Assembly (NCBI GenBank): GCA_946699065.1
Contig: CAMPDV010000687.1
Span: 124,001-188,000 of the forward strand
Length of the DNA stretch: 64,000 bases
Source of the DNA: Loxodes magnus
Taxonomy: Eukaryota; Ciliophora; Karyorelictea; Loxodida; Loxodidae
Direction of reading: 5' to 3'
The notes beneath the pieces were generated by a model. That model searched no databases and had not been told where the DNA came from. It was given only the letters and a program-made list of their open reading frames with translations. Every line of letters starts with the position of its first letter. Position 1 is the stretch's first letter. A program made the position numbers and the translations under genes. Shown in pieces: positions 1 through 64,000 of this stretch.

Positions 1-2
1 TT

Positions 3-412
3 CATCAAAACAAATGGACTAAAAAATTGCAATAAATGCCAAAATCAGGTTCTTGCTCTTCTGAGTTAATAGAAAGCTTAAATAGTTGCTTTGTATGAGG
101 TACTGGTGGCGAGCTCTAACAAGTATTAGTTTATGATTTCAAAAATTTGAATGTTCATTGTTAGGAAAATATAATATAGTAGTATCTATTTACCAAATCA
201 ATAATAAAAATACCATAATTTATAGCTATACTTGGAACAATGATCTAGTGTGCTATGATGTAATAAATAGTAAATGGAAAGAAATAAAAGTTTTAGCTAA
301 TGTAGTTCAGGCTTTAAAAATAAATTAATAGTAAACTTTTTAATTAATTTTTATTCTTTTTAATTAATAAATTTTAAATTATAAGTAAGTTGCTTGTGTA
401 TTTATGAATTGA
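3..412 (+). CDS. Kelch-repeat-like protein, C-terminal part (5' end outside window)
   Basis: Read with TAA/TAG as Gln and TGA as Trp, the first frame gives a stretch beginning HQNKWTKKLQQMPKS, then CFVWGTGGELQQVLVYDF. This matches the Kelch blade pattern (W-x-x-L-x-x-MP, then GG-x-x-x-x-x-x-x-YD). The next blade, LVCYDVINSKWKEI, lies in another frame. Removing a 20-nt GT...AG segment at 160-179 joins the two frames in phase. Kelch blades form beta-propellers that usually mediate protein binding; the partner is unknown. The TGA at 105-107 falls in the blade as Trp. Three consecutive TAA/TAG codons begin at 326; the first in-frame TGA is at 410-412 and is used as the end here. If UAA can terminate, the protein ends at 325. 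Only two blades are visible. Confidence 0.55.
160..179 (+). other. probable 20-nt intron
   Basis: The segment starts GTTAGG and ends AATATAG. Removing it restores one Kelch-like reading frame across a +2 frame change. Very short introns are known in heterotrich and other ciliates. A simple indel would explain the frame change equally well without RNA data. Confidence 0.4.
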
Positions 413-1579
413 ATTTTAGCTTTTAGAAATAAATAAAAGAAATTTATTAATTATATCTAAAATGAAATATAAATGGTAAGGTTAATTTAATATAGATTTG
501 AAACATTAAGAATATTCTCTTTATTAAATATAAGTTAAAATAGATATGTAAAAATAATTTCAAGCATAAGATATTTAAAATTTTATTATGAAGATTATTT
601 ACATTTTTAATTTCTTATTTAATTAAAATAATATTTACTCAAAATTAGCCAGATAATTTTATTAAAGAAAAAACAAAATTTAGCATACGAATTATAATCT
701 AGATAGATATAATAATACCTTTGATTTAATTAATATATTTGTTATTTCCTTAAACTTTAAAGATTTAAATTTCCCTTTGAAAATTGAAGAAGTGTATAAT
801 TTGAAAAATTAAATACAAAAATAAATATTTTTTACAATAACAATTAAATTAAAAAATAACTAAATATAAAAATTATTTCTTTTTACATTTAAATTAGAAA
901 TTTAAAGTTATCATTCATTTAATTTATTCATATAAGTATTTTTTCTAGACTAGAAATTATTTAATTAAATTAAATTAAGCAAGCATTAAATATAAGGATT
1001 TTTAATTTTTTAAAGTTTTAAATATAATAAAAAATTAAAATCTATCTCCCGCCGTTCTTTTTATATCATAAAAAATTTAGTTTAAGCTTTTAAAAGTAAT
1101 TATTAAAGAAGATTATAATAGATTAAGCAAATAGAGTTTTTAATTGAACTTGGCTTAAAACAAATGCCTCTAAATGTGAAGCAATTCAGTTTCTAAAAAA
1201 AATAAAATAAAAGAGGAAAAGAGGTCACTAAACTTTTATAGTTAAATTTAAATAATTAAAATAAACACAATTATTAAAATAAGAAAGTTTTATTTTTATT
1301 AAAATTAAAAATAAAAACATAAAAAATAAAAAACTTTTTATAATTTGAAGCTAAATTAGCATGTTATTTATTTTAATAGCTATCTATACTTAGTATTCAA
1401 GAATAAAATGACATACTTAATGCTTTATTTATTATTTTTCTCTTTAAAATCATTAACTTTAATTAAAAATATATTTTTAGCAAATAATTTTGAAAAATGG
1501 GCAAGATAAAAAATTCTTAACTTAGCTAGGAAAAATTTTCTGAATTATATTCAAGATTATTATATATATTTCTTTAAAA
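413..1579. other. AT-rich stretch without recognisable gene
   Basis: Very AT-rich, with no coding pattern, tRNA or repeat seen before 1230. From about 1230 it is homologous to 38660-38990. The short C-rich patch near 1045-1057 has no visible partner. Confidence 0.6.
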
Positions 1580-2090
1580 CCGCCATAGTTGTTCGAAGGT
1601 GAACAACAAGGTCATCTTCATCAGAGGTTGGGGAAGTTAAGTACCCATAATCGACTTTATGTCTTCCTCTGCTTTGGTTTGGCCTCGAGATATAAGATTC
1701 TTAGACCTTCGACTCTGGCTTGGCTTAATTTATTTTTAATACTGGAACGAAAAAGAAATAATATTGCGAGCTTCATCAGAGGTGGGGAATTTAAATACCC
1801 ATAATTGACACATGTCGTCCTCTGCTTTGGTGATGCAATGAGACACAATCCTGTCATGTCATTGGACCTCCAGCAAGTATTAAAGATTACGAGTATTCTA
1901 AAATTATATCAGTATTGAACATTTTAACAGTACTGGATAATTATACCAGTATTGAACAAGGTTTATCAGTATCTGATAATTTTATCAGTAACAAACATTC
2001 TTGTCAGTATGAAACATTTTTTTTAAAAGGCTGCGCACCAACGAGAGTGCTACGCTCTATAATCAAATTTATTTATTTATATAAAAAATT
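1580..2090 (+). mobile_element. short retroposon family F2, copy a
   Basis: Non-coding element that begins with a perfect 7-bp hairpin (GTTGTTC at 1588-1594, GAACAAC at 1601-1607). It carries two tandem copies of a structured motif of about 62 nt at 1615-1678 and 1771-1832. Each motif runs from CAGAGG to CCTCTG with an inner GGG/CCC pairing and a shared CCCATAAT block. It ends with the common 3' stem-loop at 2030-2084 and a TTTA-type tail. A related element lies at 3470-3852. It is absent from the homologous locus near 38990. No protein is visible; it looks like a SINE-type passenger of the local LINE. Confidence 0.65.
2030..2084 (+). repeat. common retroposon 3' stem-loop and tail (T1)
   Basis: Loop CACCAACGAGAGTGCTA lies between partly complementary arms, followed by TATAATCAAATTTATTTA. 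Same architecture as T2-T9 in this window. Confidence 0.7.
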
Positions 2091-2096
2091 ATGGAT

Positions 2097-2490
2097 ATAA
2101 GCAACGATCAGGAGAACTAGTAGGTAATTTGGTGCAGTCTATACTTCATTGCGAGTAATATCGCACTAGATACCACCATGGTAGAGACAAGCCGAACTTG
2201 CCTGAGGTTTCTCGGTAGAAGTATGAACATTTGACTGACGGGCATGCTAATGACTAATTACTAGTTCTTATTTGGATCTTATTCAAGAAGACTGAAGCAT
2301 TTGGTTCAAGATTTAAAGAATAATTTTTAATAAGCAAATTCTGCATTTGGAGAATCTGACGTGACTCATTGGACAGCTTGAATGGCAAGAAAAAGAAGTA
2401 TGAGAGCATTTTTTTAATACTAAATGTTAATATTGAAACAGCTACACGCCAACGAGGTGTTACACGATTTATAATCAAATTTATTTGTTG
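2097..2490 (+). mobile_element. short retroposon family F1, copy A
   Basis: About 390 bp, alignable end to end with 7578-7995. Shared blocks include CAGGAGA, GTAGGTAAT, GCACTAGAT, CCACCA, TTTGACTGACGGGC and TTATTCAAGAAGACTGAA. No long protein frame is conserved between the copies, so it looks like an RNA-derived SINE-type element. It ends with the common tail (T2, 2441-2490). This copy lost part of the 5' stem pairing that copy B retains. Confidence 0.7.
2441..2490 (+). repeat. common retroposon 3' stem-loop and tail (T2)
   Basis: Loop ACGCCAACGAGGTGTTA followed by TATAATCAAATTTATTTG. The stem is partly decayed. Confidence 0.6.
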
Positions 2491-2584
2491 GAGATAATTT
2501 AAAATAAAGATAATTTAACTTAAGATAAGCTAATAAAATGATGAAGAACAAATTATCAAATATTTATTATATATTATATATAAA

Positions 2585-3322
2585 ATGGCTTCTAAGAAAT
2601 AACAGAACTTTGAACAAAACATTTAAACATGAAAATTCTCTAAAAAATAAAAAAGCGAAATAATTACAATAAATGAAAGTGAGAAATATGATTGATATGA
2701 CGAACATCAACCACTTGGAAATCCAGAATTAAAAAAACTTCCTACACAAACTCAAATAGAAATATTATCTAAGTCATTAAAAGAGTTTATGTTTAAAAAT
2801 AGATACCTCACTGATAAAGTAGAAAAATTAGAAAAACTAATAACGTCTTTACTTGAGAAACAATATTAATAATCATAAGAAATAGAAGGCAAACTGGAAC
2901 AAAGAATTCTTTAAATTTAATAATAAATTCAGGTTACGCCATTTTCGATTTAACAGAATTAATCAGATCCTATGGAAATAGAAAATGAAGCCTCAAATTA
3001 AAATAAACAGTAAACGTTTATTTAAAATAAATAGTAAATTTAAATTAAATAAGTGTTACAGGAATAATAGTTTAAAAGAAGTATAAAATGCTACGTGTGC
3101 AATAAATAACACCAATGAAAATACTGCTATTAACTAAGCGAAATTTAAAGAAAGAATAAATAAGATATTTTTAGAAAACTATTTAGGATATATCCAACAT
3201 AAAGCGGAAAAATTTATAGAAAAAAATTCTTTAATTCAAATCTTAATCCTTGGATAAATAATTAGGAACGCTACATGCAAGATGAAAACTATTCGGAATA
3301 TTAAAGGATGGTGCGCTAATGA
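2585..3322 (+). CDS. retrotransposon ORF1 (Gag-like) protein, zinc knuckle C-x2-C-x3-H-x4-C
   Basis: 245 codons open from ATG to TGA under the reassigned code; standard translation gives only fragments. The N-terminus reads MASKKQQNFEQN. Residues about 70-125 are a Lys/Glu/Leu-rich coiled coil (KVEKLEKLITSLLEKQ), followed by a Gln-rich linker encoded largely by TAA/TAG. The zinc knuckle KCYVCNKQHQWKYC spans residues about 168-181; the Trp two residues after the His is TGA. Spacing is C-x2-C-x3-H-x4-C, one residue shorter than the usual CCHC. A basic segment GKIYRKKF follows. Coiled coil plus zinc knuckle is the usual layout of non-LTR ORF1 or Gag proteins that coat element RNA. The same subfamily occurs on the minus strand at 23197-23589. 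Confidence 0.6.
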
Positions 3323-3338
3323 AGTGCTACACCGCCTA
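3309..3338 (+). repeat. common retroposon 3' stem-loop (T3)
   Basis: GGTG and CACC flank the loop CGCTAATGAAGTGCTA. The TTTA tail is not clear in this copy. Confidence 0.55.
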
Positions 3339-3469
3339 ACTAAGCCTAGTAGAAATTCAAGACAAACTAATGGAGACAAGCTGATAGAATAGGTCAGATG
3401 GCTGACTACTAAGCCTTTAACAAAGCTTTTAACTTTTTTCTTTAATGAAATTACTTGATAATAATTTTT

Positions 3470-3852
3470 AGGTAGCTATATCTGATCGAAGAGAGATGAA
3501 GAAAAGGACAGCTTCATCAAAGGTTGAGAAATGAAATACCCATAATCAATTAGTGTCTTCCTCTACGTTGGATAATTCTCAGGACTTATACTGTAAAGAC
3601 CTTATGTTTTTGGCGCTTATGATCTATAGAACTAGACTTAAGGGTATCGATAGTACATGCTTCATCAGAGATTGGGGAAATTAAGTACTCATAATCAACT
3701 TTTGTCTTCCTCTGCTTTGGCAATGATTGTAATGCCATCCTTTATAAACCTTTAAACTCCGGGTGTATATTATTTTTACAGTTTTGAAAAGTAAAAGAAC
3801 TACACATTATTGAAGTGCAACTTGCTCTATATTCTAATTTTTTTAGTTGATT
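3470..3852 (+). mobile_element. short retroposon family F2, copy b
   Basis: Carries two copies of the F2 structured motif (about 3511-3570 and 3659-3720) with the same CCCATAAT/CTCATAAT block and TCTTCCTCT arm as copy a, and ends in a decayed common tail (T4, 3800-3852). Sequence between the motifs differs from copy a, but motif order is kept. Homology to the uninterrupted locus resumes directly after it at AGTTGATTT. Confidence 0.6.
3800..3852 (+). repeat. common retroposon 3' stem-loop and tail (T4, decayed)
   Basis: Loop ACATTATTGAAGTGCAA and a CTATATTCTAATTT tail are recognisable; the outer stem has lost pairing. Confidence 0.5.
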
Positions 3853-4394
3853 TGTTAAATTATATAATGAGAAAGTTTATAAGAAATATTTATAAATTTT
3901 CCTTAGTTCTTCTTTTTATTAGTCATATAGTAATAAAAAAGTTAATTTAAAATATAGTGATTAAAAGAAATTAATTATTATATTAAATGAATATGGTTAC
4001 TTTATTTTTTATTACTTAAGATAAAAACTAAGATATAAGCATTTCTTGATTTAATAAACATTTATTTTCTAAATTAAAGTTATTAAGCATATCTCAATTT
4101 AAATTTATTTATCTTTAATTAATTCTTAGATATATAATATTATTCAATATATACTAAATATTAAACAGAATTGGCCACTGAAATATAATTACTTTCGATT
4201 TTAATCTCATAATAGCGAAATGGAATTAATAATTGAATTTAAGTAAAGCTTTTTGATTTATTGTATAACTCTCATTTTATGTTAGCAATTATTACTACTT
4301 ATCAATCTAATTTAATTTGAAATTATATTAAATTAATTTTTTTGCTAATATAATATTATAAAATTCAACCTAATGGGCAGAAAAGTACAAATTG

Positions 4395-5860
4395 GGAAGG
4401 CAGAAAAAACAAAATGAAGGATATGAAAATCAACAGAAAATAATAACTGCGAAAATATTGGAAAAACTATCAAGGTGGAAAATTTAAGAATCGAAAGAGT
4501 AACAACCTTTTGGTACCTAGGTCATATAATAGAAGAGAACATCAGTTTTTAAAAACACATGTAGAATAGACTAGAAGCAGCATAAAAAATGTAAACATGA
4601 ATATTGGGAAAAATAACAATAAATAAGGGATTAACACCATATAATGCAGGAATAATGATAAAAAACTTTGTAAGCTTAGTTTTCAGTTATGGGAAAGAAG
4701 TGCTCCCATATTTCGAATAATTTGAAGGAAAATAAGTGATGGAGCAATTGGAAATAATATAGAGAAGATCTTTACGAACAATCATAAATGCCCCTTTTTA
4801 AGCGAAAAAATGAGATGTTAGAACATGAACTGCAGTTTATGAAGTTTAAACATTACCTATAACAAAAAACGAAGAGATTAAGAGGTAAATTAATAGGAAA
4901 CTAAGGAAAAACAGTAGATGGATTAATGTTCGACCTAAGTAAAGAATAAAATTTTATATTTTAATAATATTGCACAGCAACAAAATTAGAATTAAAAATT
5001 GAAGAGAAAATTTTTTTATAGATGATGGTAATAATAATTAAAAAGGGAAGAAAAAAATTAATTGTGCAATATGAGAATATAGAGTAAAAGTAGAAGATAG
5101 AGAAAGAACGTAGTAAATATAACAACATTACAATATAGAAAAATATTATTTGATAAATATGTAGTAGATCACCCAACTACCAGAGATACAATAAAAATAG
5201 AAAATAAGAAATATGCTACATATTTAGAATAAGAACGAGAAGTAATGGGAGCTAGGATTGCTTAAAAGAAAGACACCTAGTTATGGCTAGTCAATACCCT
5301 TTCTGTAATGATGTAAGAGAAAATGAAAGGCATATCATAGAAAACTGTTCAGAATACAAAGAAGGAAGATAAATATGTATTTGAAATCTAAGAGCAATAG
5401 GAGTAGAGAGATAAGGAATGGAACTATCTAATATAATATGAGGTACAGCCAAATTCGAGAAATTCATTAGAACCTAAGAAGAGTAAAATAGAGTTAAAGC
5501 TGACTTGATAATAAAAAGTTATATAAAAGATATATTAGAAAAAAAAGAAAAAAGTATACATAGAAAAAAAAATTGAATGAAAAAAAGAAATAGGAAAATA
5601 CTATAGAGCAGGAAAAATATAATTTTATGAATGTATAAAAGCTTGATCAAGAAGAAAAGAATTAGAAATGAAAATTAGTAAGATATGTAAGAAAAAATAA
5701 ATTAAGCTCCATTAAAGATCTAATAAAGCGTAGATAAACAGAAGAAAAAAGAATAAGAGATAATGTAGAGGAAAATGAGGAAGATATGTAACTAATAAGA
5801 GAAGAATTTCTATTACATGAAGGTTTATTTGAAGAAACGGACAAATATTAAAGTATGGAA
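4395..5860 (+). pseudogene. LINE reverse transcriptase, C-terminal fragment with frameshifts
   Basis: Under the reassigned code the frame from 4395 to about 4960 reads VENLRIERVTTFWYLGHII and later NFVSLVFSYGKEVLP, the palm-to-thumb region of non-LTR reverse transcriptases (F-x-YLG, then a YG-x-E-V-L motif). The frame then changes near 5170 (DHPTTRDTIKIENKK) and again before 5245, where it reads YPFCNDVRENERHIIENC at about 5295-5348. This matches the C-terminal C-x-H-x-C zinc-binding motif of many LINE proteins. At least two frameshifts make this copy inactive. The catalytic YADD segment lies upstream of the truncation and is absent. TGA occurs as Trp at several places. Confidence 0.65.
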
Positions 5861-5916
5861 AGAGCTACGTACCAACGAGATGCAACGTACTCTATAATCA
5901 AATTTATTTATTTATT
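5861..5916 (+). repeat. common retroposon 3' stem-loop and tail (T5, on the LINE)
   Basis: Stem GAG-c-TACGT pairs with ACGTACTC around loop ACCAACGAGATGCA, followed by TATAATCAAATTTATTTA. Best-preserved stem on an RT-coding copy. Confidence 0.7.
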
Positions 5917-6072
5917 ATATGAAAACTTCTTATAAATCCTTTCAGCAATATTATTGTTTTTATAATGGATGAAAGCCAAATTTATTGCTTTAAATTATTC
6001 CAGAAATAAGCATAACTTCATAAAGAAACTAATTAACTTAATAAATAAATGAACTTAGTGTTAAATAAAAGT

Positions 6073-6915
6073 TTGCTATCCCTGGGCTTTCAACCAGGTA
6101 CCTGCAGACCAATTTTTTTACGTGGTAAGTCTTCCCCAACCTTTTTTGTAAGTGGATGGTTACCACTGCTAATTTTCTTTGTTGCGTATTAAAAATTTTG
6201 TCTGTAAACTCGTTTTTTCAGTAATCCTTAGTTTATTTAAAGCTCTTCAAGTTTTCTGCTCTTCTCTTATCTGTAAATTCTTTCATTCTTTGCAGTGTCT
6301 TAGTAAGTGATTCCGTGAGTAGCATTACCAACAATTTTTTATTTATTTTTCAGTGTTATTCTTTTTAAATATTTTATTTTCCAATTGTTCAATTCTTTTA
6401 GTTAAATCCGTGCTTGCCTATTCTTAACTAGGTTTATTTTATTCTGTATTCTAAAATTTGGTTTGATTTTCTTCTATATTCATGCATTGAGATTATTTAA
6501 AATTTGATTATGACATTTCTCATAATTATTATTCTGTAACTAAACTAATTTTTATTAGCTACCTTCTCAATATTTTTATTTCGTTGTTTTAATCTTCGAT
6601 GCAATCCATAAGTTATCGAATTCGATCTCCGTAATTGAATATCGTTTCATCTTATTTAGTGATCATTGCTTTTATTTTTTCAATTTAATCTTGAAGAAAG
6701 TCATAACTCTAAATTTGTGGATTAACTGACTCAGCTGGACATATCATTATTTTTCCTTCAGGTGAAGAGCTAGATTCTTATTATTGTCTTTATTTTTTAG
6801 TTCCTCTTTCGTCGCTTGCTTTCTTGCTTTCCTTATTTAGTTTTTTGAAAGACGGACCTATTATTCCATTTTCACTACTAATTAACTTAATAGCTCTTTA
6901 TTTTTTTAGTAGTAA
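6073..6915 (-). CDS. retrotransposon ORF1 protein with CCHC zinc knuckle
   Basis: One frame, open under the reassigned code, crosses the whole insertion. In order: a basic N-terminal segment (KKLNKESKKASDERGTKK), a Ser/Gln-rich region, then two coiled-coil stretches (RQLMDCIEDQNNEIKILRRQ and DLTKRIEQLENKIFKKN). The zinc knuckle CWQCYSRNHLLRHC is at plus-strand 6292-6333 with standard C-x2-C-x4-H-x4-C spacing, followed by a basic tail. No clear start ATG lies inside the insertion, so the element may be 5'-truncated. The end is not marked by TGA and the frame continues into flanking DNA. The protein is expected to bind element RNA. Confidence 0.55.
6078..6104 (-). repeat. class II retroelement 3' hairpin
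   Basis: CCTGG/CCAGG arms flank a GTTGAAAGC-type loop. The same unit is at 17341-17361, and a GGGTTGGAAATCCC analogue is at 24593-24606. Confidence 0.5.
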
Positions 6916-7109
6916 TCGTGGCAAATTTTGCATAATATAGCAATAGGTTTGTTTAAAAGCATTCTGATTGTAATTACTTATTTGAATAATTAATTAATTT
7001 AATTTATACTTGACTAATAAATAAGGTTAGTTGTTCAATCTAAGAAAATCACTTTTTTAATTTAATAATTTTATTCGCTTTAATAGTAGAAAAACCTTAA
7101 TAAAGCTTA

Positions 7110-7179
7110 GCCGAAATACTCAGTTTGGAGAGCGTTAGACTGAAGATCTAAAGGTCCTCAGTTCAATCCTGGTTCAACA
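7110..7179 (+). pseudogene. tRNA-Phe(GAA) pseudogene
   Basis: Closely matches the intact tRNA-Phe at 39958 (anticodon loop CTGAAGA kept) but has a one-base loss and other changes in the D arm, a weakened T stem, and a 3' acceptor strand (GTTCAAC) that no longer pairs with GCCGAAA. It marks the right end of the interrupted duplication copy. Confidence 0.85.
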
Positions 7180-7180
7180 T

Positions 7181-7577
7181 TTATTTAAAAGAAATAATTT
7201 AGTTAGAAAAAATATAAAATAAGTATTAAATAAAAAGGTATAATTAGTAATATTTATATGAATAAATAAAGCTAATAAATAATAACATTAACTAAAACTA
7301 CTAAATATTAAATTTATTTATATTTCTTTATAACTCTATACGTCTCATTTAAATTAGTGCTGTTTCTAATTTAAAGCTAAATAATTTTGAGATAATCCAA
7401 ATTAATTACTTAATTTGTAAGGTTAATAAGTTAATAAAGATAAATAAAGTATTTACTTATAAAGAGCAAAAACTTAGTAGCTAAATATTCCTAGAATATT
7501 AAATTTAGTTTAATAAAAATTTATTAAGTTTGTTTAAAGTAGCAGTCTATTATTAAATTATAATATCAAATGCATAT
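7181..7577. other. AT-rich spacer, nothing recognised
   Basis: No coding, RNA or repeat pattern seen between the tRNA-Phe pseudogene and F1 copy B. Confidence 0.6.
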
Positions 7578-7995
7578 CGGCTGCGTCAGGAGAGCAAGTA
7601 GGTAATCTGGTGCAGTGTATACTGCATTGAAAGTAATCTCGCACTAGATGCCACCACTGGGAAGGGTGGATAAGTTCCGTTGAGACAAGCCTAACTTACC
7701 CCGAGGGTTCTCTCTAGCAGTATGAATGTTTGACTGACGGGCCTTCTAATTAATAACTTAATAACTAATTCTTATTTTAACCTTATTCAAGAAGACTGAA
7801 TCATTTGACTCAAGATTTAAGAATAATTTTTAATAAGAAGATTTCCCATTTGGAGAAGCTGAAGTGATTCTATGGACAAAAAGAATGAAATCAAGCTTTT
7901 GAGAACACTTTTTCTCAATATTAAATATTAATACTGAAAGAACTGAGCGCCAAAGAGGTACTACGCGCTCTATAATAATATTTATTTAAAAGACC
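7578..7995 (+). mobile_element. short retroposon family F1, copy B
   Basis: Better preserved than copy A. It contains a perfect hairpin with arms TGCAGT and ACTGCA near 7611-7627, a GC-richer segment with CCACCACTGGGAAGGGTGG, and GTTTGACTGACGGGCC near 7728. It ends with the common tail T6, whose outer stem is GAGCGC/GCGCTC. The two copies differ by an insertion of about 20 nt in the middle, so they are old insertions rather than a recent duplication. Confidence 0.7.
7944..7993 (+). repeat. common retroposon 3' stem-loop and tail (T6)
   Basis: GAGCGC and GCGCTC pair around a loop containing CAAAGAGGTACTA. TATAATAATATTTATTT follows. Confidence 0.65.
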
Positions 7996-8164
7996 ATTTA
8001 TAATACTAATAGATAATAAAATAAAATAAATTAATTTTATTAATATCTTAATTTATAAAATTAAATTAAAAAAATTAAGTATAAAATAGATTTAATTAAA
8101 TAAAATAATTCCCTTTATAAGTCTTAGAAAAATATAATTTATGAACAATAAATTTTTCCTGATA

Positions 8165-8505
8165 AATAAATAAATTGGATTATATAGCGCGTAGCACTTT
8201 CGTTGGTGCACAGCTCTTTAAATTAATTTTCTCTCTTTCCTTGTTTCCTCTTCCTGCAGTACGTCCCTGTAATTTTTCTTTCCAAAGCATAGGATGCAAT
8301 ATGCGATTACGGGTACATTTCCCCGATCCATGATGAAGAAAGTTTCCTCCTGACATTTAGAGTTCATCAGCTTGTCACATCTTCCTTCTCTTGTAATTGG
8401 TTTCTCTTCCTCCGATTTATCCTCCATCCGCGCTCATTTTTTTGTTGCCTTGCTTGGGCCTCCAAGCAGCATCCAAAGGAAAGGGCTTTCCACCCTCTTT
8501 AAATT
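8165..8505 (-). mobile_element. short retroposon family F3
   Basis: About 340 bp on the minus strand, clearly less AT-rich than its surroundings. The head reads GGGTGGAAAGCCCTTTCC, which can fold on itself, and the element ends in common tail T7. A frame from 8472 down to 8218 encodes a short acidic and basic peptide containing a C-x2-C (YCILCFGKK). Only one copy is present, so whether it is translated cannot be judged. Confidence 0.55.
8166..8220 (-). repeat. common retroposon 3' stem-loop and tail (T7)
   Basis: AGC-t-GTG pairs with CGC-GCT around loop CACCAACGAAAGTGCTA. TATAATCCAATTTATTTA follows. Confidence 0.7.
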
Positions 8506-10100
8506 ATAATATATAATAAAAATAAATTAACGTGATACCACTATTAATAGGGTAACTATGAATAAAATATTTATAAAGTTAATTCTCAAAAGAAATGGGT
8601 CTATTTGAACGTTACTAGCTTGTTTTGGTTCATATATCTATATGATTTTCTTTCCTTTCTTCCTTTATAGATTGTTTAAGTAAAAACTTTGCATCTTTTC
8701 TCGTTCTCTTACTATGTATATTATTTTTGGCTTTTCTTTATAAATTAAATTTTTTTCCTTTATACAGAGTTTTCTGTTCAATGGGCAATATATATTAAAC
8801 ATAATGTATAAACTTTTTTCTAGATTTGCACTTGTTTTGTTAAAATTTAAATTATTAAATTTCATATACCCTTAGCGATTGAAGTATCAGCATCTCATTA
8901 TCTTTCTACTTAAATTATAAGTTTCAGTGAAAAGATTATATTCATTTAGCATTGGATTATTTCCTTCTCTTAATTAGATTAATTTCAATCCAAATAATCT
9001 TTAATTCAAAAATTTTTTAAAGATCCTTTTTAAATAGATTAATTAGTATAAATATTTTCTAGTTAGAGGATTTTGATTTATTTCTTGTCTTATAATCTTA
9101 TTTTATTTATAAATTAATTAATGTATGCCATAAAATGTTCAGTTTATTGGCTTAAATCACTTACAGTTTCTGTCAGTCCTTAGTTCTCTATCTACAAAAA
9201 GTATGTTAATTTGTAATATCTTGCAAAATATACTAGGTTTTTAGGGATAAATCTATTTATTAATTATAATTTTTTAATTATCAAATCAATTTATTCTTTA
9301 GAATACTAAAAGCTAACTAAATAATTAATTTTTTAATAACTAGTAATTTAGTTTCCAACCGGTATAATAATTTTAATGATTCCTTTAGAATAAATCTTGA
9401 AATTGCTATTATTTAAAAATAAAAATTTTATTTTTATAGTTTGACTTTCATAATCCTACTTTTAATTATTACTTTCACAAAAAATTAAAGAGTTTTAAAC
9501 TGTTTTTATTTTCTAATTTTAAATAAATAAGAAACATTTTAATTTTAACCAAGAAAGCTTTATTTAATTTAAGTTTTTTATTTGAAGCTATATTGAGTAT
9601 TTTTTTCTAAATATTTAGAATAATAGAAAATAATTTATATTTAATAGTATAATATAAAATAAAAAATTAAGTTTAATAGTTTAAAAAAGAGTTTTAAAGT
9701 ATAATATATTAAATGCCATTAATTCTTTTTAATATATTCATCCTTATATTTAGGTTAAATGTAAGAGAATTATATATTATATTTCAGGAAGCCAGCTTAA
9801 TCTTTTAATTATCTTCTTTAAATAGTACGAAAAAGGAATAACCTTTATATAAGTTTCTATGATTTTAGTAGTTTTAATCTATTTAAATATAATAAAATAT
9901 ACTTAAATTTAGTTTATTTTATAAATTAATTGTATTTTTATATTCTTATAGACAGGAAAACATTTTAAATAGTTAAGCCTAATATTGTAATTTTATTTTA
10001 TATAAAAGCAGTATTAATTATATTAAACAAATATTGATTTACAATCCAAACATTTTAGCAATTTAAAGATTATATAATATGAGTAATTTAAAAATAGTTT
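8506..10100. other. AT-rich stretch without supported gene
   Basis: A plus-strand frame from 8599 is open for a long way when TAA/TAG are Gln and would encode a hydrophobic protein. The strand is T-rich, so hydrophobic open frames are expected by chance. No family motif was seen. Confidence 0.5.
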
Positions 10101-10113
10101 TAATTTATAATTA
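10101..10113 (+). repeat. target-site duplication, left (F5 copy A)
   Basis: TAATTTATAATTA, repeated exactly at 10428-10440, flanks the F5 element. Confidence 0.65.
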
Positions 10114-10427
10114 ATAATTAAAAAGATGGTGGGAGCTGAGATTGACCTTCTGAATCATACTTTCTGGATTTATGGCTAGGAACAAGTTCCTTTCCTGTCG
10201 CTGAGAAAGTCCCTGTTCAAAGTCAACCTTTGCAAGGGAATACCTTCCTCTTGATTATCCACTCCTGGTAGGGGCTTGAAGCCTGGCTGCCCATAGTGAT
10301 GGAGCTCCCTGGCAACTGCTTTTCGAAAGCAACAGGATGTCCCTGTTATCCCATGAAGGGAGTGTTGGGGTCGTTAAACTGCAAGAAGTTGCAGTCCAAA
10401 AACTCTTTTAGTTTAAAATTAATGAAT
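10114..10427 (+). ncRNA. structured mobile RNA family F5, copy A
   Basis: GC-rich island of about 300 nt beginning near AAGATGGTGGGAGCTGAG and ending near GTCCAAAAACTCTTTTAG. It aligns over its length with 25655-25964. Two hairpins keep pairing while changing sequence. One is CTGCAA-GAAG-TTGCAG here against CGGAAA-GGAG-TTTCCG in copy B. The other is TGCTTT-TCG-AAAGCA here against TGTGC-CTGGA-GCACA. Single-base indels between copies rule out a conserved protein frame. Exact 13-bp direct repeats flank it, so it moved by retroposition. I tried matching SRP, RNase P, U-snRNAs and tRNA by motif and recognised none. Confidence 0.7.
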
Positions 10428-10440
10428 TAATTTATAATTA
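10428..10440 (+). repeat. target-site duplication, right (F5 copy A)
   Basis: Exact copy of 10101-10113. Confidence 0.65.
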
Positions 10441-10594
10441 TATTTCCTTTTAATATTTTATAAATATCAGTAAATCAATATTTTAGTCAATAATTACATA
10501 ATATTATTAAAAAAATGTAGTTCTTAATTTTTTATTATCTTTATGTGATATATAAAGTACTTGGCTTATTATTTTGCTATTCAAAAATATTAAG

Positions 10595-10598
10595 AAAA
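10595..10598 (-). terminator. RNA polymerase III terminator of tRNA-Arg
   Basis: Four Ts on the minus strand, 5 nt beyond the tRNA 3' end. Confidence 0.5.
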
Positions 10599-10602
10599 TA
10601 AA

Positions 10603-10675
10603 CAGCCTTGGTGGGATTCGAACCCACAACCCTCAGCTTAGAAGGCTGATACGCTAACCGTTGCGCCACAAGGCT
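10603..10675 (-). tRNA. tRNA-Arg(UCU)
   Basis: 73 nt with discriminator G. The acceptor AGCCTTG pairs fully with CAAGGCT. The anticodon stem TCAGC/GCTGA encloses loop CTTCTAA (anticodon TCT). The T stem is GTGGG/CCCAC with loop TTCGAAT, and the D arm is GCGC/GCGT. It decodes AGA/AGG. All stems pair, so it is expected to be functional. Confidence 0.93.
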
Positions 10676-10880
10676 TTACTTTATCCTATAATAGTCCTTT
10701 ATAAATTAATTACACATATATAGATCTAAAAATATGATAACAAAGACTTTAATACATAACAATATTTTAAAATATCACAATGATGCTTAACATTCATTAT
10801 TTATAAGATAACTTTATTTAAAAAGTTTAAATCTTATTTATGCAAAATCTAATTTAAAAATTAGTAAATATAAATAAACA

Positions 10881-10940
10881 GGATAGTGCAATTGAAGCTG
10901 GTCTCATAACCCAAAGGCCGGTGGATCGAAACTACTTTTT
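10881..10940 (+). pseudogene. initiator tRNA-Met pseudogene
   Basis: GATAGTGCAATTGAAGC, then CATAACCCA, then GGATCGAAACTAC match the initiator tRNA of the tandem array in order, including the diagnostic A-rich T loop (ATCGAAA). The acceptor 3' strand is lost and the anticodon stem is mispaired. It is isolated, on the opposite strand to the array and about 38 kb away. Confidence 0.75.
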
Positions 10941-13900
10941 GAATACAAATTTTATTCTAAAATTATAAAATAAAATATTTTATTTAAAATTTCCTATCAC
11001 TTGAAATTTTAGGTTTTTAATTTAAATATTTTAAGCATCAATGTATAATTAATCTTACTTCTGGTTTTTTCTAAAATAATAAAAAAATAATAAAAAAATA
11101 ATTAAATATTATATAAAATAAAATTAATTTTAAATAAAAGACTTTTAAATTCTATTTCTTAAACAAAAGAGTTATCTCAGAATTAAAAGCATAACTTTTT
11201 ATAAATAATCAAGGCAATATAGTAATTATTTCTGCATCATAATTTTAATTTATATTTTTTTCTTTTTTCAAGAAGCATTCTATTTATGATTTCGTTTAGA
11301 ATTAAATCTCTTTAATCTAATATTTACTTTGATCAAATTACTTATAAACGTAATATATCATATAATATTTTTAGAGTATTTAGTTTTTATATGATCAATC
11401 AACTTTATATCTTAGCAAACTCAAAATTCTATTTAAGTAATTAACAAAAAAATTTCTTAAGAATGAAATACATTTTCAACAAGAGAAATAGATAAAACAA
11501 TTAGTTAAAATCAAAAATATATTCCTATTTTGATGATTTTACTAAATAATTCCTCCAAAATAAAATTTAATTAATAACTAGATTATATATTAAGGAGTTG
11601 TAGGTACTAAATAATTAATTAAACTTAGAAACTTTATCTTTTTTTAAATTTCTAAGAATTAAAAATTTATCTTTCATATGCATAAATATTTTCGTATAAA
11701 GAGCTTTTATCTCTATTTTAATAATTTCAAACAGGATTAAATTAACTTTTAATAACTATAATATTAATTAAGCTTTTCAAAAATTAATAGAACTTAAGTG
11801 ATTTTATTATCAATTCAGATCAATAGACAACTATAAGAAAATTTGTTATAGAAAATGATTAAATTTACACTCAAAGAGATATTAATTATTTTATTAAACT
11901 TTTATTTGCTATATATCTATAGTATTCGTAACAAGGGTAAATTTAATAAATACTTTGCATGAATAGAAATTAGTATCTTAGAATTGTTATTATAATTTAT
12001 TTTAAAAATATATAAAAGCTTTCTTAAATTAATAAATTATATTTCTCTAACTTAAATATCATTAAAAATTTAAATAATAATTAAGCAATAATTCTAAATT
12101 TATATTTCTTTTAGTACTTAAATTTAATTTAAAAACATTAAGGTAAGTTTATTAATGAAAAAGGAGATATATTAAATGAACATTTGTCTAAATATTCAAA
12201 TAGTAAGTGGATTATTAATTTAAATTTTCAAGCAAAAAATAAAAAAAGCTAAAGAAATTTAAAGAAAATAAGCTAAATAAATTTTAAATTTTATTCTGTT
12301 TACATTATTTATAGACTTATTGATATCAATTATTCTATTAACTTGTTATATTATCTCAAAATAAAGCATTAAACATTTTATTTGTATAAATCAATTTTAT
12401 AATGATTATGTATATTTTTAAAATAAGAGAAAAAATTAAAGAAGATAAACAGAGAGTAGTTAAATGATTATTTGATGGCATATCTTGCTTTTTAAATAAC
12501 TCTCTGCTTTATTTATATTTAGTTATCTTAAATAAAGATATTATTTTTACTATAAAGTATTTGCTTAAATATATCAATATGAAATAAAATGAAGCAAGTT
12601 ATAATAATGATTGGATACTGAAATATATATAGATAGATATTAACTAATATTTATTATTTAGAATATTTAGCTTATTTTATTAATTCATAGTATGATTATT
12701 ACATTTTATAATTATTAAGCTGAAACATGTTTTAAACTAATATCTTTATTGTATAATAACTTTATAAACAAATATCTGGGATATAACTTTTAAATTTGAA
12801 GCTAAAAGTTATAAAAAGCAGATAATTTTTAATTGAATAATTTAATTTTATAGTTTTAAGATACAACTTTCAATACGATATCTTCTATTGCTATTTTAAG
12901 CTAAAAACTGATAAGATATTTTGTTCGTAAATAAAATTAAAAAAAAATTTCAAGGCTTTAGCTTAAAGAAGAATGTATTTAGTGAATTGAATTGTAAGTT
13001 CTTTTTAGTCTAATCACTTGGAAATAAAGAACAAATTAAAAAAAAAATAAAATAAATAATTAACTTAACATATCACTAAGTTTTGGTTTATGGTAACTTC
13101 TCTTATAATAAAATAGTTTCATAAAAAACAAATTAAAATATAAAAAATAAAATAACTAGCTAATTATAAAAATAAATATTCACTATAGATAAATACTTAA
13201 AGATTAATGAAGTTTCAATAGAAATAAATTCATCTCAAGAAGGAAAGGAAATTTAAAAAAGTTTATTGTTAAGTAAATTTAGGAAAATTTATTCTTAGTC
13301 TAATTGAATTTAGTTAGATAAACTATAATAAAAAAAATAAATATTTTAAATTTCGAAAATATAACTTTGAACTGTAAAATTTGCTAATGTAATTAAAATA
13401 AAATAATTTGAAAAACCTTATAGCCGAGTTTTAAGAAATTTCACATAAATAAATAAAAATGTCAAAAGTATAGATAGCTGTATAACCAATATTAAAAAAT
13501 CTATATTCAGTTAGATATAGATATCATTTCAGAAATTCAAAAGATCTAAAAACTTTCAAGCAAGAATATGAAAATATTAGATTAATGTTATCAAATATAA
13601 AGATAAACGAATAAGATAGATAAAAATAAAGGATACTTGTAAAATGATTATGAAAGATTAAATATCGATATACTTTAAAAGGGATATAAAAGCTAAGTGT
13701 TAAAGTTTATTTAAAAAAGGAGATTTATTTACGTAAATTTTTAAAAGTCTCTTAATTAAATTCGTAATTTAACTAATTTTATTTCTTGCTAGATTTATCC
13801 GTTAAATGGTAGATATGAAAACCTGAATTAAAAAATCTTCATAAAAATCTCAAACTAAATGAAGTATTCAAAAAAGCATCTAATGTAATGATTTTAACTA

Positions 13901-14129
13901 ATTATTTCTTCTTCAATGCTTTAGATAATTATATCATATATATTTTATTTTTCTTTTTTCATTTCAAATTTTTCTTTTTAAAAATGGGCATTATTTTAAG
14001 TTTTTAGTTCTTTTTTAAATAAAATTAAAAAATCTAAGCTGAAAGATTGTTTAAAATTTAATATCTTATTTGGTTTAAATTTAAAATTAGATTTTTATAT
14101 TTATAATTTTATTTCTCCATTTTTATAAA
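10941..14129. other. long AT-rich stretch, no supported gene
   Basis: Mostly homogeneous AT-rich DNA. An imperfect inverted repeat lies at 12451-12464 and 12491-12505 (AGAGAGTAGTTAAA with TTTAAATAACTCTCT). A small A-rich open frame from 13459 (MSKVQIAVQPILKNLYSVRY...) ends at paired TGA codons after about 62 codons; it has no recognised family and may be chance. Confidence 0.5.
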
Positions 14130-15377
14130 ATGTAAAAACCTATTACTACTAATTCGAAAAATTATTAGGATCCTGTTTCTTTATAGCAATCTATTCTTCA
14201 AATTGGAATTAAAAAATCCTAATATCCTTGAAATAAGTAACTTACTTTTGGATGGTATTCAGGTTTTTATGTTGGGTTTACTTATAGTGCTGCAGTTAAA
14301 TACACCAGCAACAATGAGTTTTTTACAAACAACTTAGGATTGCAGAGGTGAACTCTTGCTTCAATTGTTCCTTTTACTCTGATGATTATTATTTTTAACG
14401 GATTCGAGCTCGTTACTACAAATATGGCTATGTATATTCCTGGACTTTTATCAAGAAAAATTCATATTACAAGGTTGCTTTAAGCTTGAAGTATGGTATA
14501 TTTAGGAAATTTTGTGGGAAGTTTAAGCGCAGCAGGGCTTTTTATTTTTATAGCCTAAATATTTAATATAGCTTCTTGAGAAGAAGTTATATTAGTTACT
14601 GCAGAAGAGTAGATGAAAACTGATTGAGGAGTTTTAGTATTCAGAAGTTAAATTTGTGGAATGTTCTTAAGTACGGCAGTATACTAAGCAATCAATGCTA
14701 ATTCAGTTATTAGCAAAATGATTGCTATATTTCCTCCTATTTTTTCGTTTGCAGCTTTAGGATCTGAGCATTGTGTAGTAAACATGTTTTTAATTCCTTT
14801 AGGTCTTTGATATGGAATTGAAAATAAAACTTTTGGAGAATTTTTATGGAGAAATCTACTTCCAGTTACTATTGGAAATTTTATAGGAGCAAGCATATTT
14901 ACAGGTACTTTAACATGAATTTGCTTTGGAGAATAGCCGACTAAAGATTAAGATGATTAATTCCAAAATTCTTTAGAAAATAAAATTTCAAGTCTATCTA
15001 ATTTAGAACAAGAAGCAAAAGACACATAAATAAATAATTTTTACTTAGAAAAGGAAAAGGAATGTGAAATAAAGTAGAAATATAGCAAGGAATAAAATAA
15101 CAAAAATCAAAGATAAGGCTATGAGGAAAAATAAAACAATGATAGCATTTAAAAATTTTAAACACCTAAGATAAAATAATTGCAAAACTTATATAAGATT
15201 ATTTCATAAAATTTACATTGTTATGATGAATAAATCATACACAATCTTAGTATCCCTAAAAGCCTTTAATATTTTTAGCTTTCTATTTTTTTATTTCCTT
15301 TTTTAATTGATAAAATTTGGAATTCCTATATAAAATATATCTCGACTAAGGAAATAACTTTTTAATTAATTAATTGA
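14130..15377 (+). CDS. formate/nitrite transporter (FNT) family protein, copy 1
   Basis: FNT proteins are pentameric channels that pass small monocarboxylates or nitrite across membranes. With TAA/TAG as Gln and TGA as Trp, the frame from ATG 14130 matches the whole family fold. It shows an N-terminal amphipathic segment, PFTLMIIIFNGFELVT (TM2 and following loop), the W-x-x-VYLGNFVGSL motif, ALGSEHCVVNMFLIPLGLW with the conserved channel His, and a C-terminal LLPVTIGNFIGASIF. Seven Trp codons are TGA and two TGG; several align with TGG in copies 2 and 3. The family core ends near 14940. A hydrophilic Gln/Lys/Glu-rich tail continues to the first later in-frame TGA at 15375 (415 codons), longer than the usual 280-330. 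If UAA or UAG can terminate, the protein is shorter. Confidence 0.85.
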
Positions 15378-18343
15378 AGGAACCTACTTGCTTCCAATTA
15401 TTTAAAAAATGGCAACTTTTAAGAATTTAATTTATATATAGCTGGAATAATTTCTAAATAACAATAAAATAATGAATCATCTTAGTTATATTAAGCAAGT
15501 TATTATCACTATTTACTAAAAATAAGCAGCTTTATATTTATTAAGCAAGTTACTCATACATGCTGCTTAAATATTAAGAGTATAATTTTAGATCATATAA
15601 ATAAATTGATTTATTGATTTATTTAAAGAAAGTTAGATTGATAATTAAAAAGATAAAATGCTTATATCTGAACAATTCTATTTCATTTATTTTTAATTAT
15701 TTGTTTGACATTTATAAGTCTTAGAGCGTCTCCTATTTCTTTGTAATTTTTGTTCCATTTATCCTTATTTAATTTTTCTAATTTATCTTTATATCTCTAC
15801 AAGAAAACTTGGAATGTATTTAAATTATTAGATATAAATTATGTCTTTAGCATTAATATAAACATAAAGTAGAAATATGCTATATCTATATAGCTTATTA
15901 TTGGATAATTAATTTAATAGAAGGATGCAAGTATAATTATAGTAAATTTAGTCCTAGTTTTAGTTATTTAGTAAAATTTACCTTCTAGTAGTTTACTAAT
16001 TTTAATTTCAAATTTTTAGACAATTTAATCTATAGTTGCTATTAGAACTTGAATTATTTGCTTTCATTTATTAGTAAATAAATGAAAATATTTAGAATTT
16101 AATTTAAATTTTTTAAAGTTTAGAAATTCAAATCCATTGGAAAGCTAGAGTAAGTCAGAAATTATTGTCGCTTTTTTAAGTTTAAACTATGAAATTCAAG
16201 TTTGATAAACAAAAAATATTTCCTTATTATTCCAGTTGAAAATAGCAGCTAAAATAGTAGAATAACCTTTCAATCAGTAAGAGATCTTATACTTCTTTTA
16301 TTCTAAATAGCTAATTTATTAATGAATTTATGTTTGGAATTAAATTATAAAGTAAGATTCATAATATTTACTTTATCAAATAATTCTCCTAATAACTGAG
16401 TCTTCTTTAAAAGCTTCAAAAGACTTTAATTTAGACTTTTATATCTACTTAAGTTTAGCATTATACATCTTCTTATTTTATTATGTAAAAGCTTTATCTT
16501 TATCTTTAATTTAATTTAAATTATAAGTATTAATAAATATAGTGAGCTTATAATATAATCATTTATGGGAAATCATCTAGACATTTAGCATTATGCAAAA
16601 GTTCAGATTATATAATTCTAAGAAGAATAATTGCAAATAGTTAAGTGAAAGAAATTGAAGATATATCTTTCTATTATCAACTTATCTAAAAATAGAATTT
16701 CTTTGGTAAAATTAACTTCTCTATAATTTGGTAATTTCATTTATAGTGTTAATTTATTATTGAGATAAAATGATTGTCTAATCTCTACATTATTGATCTG
16801 TATTTACTAATTAAACAATAACTTAGAAGTTTTCAACTGAAAGTTAGTCTATTTCTTTTGAGGTATTATTAGCAAAAATTATGGCTTTTCCTTTTAATTC
16901 CCTTACAACATTACTCTTAATTTTAAATAGAGGAAATTAGCTTTAGTTTGCCTTATTTCAAGTTATAAATGACTAAAGCATTAAGAAACTAAAGTCTCTT
17001 CCTACTTAATAAAAGAAACAATTTAGATTTAATTTTAAATCTAAAAATTAATGATTCAGATAATTATACTTTATAAACTAAAGGACTTAGTTAAATATTT
17101 AGAACCAAACAATTATAATTTATATAAATCACTAGAAAGCAAGGAAGGTATTTTCATCATATAAGTAACTAAGGAAATTATTTAATAGTCATTATAAACT
17201 AAATGAGACAATTTTATATAGTAAAAAAATGTAATAATAACTATTAATCTTAAATTTATTAATTTCTTCACTTTTAGCAAAATAATAAAAATATTTTATA
17301 ATTGCTTTTAAATACAGCCACTAAAAATTTTTTGTATGTGATACCTGGTTGAAAGCCCAGGGAATGCAAATATTTATTTTACATTTAGTAAAATATTATT
17401 ATTATTCTTTTATAATAAGTATATGGAATAATTATATACAAATATATAACATATTAGATATAGCTATTTTTAAATATTCATATATTTCATTCTTAATTTC
17501 CTTTCAAGTTATTAATTATGCTTCTTAATAAAAGTAGCTTTATAACCTTGCCCTAAATAATTATACTAAATCTTCTTATTAATTGTTAGTGTATAAAAAT
17601 ATATATATAAATTCATACCTCATAACTTAAGTATAATCTTCAGTAGAATTAATTATACTCTTAATTTACAATGAACATTAATTATATATTATTGCTTATT
17701 ATAACACTTAATCTTTATGATCTATATTCTTGGAATATTTCCTTAAATATTCGCTTTAATTTTTTATTTATTCACGAAAAGTTATAGCTAAAATCTTTTT
17801 ATTGCTTGATCCTTTTAGAACTAATCTTTAGATCTTAGCTTCTTAATATGTTATATTTTTTATAGCACATTTATAAATGCGATTTTTCTATAATAAAGTC
17901 CTTAGATGTGTATTTTTTCTTTATTTCGAAATAATCTAAAAAATATTTGCCACAAATCTTAATTTTTGTCCTGCTAAGTCAATTTTCTATTAATAATACA
18001 ATGAACTAACTTGAAATACCTTCATTTTAAAAATGAATTTAAATGTTATTACACTTAAGGTATTTTTCTTTTTATTTCTTAGTATATCAAACACTTTTAA
18101 TACTAAATTTCATATTTAAAAAAATCATATTTAAGTTAATTATCAATGCTTAGTTTAAAATAACTTTATATCTAAATTTTAGCATTTTTTAGATTAAATC
18201 AACTCCTTTTTAATCTAAATTTATGAAATTTATATAATAAACATGATATAACATGCTAATGTAATTATTTACTATAGCATTTATTTATAAATAATTAAAG
18301 TGATGCTATGCTGCTTCAAACTCTATAAATAAACTGTTAATTT
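15378..18343. other. AT-rich stretch, weak minus-strand open frame
   Basis: The minus strand from about 17160 down to 15650 is open when TAA/TAG are Gln, with four TGA codons, and would give a Leu/Ile-rich protein (MMKIPSLLSSDLYKLQ...). TGA is only mildly under-represented in this frame compared with the other two, so coding is unproven. A class II retroelement tail fragment interrupts at 17335-17372. Confidence 0.4.
17335..17372 (+). mobile_element. orphan 3' end of class II retroelement
   Basis: ACCTGGTTGAAAGCCCAGGG plus a few flanking bases matches the 3' terminal hairpin of the element at 6072-6920 in opposite genomic orientation. It is a severely truncated insertion. Confidence 0.6.
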
Positions 18344-19276
18344 ATTTTAAATTATTATATAAGTTATTATTTTTCCATTTTTATAAATGTAAGAACCTAT
18401 AATCACAAAACCTATTCACTTTTAAGATCCTGTTACTCTATAATAATCTATTCTTTAGCTCGGTATTAAAAAATCTTTATATCCTTGGTATAAATAACTC
18501 ATTCTTGGCTGGTATTCAGGCTTTTATCTAGGTATTGTTTATACCGTCGCAGTTAAATGCTCTGGTAATAATGAGTTTTTAACATAAAACAAAGGGTTGT
18601 AGAGGCTTGTTGCTGCTTCAATTATTCCTCTAACTCTGATGATCATCATTTTAAATGGATACGAACTTATAACTGGAAATATGGCTATTTATATTCCTGG
18701 ACTCTTATCTAAAAAAATTCCTATTTCCAGATTACTTAAAGCTTGAGGCCTGGTATATTTAGGAAACTTTGCTGGCAGTTTGAATGCAACAGGACTTTTC
18801 GTTTACGTTGCTAAAATATTCGATGGAACTCCCTGGGAAGAAATGGTAATAAAAGCTGCAGAAGAAAAGATGGATACTGAATGGGGAGTTTTAGTACTGA
18901 GAGGTATAATTTGTGGAATGTTTTTAAGTACAGCAGTATACTAAGCAATCAATGCGAATTCAGTAGTCAGCAAAATATTTGCTGTATTTCCTCCTATTTT
19001 CTCGTTTGTAGCTTTAGGATCTGAGCATTGTGTACCGAATATGTCTCAAATTCCTTTGGGTTTATGATATGGAATCTCAAATAGAACTTTTGGAGATTTT
19101 TTATGGAGAAATTTGATTCCAGTAACAATAGGAAATTTTATAGGAGCGAGTTTGCTAAACGCAACTTTAACTTGAATTTGTTTTGGAGAAAAGGCAACTA
19201 AAAATGAAAATGGATAACAGAAAGATGCTTAAGAAAAAAAAAAATTAAGCAGATTTAAAGTTAGAAGCATAAGACG
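18344..19276. repeat. inverted repeat arm 1 (FNT copy 2)
   Basis: Matches 26454-27391 in inverted orientation. From the promoter-proximal TTTTAAATTATTATATAAG to the GAAGCATAAGAC block I saw two single-base differences plus a 5-nt length change in an A-run. Outside these points similarity falls sharply. Confidence 0.85.
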
Positions 19277-19319
19277 TTAATAGAACTATATTAGAAACTT
19301 AAGCTGTCTAAGGAAATGA
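18387..19319 (+). CDS. formate/nitrite transporter (FNT) family protein, copy 2
   Basis: Residues 1-284 are the same protein as copy 3 except for Leu/Phe near residue 74. Trp120 (LLKAWGLVYLGNFAGSL), Trp227 and Trp263 are TGA; five other Trp are TGG, three at positions where copy 1 uses TGA. Channel His214 is in LGSEHCVPNM. After residue 283 an uninterrupted A-run, 5 nt shorter than the matching segment of copy 3, shifts the frame, so the acidic tail of copy 3 is lost and the frame reaches TGA at 19317-19319 (310 codons). In the alternative frame the old tail (ADLKLEAQDVNR...) is still readable, so the shift is recent or an assembly error. The membrane core is untouched. Confidence 0.85.
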
Positions 19320-21372
19320 TATCAAAGATGGAATTTGTAAAGATTTTGATGAAAATATGAAAAGATTCATAGAGGATGAAAGAAAATAAATTTAAGGCTA
19401 ATTTTCATTTTTTTATTTAAAAAACTTAATAATAAATAAAAAAATTTAAACTTTCATATATAAAAATAAAATTAAAGTCAATAACTTAAAGACATAAAAT
19501 TTTTATTTTTCTATTTTTTTCTTTTATTATTATATTTAAAATTGTTCACATACACTTTAAGTTAAATTTTAATTTCAAGCTAAAACAATCTTATGCTATT
19601 TTTTATCTAAGGTAAATAAACAATTAATTAATCTATTTGATAATTATTTTAGATAGATAAATCTTTTTTAGTATGGTAATTTTAAGTTAGATTAAATCTA
19701 AAGGATTTTATTAAATTAATTATAGCCTTTTTTTCTTAATTTTTGTGAAAAAGTTTCTATCATACAATTATTATCTTTCTAATATCATTTATCCATTTTT
19801 AACCTTTTATTAGATGATTTTTCATTTTTAAGAATAAAAAATTAGATCGTTAGTTATATAGTTAAAGATATAATATAGAACTCTAGCTTTCTTTTTTTAA
19901 AATCTGTAAATAATAGTTATTGTAATTTTTAATTAAAAGAATCTATATATATTTATAAATAACAATTATAGTTATTTATGTGTAATACTTATGTCTACAA
20001 TTATTTGAGTAATTTTTAATTAGCAGGCTATTTGAAAATGATCTTAGTTTCATTTCATATTTATTTGGCTAGTTAATATTTATATACCACTTATTTAAAT
20101 TTTATATAGCAAAGCTAAATTTAAAGTACTAAATTATCCATTCGCTTAACTTAAAGAAATGATTTATTTTTAGTAAAAGATATAGTTTATAAAATGTTTT
20201 AAGCATTCCATCATTACAAGATAGAACTTGGTTCCTAGCTTAATAATATTTTTCACTTTAATAACTTAATGACTAGAAATAATAAAATAAATCTATTTAT
20301 TGTCTTTATTCTTAACTACCAAGAAGATAACTTAAATATAATAAATTGTAAAACCATCCTATATTTTAAAGCCAATAAACTATTTGCAATTTAATTGTTT
20401 TTAAGCTATTAGAAGTATACTTTTATATATTCCTAAAATAATATAAAATTTGTTAGTTTTTAACTATCAAATTGGCTATCTATTATCTTCCTTTTTCTTT
20501 AAATTTGAATATTATTTTACGAAGAATGTCGATAATAAATCTAAATGCATTTCAGATTATTTTTTACATTTTTATTTATTTTATTTTAATATTCTAGGAA
20601 GTTCTTAATAATAAATATTTCACATTTTCTTTATTTAAGACATCTATATCCTAATCTTTTATCATTTTTACTTGGATTAAAAATGGTATAATTACTTAAA
20701 ATTATAATTATTTGATTTTTAGTAAAAGAACTATTTAAAAAGAATAAATTAGATAGGGTGCTAGTTATATAAATGAGAGTATTTGAAATAAAAGTTCTTA
20801 ATGTTTAATATTTATATATTTAATTAAAAGATATATATATATAATGAATTTAGTATATCAAAAAATAACTTTCAATTTTATCAGTTAAAAATATAATAAA
20901 AGTTAAAATTAATACAAATTTATATATCCCATATAATTAAGAAATCTGGGCTTCTAGATAATAAATTAGGCTGCTCGCTAGATTTCAGCATAGGGTAGAA
21001 TGAAGTATAAAAGTAAATTGAAGTAGATAATTAAATTTATTCTAGCAATTTAAATAACTTTATAATGAATACTTAATTTTATTTAAAAACCTATGTATTA
21101 TTTCATGAGTGTTATAATATTGATTTATAATAATCCAAAAATACTTTTAACTAATTAAAAACTTATGAGATTAAAATTTTAACTCGTATTAAAAGCAATA
21201 AATATTTATTAATTTTAGATATTTTTAATTCATTTATTTTATTAAGAGAATCAACTCTCTTAAGTGATTATTCTATATTAAATCCTCAATTATTACTTAT
21301 TACATTAGTTTATTTTTTGAGATACCCTATGCAGTTTATTTATATTAACCTGAAAAATTTATATCACGTTTT
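19320..21372. other. AT-rich stretch, nothing recognised
   Basis: No tRNA, repeat or coding motif seen. Homopolymer-rich, with the lowest GC near 19430-19560. Confidence 0.55.
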
Positions 21373-21442
21373 TGACAAGTTGGGATTCGAACTCGACTAT
21401 CAAATGATCTACAACCCAGTGTTGTTCCTTAAAGCTACTACT
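21373..21442 (-). pseudogene. tRNA-like pseudogene, probably tRNA-Tyr(GUA)
   Basis: On the minus strand a GTTGTAGATCA segment resembles the anticodon region of tRNA-Tyr, and GAGTTCGAATCCC resembles a T arm. The acceptor strands and anticodon stem do not pair, so it is not a working tRNA. Confidence 0.5.
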
Positions 21443-23160
21443 TCTTTATATATCATTGATAAAAATATGAAACTAAATTGAAGTGAATAAGTTGAAATTA
21501 ATGATTTATGAAGGTATTCTAAATGCTCTTAGTTTATTTATTTGATATACTCAATTTTATTAAATTATGAAAATTTCCAATTATTATACTTTTAAACTAG
21601 CAGCAATGTAGATTTAACTGAATGGATTACTAACTATTTTATATGAAAATGGTTTAATATGTATAATTGTATTCCAGATTTTTATTTTCAGTTTAATTTC
21701 AAGCAAGTAATATAAGGTAATTTTACTTAAATCCTAATTAATTTAGAAGCATAAGAACACAATAATTATATCATGTTAATAATTCAAAATGTAGTTAAAT
21801 GCAGTTAGAAACATCACCGTTATACCTTTCTTAGAATATGTTAAAACTCATATAATCACTAAATTGAATTTATAAAAGCAACATTGGTATATGAAAAGGA
21901 GAAAACCTTATTTTAATTTTAAATGATTATAATTTATTTTAGCTTGAATCTTAATCTTTCTTTAATATGTCTTAGTATTCAAATAAAGTATTAAACATGT
22001 CAACAAAGACATTAGGATAAAATAATATAATCTGCTAAATTAAATAGAAGATAAATAACTAATTAATCATATTTATGCTTTGTTTTACTAGAATTATAAG
22101 ATAACCTTTACTTATGATATCAATACTTTCTTTATTTATTATAAGCGAATTATACAAAAGTAGAAAGGTGACTAGTCATAATTTTTTAAAAGTTTATAAA
22201 TGATAATGAATCTAAATCAATAGCTTAAAATCACTTTAAAATAATCAAATATAATCAAATATAAAAAGTTAAAATTTTTTCCAAAATATTCATTTCAAAA
22301 GAATTAGACATTAAAGATATCAATTTTAGTTCCATTCAGATAACTTTAATTTTATATAGTTTGTAGATGAAAAAGTGAGATAGATAAAATAAAATTTAAA
22401 AGGAGATTAATTAAAGAAAATAGACTTCAACATTTTCACAAGTTTAATTAATTTTACATTTCTAAAATTTGAATATAAAAGAGTTGTCTTATATACAAAT
22501 AGCAACTTAGAAATAAAAGGAACTTATATTTAATACTTCTAAAAGATAAACTACTTTTGCAAATTTCTTTTATCTTCTTAGTAGCATAAGTGAAAAATTC
22601 TTCGATCAAATTTTTAAAGTTAATCTATATAGTTTAAAAAACAAGTAGCAATTTAACTCACAACTACACTAAATCCTAAAAAATGCTTCAATCATATATT
22701 TATAGAAAAGGAAAAAAAGACTATAATTCTTAAAATTTTTTACTAGATTAAACTGAAAATTTAGTTTAAATTTCATTAAAGTTAGAAAGTATGTTTCATT
22801 AAGTAAAACTAGAGCACTAATATATTCTTTAATTAAATACATTTATAAATTGCTTGACGTACTTGCAACAGATATAACTTTAGTTAATAATTGATTAACT
22901 AAGATTAAATATAAATTCTTATTTATCATAAACTAAATTATCAAAAAGAAATATAATTTAGTCTAGGTTTCATCTTTTGCTTATTATGAATACTAAAATT
23001 ATCATGATAAAAAATAAATATCCTATTTTAAACTTAATCTTGTCAAGACACTAAGATAAAATGATTAAACAAAATCAGAAGCAAAAATTTAAAATAAAAA
23101 GTTGAAAAAAATTGGGTAAAAAAAAGAAAAGATAAAATTAAGTTTATAATCTTAGAAGAG
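21443..23160. other. AT-rich stretch, nothing recognised
   Basis: No motif seen. The short direct repeat AATAATCAAATATAATCAAA lies near 22240. Confidence 0.55.
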
Positions 23161-23196
23161 AATTTCACAAATAATTTGATTCCGCTCTCTCCCAAA

Positions 23197-23589
23197 TTAA
23201 AGGATGACGTAGGATTTCATTAGTCCGTCATCCTTATCTCCCACCCAAAAACCATTTATTCTTCTAGTTTCTATTTCACTTGTAGTTTTATTCTTGAAGT
23301 CTTGAGTAGTAAAATTTTTCCTATATATTTATCCTGTTCTCGTTGGTCAAATACAGAAAAGTATATCTAATATTTATTTCTTATTAATTCTTTCAATTTT
23401 ATTTCTTTTTCAGCACTATCTTCAACAGTGGTTTTTCTGACATATATAGCGCCTGATCTTTCTACTATAGTAATTCATCTCATTTGTCTCTTATTATTAT
23501 TCAGGTTCGACTTCCATTGTAATGCTTGATTACTAATCTTTAAACTTTTAAACTACTAGCCGTTATTATCTTACTTTACTTAAAGTTAT
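23197..23589 (-). pseudogene. retrotransposon ORF1 fragment, short-spaced zinc knuckle, first Cys lost
   Basis: From ATG 23517 the frame reads MEVEPEQQQETNEMNYYS and then RYICQKNHCWRQC at 23413-23451. This aligns residue for residue with the knuckle at 2585-3322 (CYVCNKQHQWKYC) except that the first Cys is Arg (CGC for TGC). The following IWPTRTGQIYRKNF aligns with IYPTQSGKIYRKKF. TGA encodes the shared Trp. The upstream coiled-coil part is not clearly preserved. Loss of a zinc ligand suggests a dead copy. Confidence 0.6.
23200..23235 (-). repeat. common retroposon 3' stem-loop (T9)
   Basis: A perfect 10-bp stem (AAGGATGACG with CGTCATCCTT) encloses loop GACTAATGAAATCCTA. The stem differs completely from T1-T8, but the loop and the TA before the 3' arm are kept. 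Confidence 0.75.
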
Positions 23590-23690
23590 TTAGATTCAAA
23601 TAGAATCTAGAGAATTATAATTAAAATTATTGAGGAACTTTCATCGAATTATTTTTTAATATCTTCAAATTAAAAAAAACAGTTGAAGGC

Positions 23691-24660
23691 TTCAATTCAG
23701 ACTTCTATACCAACTCTTCCTAAGCCAAAAAGGAAGGGAGGAAGCAAGAAACCAAGTCTTAATAATCTTAGCAATCTTCTCTATCATAATCTTAACCTAC
23801 ACCGAACTAACAACCTGGAATCTAACAAAACGAACGAAAGCCAACCTTGAAGAATATACACACGGAAACTCCAACCTCAAGCGATAAACCGAAGAAACAG
23901 ATAAAGTCTGTTCTCCACTAGGAGGTATCAGAGTTCAACCCTTCTGGTCAGGTGAGCATGGAGTTTGCTCATTCAAATGGTACTGAACCTCCAGGAAGAG
24001 GTCAAGAGATTGAAGAAGGACAATGATATACTGATGGCAAAGCTAGACCTAGCAGAAGGAATTGAGTCAAGACTTATATCCTAGGAAAGAGATCTTAACG
24101 CTTTTTGGAATATTTCACAAAGTTAGACTAACGAATCCTAAAATTAGCTTTAGAAACAGACTGAACTGGATAACAGACTCGGAAAAGTAGAAGAGAAATT
24201 ATAAACTTTTAAGAAAGAGTAAAGAAAAACTGGAGCTATACAAATGGAAATCGAAGCCTAGAAAGAGCAAAAAAATCAAGGAAAATAATTCAAAATAAAA
24301 AAGAAATGTTTCTGCTGTGGAAGCGTATGACATTTTTATCGGAAGTGCTAGAAATTCTAATATAAATAAAGAAACTATTGGATAAAAGAACAACAAAAGA
24401 AGAAAAAAGAAGAAGCAAGAATGAAAAGAATGTATTGCAACCCAGATGGTTCAATATACAAGATTAAGATGGAATCAAGGCAAGTTAAAGGAGGGAAAAC
24501 CTGGAAAAATCTGAGTTCCCAGTCTCGCTAAAATTGGGCGACCCGAACTTTTATATTTAACAGCAGGGAGCATGAACTGCTGAATTCTGAAAGGGTTGGA
24601 AATCCCTAAAATGGAAACTTAAAATTAATATTATTATTATTATTATAAGATATCTTCAAA
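23691..24660 (+). mobile_element. ORF1-bearing retroelement, tail class II, with ATT/TTA repeat end
   Basis: Less AT-rich block of about 970 bp with one long ORF1 frame, then GGGTTGGAAATCCC at 24593-24606 (compare GGTTGAAAGCCC in the 6072-6920 element), and a trinucleotide repeat at 24628-24648. Simple-repeat 3' ends are common in non-LTR elements that lack poly(A). Confidence 0.6.
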
Positions 24661-24675
24661 TTTAGCTACTATTGA
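23701..24675 (+). CDS. retrotransposon ORF1 protein with CCHC zinc knuckle
   Basis: The frame is open from before 23701 to TGA 24673 if TGA is read as Trp internally. ATG 23977 begins the best-looking part (233 codons). It starts MVLNLQEEVKRLKKDNDILM, a long coiled coil that continues to about residue 110 (LDNRLGKVEEKLQTFKKEQ). The zinc knuckle CFCCGSVWHFYRKC (24307-24348) has standard C-x2-C-x4-H-x4-C spacing with TGA as the Trp before His. A Lys/Glu-rich tail follows. Upstream of 23977 the same frame reads LPKPKRKGGSKKPSLNNLSN and contains TGA near 23848 and 23951, so the true start is uncertain. Expected role: RNA-binding nucleoprotein of the element. Confidence 0.6.
24628..24648. repeat. 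ATT/TTA trinucleotide repeat
   Basis: About seven units ending the class II element. Confidence 0.7.
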
Positions 24676-25131
24676 CTTTTAAAGCTTATCAAGAGTTTCT
24701 TGTATAGCTGGAAATTATAGATTTAGTTATTAAATCAAATTATCTAACATTTTTTATTTTTCTACTCTTAATCTTAGTTGTTTTAGCTCTTATTATATTT
24801 TTGATATCCTTAACTGCACTGATTATGCAAAAGATACCTAAGATTATTAATCTTAGTCTTATTAAGATATTATTCGATTAAATTAGGTTGTTATTCTTAT
24901 TTTTTAAAATATTCATTAATAGAGATATATTATTTCTTAGGTGTCATTTTATTTATTTTAGCAATAAATAAAGAAAACTTCTATTTAAGTAAATTAAAGT
25001 AAACCATTGGATGATAAAAGTATTCAACTGAAGCTATTATTTATATATCTGTTTAAATTTTGCTCTAAAATAAATGAAGGGGTAGAGCATGTAAAATTAA
25101 TTATAGCTTTTTATATTAAATATACAAATAA
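24676..25131. other. AT-rich spacer, nothing recognised
   Basis: No coding or RNA pattern seen. Confidence 0.55.
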
Positions 25132-25478
25132 ATAGGGAGGAACAATCCTCCAACTGAAACTGACTTAAACTCTGGTACCAAGAAGTAACACATAGGTGAA
25201 GAATCAAACAGAAATCTTGGTAGAAGCCAAGGTAAGATAAGATAAGACAAGATCGAAGAGGCACCAAGTAACATTAATGATGGAAGATGCCAAATACTTA
25301 GATCTCTTAGAGTAGCATTCCAATCACGGCCCTATAGAAGACAAAAATCACAAGGAAATGCAAGCATTGTGGAAGACTTTAGCAAGGAATTTTCTTAACT
25401 TTAAAAATCTTTATTAGAGAGCTGCGAAACATTGAGATGCTATGCGCTCTATAATCTCATTTATTTATTTAAAGCATT
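25132..25478 (+). mobile_element. short retroposon family F4
   Basis: Starts with a hairpin (GGAGG-AACAAT-CCTCC) and ends with common tail T8. The middle is purine-rich with a short AAGATAAGATAAGAC repeat. No long shared protein. Only copy in the window; recognised as an element from its tail and base composition. Confidence 0.55.
25417..25476 (+). repeat. common retroposon 3' stem-loop and tail (T8)
   Basis: GAGC-t-GCG pairs with TGC-GCTC around loop AAACATTGAGATGCTA. TATAATCTCATTTATTTA follows. Confidence 0.7.
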
Positions 25479-25636
25479 AAATAAGTTTTATGAGAAGCTA
25501 TTAACTGAAAGAATAAGTATAAAACTAAAATAAAACTTAATTTTTAGCTATTACATTATGAATAATTGCTTATTACTAAGTAATATTTTTATATATGATT
25601 ATTATATAACGATATGGAGCAATATAATATCAGATA

Positions 25637-25654
25637 AATTAAATTTTATTTAAT
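25637..25654 (+). repeat. target-site duplication, left (F5 copy B)
   Basis: AATTAAATTTTATTTAAT, exact copy at 25965-25982. Confidence 0.75.
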
Positions 25655-25964
25655 AATTGAAAAGATGGTGGGAGTTGAGAATGACCTTTGTGACCACACT
25701 TTCTGGTTTTATGGCTAGGAAAAAGTTCCTTTCCTGTCGCTGAGAAAGTCCCTGGTCAGAGTCATTTTCTGAAGGGAATGCTGTCTTTGAGATTATCCGC
25801 TCTTGGTAGGGGCTTGAAGCCTGACTGCTCATAACGATAGAGCTCCCTAGCAGCTGTGCCTGGAGCACAACAGGATATCCCTGTTATTCCATAAAAAGAG
25901 AGCGTCGGGTCGTGCAATCGGAAAGGAGTTTCCGGTCCAAAAATTCTTTTAGTTGAAATTAATT
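25655..25964 (+). ncRNA. structured mobile RNA family F5, copy B
   Basis: Second copy of the RNA at 10114-10427. The longest identical blocks are TTTATGGCTAGGAA, AGTTCCTTTCCTGTCGCTGA with GAAAGTCCCTG, and GGTAGGGGCTTGAAGCCTG. Variable parts differ in compensating ways within stems. Flanking 18-bp direct repeats are exact. No common class I or II tail is present, so its mobilising enzyme is unclear. The minus strand holds a short standard-code open frame that is not conserved in copy A. Confidence 0.75.
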
Positions 25965-25982
25965 AATTAAATTTTATTTAAT
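25965..25982 (+). repeat. target-site duplication, right (F5 copy B)
   Basis: Exact copy of 25637-25654. Confidence 0.75.
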
Positions 25983-26337
25983 TGTGTAATTCTTAAGAAG
26001 TTTTGCAAGTAGATTCTAGATTTTTTATAATTGATTGTATATCTTAAAATTTAAAGGTAAATGAATAACTATTTTTGCAAAATTTGCAAATCATTAAAAT
26101 GTTTTTTATTCAAATTTATCTAGAATGATTTAAATAAAAATAAAAATATTATGCTGAATTTAAATTTTAAAGATAATAAGTTTAAAAATTTTAAATTTAA
26201 CTATCGAATTTTCTTTTAAATGTTTTAAGATTAAATTAAAATTTACTATTACAACACTAGTTTTATTAATTTTATTTTTAAATAAGTAATTAAATTAAAT
26301 TATTTTATTTAAAAATTTATAATTTATAATAAATATT
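25983..26337. other. AT-rich spacer, nothing recognised
   Basis: Contains the palindromic TTTGCAAAATTTGCAAA near 26075; otherwise featureless. Confidence 0.5.
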
Positions 26338-27348
26338 TCAAATATATATGTTTTCCTCTAAATTAGCTTTCCTATTTTCATTTAAATCTTTGCGAACTCC
26401 ATCTTTTATATCGGATGCTGAGGTACTTAAATTTTATATATTATTTCTATTAGTGTCTTATGCTTCTAACTTTAAATCTGCTTAATTTTATTTGCTTTTT
26501 TCTTAAGCATCTTTCTGTTATCCATTTTCATTTTTAGTTGCCTTTTCTCCAAAACAAATTCAAGTTAAAGTTGCGTTTAGCAAACTTGCTCCTATAAAAT
26601 TTCCTATTGTTACTGGAATCAAATTTCTCCATAAAAAATCTCCAAAAGTTCTATTTGAGATTCCATATCATAAACCCAAAGGAATTTGAGACATATTCGG
26701 TACACAATGCTCAGATCCTAAAGCTACAAACGAGAAAATAGGAGGAAATACAGCAAATATTTTGCTGACTACTGAATTCGCATTGATTGCTTAGTATACT
26801 GCTGTACTTAAAAACATTCCACAAATTATACCTCTCAGTACTAAAACTCCCCATTCAGTATCCATCTTTTCTTCTGCAGCTTTTATTACCATTTCTTCCC
26901 AGGGAGTTCCATCGAATATTTTAGCAACGTAAACGAAAAGTCCTGTTGCATTCAAACTGCCAGCAAAGTTTCCTAAATATACCAGGCCTCAAGCTTTAAG
27001 TAATCTGGAAATAGGAATTTTTTTAGATAAGAGTCCAGGAATATAAATAGCCATATTTCCAGTTATAAGTTCGTATCCATTTAAAATGATGATCATCAGA
27101 GTTAGAGGAATAATTGAAGCAGCAACAAACCTCTACAACCCTTTGTTTTATGTTAAAAACTCATTATTACCAGAGCATTTAACTGCGACGGTATAAACAA
27201 TACCTAGATAAAAGCCTGAATACCAGCCAAGAATGAGTTATTTATACCAAGGATATAAAGATTTTTTAATACCGAGCTAAAGAATAGATTATTATAGAGT
27301 AACAGGATCTTAAAAGTGAATAGGTTTTGTGATTATAGGTTCTTACAT
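26338..27348 (-). CDS. formate/nitrite transporter (FNT) family protein, copy 3
   Basis: 336 residues from ATG 27348 to TGA 26340-26338, in frame throughout, so the best intact reference for this trio. In order: N-terminal segment with the LQLGIKK helix (residues 24-29), TM1 from about 38, TM2 with IPLTLMIIILNGYELITGNM (80-99), GLVYLGNFAGSL (121-132), TM4-5 with ALGSEHCVPNM (209-219, His214 the conserved channel His), and TM6 LIPVTIGNFIGASL (243-256). The tail from residue 270 is acidic, Gln/Asn-rich and encoded with many TAA/TAG codons. No TGA occurs between Trp263 and the end, matching codes where UGA terminates only near the mRNA end. The substrate cannot be told from sequence. Confidence 0.88.
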
Positions 27349-27391
27349 TTATAAAAATGGAAAAATAATAACTTATATAATAATTTAAAAT
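26454..27391. repeat. inverted repeat arm 2 (FNT copy 3)
   Basis: Inverted partner of 18344-19276. The arms are about 7.2 kb apart and enclose the ORF1 elements, F4 and F5 copy B. Confidence 0.85.
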
Positions 27392-30300
27392 TTAACTATT
27401 AAATTTTTTTAATTTAGACAGCTATAATAACTAAGTTCTCTTTGTGTTTTGTTAAAAATTATATATAATAAATTTAGCTGCTTTAAATTTTCATTAGACT
27501 AGAGAAAGATATGAAAATAGTCGAATTCAAATAAAATATAATTATTTATTTATTTTAAAGGATTAAAAAAGAAATAAAAATTTAATATTATCACTTAAGA
27601 TATTCCTTTAATTAAAGCTTTATTAACATTAATGATTTAAGAAGTTCAGTCTTTTCATGTCTACCATAATGAGAAATAATTGAAAAAAAATCCTTCAGTT
27701 TAGGTACCTAAATATTAATTGAGTTTTATAATAATTGTTCAAAAAAACATTTTTTTCTTGCTTATCTGTTTTTAAATAAATTATCAGGCCGATTTATTGT
27801 TATGTAGATATTTGGTATTTCTCTTTGTATGATTTATCTTAACTTTTTATACATCTGTTTTATTTTTCTTTTGCAAGTAGTTAAAATTTTGATTGCTATC
27901 AATCCTTACTTTCTGAAATTAAAATCTGTATAATTAATAGCAAATTTATTTTTAACAGACTTTTGGGACTTTCTGCATTTATTTTTTTAAATTGATATGA
28001 TAAAATCAGAACCTTAGTAAATTATCTAATAGATTTATTTATTAATCCTTTTTATTTTACAAGATCAAGTTTAATCTCCTTAATTTTTATCTTTTGAGTA
28101 CAATCTTTATTTAAGCAATTATTTCCTCTTATTATTTTTTTCCATATTTTAACTTAAAATTCAAATGTTGGGTAATTATATCTTTTTACTTAATTAAATC
28201 CCTTAACTTATTAAAGCCCTCAAGTCCTTCCATAAGACTGTTTGTCATTCTTTAAATAACATTAAAACTTAGATTTATTTTAGGTAATAGCTACTAATAT
28301 TTTTAAATTGAATAAACCTAATTTTATAATCGAGAATTTGTTTAAGCTATTTTCCTGAATATTTCTATCATTTTTAAGGGAAAATTTAAAATTTAAAGAG
28401 GGTGATAAAAGCCTGCAATATTTATATCTTTCTTTATTTAAATAATTTTAAATAAAATTTAATTGTATACCATCACTATAAAAAATAGAGCATTTTAATA
28501 AAAAATAGCTATAGTTATTTAGCTATTTCAATTTTCTTTAACAGGCTTAAGAAATTAAAAATAATTTTGCTGAGAAAACAACTCAAAATCAATCTAATGG
28601 AAGTATTTATCAAACTTTTCTTTAGATTTAGCAAATAAATTTAATAAGTTGTTTTTTATTTATGAAGATAGATGAATAAACTTGGAAGCAAAAATTTAAA
28701 ACTATTAATGCTGTATAGTATGAAAATATTCTCTAAAATTTAAAGCTTTAATAAATTAGCTAAGAATAAAAGAAATTTTATAACTATCCATAACTTTAAA
28801 AGTTTGAAATCAGACAATAGATTTTGATTTGTAGTAAAGCAGATAAAGAATATGGTAATTAAGTTAATAAATTATTATAATATATATAACTATGCTAAAT
28901 ATTGCTTTATAAATATATTAGCTTTATTTATTAGAACCTTTTATAATTTGATTATTTAGACTTGATCATTATATTTTAAGTTTTATTTTAGATTGATATT
29001 ATATGGGTTATTATTACATATGCTATATTATAATTTTTTATTAAAATAACTTAAAAAAGGTAGAGCTTAATTAGCTTATATAAGTAAAACGAAATGTTGA
29101 ATAAATATTTAAATATTTTTATTTCGTTCCTTTTCAAGTTTTTTTATCACAGCTTATATTGAAAGAAAATTAAAAATTAGTGATGCTATTTCATTTATTT
29201 GAAATAGATTTTTTAAAATAAGCATAATAAAATAATAAAATAGAATAAATTTAATTTTAAGAATCAAAATAATATTTAACTTAGATTTCTTCGCTATTTT
29301 CTAGATTTTAATAATCTTAGCCTTCTTTTTTAAATATATCTAAATAGTTTGGAAACTTTAATAATAAAACTTCATCCTTTCAGTATTTTTGTCAAATATA
29401 TAAATTTATTTTTCAGAGATATTTAAAGTTTTGATTTGAGTAATAAAATAATATTTAGAAAATAATTATTTTAGAAATTTTAAGGATTTATTAAAGCATT
29501 AAAGAATAAGATTTAATAGAAGAAATTTCTTAAAATGTTAATATTTATTTAAGCTTCTATCTTTAGACTGATCTTATTAAATATGCATAAAGTTCATATA
29601 ATTAAAGGAGCAATAATTAATTTGAAATAATACTTCAACAATAATAAATTCCTAAATTTTCTCTAATAATTTAATAGATTATTTCTTATTTTTGTTTTTC
29701 TTCATATCTTATTATCTACATTTTATTGTTTTTATTTTATTATTCATTTATATGTGAATTCACTACTTAGTCAGATTGAATTTAATTAGTTTTATTCAAA
29801 TTGTTTGAAAACTAACTTTTATCAATTTTCTTACCTATTTAAAATTTTTAATAATATCAATTAAATAGAAAAATGTTTTATAGATAAATTAAATATATTT
29901 ATTATTCTTTCTATCATCTTTCTTTGCCTCCTCCTTAATCGTCTATTTTTAAAACTTAATTACAATTTCTTTAGTAATTAATTATAAACAGAAAAATATC
30001 AAAAACGAAGGTTAAAATAGAAGAATGTTACTAGCTCTTTCAATTTTTTACTTATTTTAGTAATTTTTCAAGTAGTCATACAATTATAGTGAAAATATTA
30101 ACCCTTAATTTATCAACTCACAACTTCTAATACATTTTTACTGATAGATTGCTAATCTTGTGGTGTAGGAAAAATTTGTATTTATGTCTAGCTACACACA
30201 AAATAGATAAAGCTATCATATTACAAGAAAAAAAGCGAGAAATAATTTGTAAATTTAAGTTATTTTTGTTTTTATTATTTTTATTCTTTTATATAGCAAA

Positions 30301-31740
30301 TGTTTTGAATAAAAGGGTATTACTTCTAACTTTATAATTAGGTAGTTAGTATTTTAATATTTTGAGTATATTATTATAAGTTAATTAACTAAGAAACTTT
30401 CTTTTGTTTTTTATCTTAAGAAGCATTAATAACTTTTAGTACTTGATAATTATAGTTGATACATTTTTTAATTAGTTTAAGACTCAATTTTAATTTTAAT
30501 TTTTTATATTTTAAAAAAGTAGCAATCAGAGTAATCTAAAATAAATTATATCAATATTTTAAACTTGAAATGATAACCTAAAGGAATTATTTTAATAATA
30601 AAAATTAAAATTTAACTATTTAATAATTACATTAAAATTAAAACATTTAATATTTATTCTAATATTTTTAGAAATATACTTTAACTAAAAAACACTTTAA
30701 AATCAAAAATTAACAAATCATTTTCTGGCTTAAAATTTTAATCTATAATTAAGATTTGATCTTCAGATAAATTATTAGTTTATTTAATCTTTTATGAAAA
30801 TATTAAAGTTTACTAAAATTTCAAATATAGATTAAATGTAATTTTAGGTAAACATTTATTTTCTTTATATATAATTAAATTATTATATTATATTATTATT
30901 TTATCTTTTCATTTAAATAAATTTAAGTATTATATAATTTATGTATAACTAAGTATAAAATTATATTTATTTATTTTAATTATAATTTTATTGTTATTGC
31001 TACCTATTTTCATTTTCCTAGTTATTTAGATTAAGAAATTGAGATAGTTAATTTTATTTAATCACGTTTAAGTTTAGAAATAAGGCTAAAAATCAATTAT
31101 CTGAATTATCTTTTAAAAAGTATGTCTATTATAATTTAATCTCTTTATTTTAGATCATTTTTTAAAGCTTTATCCTTAGTAAATTCCTTTATATTATGAC
31201 TTAATTTAATAATTTTAATACGATAAAATATTTTCATTTTTTGGTTTGTGCTCGTCCTGCAAAAGTATTTACACTTTAATCTTCTCAAATATAGCAATCT
31301 CAAAATGATTTAAAATTATATTCCTACTATTAATAAATAAAAGATCCAAAATGCTTATAATATATTTAGTTTTCACATTTAAAAAATCCAATAAAAATCT
31401 TAAGGAAATCCCTTTTATTTATTATTTTAGATATTCCTTCAAGTATTTTTATTTTAAAATTATATTTAAATTGCTTCCTTACTTTACTTATTCAATCTTA
31501 CCTAGCTTTATTTATTTCTTGTCAATTTCATTATATCTATTTGATATAAACCTCTATCATTTTTCCTTTTTTGTAGATTGATTTACAAGTAATTTTAGAA
31601 CTAAACTTTATATTAGTATTGTAAAATAAAAATCAAGCAATTTTTAAGATTGGCTTTATGATATTTTTAATTCTTAAATAATAGAAAGTTAAAAATAATA
31701 AAATTTGAAAAGTTAAGAGTTTATCATAAGAATTTTCCTA
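27392..31740. other. long AT-rich stretch, nothing recognised
   Basis: Open frames here are short or composition-driven. No tRNA, tail motif or family motif seen. Confidence 0.55.
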
Positions 31741-31921
31741 TTTAGCTTGCTTTATTCTAAAGAGAGGCAGGCCTACAACAGTTTTTTGCTTTGCATTACC
31801 TGATTGACTTCTTAACTAGCTTCTCAAAACCAAAATTTTCTAAGTTTTTTTCTTAGAAAAATTTCTAAGCTTTTAAGTGGCATTGACAGTATAAGTTAAT
31901 CACTGAAATTTTATTCTAAAT

Positions 31922-32759
31922 ATGGTTGTTCAAGTTGAAGCCAAATTTGATAGCTCTCTTTATTATGTAGCTCTATTTAGAAATTATTTTTTCATTTATC
32001 CCATGTTTAGATATCACATTTCTGAATGAAGCCTATTAATAACTAGCTTTATCCCAATTATTTATTAAATTAAGCATTAGTCCTATTTTCATTTTTTTTA
32101 AGTTTTTCTTCTTATCATTTAACATATTTTTAGAAATTTGGTATTCCTTACTATGTTTTTTCTATTATTTATTTGACTCTAAAATTATTTTGGAAGTTTA
32201 AATATTAGCTTCTTGCAGGTTTTCACCAGCACTCTTTTCTTTTTAGATATTTTAGACGCTTATATTTTTTTCTACTTGACTATAAGGTAAAATTTAATGC
32301 TCGCTATTACATTATAGACATTAGCGAATTTTTATGAGAATTTTATTAGGGCAAACAAAAGGAACTTAAGTATCCGATAAGCATGGAAAAACACCAACAT
32401 AAACGAAGTACTAATTTTTAGCTTTATAAAACACTTGATAGTTTGAAAGCTCAAAGCCTAACTCTAGCAGCTTCTTGATCACCAAAGAAAGCTAAATCTA
32501 AAAAGTTCCCTTTACATAATTCATCTTCTCTAAAGGAATATCACTTAATTCTTCTACTCAAAACGAACAATCCAAGAAATTTTCTTTCATAACTGTAATA
32601 CTAAGTTAATCAGATTAAATTTCATTTTCTTCAGAGAGTAATAAATCAATTCCAGAAATTTCTTCGTTGGCAAACTTCATTGACTTTTTATAATTAAAAT
32701 AGAAGAAAACTGTATAAATGGAAAACTTAAAATTTACAAGATAATAAAACTTTATCTGA
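31922..32759 (+). CDS. candidate protein-coding locus, membrane-protein-like, frame unresolved
   Basis: From ATG 31922 one frame reads MVVQVEAKFDSSLYYVALFR and continues hydrophobic. A second frame from about 32150 reads LLAGFHQHSFLFRYFRRLYF and then a basic segment (SLKAQSLTLAASWSPKKAKS). A third frame from about 32525 reads a Ser/Gln/Glu-rich tail (SLNSSTQNEQSKKFSF, IPEISSLANFIDFLQ) and ends at TGA 32757. The order hydrophobic, basic, Ser-rich suggests a membrane protein with a cytoplasmic tail split by short introns or frameshifts. No family recognised and no GT-AG segment was found that joins the frames. Could be chance. Confidence 0.25.
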
Positions 32760-35700
32760 AAGTATAAGAAAGTATATATCATAATTTTATAATTACTAAA
32801 CTAATTATTTTTTGGTTTTAGAAATAATAAATCAGATACTTTAAGATTATTATTAAGGTAAAATTAAAATAAAAAACTAGATTGAAGTAAGAGTAAATAT
32901 AGCTTAGAATATAATTAAAGGTAATTTCTGAAATAAACTTGTTATAGAGTGAAAGCATTTTTTAATTAATGTAAATGAAGCTTTAACAATTTATAAGATA
33001 ATAAATTAATTAAAATTTAAATTTAATGGCTTGATGCCAAGTAGTTTTTAAGTTAATTATTGGAAAAAATAATTTAAAAGCATTGTAAGCTAAGTACTTA
33101 AATAAATAAAATTAATAACTTTGGTAAGGATTTCAGAGTAATATATACATTAAAAAAAAAAAATTTATATAAGGATGTAGTGTTAAATTCCGAGCTTAGT
33201 CAATATTTTTAACTTAAATAAAAGAAGAACTTAAAGTTTAAAAATTTCCTGCTATTTAATTTGAGTTTAGATAGATAAAAGAAATAAACTTAGTTTATAA
33301 AATTTTTATCTTAGAATAAATTTTTATCATTTAAAACAATAGAAAACTAATTTAGATTATGGTTTATTAATATTCCATTTAATGAGAAGAAAATAAATTA
33401 AAAAGTTATAAATTGAGCAATGAGAAAATGAATTTATAATCATTAAAAGGCAAAGAACTTTTAGTCAGTTCTAGATTTCTTGAAATATAAGCTACTTAAA
33501 CTGATGAATAGTAGTTAATCTTTGTTTTGTAGATTTAAAAATTAGGATAAATGCAAATAAAATTTTATAATGTGCAAAGATTAAATTCCGAATGAATCAT
33601 CGAACCAACTAAGAATTCATAGAGGATTTATGCATCAAGATTATAAAATTTAGATAAAATAACAGATATTATTTATGATTAACTCTAAGAAAAAAATAGA
33701 ATAGTCAGAATTCGCATTAATATAGACATTCCATAATTAAACTTTATTACAAAATAAAGGACAAATATAATTTTGGAAGTAAGCTAGTATAAGAGCATAG
33801 AAATAAAAAACTAAATGCATGTAAATATTTCAGACGATCTTTCACATATCTAATTTCTTTGATGTAAATATAAAAGAAAAATATCTACACTTATTAAGTT
33901 GCTTATTACTTTATCTATCTCCTATTAACGAGACTTCTTCACTAAAAAAGTACTAATTATTTATTATTCTAATTATCATTAAAGTTAATCTAAAAAGATT
34001 GCTTTTATTAATAAAACTTAACAAAGTACTTATCAATTCATAAGGAAATTTTGATTTATTATATGAAGAATAATTATTAATTTATATAAAGATCTAAAGA
34101 GTTTTAAGTAATAATGATTTAAGTCATTTCAACAAATAAATTTAGCTTTTTAAGTCTTTAAATGATGCTTGCTAAAATATTGTTTAAAGTTATAATGAAA
34201 GATTGCATCTGATTAGATTAAAGACTATATAGTTTCTATTAAATTTAGATTTCATTGTAGAAAATAAAATTTACATTCTTTAGTTAAGAAAATTAATTTA
34301 AATTAAAATCGCATTTTAGAGGCAATGATGAAATTAATTTTTTTTCTTCTATATTTAGATAAAAATTAAAAAAATAGAATTTCTAATAAAACAAAAAGCA
34401 CATAAATGTAAAGAATATATTCATTAAGATTTTTAAATGCAATCAAAGAATAATCTAATTTTTAAAATAGAACAAATAAAAAGCAAAAATTTATTCTTTT
34501 AATAATCTTTCTAAAAATAGATGTTAAATCGTAACAATAGACAGAGAAAAACGTAAAAATATACAATTTTATAATAAAAATTAAGAATTATTTTAAAAAA
34601 AATTATTTATATTTGTTATAATATTTTTTCTTTAATATTCTTACATCATTAAATCATGTAAAATAAAACATAAACAATGAAAGATGACTTTCAATTAGCA
34701 ATACCCTAATATTTTTATGATAAAAAATATTTTAAGATAAACTATTGATTTTAAATAGTTGCTTAAGACTTATGAAATTAAGTTGAATTATCCTATCTTT
34801 ATATTTGTAAAATTTGATTTTTATCTCTCAAAATTAAACTATTTTTTTACCAAATTTTTTCATCTCTTAATTAAAGTCAAATTTATCTAAAAAATTTTAA
34901 TTTTTTTCTTTAAAATTAATATCTTTGCATTATTTAATCCAAATCAGAATGTGCAAAATTTATTAATGAACAAAAATTTAAAAAAGATTCTAAAAATAAA
35001 AAATTTCTTTAAATAAATATTCTTAACTGAATAATATTCAAAATATTTAACCAAAAAATTTTATTTTTTATTAATAAAGCATCATCTAAACTCATATATC
35101 ATCGTTTTCTTAAATTATTTTGCTGTTAACTAATAAAAACATTTTATTTTAATTTTACATTCTAAAATAAATTTAAGCTGTAGCAAATATATTTTGTAAC
35201 TATTTTGTAAACATAAATATCTAATTATCTAAATTAAAATAACTATTATTAAAATTCTAGTTTTAGATTCAGAACTAAATCTTAAAATAGCAATAATTTA
35301 GAAACCATTAGTATTTAGCTATTTTTTGGGTAAATAATGGTTTCTAAAATTAAAAGAATTTATTTATGGTATTTTTAAGTTTCAGATAACTTTTTACAAG
35401 TTAATATTATAATTTAAATAAAAGCATCTAAGAATAATTTATCAAAGTGTTATTTAATCAATAATAAAAAATTAAATTAATTTAAGACCCAAATATCATT
35501 TTACCCAAAATTTTGATCCTTCGATTAAAAATAATGCCTCTATAGATGTTTTCATATTAAAAATCTATAAAGAAAAAGGTTTAAATTTTGTTTATTATAA
35601 ATAAAAATAAAGTATGATACTTAAAAAGCTTAGTTTCCTTTTAATTTAGTAAGCTTTTTATTTTAAAAAGCTATATATATCTCCAAACTCTCAATTAAGT

Positions 35701-36860
35701 TCTAAAGCTTTAAAATATTACTATAAAATTAAAAAAGTTGAGAAAGTGTAGCATTCAATCAAATAGTTTCTTATTTAAAATTGTAGTAAAATATATTTAA
35801 AATAAATATAATAGATAAATAATTCATCTTTGCTTATAAGCTCATAATACTTACCTGGTCAAATAAATCTATTTTTCTTTTACTTTTACATGTTAAAGAA
35901 TAATAAAAATTAATAGTAAGATATAACTTTTAATTTTTATTAAGCGAGGATTTTATCAAAAATGCTTAAACAGTTTAAGATAATGTTAAGCATTCTAAAA
36001 AATCTAAGATGATAATATATGTAAGAGTATAAAAGTCCAATTTAAATTAACTTTGGTGTAAATAATTTTAAGAAAATAATTAGTAGAATAAGTGAATGTC
36101 TACGGCACTGCTTTCTTTGGAAAACTCAGATAATATCAAAAGATTCATAAATTATACATGATTTATGATAAATAATATCTTGCTTAAGAATTAATTCCAT
36201 ACAATTAAGGACTTTGAATAGTATTTCTTAGTATTATCCAAATGAATGTACATTATATAAAACATTCTAATATTATATCTTAGAATAATTAAAAGTCTAA
36301 AAGTATAATAATTGAAGCATATTAAGTTGAGTAAAAGGTTAAAGAATTCAAAGTATTTTACTTGCTTAAGATTTTATTTTATAAATTATTTATGCTATTC
36401 ATATCTAACCTGCATGAAAATATAATTATAGCTCACTAAAAAGGTAAACTGATTCATTCAGAGTAAACTCTAGGAAATAATTAAAGTCTAAAAAAATGAT
36501 GAGCAAAAAAAAGATTAAATTTGTGTCTATCAATCACTTAAAGCAAATAGAGAAGAATACTGAGAAAATAAAATAAATAAATATTTCTGATTTGTAAGCT
36601 TTTATACACAGATTTAAAATATAAGCAACCTCGAAAACTTATTTTATTTGTTAATTGTTTTATATCTTACTTTGATTGAAACTTTAGTTATGTCTCATTC
36701 ATAAAATATTTCCTTTTATGTTTTAAAGAGGAATAATATTTATTATCTATTAGAAGTAAATGAATGTATGTATCTTTCTATTTTCGTTTATATCTCATAT
36801 AATTAGCTCCTTTTTTCAATTATTCATTTTATTTGATTTTCTATAAAATTAATATTTATA
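32760..36860. other. AT-rich stretch with one strong hairpin
   Basis: A perfect 12-bp inverted repeat (TAGAAACCATTA at 35299-35310, TAATGGTTTCTA at 35335-35346) with further pairing inside. An A-rich open frame begins at 36496 (MMSKKKIKFVSINHLKQIEK) but cannot be tied to a family. Nothing else recognised. Confidence 0.5.
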
Positions 36861-37279
36861 GTCTGGTATGGTAAGCGAAGATATGAGAGGTCAAGAGTTT
36901 TATAAAGAATACTTGGAAATAGAAAAGTAAAAACACGTTGATATTTTAGTTTTGAAGTTTGGAATTTGGAGAATATAATTGTATTTTAGAGTATTTAAGA
37001 ATTTTAACTGAAAAAGTTTAGTAAAATAGCAAAGGAAAATAAATATAAAAATAAGTCGGTTTGAAAATCAAAATAAATGCTCAAGAATTTAAAAATATAT
37101 AAAAAATATTGGAAAACTAAATGTGACCTTAAGGTGCTAAAATTTTGTTAATTTTTCCTATAAATTTTTAATTTAAATCTAGCTAAAAAATTAATGGAAT
37201 TAATAAGTGGAAAATATTTATGAAGATTCGTTGAAAGCATCTACTATTAATCCTAAAAGCGTCAAGCATAAAAATGACG

Positions 37280-38090
37280 TAAAAATAATTCTGAATTATT
37301 AAAGGCCTAAAAGAAGTGAAAGGCGATATTTCATGTGGATGACCTTGCTTTTAAGAATCTTTTGAAAATGAAAAAGGATATTGTAAATTTTGTCCTCAGG
37401 GTAGGCTTTCTAAATCAAGTTTTCAGTGTTTACTTTGGGGTGAATGGATTGAAATACCAGCTTTTCAGCGCCTATTGTTTACCTTTTCCTGAAGAATAAT
37501 ATATTAAAATACTGAAGTTGCTTTCTGTATTTAAAATAATTTGACATTAAAGGTACAATATAATTTGAATATCTTTCATCAACATTTAAAAATAGGATGT
37601 TGCTTCATCTCAGTCTAGGAGTTTTAAAGATAATTAAGAAGAAATTTCTAAATTTTTTAATATTTATTAAATGCTATATTTTCTTTATTTATAACTATAG
37701 TTGCTCTTTATAAAAATAAATTTTTTAATGAATTTTAATTTTTTAGGTGAGAGAGAAAAAACTGAGTAAAAGGAAAAAATTAAATTATTGAAAAAGTTTG
37801 AGGATATTTCTCCATTATCAGTACTATCCTAGTAGTTGCTCTTATTATTAAAAATTTAGTTATTCATTTAATTGTTAAATTAGAAGAAAGTTAATCTTTA
37901 ATTATTTTCCTACTAAGGAGAGAAAATTATCCATAAATAACAGCAGAATTACAAATCTCATTAAAATTAGTTTCATGAGAAGAATTATGTGTAAAAAATC
38001 ATACTGTAATTGATAAGTGTTAAAAATGCCATTAAGAAATTAGTTGTAAAGCTGATTTCTTAAAGGTTAGGGTAAAAATTGTGAAGTGAA
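37280..38090 (+). pseudogene. candidate Cys-containing membrane protein remnant
   Basis: One plus-strand frame, open if TGA is Trp (six TGA), contains SCGWPC, GYCKFCPQGRLSKSSFQC near 37378-37429, a hydrophobic stretch (FSIISTILVVALII), and later DKCQKCHQEISCKADFL near 38012-38062. Paired Cys in C-x2-C spacing resemble Cys-rich surface proteins of ciliates, but the repeats are too few to assign a family. The base composition is locally less AT-rich than its flanks. Confidence 0.25.
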
Positions 38091-38659
38091 ATAAAATGTA
38101 AAAAAGAAGCTTAAATTTGCTTTAAAATGTTTTATCATAGATGGGAAAAAGAAGATCTTCTTATATTTATTTTTGCTTAATTGAAAAAAAGTTTATGATT
38201 ATTCAATTAACTTTTCATTTCCCCTTCTTTTTCTATTCCTTTTAATATTTCTCAAATAAAATAAAATTTGAGTATGATAAATTACTAAGAGAGTCTTTGT
38301 TTCAAAATTAAAAATTAACTACAATCTAATTATTTATAAGCAACTACTAGTTATTGTGAAAACATATTATAGCTTCAGATTATTATTTAATGAGATCATG
38401 CTAGGTAACAAAAGCAAATATTCAGATAATTATTTTTAGTTTAGTGCAAATTAATATGATTAAGTTAGCTTTAAATGTAGTGAAACTTTATTACTAAGCT
38501 ATCATTTAAGAATTATAAATTAAATAAAAAACTAAATTTTTACTTATAGATAAATAAATCTAAGTTGCTTATATTCCAAGATAGAAATTATTTTAAATAT
38601 TTTAAAAGTTTTTGGAAAAAACTAAAATATAATATTAAATAAAGAAATCCCTTATATTT

Positions 38660-40030
38660 GATAAACTTAAATAAATAAAATAAACATAGTTACTTAAGAT
38701 ATGAAATACTTAATTTGATTGGCTTTAAAAATAAAGAAATAATTTATAATTCCAAACTAAATTAGCATATCAGTTATTTTAAATAATATACTTATATTTT
38801 GTATTAAGCAACTAAAATATTTATTTAATATTTTATCTATTATTTTCTCTTTAAAATTATTAAACTAATTTAAAAATCTAATTTTTATATAAATAAATTT
38901 GAAAATAAGTAAGATAAAAATTATAAACTTCTCTAAAAGAAAAAATTTCTGGGTTATACTTAAGATTATTATTGAAATTAATTTAAAACAAAGAAGATTT
39001 AAATTAAGATAAGTAAATTAAGAGATTAAGATAAAATTATCAAATTTTTATTTTTTAATTATATAGTTGATTTGGTTAATATGTGTAATGATAAAAGTAA
39101 AAAGAAATTTTTTATCTGAATTTTATTAATTTTCCTTTTTATTAATCATATAATATTTAAAAAAATTTGCTTTAAAATATTGTAATAAAAAATAAATTTT
39201 CGCTATAAAAAATTAATTATCACATTAAATGAATATTGTTTACTTTATTTTACTTTAACTTAAACTCAAAAACTAAGATATAGATATAATTTAATTTTTA
39301 TAAACATATATTTTCTAAATTAAAAATTATTAAGCATATCTAAATTTTAGTTTATTTATCTTTCATTCATTTTTAGATATATAATATTAATACATTTTTC
39401 TAAATAGTTAAGCAGAGTTGGCCACTGAAATTTATTGACTCTCAATTTTAATTTTGTCCTAGCGAAATGGAATTAAATAATTGAATCTAAGTAAAGTTTT
39501 TTGGTTTATTGTATACTTCGCATTTTAAGCAAACAATTATATTACTCATAAATTTAATTTAGTTTGAAATGATATAAAATTTATTTGTTTGCTAACGAAA
39601 TATTTTTAAAGCTTCCAACAAATCCATTCATCAATATTATTCTTTTTCTAGAGAATGAAAACCAAATCTTCTATTTTAGTCTACTCCATAATCATAGTTT
39701 CATAAAGAAACTAACTACTTTAGTATCTCTGTTTTTCTTAAATAATAAAAGTGGAATGTTTTGCATAATTAAAGTTACTTTATATATCATTAAAGTTGCT
39801 TAAAAATGATGAAGCTTATGATTTATTAGAGCCGTTAATTGAATTTATAGTTGACTAAAACTAAATGTGAATTAGCTTTTCAATCTAAGATAATTAATTT
39901 TTAAGCCTTTTAAATAATTTTCTTTACTTTAATAAAACGTTTGACTATTAAAGTATAGCCGAAATAGCTCAGTTGGGAGAGCGTTAGACTGAAGATCTAA
40001 AGGTCCCCGGTTCAATCCCGGGTTTCGGCA
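38660..40030. repeat. segmental duplication, copy 2 (uninterrupted)
   Basis: Collinear partner of 1230-7180 without the retroelement insertions. Shared blocks include AACTAAATTAGCAT (38756), GAGTTGGCCACTGAAAT (39414), TAGCGAAATGGAATTAA (39458), TTTCATAAAGAAACTAA (39699) and the tRNA-Phe. Confidence 0.75.
39958..40030 (+). tRNA. tRNA-Phe(GAA)
   Basis: 73 nt. Acceptor GCCGAAA pairs with TTTCGGC, discriminator A. D arm GCTC/GAGC, anticodon stem TTAGA/TCTAA with loop CTGAAGA, T stem CCCGG/CCGGG with loop TTCAATC. Fully paired. Its diverged pseudogene is at 7110. Confidence 0.96.
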
Positions 40031-40034
40031 TTTT
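40031..40034 (+). terminator. RNA polymerase III terminator of tRNA-Phe
   Basis: TTTT immediately after the tRNA. Confidence 0.6.
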
Positions 40035-40301
40035 ATTTAAAATCTATTTTAAATATAAATATACTTTTAATAAGTAAGGAAAGATAAATAAATTAAAGTT
40101 TATTAATAAATGTTAAAGAGTTTAACAATATATATAAGCTTAACTCTAAATTTAAAATAAACATTTAATTATTTTAATTTAACTTTCAATCTCAATTATT
40201 ATTAATAATTTAACTAAAATTTTTTACTTTTAATGCCTTTTATTTAGGTTTTTAACTTTTATAATTTTTTTCATTCATTTTTCAAATTCTAAGACCCACA
40301 T

Positions 40302-40307
40302 AAAAAA
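40302..40307 (-). terminator. RNA polymerase III terminator of tRNA-Ile
   Basis: T6 on the minus strand directly after the tRNA 3' end. Confidence 0.7.
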
Positions 40308-40380
40308 TGCTCTTGGTGAGGGTCGAACTCACGATCTCTGGCTCATAAGACCAGCGCTTTAACCACTAAGCTACAAGAGC
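40308..40380 (-). tRNA. tRNA-Ile(UAU)
   Basis: 73 nt. Acceptor GCTCTTG/CAAGAGC, discriminator A. Anticodon stem CTGGT/GCCAG with loop CTTATGA (anticodon TAT). T stem GTGAG/CTCAC with loop TTCGACC. No intron. Decodes ATA, expected to be a common codon in such AT-rich DNA. It converges on tRNA-Phe, 277 bp away. Confidence 0.95.
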
Positions 40381-43050
40381 TGTTAAATTATATAACTAAG
40401 TATATATTTATACTAATTTCATTAATTTACTAAATGTAGGTCTTCTATCTTGCTTTAAATTTTAAGTTTATAGTAAATTAATAAAAATGTTGATTTGCAA
40501 ATAAAACAACTTAGATCCAAACATGTTATGAATACCCTTATTTGAACGAAAACTGCTTGGAGCAGCAAAATTATAAAATATTATTTATTATTAAAAGGAT
40601 TACTAGAAGAATATCATACATTTTAATCACTATTATCTACTTTAGTTTGCTATTTTGTTATTTAATCATATGAAATTTTATATTATATTTCCAGAGTAAA
40701 ATTAATAAATTTTTTTACATATATGGTCAAGATTATTTGTGATCAGATAAAAAAATGTTGAAAATATCTCCACGTATAAATTTTGAAATTAGATTAAAGA
40801 TAAATCCTTTATTTTATACGGCAATGCTAAAGTAAATTCCAAGTATTTACTCTAAAATTCAACAAAGTTGTTTAAAACTAATCAAATCTCATTTTAATTT
40901 TTAAATCATAAACCAGAATCTAATAAAGTTCTTTTAGTTCCAAAATCAAAAACCCCTGAAATATAGGTGGAATTTAGTTGGAAAAATAAATGAATAGAAG
41001 ATATTTATTACTTGAATATGAATAGATTTTTATATGATGAAAGTTAATTTAAGAGATTATAACTACTTAATTAATAAAAATCTATGCTATCACTATTTTT
41101 ATTGTATAAGCATCGATATTACTATTTTAAATACTTTAACATTTGGTTATATTTTTATTTATTAATGATATAAGTAATTTGCCTATCACTATAAAGATGT
41201 AAAGCACTTATAATTAAACTCATGCTTATTTAATGAAAGCTATTTAAATATATTTTTAACAGAATTATCTCACAATTAATTAACTAATGAAAGAGAGTAT
41301 AAAAGTAGGAAATAAAAAATAATCAAATTTATGGAATTATCAATTTAAGCCTCTAAAAATAATTTATACTATAAATAAAATGTAAATACTAGCTAGCATC
41401 AATTAATAATTGTCTATTATATAAATTAATAATTTTGTTATTTTTATATGCATTAGTTATACATTCGATTATATAACTGAGTGTTATGTATAAAGATTTA
41501 AAATACATTTATTTATAAAGATATATAAAATATAAAGTTTTATATTTTATCTATTTCTATTTTTATATTATTTTGCTCTATATTATTCTCATTTTTCTCA
41601 TTTTTCCTCATCATTTTAGTCAAGTATGAAATATAACAAATTTAAAAAACTTCAGAATTTCTAAGTACAGTTCATTTCTAATTTGTAACTATACAAGTAG
41701 CATGCTAATTTTCAATGGTATCTGTAAAATCTAAGTTGAATACATTTTTTACTATACATACAGGTCACACTTCTAGTTTTCTTCTCTAGGCCCTAAGTTA
41801 TTATTTAATTAAATTACATACTTTTTAAAATTAAAAAGTACATCAGATTTTGAAACTTGTACTGATTTATTTATCTACTAAATTTTTTGTTTTCTTCATA
41901 TTCTAATTTCGACAAAGCTATAAATAAGCATATCAAAGAAAAAAGAAATATTATTTGCAATCCAATTTTTACTACTCATATTCAAATTTATGTCTTTCAG
42001 TTAAGGACATTCTTTTTACATTAGATAGATTTATCTGAAATTACTTAAGAGTATTATAGTTTCATGTAAGACATGAATTATAAATTTAAATTAAAAAACT
42101 AAATATAAAGATTAAGTTTAAATTGCTTAACTATCTACTTTAACTTTTTTCAATTATTAAGAAATAAGAGTTATAATAGAATTTTCTTATTTTATTTTAG
42201 TTAAATAATAGTTAAATATAAGATTTCTTAAGATTCAATTATCATTCATTTTACTATTTAAAGTTAGAAATAAAAGGCTATATATACAGAGAATTTTATA
42301 ACTAAGAAGATTTTAATATAATAATTATCAAAATGATATTATTAATTAATAAAGAGAAAGATTTAAGATCCTTTTGATAATATCTATTTAATATATATTA
42401 ATACTTTTAATAAATAACAAATTCAATTCAAATAGAATTTTCTAAATTTGGATTTAGTGCTTAGTATCCTAATTGAGTTAATTTAATCATTCTATATAAT
42501 TCCATTTTATATTTTCCTTTATTTATTTTGAAAAAGCTTTCCTAGTATTTTTTCTAAGTATTGAAACCAGCAATCCCAGCCTAAATATCCTATTCTAAAA
42601 TTTAGCACTATGATTTTCTTTTTTTATAGCTAATAAGGTTGCATTTACCGAGTATAGTACTCTATTTATTTTTTTATATCTTTTGTAGTCACTTTAATTT
42701 TACTATTTAACTTAAAATTTATAATTTTAAAAACTGAATTTTTAATTTTTCTTCTTCATATTTTGAATATCTTCTTAAATATTTTTTTATTTTACCTTAA
42801 TAAATGTAATAAGAATAATGCTTCTAAATTCACTTTATTTAAATTAAAGGTTTAACTTTTTTTATTATTTACTAAAGACCTTTTTATTGTTTTAATTTCC
42901 TTTATTTATTTAGATTCTATCAATAACAATTTATTTTAGTAGTTATGCAAAATTTTGGTAATTCACTTCTATCCTTAAGATAAGAATATAGTAGAATTTT
43001 AATTTTTTTCATCTAATATTTTTATTGTTGCTTCGAAAATATATATCATT
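40381..43050. other. AT-rich stretch, nothing recognised
   Basis: No tail motif, tRNA or family motif seen. Hydrophobic open frames near 41630-41990 lie in T-rich DNA and are not supported. Confidence 0.5.
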
Positions 43051-43052
43051 AA

Positions 43053-44097
43053 TCATTAAAATAAATGTTCGTCTTCCGGTTTAATTGAAGTTTTAAATGT
43101 ATAATATCTCCTTTCCTGCATGTTCGTTCCTTGCATTGTTCCTTTTCCTTGACTTCTCTCTTTTGAATAATCTGAGTTGAGAATTTTTTTTCTCCAGATT
43201 TTCCCATTTCCCGATGGGAAGAATTCAGTCGCTTGCTACTTCAGTTGCTATTAGTTAACATATCTCCAGATATTCATTCTTATTTATTTCTATTGGAGAT
43301 ATTTCCTCCATAAATGTCAAGTGCTGCTGCAAATATAGCATCTTTTTCTTGCTCTCGGAAACGCCTCTTCTTGTTTCTCTATTCCCATTGGAGTTCCTTA
43401 CGAAGATCTCTACAGGTTTTCTTCTATTAATTTGAGTTTATAATCTAATTTTACTCATTTTTTCTCGTCTTGCTCTTGCATTACTCAGATATCATTCTCT
43501 AAACTTTTCATTTGCTCGTAAACTCCGACTTTAGCTCTTCGGTCTACCATATGGGCTTCATCATCATCTTCATGATTTATCAAATCCTGACTTAATGCAA
43601 ACATCTCTTCCTTCTGGGAGTTTAATTCCTCTTCGAGTTTTTTTATGTTTCTAATAATTTGATGAATCAGCTGTTTCATCTACTAAGAGTCCATTTGTTC
43701 TATTTCGGTATTGTCTAAATCAAAGGTAATAGGATCTATATTGAATTATCGTACTTTACCTTCTTCGTTTATTTTTTGTTTTTTCGTTGTTATTTTTATC
43801 GATTCAGTTGAATGATCTCTTTTTTCAGTTTTCAATGGAGGTGTTGAGAGCTGTGTTAACTTTTCTGTTCTGAATTTTTATCTCAGTTCTTATTTGTCTT
43901 TTAATGGAAGGGATCCGCTTTATTTTAATGTTTAGGAGTTATTATTTTTTATAAATTCTTCTAATCTATTAGATAGTTCTGGTTATTTTTATTAAGAAGA
44001 GCGTTAAGTTGAAGAAGACGTGGCGAGAATATGTGCTTCTGATTTTCTCTCCTGTTCTTAGGAGGTGGTAAAAAAAACCCTTCTTGAATCCAGCCAT
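43053..44097 (-). pseudogene. retrotransposon ORF1 protein with altered zinc knuckle (CCHY) and one frameshift
   Basis: Begins MAGFKKG at 44097, then an 8-T run (44070-44077) puts the rest one base out of frame. With the run one base shorter the frame would be continuous to TGA 43053. After it: a Gln/Ser-rich N-terminal region (QKQPELSNRLEEF), acidic DPITFDLDNTEIEQM, and a coiled coil (NIKKLEEELNSQKEEMFAL). The knuckle CYICSSTWHLWRKY at 43299-43340 has its final zinc ligand Cys as Tyr (TAT). TGA encodes the Trp before His, as in the element at 23691. No RT and no class I or II tail was found downstream, so the element is incomplete or of another class. Confidence 0.6.
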
Positions 44098-47000
44098 TTT
44101 ATATTATATATAAAAAAATATATATCATTTTAGTTTTTCTTCTTTATTATTCATTATATTTTAAATCTGAAATATTTACCTTTTTTGTTACTTTGAGAAT
44201 TCATCTAAATTAAAATATTTAAAATTAATTTCTCTTTTTTTTCCTCTTGCAACTTCTAAAATATTCTGTTTCTCGATTAAATTCTATTTTCTCTTTTAGG
44301 TAGTTAGAAATATTTAATTATGATAATTTTTAATATTAACATCTCATTAGATTTTTTATATTAGCTAAATGAAATAATAAATTTGATTTATGCTTTTCAA
44401 AGGTGAATTTATTTGCCTAAATTTTAATATTTTTCTAGATTGCTATTCTTACTCAATCCTTTAATGAAAGTATTTTATTTAATATTTTACTAATATCTTG
44501 CTGGTCATTTTTTAGATTATGGAATCATCTTAACATTGAGTTTCTAATTAAAAGATTCTTTGATTTTTTTATCTCTTTCAAAATTCTCCAATCAATAGAC
44601 TATTCATTTATAAAAAGTTTTCAATTTACTCTTAGATATTTAATTTATTGTCTAAACTTTTTTATTTTCTTATCAATTTTATTAATTTTGCAAAGAACTT
44701 TTTCTCGGAAAAGACTTTATGAATAACTCTTTGTTATTAGAGCATATCAATTAACTATTTTGAATTTGGAAATAGCACTGGTTTTCATTAAAATATATTA
44801 ATCTTTTTATTTTTTCAATTTTTACTTAGATCTTTTTATCTTTTAATAATCAAGCCCCCATTCTATTCATAAATCCTCAAATCAATAATCTACACAACTA
44901 TTTATGTTTTACAAAATAGCAAGCATTGAATCTTGAGATTTTATCTAAAAATTCTCACTTTTTTATGAGAATTTTAGAATTTAAATATTAGACTAAATTA
45001 TTTTAACTATTCTCAATCTAAACTTTTTTCGTTTGCTTTTTATCTTACTCATCAATTTGTTTTACTCATAGTTTAAATCATTAATTTTTTTCAAGTTTGA
45101 TTAATTTATTTAAAAAAATCGTTATAAAATCTCTTTTAAAATTATTTTAAGTCGAAAACTTTTCTTAAGTTATTTTGTTAAAAATTAAAGTTATAAATCA
45201 TAAAAATTTTTTTGTTAAGATATTTTTTATTTTATAAGTAGTTTTAATTAAATAAATAAATTATGTTATGAATATAGCGTTCAAACTAAAGTTGAATAAA
45301 TTAAGAATATGATTATTAAAACATTTCAGTCTCTTTAAATTTTACGAAAAATTATAATAAACTAAAAGGCTACTTTTTTTCTTCTTTTAAATTCAATTTA
45401 AAACATTAAAGACATTTAAAATCTATTATCATTATAAATAATTTTTAACCTACTTGCTCATTATTTAAAATTAATTTTTAAATTATAGATATTATTATTA
45501 CATAGTTAGCTTTTTAAATTCACCCTGTAATTTTATTAATTTTATATAATAAAATTATTAATTTTATTTATTTGTCTTTATTTTATTTAAAAAAAATTAA
45601 AAATTATTTTATTTTTCTTATATTTTAACTTTGAATTTTTTTAACCTAGAATATAAAATTTATTTCATATTGATTAAATTTTTGAAAATAATATTAAACT
45701 ATTCATGAAGGTTTTTCTAGCTAATTTAACTAGTTTTGTTTTATTTTGTTTTCAATTATTTATTCTAAAAGTTAAATTAAATTAAATTAAAGTGTTAAAG
45801 AAGGATCGTCTACTTAAGAGCTTCCTACTTCCTTATTCTAAAAATTAATAGAATTATCATTAATTAAGGTATACTTAAAAAGATACAATTCTATAAGATA
45901 ATGGTAATATGATTTTGGTTATTATATATAATTTAAATTTTAGTTTTTTTAATTTTTTTAAAGATTTTTATTTTCAATCATTTTCTACTAAATATGTCTA
46001 AAACCTTGTCAATTATGTCTTTTTAGGTTTCTGATTTTTTATATTATGGCTAAAATTTCTTCTGCTTAAAAGTCACTAAATGCACTATAATTTATAGGTT
46101 TTTCTTGTATATATCTCTCAACATTTTTATTAGAACAGCATGATACCAAAACATCTAAAAATAAAAGTTTTGTTTAGAACTAAAATATTTATTAATGATT
46201 ATTTATTTAAAAATATTAAAGGTATAATAATATGAAGGAAAAATAATTTAAAATCAAATAAATTAATTACTTAAATAAATTGATTTATTTTATAATAATT
46301 AAGATTATAACATTAATCTTTAGTTGCTTGTCTTAGAATTATTAAATAGTTTAAATTCTTTTTATTTAATATTTTATCCCCAAAATTTCTATATTTCGAT
46401 GTTTTTCTTATGAAGTTATTTTATTGCTTAAATTTATTTTTAATTGTGCAGCTTATTTAGAAATTGAGTATAAATATTTAATAAATTTTTATTTGGCTAT
46501 GAAAAAATGCTTCTCTTCTTCATTTATTTTTTGACTATTCATTAAATAAAATAAATATAATGAGTATATTTTATCTTCGGTTCACTGTAATAAATTTAGC
46601 CTTATTTCTAAATTTAAACGTGGTTAAATTAAAAAAAATCTCAATTTCTTAATCTAAATCACTAGGAAAATGAAAATAGGTAACAATAACAATAAAATTA
46701 TTTATTATAATTATATATTTTTTCTCGCTTTATATAATTAAAATTTTTTCAAATGCAAGACTCTATAGAAATATTGTTGCTCTAATCCATAAACTTTTTT
46801 AATTTAGCAAAATTTCTATTTATATATTTTTTATTTAAACCATTAAAAAGAAAAAGAAAGGCTTTATATTAATGAGTTTAGAATTTTAGCATCAAAAAAA
46901 TTTGTCATTTGGAGTGAGAAGATAAATAGAATAGATTTGCAGATGTTTAAATTTTCTTATTTTTTCGCTTTTTTAAATAAAAGTTAAAAATAAAATCTAA

Positions 47001-49195
47001 AAATAGAATAATTAAAAGAAATTAGAATTTATTTACTAAATTTAAGTTATTTAATTCATATAAGATCTACTTTTATCTTTTTATTAAATTAAATCCTAAT
47101 TTAAAAAATTGTTTTATAGTTAAAAAAACTGAAAAAAGAGTAAATAAAGCTTAAATTAATTAATTTTAAAAGAAAAAAGGTTGAAGAATAAATTAAAATT
47201 TTTTTTAAAAAGCTATATTGTAACTTTTGTAAAAAAATATTAAGTAAAACTTAAAAAAAAATGATAAATGAAATACCATCGAAAAAAAACATAGATACCA
47301 AAAAAATTATTTTAGATTATATTTAATAATATTTTAATGATTGGACTAATATAAAGTATCTAAAAAAATAATCAATTAAAAATTATTACCAATGTATTTT
47401 GCTTTGCGAACTAGCGAATAAAAAAATTAAAAAAGAATATTTTATTTTTTATTTATTAATTGAGTTCGCAAAAAAATTAGAAAATTGAAAATTATTTAAT
47501 AAAAATTAATTAATTTTTACTCTAAAATTTTTAATAATTTATTAATTAATAACTCTAATTTATTTTACCTTAATAGTTTTCTTTATTTTATCTTTTAGCT
47601 TTATCTTTGAGTAATAATTTTAAATAGATTTTAATTTTATTTATAAAACTAAAACTAAAATTAAATTGCTTAATAGCTTTAATTTTTGCTTAGTTATTTT
47701 ATTAATGTTAAATTGCTTCTTAATTTAAAATGATTTAAAATAGTAAGCTTATTGAAATAATTTATTAAGAAAATATAAGTATTATGAAAATAAACTTTAT
47801 CTTTTAGAATATTTATAAAAATAAAATGCTTAGGAAATAATTAATACTTTCGTGCTTATTAAAGAATATCAAGAATGAGATAAACACTAAAAATGTTTTG
47901 AATACTTTTAAAAGCGAACTTTAAGTAATTTACACCCAATTTCTAGAAATAATAAAAAGAAGAAACATTTAAAATAAGCTCCTCAAATTTACTATTTAAT
48001 GTGTTATGTGTTAAATGGAAGAAATATTAGAAAAATCAAACTGATTAAATATAAAAAAAGCAAGTTTAATTATTAGAGAAGATAATAAAAAAAATATATT
48101 ATTTCAAAGAAAATATTAGTTAAAAAAAGAAGTTAATATATTAGAAAAAACAGATATTATTGCTTTGAAGAAAAGAGTAAAGCGATATAATAAGATAAAA
48201 CAGAATAATTAAAGAGGAAAAAAAATTTGCTAAGAGTATATAAGAGATGTTACAATTAAAAAAATTGAATAAATAGTCAAGATTTTAAGTAGCAAATCAT
48301 AAAATTCAAGCATAATTTAACAAATTATGATAAAAGAATAATACGGAAGAAAACTTAAGTAAAAAATTGAAGAATAAAGCATATTTAATAATAAATTTAG
48401 TATCCAAGGTAATTAATTTATCTTAAGTACTAAAAACATTTAGAATGATCTTTGTCCTAAACTTAATTTTATATATAAAAATCAAGATTTTATAAAATTG
48501 ATATTTAGATAAAAAGTCTCGAATAGTTTCGCACAAGAACAAAAGCATTGAATTAAGTTAAATTTTTAATTTATTTATTTTTCAAAACTATTTGTGAGAC
48601 TTACAAATAACGTAAATTTCAGAACTAGAAGAAAAATTTTCTAAGATAGAAAAAAATAAAACTGAAATTATAATGATAGATATTCAAAAAGCTAAATACA
48701 AAATTAAAGATTTAAAATAATAAAAAAATATTGACATAAGTTTTACAGTTAAGAAAATAACAATAATAAAAAATTTTTACAGAATCTTATCTTATTAAAA
48801 GATAAAAATTTAGAAAGAAACGAAAAATATTCATAAAAATTTTAGCATAAATCTAAAATAAAAAGTATAAATTTCTTGAAATATAAAACAAATAAAAATA
48901 TGAAAAAAAACGATAAAACAAAAAAAATTTATTTTTAATAGGAAAAACTTAATTTTAATAAAATAGAGATTTTAAATAAGCAATTATATAAAACATTTTA
49001 ATCATTCATTTTATCTATTTATAAAAAAAAATTTAGTAAGAAAAATTTTCTTATTATTACGAAGAAAAAAACTTACAAAGTTCATAGTTAGCTAAATTTA
49101 CTTAAATAGCTGTGTTATTGTGTATACAAATAAAAAGATTCAAGAATGATTATATATTTTAGGATAAGACATCATTCTAATGTAATGTGCTAAAT
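44098..49195. other. long AT-rich stretch left of the tRNA array
   Basis: No gene recognised. Contains an exact 10-bp inverted repeat TTTGCGAACT (47403-47412) and AGTTCGCAAA (47463-47472) around an AT-only-like 50-nt loop. A-rich from about 47940, which makes Lys/Asn-rich frames open by chance. Confidence 0.5.
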
Positions 49196-49262
49196 TTTTT
49201 ATTTCGGAATGAAAAAAGGCATAATAAACTTTTCGATAAACTTCGAGATATAAATTTTTGTT

Positions 49263-49268
49263 AAAAAA
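49263..49268 (-). terminator. RNA polymerase III terminator of initiator tRNA, first unit
   Basis: T6 on the minus strand, one base past the tRNA 3' end. Repeated at the same offset in every unit, so each copy is an independent transcription unit rather than part of a polycistron. Confidence 0.75.
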
Positions 49269-49269
49269 G

Positions 49270-49341
49270 TAGCGAGGAGTAGTTTCGATCTACCGACCTC
49301 TGGGTTATGGGCCCAGCGCGCTTCCACTGCGCTACCCCGCT
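49270..49341 (-). tRNA. initiator tRNA-Met(CAU), array copy 1
   Basis: 72 nt. Acceptor AGCGGGG pairs with CCTCGCT (one G-T wobble), so base pair 1-72 is A-T, a hallmark of eukaryotic initiators. The anticodon stem CTGGG/CCCAG has three consecutive G-C pairs next to loop CCCATAA, with C at position 33. The T loop is ATCGAAA (A54 and A60 instead of TTC), again initiator-specific. D arm GCGC/GCGC with loop AGTGGAA. All identity elements are present, so this is the translation-start tRNA, not the elongator. Confidence 0.97.
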
Positions 49342-49426
49342 TACTTATTTTTATATACTCACAAATATTTTAAATAAGATTATAAACTTTTATTTTGAAA
49401 AATAATGTTTTCTGATGAAAGTGTTG

Positions 49427-49453
49427 TAAACTTTTTCGCGAAAAAAAAGTTTA
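49427..49453. other. spacer inverted repeat, first unit
   Basis: TAAACTTTTT and AAAAAGTTTA arms with CGCG plus a few A in the loop. Present in each unit between tRNA genes, about 86 bp upstream of the tRNA 5' end. Function unknown. Confidence 0.6.
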
Positions 49454-49614
49454 GCATCATTATTGTAGTATTTGTTATCTACTTGTAGATGTGTAACTTA
49501 TTTAAAAATTTATAAGTCTTCTAAACTGAGGGTTCCACTGTTTTTATTTCGGAATGAAAAAAGGCATAATAAACTTTTCGATAAACTTCGAGATATAAAT
49601 TTTTGTTAAAAAAG

Positions 49615-49686
49615 TAGCGAGGAGTAGTTTCGATCTACCGACCTCTGGGTTATGGGCCCAGCGCGCTTCCACTGCGCTACCCCGCT
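49615..49686 (-). tRNA. initiator tRNA-Met(CAU), array copy 2
   Basis: Identical to copy 1. Confidence 0.96.
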
Positions 49687-49959
49687 TACTTATTTTTATA
49701 TACTCACAAATATTTTAAATAAGATTATAAACTTTTATTTTGAAAAATAATGTTTTCTGATGAAAGTGTTGTAAACTTTTTCGCGAAAAAAAAGTTTAGC
49801 ATCATTATTGTAGTATTTGTTATCTACTTGTAGATGTGTAACTTATTTAAAAATTTATAAGTCTTCTAAACTGAGGGTTCCACTGTTTTTATTTCGGAAT
49901 GAAAAAAGGCATAATAAACTTTTCGATAAACTTCGAGATATAAATTTTTGTTAAAAAAG

Positions 49960-50031
49960 TAGCGAGGAGTAGTTTCGATCTACCGACCTCTGGGTTATGG
50001 GCCCAGCGCGCTTCCACTGCGCTACCCCGCT
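49960..50031 (-). tRNA. initiator tRNA-Met(CAU), array copy 3
   Basis: Identical to copy 1. Confidence 0.96.
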
Positions 50032-50304
50032 TACTTATTTTTATATACTCACAAATATTTTAAATAAGATTATAAACTTTTATTTTGAAAAATAATGTTT
50101 TCTGATGAAAGTGTTGTAAACTTTTTCGCGAAAAAAAAGTTTAGCATCATTATTGTAGTATTTGTTATCTACTTGTAGATGTGTAACTTATTTAAAAATT
50201 TATAAGTCTTCTAAACTGAGGGTTCCACTGTTTTTATTTCGGAATGAAAAAAGGCATAATAAACTTTTCGATAAACTTCGAGATATAAATTTTTGTTAAA
50301 AAAG

Positions 50305-50376
50305 TAGCGAGGAGTAGTTTCGATCTACCGACCTCTGGGTTATGGGCCCAGCGCGCTTCCACTGCGCTACCCCGCT
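50305..50376 (-). tRNA. initiator tRNA-Met(CAU), array copy 4
   Basis: Identical to copy 1. Confidence 0.96.
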
Positions 50377-50649
50377 TACTTATTTTTATATACTCACAAA
50401 TATTTTAAATAAGATTATAAACTTTTATTTTGAAAAATAATGTTTTCTGATGAAAGTGTTGTAAACTTTTTCGCGAAAAAAAAGTTTAGCATCATTATTG
50501 TAGTATTTGTTATCTACTTGTAGATGTGTAACTTATTTAAAAATTTATAAGTCTTCTAAACTGAGGGTTCCACTGTTTTTATTTCGGAATGAAAAAAGGC
50601 ATAATAAACTTTTCGATAAACTTCGAGATATAAATTTTTGTTAAAAAAG

Positions 50650-50721
50650 TAGCGAGGAGTAGTTTCGATCTACCGACCTCTGGGTTATGGGCCCAGCGCG
50701 CTTCCACTGCGCTACCCCGCT
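50650..50721 (-). tRNA. initiator tRNA-Met(CAU), array copy 5
   Basis: Identical to copy 1. Confidence 0.96.
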
Positions 50722-50994
50722 TACTTATTTTTATATACTCACAAATATTTTAAATAAGATTATAAACTTTTATTTTGAAAAATAATGTTTTCTGATGAAA
50801 GTGTTGTAAACTTTTTCGCGAAAAAAAAGTTTAGCATCATTATTGTAGTATTTGTTATCTACTTGTAGATGTGTAACTTATTTAAAAATTTATAAGTCTT
50901 CTAAACTGAGGGTTCCACTGTTTTTATTTCGGAATGAAAAAAGGCATAATAAACTTTTCGATAAACTTCGAGATATAAATTTTTGTTAAAAAAG

Positions 50995-51066
50995 TAGCGA
51001 GGAGTAGTTTCGATCTACCGACCTCTGGGTTATGGGCCCAGCGCGCTTCCACTGCGCTACCCCGCT
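50995..51066 (-). tRNA. initiator tRNA-Met(CAU), array copy 6
   Basis: Identical to copy 1. Confidence 0.96.
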
Positions 51067-51339
51067 TACTTATTTTTATATACTCACAAATATTTTAAAT
51101 AAGATTATAAACTTTTATTTTGAAAAATAATGTTTTCTGATGAAAGTGTTGTAAACTTTTTCGCGAAAAAAAAGTTTAGCATCATTATTGTAGTATTTGT
51201 TATCTACTTGTAGATGTGTAACTTATTTAAAAATTTATAAGTCTTCTAAACTGAGGGTTCCACTGTTTTTATTTCGGAATGAAAAAAGGCATAATAAACT
51301 TTTCGATAAACTTCGAGATATAAATTTTTGTTAAAAAAG

Positions 51340-51411
51340 TAGCGAGGAGTAGTTTCGATCTACCGACCTCTGGGTTATGGGCCCAGCGCGCTTCCACTGC
51401 GCTACCCCGCT
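51340..51411 (-). tRNA. initiator tRNA-Met(CAU), array copy 7
   Basis: Identical to copy 1. Confidence 0.96.
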
Positions 51412-51684
51412 TACTTATTTTTATATACTCACAAATATTTTAAATAAGATTATAAACTTTTATTTTGAAAAATAATGTTTTCTGATGAAAGTGTTGTAAA
51501 CTTTTTCGCGAAAAAAAAGTTTAGCATCATTATTGTAGTATTTGTTATCTACTTGTAGATGTGTAACTTATTTAAAAATTTATAAGTCTTCTAAACTGAG
51601 GGTTCCACTGTTTTTATTTCGGAATGAAAAAAGGCATAATAAACTTTTCGATAAACTTCGAGATATAAATTTTTGTTAAAAAAG

Positions 51685-51756
51685 TAGCGAGGAGTAGTTT
51701 CGATCTACCGACCTCTGGGTTATGGGCCCAGCGCGCTTCCACTGCGCTACCCCGCT
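51685..51756 (-). tRNA. initiator tRNA-Met(CAU), array copy 8
   Basis: Identical to copy 1. Confidence 0.96.
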
Positions 51757-52029
51757 TACTTATTTTTATATACTCACAAATATTTTAAATAAGATTATAA
51801 ACTTTTATTTTGAAAAATAATGTTTTCTGATGAAAGTGTTGTAAACTTTTTCGCGAAAAAAAAGTTTAGCATCATTATTGTAGTATTTGTTATCTACTTG
51901 TAGATGTGTAACTTATTTAAAAATTTATAAGTCTTCTAAACTGAGGGTTCCACTGTTTTTATTTCGGAATGAAAAAAGGCATAATAAACTTTTCGATAAA
52001 CTTCGAGATATAAATTTTTGTTAAAAAAG

Positions 52030-52101
52030 TAGCGAGGAGTAGTTTCGATCTACCGACCTCTGGGTTATGGGCCCAGCGCGCTTCCACTGCGCTACCCCGC
52101 T
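52030..52101 (-). tRNA. initiator tRNA-Met(CAU), array copy 9
   Basis: Identical to copy 1. Confidence 0.96.
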
Positions 52102-52374
52102 TACTTATTTTTATATACTCACAAATATTTTAAATAAGATTATAAACTTTTATTTTGAAAAATAATGTTTTCTGATGAAAGTGTTGTAAACTTTTTCGCG
52201 AAAAAAAAGTTTAGCATCATTATTGTAGTATTTGTTATCTACTTGTAGATGTGTAACTTATTTAAAAATTTATAAGTCTTCTAAACTGAGGGTTCCACTG
52301 TTTTTATTTCGGAATGAAAAAAGGCATAATAAACTTTTCGATAAACTTCGAGATATAAATTTTTGTTAAAAAAG

Positions 52375-52446
52375 TAGCGAGGAGTAGTTTCGATCTACCG
52401 ACCTCTGGGTTATGGGCCCAGCGCGCTTCCACTGCGCTACCCCGCT
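52375..52446 (-). tRNA. initiator tRNA-Met(CAU), array copy 10
   Basis: Identical to copy 1. Confidence 0.96.
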
Positions 52447-52719
52447 TACTTATTTTTATATACTCACAAATATTTTAAATAAGATTATAAACTTTTATTT
52501 TGAAAAATAATGTTTTCTGATGAAAGTGTTGTAAACTTTTTCGCGAAAAAAAAGTTTAGCATCATTATTGTAGTATTTGTTATCTACTTGTAGATGTGTA
52601 ACTTATTTAAAAATTTATAAGTCTTCTAAACTGAGGGTTCCACTGTTTTTATTTCGGAATGAAAAAAGGCATAATAAACTTTTCGATAAACTTCGAGATA
52701 TAAATTTTTGTTAAAAAAG

Positions 52720-52791
52720 TAGCGAGGAGTAGTTTCGATCTACCGACCTCTGGGTTATGGGCCCAGCGCGCTTCCACTGCGCTACCCCGCT
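52720..52791 (-). tRNA. initiator tRNA-Met(CAU), array copy 11
   Basis: Identical to copy 1. Confidence 0.96.
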
Positions 52792-53064
52792 TACTTATTT
52801 TTATATACTCACAAATATTTTAAATAAGATTATAAACTTTTATTTTGAAAAATAATGTTTTCTGATGAAAGTGTTGTAAACTTTTTCGCGAAAAAAAAGT
52901 TTAGCATCATTATTGTAGTATTTGTTATCTACTTGTAGATGTGTAACTTATTTAAAAATTTATAAGTCTTCTAAACTGAGGGTTCCACTGTTTTTATTTC
53001 GGAATGAAAAAAGGCATAATAAACTTTTCGATAAACTTCGAGATATAAATTTTTGTTAAAAAAG

Positions 53065-53136
53065 TAGCGAGGAGTAGTTTCGATCTACCGACCTCTGGGT
53101 TATGGGCCCAGCGCGCTTCCACTGCGCTACCCCGCT
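53065..53136 (-). tRNA. initiator tRNA-Met(CAU), array copy 12
   Basis: Identical to copy 1. Confidence 0.96.
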
Positions 53137-53409
53137 TACTTATTTTTATATACTCACAAATATTTTAAATAAGATTATAAACTTTTATTTTGAAAAATAA
53201 TGTTTTCTGATGAAAGTGTTGTAAACTTTTTCGCGAAAAAAAAGTTTAGCATCATTATTGTAGTATTTGTTATCTACTTGTAGATGTGTAACTTATTTAA
53301 AAATTTATAAGTCTTCTAAACTGAGGGTTCCACTGTTTTTATTTCGGAATGAAAAAAGGCATAATAAACTTTTCGATAAACTTCGAGATATAAATTTTTG
53401 TTAAAAAAG

Positions 53410-53481
53410 TAGCGAGGAGTAGTTTCGATCTACCGACCTCTGGGTTATGGGCCCAGCGCGCTTCCACTGCGCTACCCCGCT
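53410..53481 (-). tRNA. initiator tRNA-Met(CAU), array copy 13
   Basis: Identical to copy 1. Confidence 0.96.
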
Positions 53482-53754
53482 TACTTATTTTTATATACTC
53501 ACAAATATTTTAAATAAGATTATAAACTTTTATTTTGAAAAATAATGTTTTCTGATGAAAGTGTTGTAAACTTTTTCGCGAAAAAAAAGTTTAGCATCAT
53601 TATTGTAGTATTTGTTATCTACTTGTAGATGTGTAACTTATTTAAAAATTTATAAGTCTTCTAAACTGAGGGTTCCACTGTTTTTATTTCGGAATGAAAA
53701 AAGGCATAATAAACTTTTCGATAAACTTCGAGATATAAATTTTTGTTAAAAAAG

Positions 53755-53826
53755 TAGCGAGGAGTAGTTTCGATCTACCGACCTCTGGGTTATGGGCCCA
53801 GCGCGCTTCCACTGCGCTACCCCGCT
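53755..53826 (-). tRNA. initiator tRNA-Met(CAU), array copy 14
   Basis: Identical to copy 1. Confidence 0.96.
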
Positions 53827-54099
53827 TACTTATTTTTATATACTCACAAATATTTTAAATAAGATTATAAACTTTTATTTTGAAAAATAATGTTTTCTGA
53901 TGAAAGTGTTGTAAACTTTTTCGCGAAAAAAAAGTTTAGCATCATTATTGTAGTATTTGTTATCTACTTGTAGATGTGTAACTTATTTAAAAATTTATAA
54001 GTCTTCTAAACTGAGGGTTCCACTGTTTTTATTTCGGAATGAAAAAAGGCATAATAAACTTTTCGATAAACTTCGAGATATAAATTTTTGTTAAAAAAG

Positions 54100-54171
54100 T
54101 AGCGAGGAGTAGTTTCGATCTACCGACCTCTGGGTTATGGGCCCAGCGCGCTTCCACTGCGCTACCCCGCT
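54100..54171 (-). tRNA. initiator tRNA-Met(CAU), array copy 15
   Basis: Identical to copy 1. Confidence 0.96.
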
Positions 54172-54444
54172 TACTTATTTTTATATACTCACAAATATTT
54201 TAAATAAGATTATAAACTTTTATTTTGAAAAATAATGTTTTCTGATGAAAGTGTTGTAAACTTTTTCGCGAAAAAAAAGTTTAGCATCATTATTGTAGTA
54301 TTTGTTATCTACTTGTAGATGTGTAACTTATTTAAAAATTTATAAGTCTTCTAAACTGAGGGTTCCACTGTTTTTATTTCGGAATGAAAAAAGGCATAAT
54401 AAACTTTTCGATAAACTTCGAGATATAAATTTTTGTTAAAAAAG

Positions 54445-54516
54445 TAGCGAGGAGTAGTTTCGATCTACCGACCTCTGGGTTATGGGCCCAGCGCGCTTCC
54501 ACTGCGCTACCCCGCT
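54445..54516 (-). tRNA. initiator tRNA-Met(CAU), array copy 16
   Basis: Identical to copy 1. Confidence 0.96.
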
Positions 54517-54789
54517 TACTTATTTTTATATACTCACAAATATTTTAAATAAGATTATAAACTTTTATTTTGAAAAATAATGTTTTCTGATGAAAGTGTT
54601 GTAAACTTTTTCGCGAAAAAAAAGTTTAGCATCATTATTGTAGTATTTGTTATCTACTTGTAGATGTGTAACTTATTTAAAAATTTATAAGTCTTCTAAA
54701 CTGAGGGTTCCACTGTTTTTATTTCGGAATGAAAAAAGGCATAATAAACTTTTCGATAAACTTCGAGATATAAATTTTTGTTAAAAAAG

Positions 54790-54861
54790 TAGCGAGGAGT
54801 AGTTTCGATCTACCGACCTCTGGGTTATGGGCCCAGCGCGCTTCCACTGCGCTACCCCGCT
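54790..54861 (-). tRNA. initiator tRNA-Met(CAU), array copy 17
   Basis: Identical to copy 1. Confidence 0.96.
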
Positions 54862-55134
54862 TACTTATTTTTATATACTCACAAATATTTTAAATAAGAT
54901 TATAAACTTTTATTTTGAAAAATAATGTTTTCTGATGAAAGTGTTGTAAACTTTTTCGCGAAAAAAAAGTTTAGCATCATTATTGTAGTATTTGTTATCT
55001 ACTTGTAGATGTGTAACTTATTTAAAAATTTATAAGTCTTCTAAACTGAGGGTTCCACTGTTTTTATTTCGGAATGAAAAAAGGCATAATAAACTTTTCG
55101 ATAAACTTCGAGATATAAATTTTTGTTAAAAAAG

Positions 55135-55206
55135 TAGCGAGGAGTAGTTTCGATCTACCGACCTCTGGGTTATGGGCCCAGCGCGCTTCCACTGCGCTAC
55201 CCCGCT
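55135..55206 (-). tRNA. initiator tRNA-Met(CAU), array copy 18
   Basis: Identical to copy 1. Confidence 0.96.
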
Positions 55207-55479
55207 TACTTATTTTTATATACTCACAAATATTTTAAATAAGATTATAAACTTTTATTTTGAAAAATAATGTTTTCTGATGAAAGTGTTGTAAACTTTT
55301 TCGCGAAAAAAAAGTTTAGCATCATTATTGTAGTATTTGTTATCTACTTGTAGATGTGTAACTTATTTAAAAATTTATAAGTCTTCTAAACTGAGGGTTC
55401 CACTGTTTTTATTTCGGAATGAAAAAAGGCATAATAAACTTTTCGATAAACTTCGAGATATAAATTTTTGTTAAAAAAG

Positions 55480-55551
55480 TAGCGAGGAGTAGTTTCGATC
55501 TACCGACCTCTGGGTTATGGGCCCAGCGCGCTTCCACTGCGCTACCCCGCT
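55480..55551 (-). tRNA. initiator tRNA-Met(CAU), array copy 19
   Basis: Identical to copy 1. Confidence 0.96.
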
Positions 55552-55824
55552 TACTTATTTTTATATACTCACAAATATTTTAAATAAGATTATAAACTTT
55601 TATTTTGAAAAATAATGTTTTCTGATGAAAGTGTTGTAAACTTTTTCGCGAAAAAAAAGTTTAGCATCATTATTGTAGTATTTGTTATCTACTTGTAGAT
55701 GTGTAACTTATTTAAAAATTTATAAGTCTTCTAAACTGAGGGTTCCACTGTTTTTATTTCGGAATGAAAAAAGGCATAATAAACTTTTCGATAAACTTCG
55801 AGATATAAATTTTTGTTAAAAAAG

Positions 55825-55896
55825 TAGCGAGGAGTAGTTTCGATCTACCGACCTCTGGGTTATGGGCCCAGCGCGCTTCCACTGCGCTACCCCGCT
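55825..55896 (-). tRNA. initiator tRNA-Met(CAU), array copy 20
   Basis: Identical to copy 1. Confidence 0.96.
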
Positions 55897-56169
55897 TACT
55901 TATTTTTATATACTCACAAATATTTTAAATAAGATTATAAACTTTTATTTTGAAAAATAATGTTTTCTGATGAAAGTGTTGTAAACTTTTTCGCGAAAAA
56001 AAAGTTTAGCATCATTATTGTAGTATTTGTTATCTACTTGTAGATGTGTAACTTATTTAAAAATTTATAAGTCTTCTAAACTGAGGGTTCCACTGTTTTT
56101 ATTTCGGAATGAAAAAAGGCATAATAAACTTTTCGATAAACTTCGAGATATAAATTTTTGTTAAAAAAG

Positions 56170-56241
56170 TAGCGAGGAGTAGTTTCGATCTACCGACCTC
56201 TGGGTTATGGGCCCAGCGCGCTTCCACTGCGCTACCCCGCT
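56170..56241 (-). tRNA. initiator tRNA-Met(CAU), array copy 21
   Basis: Identical to copy 1. Confidence 0.96.
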
Positions 56242-56514
56242 TACTTATTTTTATATACTCACAAATATTTTAAATAAGATTATAAACTTTTATTTTGAAA
56301 AATAATGTTTTCTGATGAAAGTGTTGTAAACTTTTTCGCGAAAAAAAAGTTTAGCATCATTATTGTAGTATTTGTTATCTACTTGTAGATGTGTAACTTA
56401 TTTAAAAATTTATAAGTCTTCTAAACTGAGGGTTCCACTGTTTTTATTTCGGAATGAAAAAAGGCATAATAAACTTTTCGATAAACTTCGAGATATAAAT
56501 TTTTGTTAAAAAAG

Positions 56515-56586
56515 TAGCGAGGAGTAGTTTCGATCTACCGACCTCTGGGTTATGGGCCCAGCGCGCTTCCACTGCGCTACCCCGCT
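56515..56586 (-). tRNA. initiator tRNA-Met(CAU), array copy 22
   Basis: Identical to copy 1. Confidence 0.96.
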
Positions 56587-56859
56587 TACTTATTTTTATA
56601 TACTCACAAATATTTTAAATAAGATTATAAACTTTTATTTTGAAAAATAATGTTTTCTGATGAAAGTGTTGTAAACTTTTTCGCGAAAAAAAAGTTTAGC
56701 ATCATTATTGTAGTATTTGTTATCTACTTGTAGATGTGTAACTTATTTAAAAATTTATAAGTCTTCTAAACTGAGGGTTCCACTGTTTTTATTTCGGAAT
56801 GAAAAAAGGCATAATAAACTTTTCGATAAACTTCGAGATATAAATTTTTGTTAAAAAAG

Positions 56860-56931
56860 TAGCGAGGAGTAGTTTCGATCTACCGACCTCTGGGTTATGG
56901 GCCCAGCGCGCTTCCACTGCGCTACCCCGCT
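56860..56931 (-). tRNA. initiator tRNA-Met(CAU), array copy 23
   Basis: Identical to copy 1. Confidence 0.96.
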
Positions 56932-57204
56932 TACTTATTTTTATATACTCACAAATATTTTAAATAAGATTATAAACTTTTATTTTGAAAAATAATGTTT
57001 TCTGATGAAAGTGTTGTAAACTTTTTCGCGAAAAAAAAGTTTAGCATCATTATTGTAGTATTTGTTATCTACTTGTAGATGTGTAACTTATTTAAAAATT
57101 TATAAGTCTTCTAAACTGAGGGTTCCACTGTTTTTATTTCGGAATGAAAAAAGGCATAATAAACTTTTCGATAAACTTCGAGATATAAATTTTTGTTAAA
57201 AAAG

Positions 57205-57276
57205 TAGCGAGGAGTAGTTTCGATCTACCGACCTCTGGGTTATGGGCCCAGCGCGCTTCCACTGCGCTACCCCGCT
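57205..57276 (-). tRNA. initiator tRNA-Met(CAU), array copy 24
   Basis: Identical to copy 1. Confidence 0.96.
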
Positions 57277-57549
57277 TACTTATTTTTATATACTCACAAA
57301 TATTTTAAATAAGATTATAAACTTTTATTTTGAAAAATAATGTTTTCTGATGAAAGTGTTGTAAACTTTTTCGCGAAAAAAAAGTTTAGCATCATTATTG
57401 TAGTATTTGTTATCTACTTGTAGATGTGTAACTTATTTAAAAATTTATAAGTCTTCTAAACTGAGGGTTCCACTGTTTTTATTTCGGAATGAAAAAAGGC
57501 ATAATAAACTTTTCGATAAACTTCGAGATATAAATTTTTGTTAAAAAAG

Positions 57550-57621
57550 TAGCGAGGAGTAGTTTCGATCTACCGACCTCTGGGTTATGGGCCCAGCGCG
57601 CTTCCACTGCGCTACCCCGCT
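57550..57621 (-). tRNA. initiator tRNA-Met(CAU), array copy 25
   Basis: Identical to copy 1. Confidence 0.96.
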
Positions 57622-57894
57622 TACTTATTTTTATATACTCACAAATATTTTAAATAAGATTATAAACTTTTATTTTGAAAAATAATGTTTTCTGATGAAA
57701 GTGTTGTAAACTTTTTCGCGAAAAAAAAGTTTAGCATCATTATTGTAGTATTTGTTATCTACTTGTAGATGTGTAACTTATTTAAAAATTTATAAGTCTT
57801 CTAAACTGAGGGTTCCACTGTTTTTATTTCGGAATGAAAAAAGGCATAATAAACTTTTCGATAAACTTCGAGATATAAATTTTTGTTAAAAAAG

Positions 57895-57966
57895 TAGCGA
57901 GGAGTAGTTTCGATCTACCGACCTCTGGGTTATGGGCCCAGCGCGCTTCCACTGCGCTACCCCGCT
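57895..57966 (-). tRNA. initiator tRNA-Met(CAU), array copy 26
   Basis: Identical to copy 1. Confidence 0.96.
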
Positions 57967-58239
57967 TACTTATTTTTATATACTCACAAATATTTTAAAT
58001 AAGATTATAAACTTTTATTTTGAAAAATAATGTTTTCTGATGAAAGTGTTGTAAACTTTTTCGCGAAAAAAAAGTTTAGCATCATTATTGTAGTATTTGT
58101 TATCTACTTGTAGATGTGTAACTTATTTAAAAATTTATAAGTCTTCTAAACTGAGGGTTCCACTGTTTTTATTTCGGAATGAAAAAAGGCATAATAAACT
58201 TTTCGATAAACTTCGAGATATAAATTTTTGTTAAAAAAG

Positions 58240-58311
58240 TAGCGAGGAGTAGTTTCGATCTACCGACCTCTGGGTTATGGGCCCAGCGCGCTTCCACTGC
58301 GCTACCCCGCT
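58240..58311 (-). tRNA. initiator tRNA-Met(CAU), array copy 27
   Basis: Identical to copy 1. Confidence 0.96.
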
Positions 58312-58584
58312 TACTTATTTTTATATACTCACAAATATTTTAAATAAGATTATAAACTTTTATTTTGAAAAATAATGTTTTCTGATGAAAGTGTTGTAAA
58401 CTTTTTCGCGAAAAAAAAGTTTAGCATCATTATTGTAGTATTTGTTATCTACTTGTAGATGTGTAACTTATTTAAAAATTTATAAGTCTTCTAAACTGAG
58501 GGTTCCACTGTTTTTATTTCGGAATGAAAAAAGGCATAATAAACTTTTCGATAAACTTCGAGATATAAATTTTTGTTAAAAAAG

Positions 58585-58656
58585 TAGCGAGGAGTAGTTT
58601 CGATCTACCGACCTCTGGGTTATGGGCCCAGCGCGCTTCCACTGCGCTACCCCGCT
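58585..58656 (-). tRNA. initiator tRNA-Met(CAU), array copy 28
   Basis: Identical to copy 1. Confidence 0.96.
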
Positions 58657-58929
58657 TACTTATTTTTATATACTCACAAATATTTTAAATAAGATTATAA
58701 ACTTTTATTTTGAAAAATAATGTTTTCTGATGAAAGTGTTGTAAACTTTTTCGCGAAAAAAAAGTTTAGCATCATTATTGTAGTATTTGTTATCTACTTG
58801 TAGATGTGTAACTTATTTAAAAATTTATAAGTCTTCTAAACTGAGGGTTCCACTGTTTTTATTTCGGAATGAAAAAAGGCATAATAAACTTTTCGATAAA
58901 CTTCGAGATATAAATTTTTGTTAAAAAAG

Positions 58930-59001
58930 TAGCGAGGAGTAGTTTCGATCTACCGACCTCTGGGTTATGGGCCCAGCGCGCTTCCACTGCGCTACCCCGC
59001 T
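58930..59001 (-). tRNA. initiator tRNA-Met(CAU), array copy 29
   Basis: Identical to copy 1. Confidence 0.96.
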
Positions 59002-59274
59002 TACTTATTTTTATATACTCACAAATATTTTAAATAAGATTATAAACTTTTATTTTGAAAAATAATGTTTTCTGATGAAAGTGTTGTAAACTTTTTCGCG
59101 AAAAAAAAGTTTAGCATCATTATTGTAGTATTTGTTATCTACTTGTAGATGTGTAACTTATTTAAAAATTTATAAGTCTTCTAAACTGAGGGTTCCACTG
59201 TTTTTATTTCGGAATGAAAAAAGGCATAATAAACTTTTCGATAAACTTCGAGATATAAATTTTTGTTAAAAAAG

Positions 59275-59346
59275 TAGCGAGGAGTAGTTTCGATCTACCG
59301 ACCTCTGGGTTATGGGCCCAGCGCGCTTCCACTGCGCTACCCCGCT
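59275..59346 (-). tRNA. initiator tRNA-Met(CAU), array copy 30
   Basis: Identical to copy 1. Confidence 0.96.
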
Positions 59347-59619
59347 TACTTATTTTTATATACTCACAAATATTTTAAATAAGATTATAAACTTTTATTT
59401 TGAAAAATAATGTTTTCTGATGAAAGTGTTGTAAACTTTTTCGCGAAAAAAAAGTTTAGCATCATTATTGTAGTATTTGTTATCTACTTGTAGATGTGTA
59501 ACTTATTTAAAAATTTATAAGTCTTCTAAACTGAGGGTTCCACTGTTTTTATTTCGGAATGAAAAAAGGCATAATAAACTTTTCGATAAACTTCGAGATA
59601 TAAATTTTTGTTAAAAAAG

Positions 59620-59691
59620 TAGCGAGGAGTAGTTTCGATCTACCGACCTCTGGGTTATGGGCCCAGCGCGCTTCCACTGCGCTACCCCGCT
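59620..59691 (-). tRNA. initiator tRNA-Met(CAU), array copy 31
   Basis: Identical to copy 1. Confidence 0.96.
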
Positions 59692-59964
59692 TACTTATTT
59701 TTATATACTCACAAATATTTTAAATAAGATTATAAACTTTTATTTTGAAAAATAATGTTTTCTGATGAAAGTGTTGTAAACTTTTTCGCGAAAAAAAAGT
59801 TTAGCATCATTATTGTAGTATTTGTTATCTACTTGTAGATGTGTAACTTATTTAAAAATTTATAAGTCTTCTAAACTGAGGGTTCCACTGTTTTTATTTC
59901 GGAATGAAAAAAGGCATAATAAACTTTTCGATAAACTTCGAGATATAAATTTTTGTTAAAAAAG

Positions 59965-60036
59965 TAGCGAGGAGTAGTTTCGATCTACCGACCTCTGGGT
60001 TATGGGCCCAGCGCGCTTCCACTGCGCTACCCCGCT
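59965..60036 (-). tRNA. initiator tRNA-Met(CAU), array copy 32
   Basis: Identical to copy 1. Confidence 0.96.
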
Positions 60037-60309
60037 TACTTATTTTTATATACTCACAAATATTTTAAATAAGATTATAAACTTTTATTTTGAAAAATAA
60101 TGTTTTCTGATGAAAGTGTTGTAAACTTTTTCGCGAAAAAAAAGTTTAGCATCATTATTGTAGTATTTGTTATCTACTTGTAGATGTGTAACTTATTTAA
60201 AAATTTATAAGTCTTCTAAACTGAGGGTTCCACTGTTTTTATTTCGGAATGAAAAAAGGCATAATAAACTTTTCGATAAACTTCGAGATATAAATTTTTG
60301 TTAAAAAAG

Positions 60310-60381
60310 TAGCGAGGAGTAGTTTCGATCTACCGACCTCTGGGTTATGGGCCCAGCGCGCTTCCACTGCGCTACCCCGCT
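60310..60381 (-). tRNA. initiator tRNA-Met(CAU), array copy 33
   Basis: Identical to copy 1. Confidence 0.96.
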
Positions 60382-60654
60382 TACTTATTTTTATATACTC
60401 ACAAATATTTTAAATAAGATTATAAACTTTTATTTTGAAAAATAATGTTTTCTGATGAAAGTGTTGTAAACTTTTTCGCGAAAAAAAAGTTTAGCATCAT
60501 TATTGTAGTATTTGTTATCTACTTGTAGATGTGTAACTTATTTAAAAATTTATAAGTCTTCTAAACTGAGGGTTCCACTGTTTTTATTTCGGAATGAAAA
60601 AAGGCATAATAAACTTTTCGATAAACTTCGAGATATAAATTTTTGTTAAAAAAG

Positions 60655-60726
60655 TAGCGAGGAGTAGTTTCGATCTACCGACCTCTGGGTTATGGGCCCA
60701 GCGCGCTTCCACTGCGCTACCCCGCT
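60655..60726 (-). tRNA. initiator tRNA-Met(CAU), array copy 34
   Basis: Identical to copy 1. Confidence 0.96.
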
Positions 60727-60999
60727 TACTTATTTTTATATACTCACAAATATTTTAAATAAGATTATAAACTTTTATTTTGAAAAATAATGTTTTCTGA
60801 TGAAAGTGTTGTAAACTTTTTCGCGAAAAAAAAGTTTAGCATCATTATTGTAGTATTTGTTATCTACTTGTAGATGTGTAACTTATTTAAAAATTTATAA
60901 GTCTTCTAAACTGAGGGTTCCACTGTTTTTATTTCGGAATGAAAAAAGGCATAATAAACTTTTCGATAAACTTCGAGATATAAATTTTTGTTAAAAAAG

Positions 61000-61071
61000 T
61001 AGCGAGGAGTAGTTTCGATCTACCGACCTCTGGGTTATGGGCCCAGCGCGCTTCCACTGCGCTACCCCGCT
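61000..61071 (-). tRNA. initiator tRNA-Met(CAU), array copy 35
   Basis: Identical to copy 1. Confidence 0.96.
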
Positions 61072-61344
61072 TACTTATTTTTATATACTCACAAATATTT
61101 TAAATAAGATTATAAACTTTTATTTTGAAAAATAATGTTTTCTGATGAAAGTGTTGTAAACTTTTTCGCGAAAAAAAAGTTTAGCATCATTATTGTAGTA
61201 TTTGTTATCTACTTGTAGATGTGTAACTTATTTAAAAATTTATAAGTCTTCTAAACTGAGGGTTCCACTGTTTTTATTTCGGAATGAAAAAAGGCATAAT
61301 AAACTTTTCGATAAACTTCGAGATATAAATTTTTGTTAAAAAAG

Positions 61345-61416
61345 TAGCGAGGAGTAGTTTCGATCTACCGACCTCTGGGTTATGGGCCCAGCGCGCTTCC
61401 ACTGCGCTACCCCGCT
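61345..61416 (-). tRNA. initiator tRNA-Met(CAU), array copy 36
   Basis: Gene identical to copy 1. The spacer to its right has the first length variant (AAAAATATTATAAG for AAAAATTTATAAG near 61581). Confidence 0.96.
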
Positions 61417-61690
61417 TACTTATTTTTATATACTCACAAATATTTTAAATAAGATTATAAACTTTTATTTTGAAAAATAATGTTTTCTGATGAAAGTGTT
61501 GTAAACTTTTTCGCGAAAAAAAAGTTTAGCATCATTATTGTAGTATTTGTTATCTACTTGTAGATGTGTAACTTATTTAAAAATATTATAAGTCTTCTAA
61601 ACTGAGGGTTCCACTGTTTTTATTTCGGAATGAAAAAAGGCATAATAAACTTTTCGATAAACTTCGAGATATAAATTTTTGTTAAAAAAG

Positions 61691-61788
61691 TAGCGAGGAG
61701 TAGTTTCGATCTACCGACCTCTGGAGTAGTTTCGATCTACCGACCTCTGGGTTATGGGCCCAGCGCGCTTCCACTGCGCTACCCCGCT
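61691..61788 (-). pseudogene. initiator tRNA-Met, array copy 37, broken by a 26-nt internal duplication
   Basis: The segment covering the variable region, T arm and start of the 3' acceptor strand is repeated in tandem inside the gene, so the copy spans 98 nt and would have two T arms. Unlikely to mature as a tRNA. Confidence 0.9.
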
Positions 61789-62061
61789 TACTTATTTTTA
61801 TATACTCACAAATATTTTAAATAAGATTATAAACTTTTATTTTGAAAAATAATGTTTTCTGATGAAAGTGTTGTAAACTTTTTCGCGAAAAAAAAGTTTA
61901 GCATCATTATTGTAGTATTTGTTATCTACTTGTAGATGTGTAACTTATTTAAAAATTTATAAGTCTTCTAAACTGAGGGTTCCACTGTTTTTATTTCGGA
62001 ATGAAAAAAGGCATAATAAACTTTTCGATAAACTTCGAGATATAAATTTTTGTTAAAAAAG

Positions 62062-62133
62062 TAGCGAGGAGTAGTTTCGATCTACCGACCTCTGGGTTAT
62101 GGGCCCAGCGCGCTTCCACTGCGCTACCCCGCT
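62062..62133 (-). tRNA. initiator tRNA-Met(CAU), array copy 38
   Basis: Gene identical to copy 1. The spacer to its right is 1 nt longer (ATATTATAAG variant). Confidence 0.96.
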
Positions 62134-62407
62134 TACTTATTTTTATATACTCACAAATATTTTAAATAAGATTATAAACTTTTATTTTGAAAAATAATGT
62201 TTTCTGATGAAAGTGTTGTAAACTTTTTCGCGAAAAAAAAGTTTAGCATCATTATTGTAGTATTTGTTATCTACTTGTAGATGTGTAACTTATTTAAAAA
62301 TATTATAAGTCTTCTAAACTGAGGGTTCCACTGTTTTTATTTCGGAATGAAAAAAGGCATAATAAACTTTTCGATAAACTTCGAGATATAAATTTTTGTT
62401 AAAAAAG

Positions 62408-62479
62408 TAGCGAGGAGTAGTTTCGATCTACCGACCTCTGGGTTATGGGCCCAGCGCGCTTCCACTGCGCTACCCCGCT
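62408..62479 (-). tRNA. initiator tRNA-Met(CAU), array copy 39
   Basis: Gene identical to copy 1. The spacer to its right is also 1 nt longer. Confidence 0.96.
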
Positions 62480-62753
62480 TACTTATTTTTATATACTCAC
62501 AAATATTTTAAATAAGATTATAAACTTTTATTTTGAAAAATAATGTTTTCTGATGAAAGTGTTGTAAACTTTTTCGCGAAAAAAAAGTTTAGCATCATTA
62601 TTGTAGTATTTGTTATCTACTTGTAGATGTGTAACTTATTTAAAAATATTATAAGTCTTCTAAACTGAGGGTTCCACTGTTTTTATTTCGGAATGAAAAA
62701 AGGCATAATAAACTTTTCGATAAACTTCGAGATATAAATTTTTGTTAAAAAAG

Positions 62754-62825
62754 TAGCGAGGAGTAGTTTCGATCTACCGACCTCTGGGTTATGGGCCCAG
62801 CGCGCTTCCACTGCGCTACCCCGCT
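62754..62825 (-). tRNA. initiator tRNA-Met(CAU), array copy 40
   Basis: Identical to copy 1; the standard 345-bp spacing resumes. Confidence 0.96.
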
Positions 62826-63098
62826 TACTTATTTTTATATACTCACAAATATTTTAAATAAGATTATAAACTTTTATTTTGAAAAATAATGTTTTCTGAT
62901 GAAAGTGTTGTAAACTTTTTCGCGAAAAAAAAGTTTAGCATCATTATTGTAGTATTTGTTATCTACTTGTAGATGTGTAACTTATTTAAAAATTTATAAG
63001 TCTTCTAAACTGAGGGTTCCACTGTTTTTATTTCGGAATGAAAAAAGGCATAATAAACTTTTCGATAAACTTCGAGATATAAATTTTTGTTAAAAAAG

Positions 63099-63170
63099 TA
63101 GCGAGGAGTAGTTTCGATCTACCGACCTCTGGGTTATGGGCCCAGCGCGCTTCCACTGCGCTACCCCGCT
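63099..63170 (-). tRNA. initiator tRNA-Met(CAU), array copy 41
   Basis: Identical to copy 1. Confidence 0.96.
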
Positions 63171-63443
63171 TACTTATTTTTATATACTCACAAATATTTT
63201 AAATAAGATTATAAACTTTTATTTTGAAAAATAATGTTTTCTGATGAAAGTGTTGTAAACTTTTTCGCGAAAAAAAAGTTTAGCATCATTATTGTAGTAT
63301 TTGTTATCTACTTGTAGATGTGTAACTTATTTAAAAATTTATAAGTCTTCTAAACTGAGGGTTCCACTGTTTTTATTTCGGAATGAAAAAAGGCATAATA
63401 AACTTTTCGATAAACTTCGAGATATAAATTTTTGTTAAAAAAG

Positions 63444-63515
63444 TAGCGAGGAGTAGTTTCGATCTACCGACCTCTGGGTTATGGGCCCAGCGCGCTTCCA
63501 CTGCGCTACCCCGCT
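63444..63515 (-). tRNA. initiator tRNA-Met(CAU), array copy 42
   Basis: Identical to copy 1. Confidence 0.96.
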
Positions 63516-63788
63516 TACTTATTTTTATATACTCACAAATATTTTAAATAAGATTATAAACTTTTATTTTGAAAAATAATGTTTTCTGATGAAAGTGTTG
63601 TAAACTTTTTCGCGAAAAAAAAGTTTAGCATCATTATTGTAGTATTTGTTATCTACTTGTAGATGTGTAACTTATTTAAAAATTTATAAGTCTTCTAAAC
63701 TGAGGGTTCCACTGTTTTTATTTCGGAATGAAAAAAGGCATAATAAACTTTTCGATAAACTTCGAGATATAAATTTTTGTTAAAAAAG

Positions 63789-63860
63789 TAGCGAGGAGTA
63801 GTTTCGATCTACCGACCTCTGGGTTATGGGCCCAGCGCGCTTCCACTGCGCTACCCCGCT
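63789..63860 (-). tRNA. initiator tRNA-Met(CAU), array copy 43
   Basis: Identical to copy 1; last complete copy before the window edge. Confidence 0.96.
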
Positions 63861-64000
63861 TACTTATTTTTATATACTCACAAATATTTTAAATAAGATT
63901 ATAAACTTTTATTTTGAAAAATAATGTTTTCTGATGAAAGTGTTGTAAACTTTTTCGCGAAAAAAAAGTTTAGCATCATTATTGTAGTATTTGTTATCTA

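Follow-up and report, generated by a model that had tools for sequence, protein, structure and literature searches.

Why does the karyorelict ciliate Loxodes magnus carry a long row of tRNA genes for the start codon, is the row genuine, and is it special to this tRNA? The row fills the right part of the window, a 64,000-nt stretch of contig CAMPDV010000687.1 (C687) of assembly GCA_946699065.1, whose features are summarized in Table 1.

Table 1. Features of the 64,000-nt window (positions are those of the window)
Feature	Position	Strand	Basis and remarks
tRNA-Phe(GAA), copy-number yardstick	39958..40030	+	ARAGORN; 160 exact genome copies
tRNA-Ile(TAT), copy-number yardstick	40308..40380	-	ARAGORN; 5 exact genome copies
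Head-to-tail array, 345-bp units	49196..64000	-	TRF; motif spacing; contig continuation
Array 3' edge (tRNA sense), sharp, within run AAATAAAAA of the unit	49196..49204	.	Leftmost base matching +345 is 49196
Pol III-type terminator, one base then T6, directly 3' of first tRNA	49263..49269	-	Sequence; recurs in each unit
First initiator tRNA-Met(CAT) gene	49270..49341	-	ARAGORN; Rfam RF00005, 57.7 bits
5' flank of first gene, TATATAAAA about 20 bases upstream	49342..49381	-	39 of 40 bases in common with the C892 gene
Units with +A variant at spacer AT microsite	61378..62786	-	Motifs 61378, 62095, 62441
Broken tRNA copy, 26-bp tandem duplication inside gene	about 61691..61788	-	TRF (61697-61750); alignment; no ARAGORN call
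Last of 41 further intact copies	63788-63860	-	ARAGORN

Karyorelicts use genetic code 27, in which UAA and UAG encode Gln, and UGA encodes Trp or stop. Two of four proteins read under this code match the FNT transporter family (PF01226; E 1.8e-61 and 5.7e-49), and in a six-frame reading of three FNT copies TGA is found at matching places and, in two places, opposite TGG. The window fits code 27, as judged from these readings. One FNT copy is located at 26.4–27.2 kb of the window. Gene reading under the standard code or code 6 had yielded ten long code-6 ORFs without a Pfam match, and code 27 was adopted after the FNT copies; a retroelement-like piece read under code 27 had no Pfam match.

The TRF analysis of the window yields a period of 345 bp, 42.8 copies and 99% matches over 49196–64000, and ARAGORN predicts 42 tRNA-Met(CAT) genes at 49269–63860, all on the minus strand. 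Anticodon-loop motifs occur 43 times, and 39 of the 42 spacings between them are one identical 345-mer, two being 346 and one 372 nt long. These data confirm the head-to-tail array of near-identical 345-bp units described in the first-pass annotation. Its statement that every unit holds a complete initiator tRNA is true of 42 of the 43 window copies, the remaining one being split by the 26-bp duplication; likewise, "at least 43 genes" is correct for copies, of which 42 are intact, and as a bound is far too low, given 60 initiator motifs on C687 and an assembly-wide total of 550 array tags. The array passes the window end at 64000 and reaches the end of the contig (C687:193952). No second RNA gene was found beside the tRNA by Rfam at 49400–50100 with E up to 1, nor were short tandem repeats found within the 345-bp unit.

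Four array copies within the scanned region 1–50500 score 57.7 bits with the Rfam tRNA model (cut-off 29), and two of them, when rescanned, scored the same. Both ARAGORN and Rfam fold the gene into a cloverleaf with the CAU anticodon, and the sequence and its Rfam alignment show A1-U72, A54, A60, C33 before CAU, and an anticodon stem closed by three G-C pairs. A1-U72, A54, A60 and the three G-C pairs are characteristic of a eukaryotic cytosolic initiator tRNA, and the arrayed gene is predicted to be one. The trailer is ACTTTTTT; T6 directly follows all 58 exact tRNA copies on C687, and a terminator of T4 or longer directly follows 21 of 21 dispersed copies compared. This agrees with the earlier description of a single-isoacceptor array of complete genes, each with its own T6 terminator. 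As each unit combines internal boxes, a TATA-like upstream block and T6, transcription of the array, in part or in full, is probable and would raise the dose of initiator tRNA.

The macronuclear assembly of L. magnus has been published at 706 Mbp (PMC11441545); the search covered 705,730,643 bases (705.7 Mb), in agreement with that size, with array copies counted by a tag, the 3' flank of the unit. We observe 550 tags and 604 exact tRNAs, while backwards-read control patterns have no matches in the same 705.7 Mb, which excludes chance for both counts. Among the matches listed, the tags fall on C687, C2358 and C4839, and further contigs carry the rest of the 550. The 3' edge of the array is on C687 and the 5' edge, which occurs once in the assembly, on C2358 (C2358:51258); both are at one point of the unit, and the flanks beyond them are two different unique sequences. 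Since the edges coincide in the unit, C687 and C2358 likely represent opposite sides of one chromosomal array, while additional arrays or a second haplotype may contribute to the 550 tags, which lie on several contigs. C4839 appeared to have a left edge, which suggested that it might be the right end of C687 or else an allelic version with an identical flank; both readings were rejected, the contig being array throughout. All three contigs break off inside the array, and 550 is a count in the assembly that does not set the array length.

The units are highly uniform, 161 out of 192 being identical, with the longest identical runs comprising 35 units in C687 (12,075 bp) and 42 in C4839 (14,490 bp). 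An assembler could drop or add units in runs of this length, hence the unit number is approximate. An AT microsite has +A in 16 units, +AA in 13 and +AACG in three. Unit variants are common to non-adjacent units and, in register, to C687 and C4839, the +A variant of the window units being found again on both. Thus, the units are homogenised with common variants, in the manner of concerted evolution. Purifying selection on the arrayed tRNA is unsupported by the edits, as 4 of 25 distinct ones fall inside the tRNA (72 of 345 bases) with about five expected.

Identical initiator genes are also present elsewhere. Among the 100 matches listed of the 604, at least 42 exact copies are outside the array, on 17 contigs, and subtraction (604 minus 550) yields about 54. 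The search for other intact genes thus weakens the suggestion that the array is a dedicated initiator supply. A single gene on C892 has 39 of 40 upstream bases as in the array unit (the promoter flank), and 20 other dispersed copies compared match it at 9–21 of 40. On C878, a 17.5-kb repeat contains an initiator tRNA; rDNA was considered as its source and rejected, as no rRNA was found in the sequences scanned for it. With regard to tRNA-derived SINE or LTR elements of the Helenus type, whose mobile copies would have target duplications, LTRs or tails, the array spacer tag occurred only on C687, C2358, C4839 and later contigs, and an unsystematic look revealed no LTR or tail.

Two other tRNA types served as yardsticks. 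Out of 160 exact tRNA-Phe copies, 17 form an array of 376-bp units, unrelated to the initiator unit and bounded on both sides within a 1.5-Mb contig, and dispersed copies occur as well; the five exact tRNA-Ile(TAT) copies are scattered. The Phe array indicates that arraying is not confined to the initiator and, together with single-type arrays in Entamoeba and plants, weakens the earlier view of a single-isoacceptor array as unusual.

Tandem tRNA arrays are indeed already known and no new mechanism is seen here; what is surprising is the size of this one, together with its initiator gene and its host. In Entamoeba nearly all tRNA types are arrayed, in 25 unit types constituting more than 10% of the genome (PMC2652664). 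These arrays resemble ours: their units are short, AT-rich and head-to-tail, contain complete tRNA genes and evolve in concert, some are single-type, such as [Arg-TCT], [His-GTG], [Gly-TCC] and [Pro-TGG], and some tRNAs also have dispersed copies (PMC2652664). The three types tested in Loxodes speak against arraying of nearly all types as in Entamoeba: Ile-TAT is unarrayed, and the initiator, like Phe, is both arrayed and dispersed. Moreover, units of E. histolytica and E. dispar contain short tandem repeats between genes, none of which was found in the Loxodes unit, and the word "initiator" does not occur in the main text of that study (PMC2652664). Plants also have head-to-tail identical tRNA genes, e.g., 27 tRNA-Pro genes and 27 Ser/Tyr units in Arabidopsis and 28 tRNA-Ile genes in maize (PMC12652284, PMC11700998), and iMet is among the types in tandem clusters of identical genes (PMC12652284); however, the reported totals are 1–34 iMet genes per species, compared to 550 tags of one unit type in Loxodes (PMC12652284, PMC11700998). 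The Arabidopsis tRNA-Cys cluster is tandem and single-type with 0.4-kb units, as here, but has four genes (PMC10701932). The human tRNA VNTR at 1q23.3 is a tandem tRNA repeat of variable copy number (9–43 units), but its 7.3 kb unit is 20 times longer, GC-rich and CTCF-bound (PMC4041453). In L. magnus itself, rDNA provides an abundant RNA from chromosomal head-to-tail arrays, differing in being a Pol I gene and already reported (PMC11441545). The main text of the same paper does not contain the word "tRNA", and in the open literature searched, exclusive of the L. magnus supplements, we came across no account of arrayed initiator tRNA genes in Loxodes.

Could the assembler have multiplied, or chimerically joined, a few true units? 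The identical runs of 12–14 kb, the three contigs ending within the array and a fold-back in C4839, nearly palindromic, located near 14,570 and holding a cut tRNA, would fit this, as would the 20–30x HiFi data assembled with Falcon and the misassembly of low-complexity repeats suspected by the authors (PMC11441545). Still, the two edges continue into different unique flanks, variants are in register on two contigs, and the separate Phe array has both of its ends within a single contig, making inflation highly improbable. The array is real and bigger than its window portion, and its invention by the assembler is very unlikely, as the tag occurs on several contigs with internal variants in common. 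Contig breaks inside a repeat usually reflect collapse rather than inflation. Termination of all three contigs in the array could also suggest a telomere-like chromosome end, as was reportedly once proposed for Entamoeba tRNA arrays, but we give this hardly any credence: the edges on C687 and C2358, at one unit point and with opposite flanks, are as expected of an array lying internally between two unique flanking sequences, and the contig ends are best put down to the assembler.

We moderately favour an rDNA-like chromosomal tandem array of initiator genes, amplified and homogenised by unequal exchange and probably partly transcribed. A gene similar to that on C892 would have been tandemly duplicated along with its promoter and terminator, which predicts the edges at one unit point seen on C687 and C2358; unequal exchange and gene conversion would then have made the row longer and uniform, spreading +A, +AA and +AACG at the AT microsite, and the exchange process, not demand, would be the main determinant of copy number. 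Points against this reading are the copy broken by the 26-bp duplication, the cut tRNA in the C4839 fold-back, and the edits, which give no indication that the tRNA is conserved more strictly than the spacer. Alternatively, selection may have built the array as a dosage device, as with rDNA arrays, since in non-dividing, hardly amplified macronuclei the dose of a heavily used RNA must come from chromosomal copies. This agrees with a macronuclear DNA content no more than about twice that of the micronucleus and with no rRNA amplification (PMC11441545), and with 604 exact initiator copies vs. 160 for Phe and five for Ile-TAT; but about 54 identical genes are off the array, tRNA-specific constraint is not visible in the array edits, and Phe is arrayed as well, so we consider it possible yet doubtful. 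A mostly silent satellite seeded by a tRNA gene, spread neutrally or selfishly, heterochromatic, producing little tRNA and maybe acting as a fork barrier or boundary, seems unlikely to us. The unit does behave satellite-like, most Arabidopsis tissues keep the Ser/Tyr cluster silent (PMC12308677), many arrayed Entamoeba copies are thought inactive by the authors (PMC2652664), and H3K9me3 is present in L. magnus macronuclei (PMC11441545); however, the gene, promoter block and terminator are complete in all but a few units, for which homogenisation alone could suffice.

Ciliates usually raise gene dose by the many copies of the working nucleus; Loxodes does not. A very large initiator array in this ciliate makes it possible to ask, in a natural setting, if translation is limited by the dose of initiator tRNA or if such rows arise as by-products when Pol III genes undergo unequal exchange, and tRNA gene counts in the L. 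magnus genome hinge on such unresolved arrays. We suggest, with low confidence, that L. magnus, having given up macronuclear amplification, may encode its initiator dose in the germline, in several hundred units of an rDNA-like locus, as a copy-number trait rapidly changeable by unequal exchange. If true, L. magnus would have an "initiator locus" comparable to rDNA, with the supply of start tRNA set by copy number.

Head-to-tail 345-bp units fill the last 14.8 kb of the window, with one tRNA-Met(CAT) on the minus strand in each. The same 345-mer is found in 39 of the 42 motif-to-motif unit lengths, in agreement with the near-perfect repeat described in the first-pass annotation; of the at least 43 initiator genes claimed there, 43 copies are indeed present, but only 42 are intact according to ARAGORN, one being broken by an internal 26-bp duplication. 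In the Rfam alignment the array tRNA has A1-U72, A54, A60, C33 and an anticodon stem with three G-C pairs, marks typical of eukaryotic initiator tRNAs. The unit gene has a TATA-like block approximately 20 bases upstream and, as already noticed from the sequence, its own T6 terminator directly after it; no second RNA besides the tRNA was found in the unit with Rfam.

The window is of low GC, and its coding sequence reads under code 27. Two of three formate/nitrite transporter copies match Pfam PF01226 (E 1.8e-61 and 5.7e-49); in-frame TGA is observed at common places in all three, and at two places TGA in one copy stands opposite TGG in another. Retroelement-like remains are seen at ~23000–24640 and 43000–44000; they include a zinc-knuckle-like stretch that has an in-frame TGA (~24,310), and a tail of TTA repeats (~24,625). 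The piece has no Pfam match.

Formate/nitrite transporter genes in the window
Feature	Position	Strand	Evidence
Transporter gene, copy 1	14301–15030	+	six-frame print; Pfam PF01226
Transporter gene, copy 2	18402–19160	+	six-frame print; Pfam PF01226
Transporter gene, copy 3	~26400–27250	–	six-frame print only

The window corresponds to C687:124001–188000 of its own assembly (705,730,643 bases, 7,843 contigs; the L. magnus macronuclear assembly described in PMC11441545 is given as 706 Mbp). In this assembly, 550 matches of a 33-base tag taken from the 3' flank of the unit and 604 matches of the exact 71-base tRNA have been identified, with backwards controls of 0 for both. Among the tag matches listed (100 of 550), the array-bearing contigs are that of the window (C687), C2358 and C4839. 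On C687 the array occupies 173196–193952, the latter being the last base of the contig (60 motifs, 59 ARAGORN genes, 58 exact tRNAs). On C2358 (63,897 bp) it extends from 51,258 to the contig end, with genes on the plus strand, 36 tags among the matches listed, and 350 bp in 30 of 35 tag-to-tag intervals. C4839 (46,736 bp) is array over its whole length, its genes being split 92 to 42 between the two strands; the opposite arms fold back near 14,570, joining around a 34-base tRNA piece, and, because they join at nearly the same unit position, a sequencing or assembly artefact and a real inversion are equally likely.

The 3' edge of the array (in the tRNA sense) falls within CCGAAATAAAAA on C687, and the 5' edge within AAATAAAAACAGTGG on C2358; the 5' edge sequence is found once in the assembly. 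Both edges lie at the same unit point and have different unique flanks, as expected of one tandem array with two sides; further arrays or haplotype copies behind the matches are possible. An interspersed repeat of ~260–320 bp occurs in the window (10100–10362, 25639–25900) and beside the C2358 edge (extracted stretch L060:1323–1632), at 86% and 75% identity.

On C687 and C4839 together, 161 of 192 units are identical. Variants cluster at a single AT microsite (16 units have +A, 13 have +AA and three have +AACG) and sit in non-adjacent units, +A and +AACG being common to both contigs; judged from sequence, the pattern is that which unequal exchange and gene conversion would leave. Changes private to one unit are mostly close to the ends of contigs, where the consensus is of doubtful quality, and all three substitutions fall within the final 1.7 kb of C4839. 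Four of the 25 distinct edits in these units are in the tRNA, which constitutes 21% of the unit, and among them the tRNA is not seen to be better kept than the spacer.

The whole-assembly search for other initiator genes, proposed in the first-pass annotation, did find them: approximately 54 lie outside the array (604 exact tRNAs minus 550 tags), a rough figure because tag and exact tRNA are not together in every unit. Of 100 exact-tRNA matches listed, 42 are on 17 contigs (C45 to C1034) absent from the tag matches listed, which are in contig order up to C4839. The flanks of 21 of these dispersed copies form several families. Because 39 of 40 upstream bases at C892:115630 equal the array unit, compared with 9–21 of 40 in the other 20 copies, the C892 gene would be the nearest single-gene relative of the array founder among those compared. 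Five successive genes on C878, among the matches listed (88415, 105930, 123435, 140954, 158464), are ~17.5 kb apart, and this spacing is a second, long-period tandem repeat with an initiator gene; in 18.5 kb of it (L043–L044) there is no rRNA and no Rfam match but the tRNA. The initiator genes in stretches from C1034 (L047) and C489 (L048) have the 3' flank of the C878 family. They also have in common a 60-base 5' flank whose last bases, GGGGAAATGTACC, directly abut the tRNA, as might result from the insertion of an element just 5' of the gene.

An array of the initiator alone had been considered unusual, but arraying is not special to the initiator, because Phe(GAA) is arrayed too: out of 160 exact copies in the assembly, 17 form an array of 376-bp units (15 of 16 identical) at C22:46817–52903 (L063), bounded on both sides inside this 1.52-Mb contig. 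The Phe unit, unrelated to the initiator unit, also bears a Leu-like tRNA remnant; its anticodon arm is missing, and T8 comes after it. Phe pairs ~5.13 kb apart on C350, C508, C516, C545 and C644, among the matches listed, point to a possible further repeated segment with a tRNA. Ile(TAT) has five exact copies and no array in the assembly, and the initiator array is by far the largest among the three types examined. Single-type tRNA arrays have been described in Entamoeba (PMC2652664) and plants (PMC12652284, PMC11700998), and iMet is one of the tRNAs whose identical genes stand in tandem clusters in plants (PMC12652284). The Loxodes array shares with them one tRNA type in tandem, but differs in scale, initiator identity and ciliate host. 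The word "tRNA" is absent from the main text of the L. magnus genome paper (PMC11441545).

Selection of the array for initiator dose is plausible, as L. magnus macronuclei are described as hardly amplified and non-dividing, with unamplified rRNA (PMC11441545), but the ~54 copies present without the array speak against its being needed. The other serious reading is a silent satellite, for which the Arabidopsis Ser/Tyr cluster (PMC12308677) and the Entamoeba arrays (PMC2652664) may serve as precedents by analogy. The best reading of the sequence data is a Pol III gene amplified and homogenised by unequal exchange, with copies in part transcribed: a founder gene would have been duplicated together with its control elements, unequal exchange would then have enlarged and homogenised the row, and at least some of the array copies would be transcribed.
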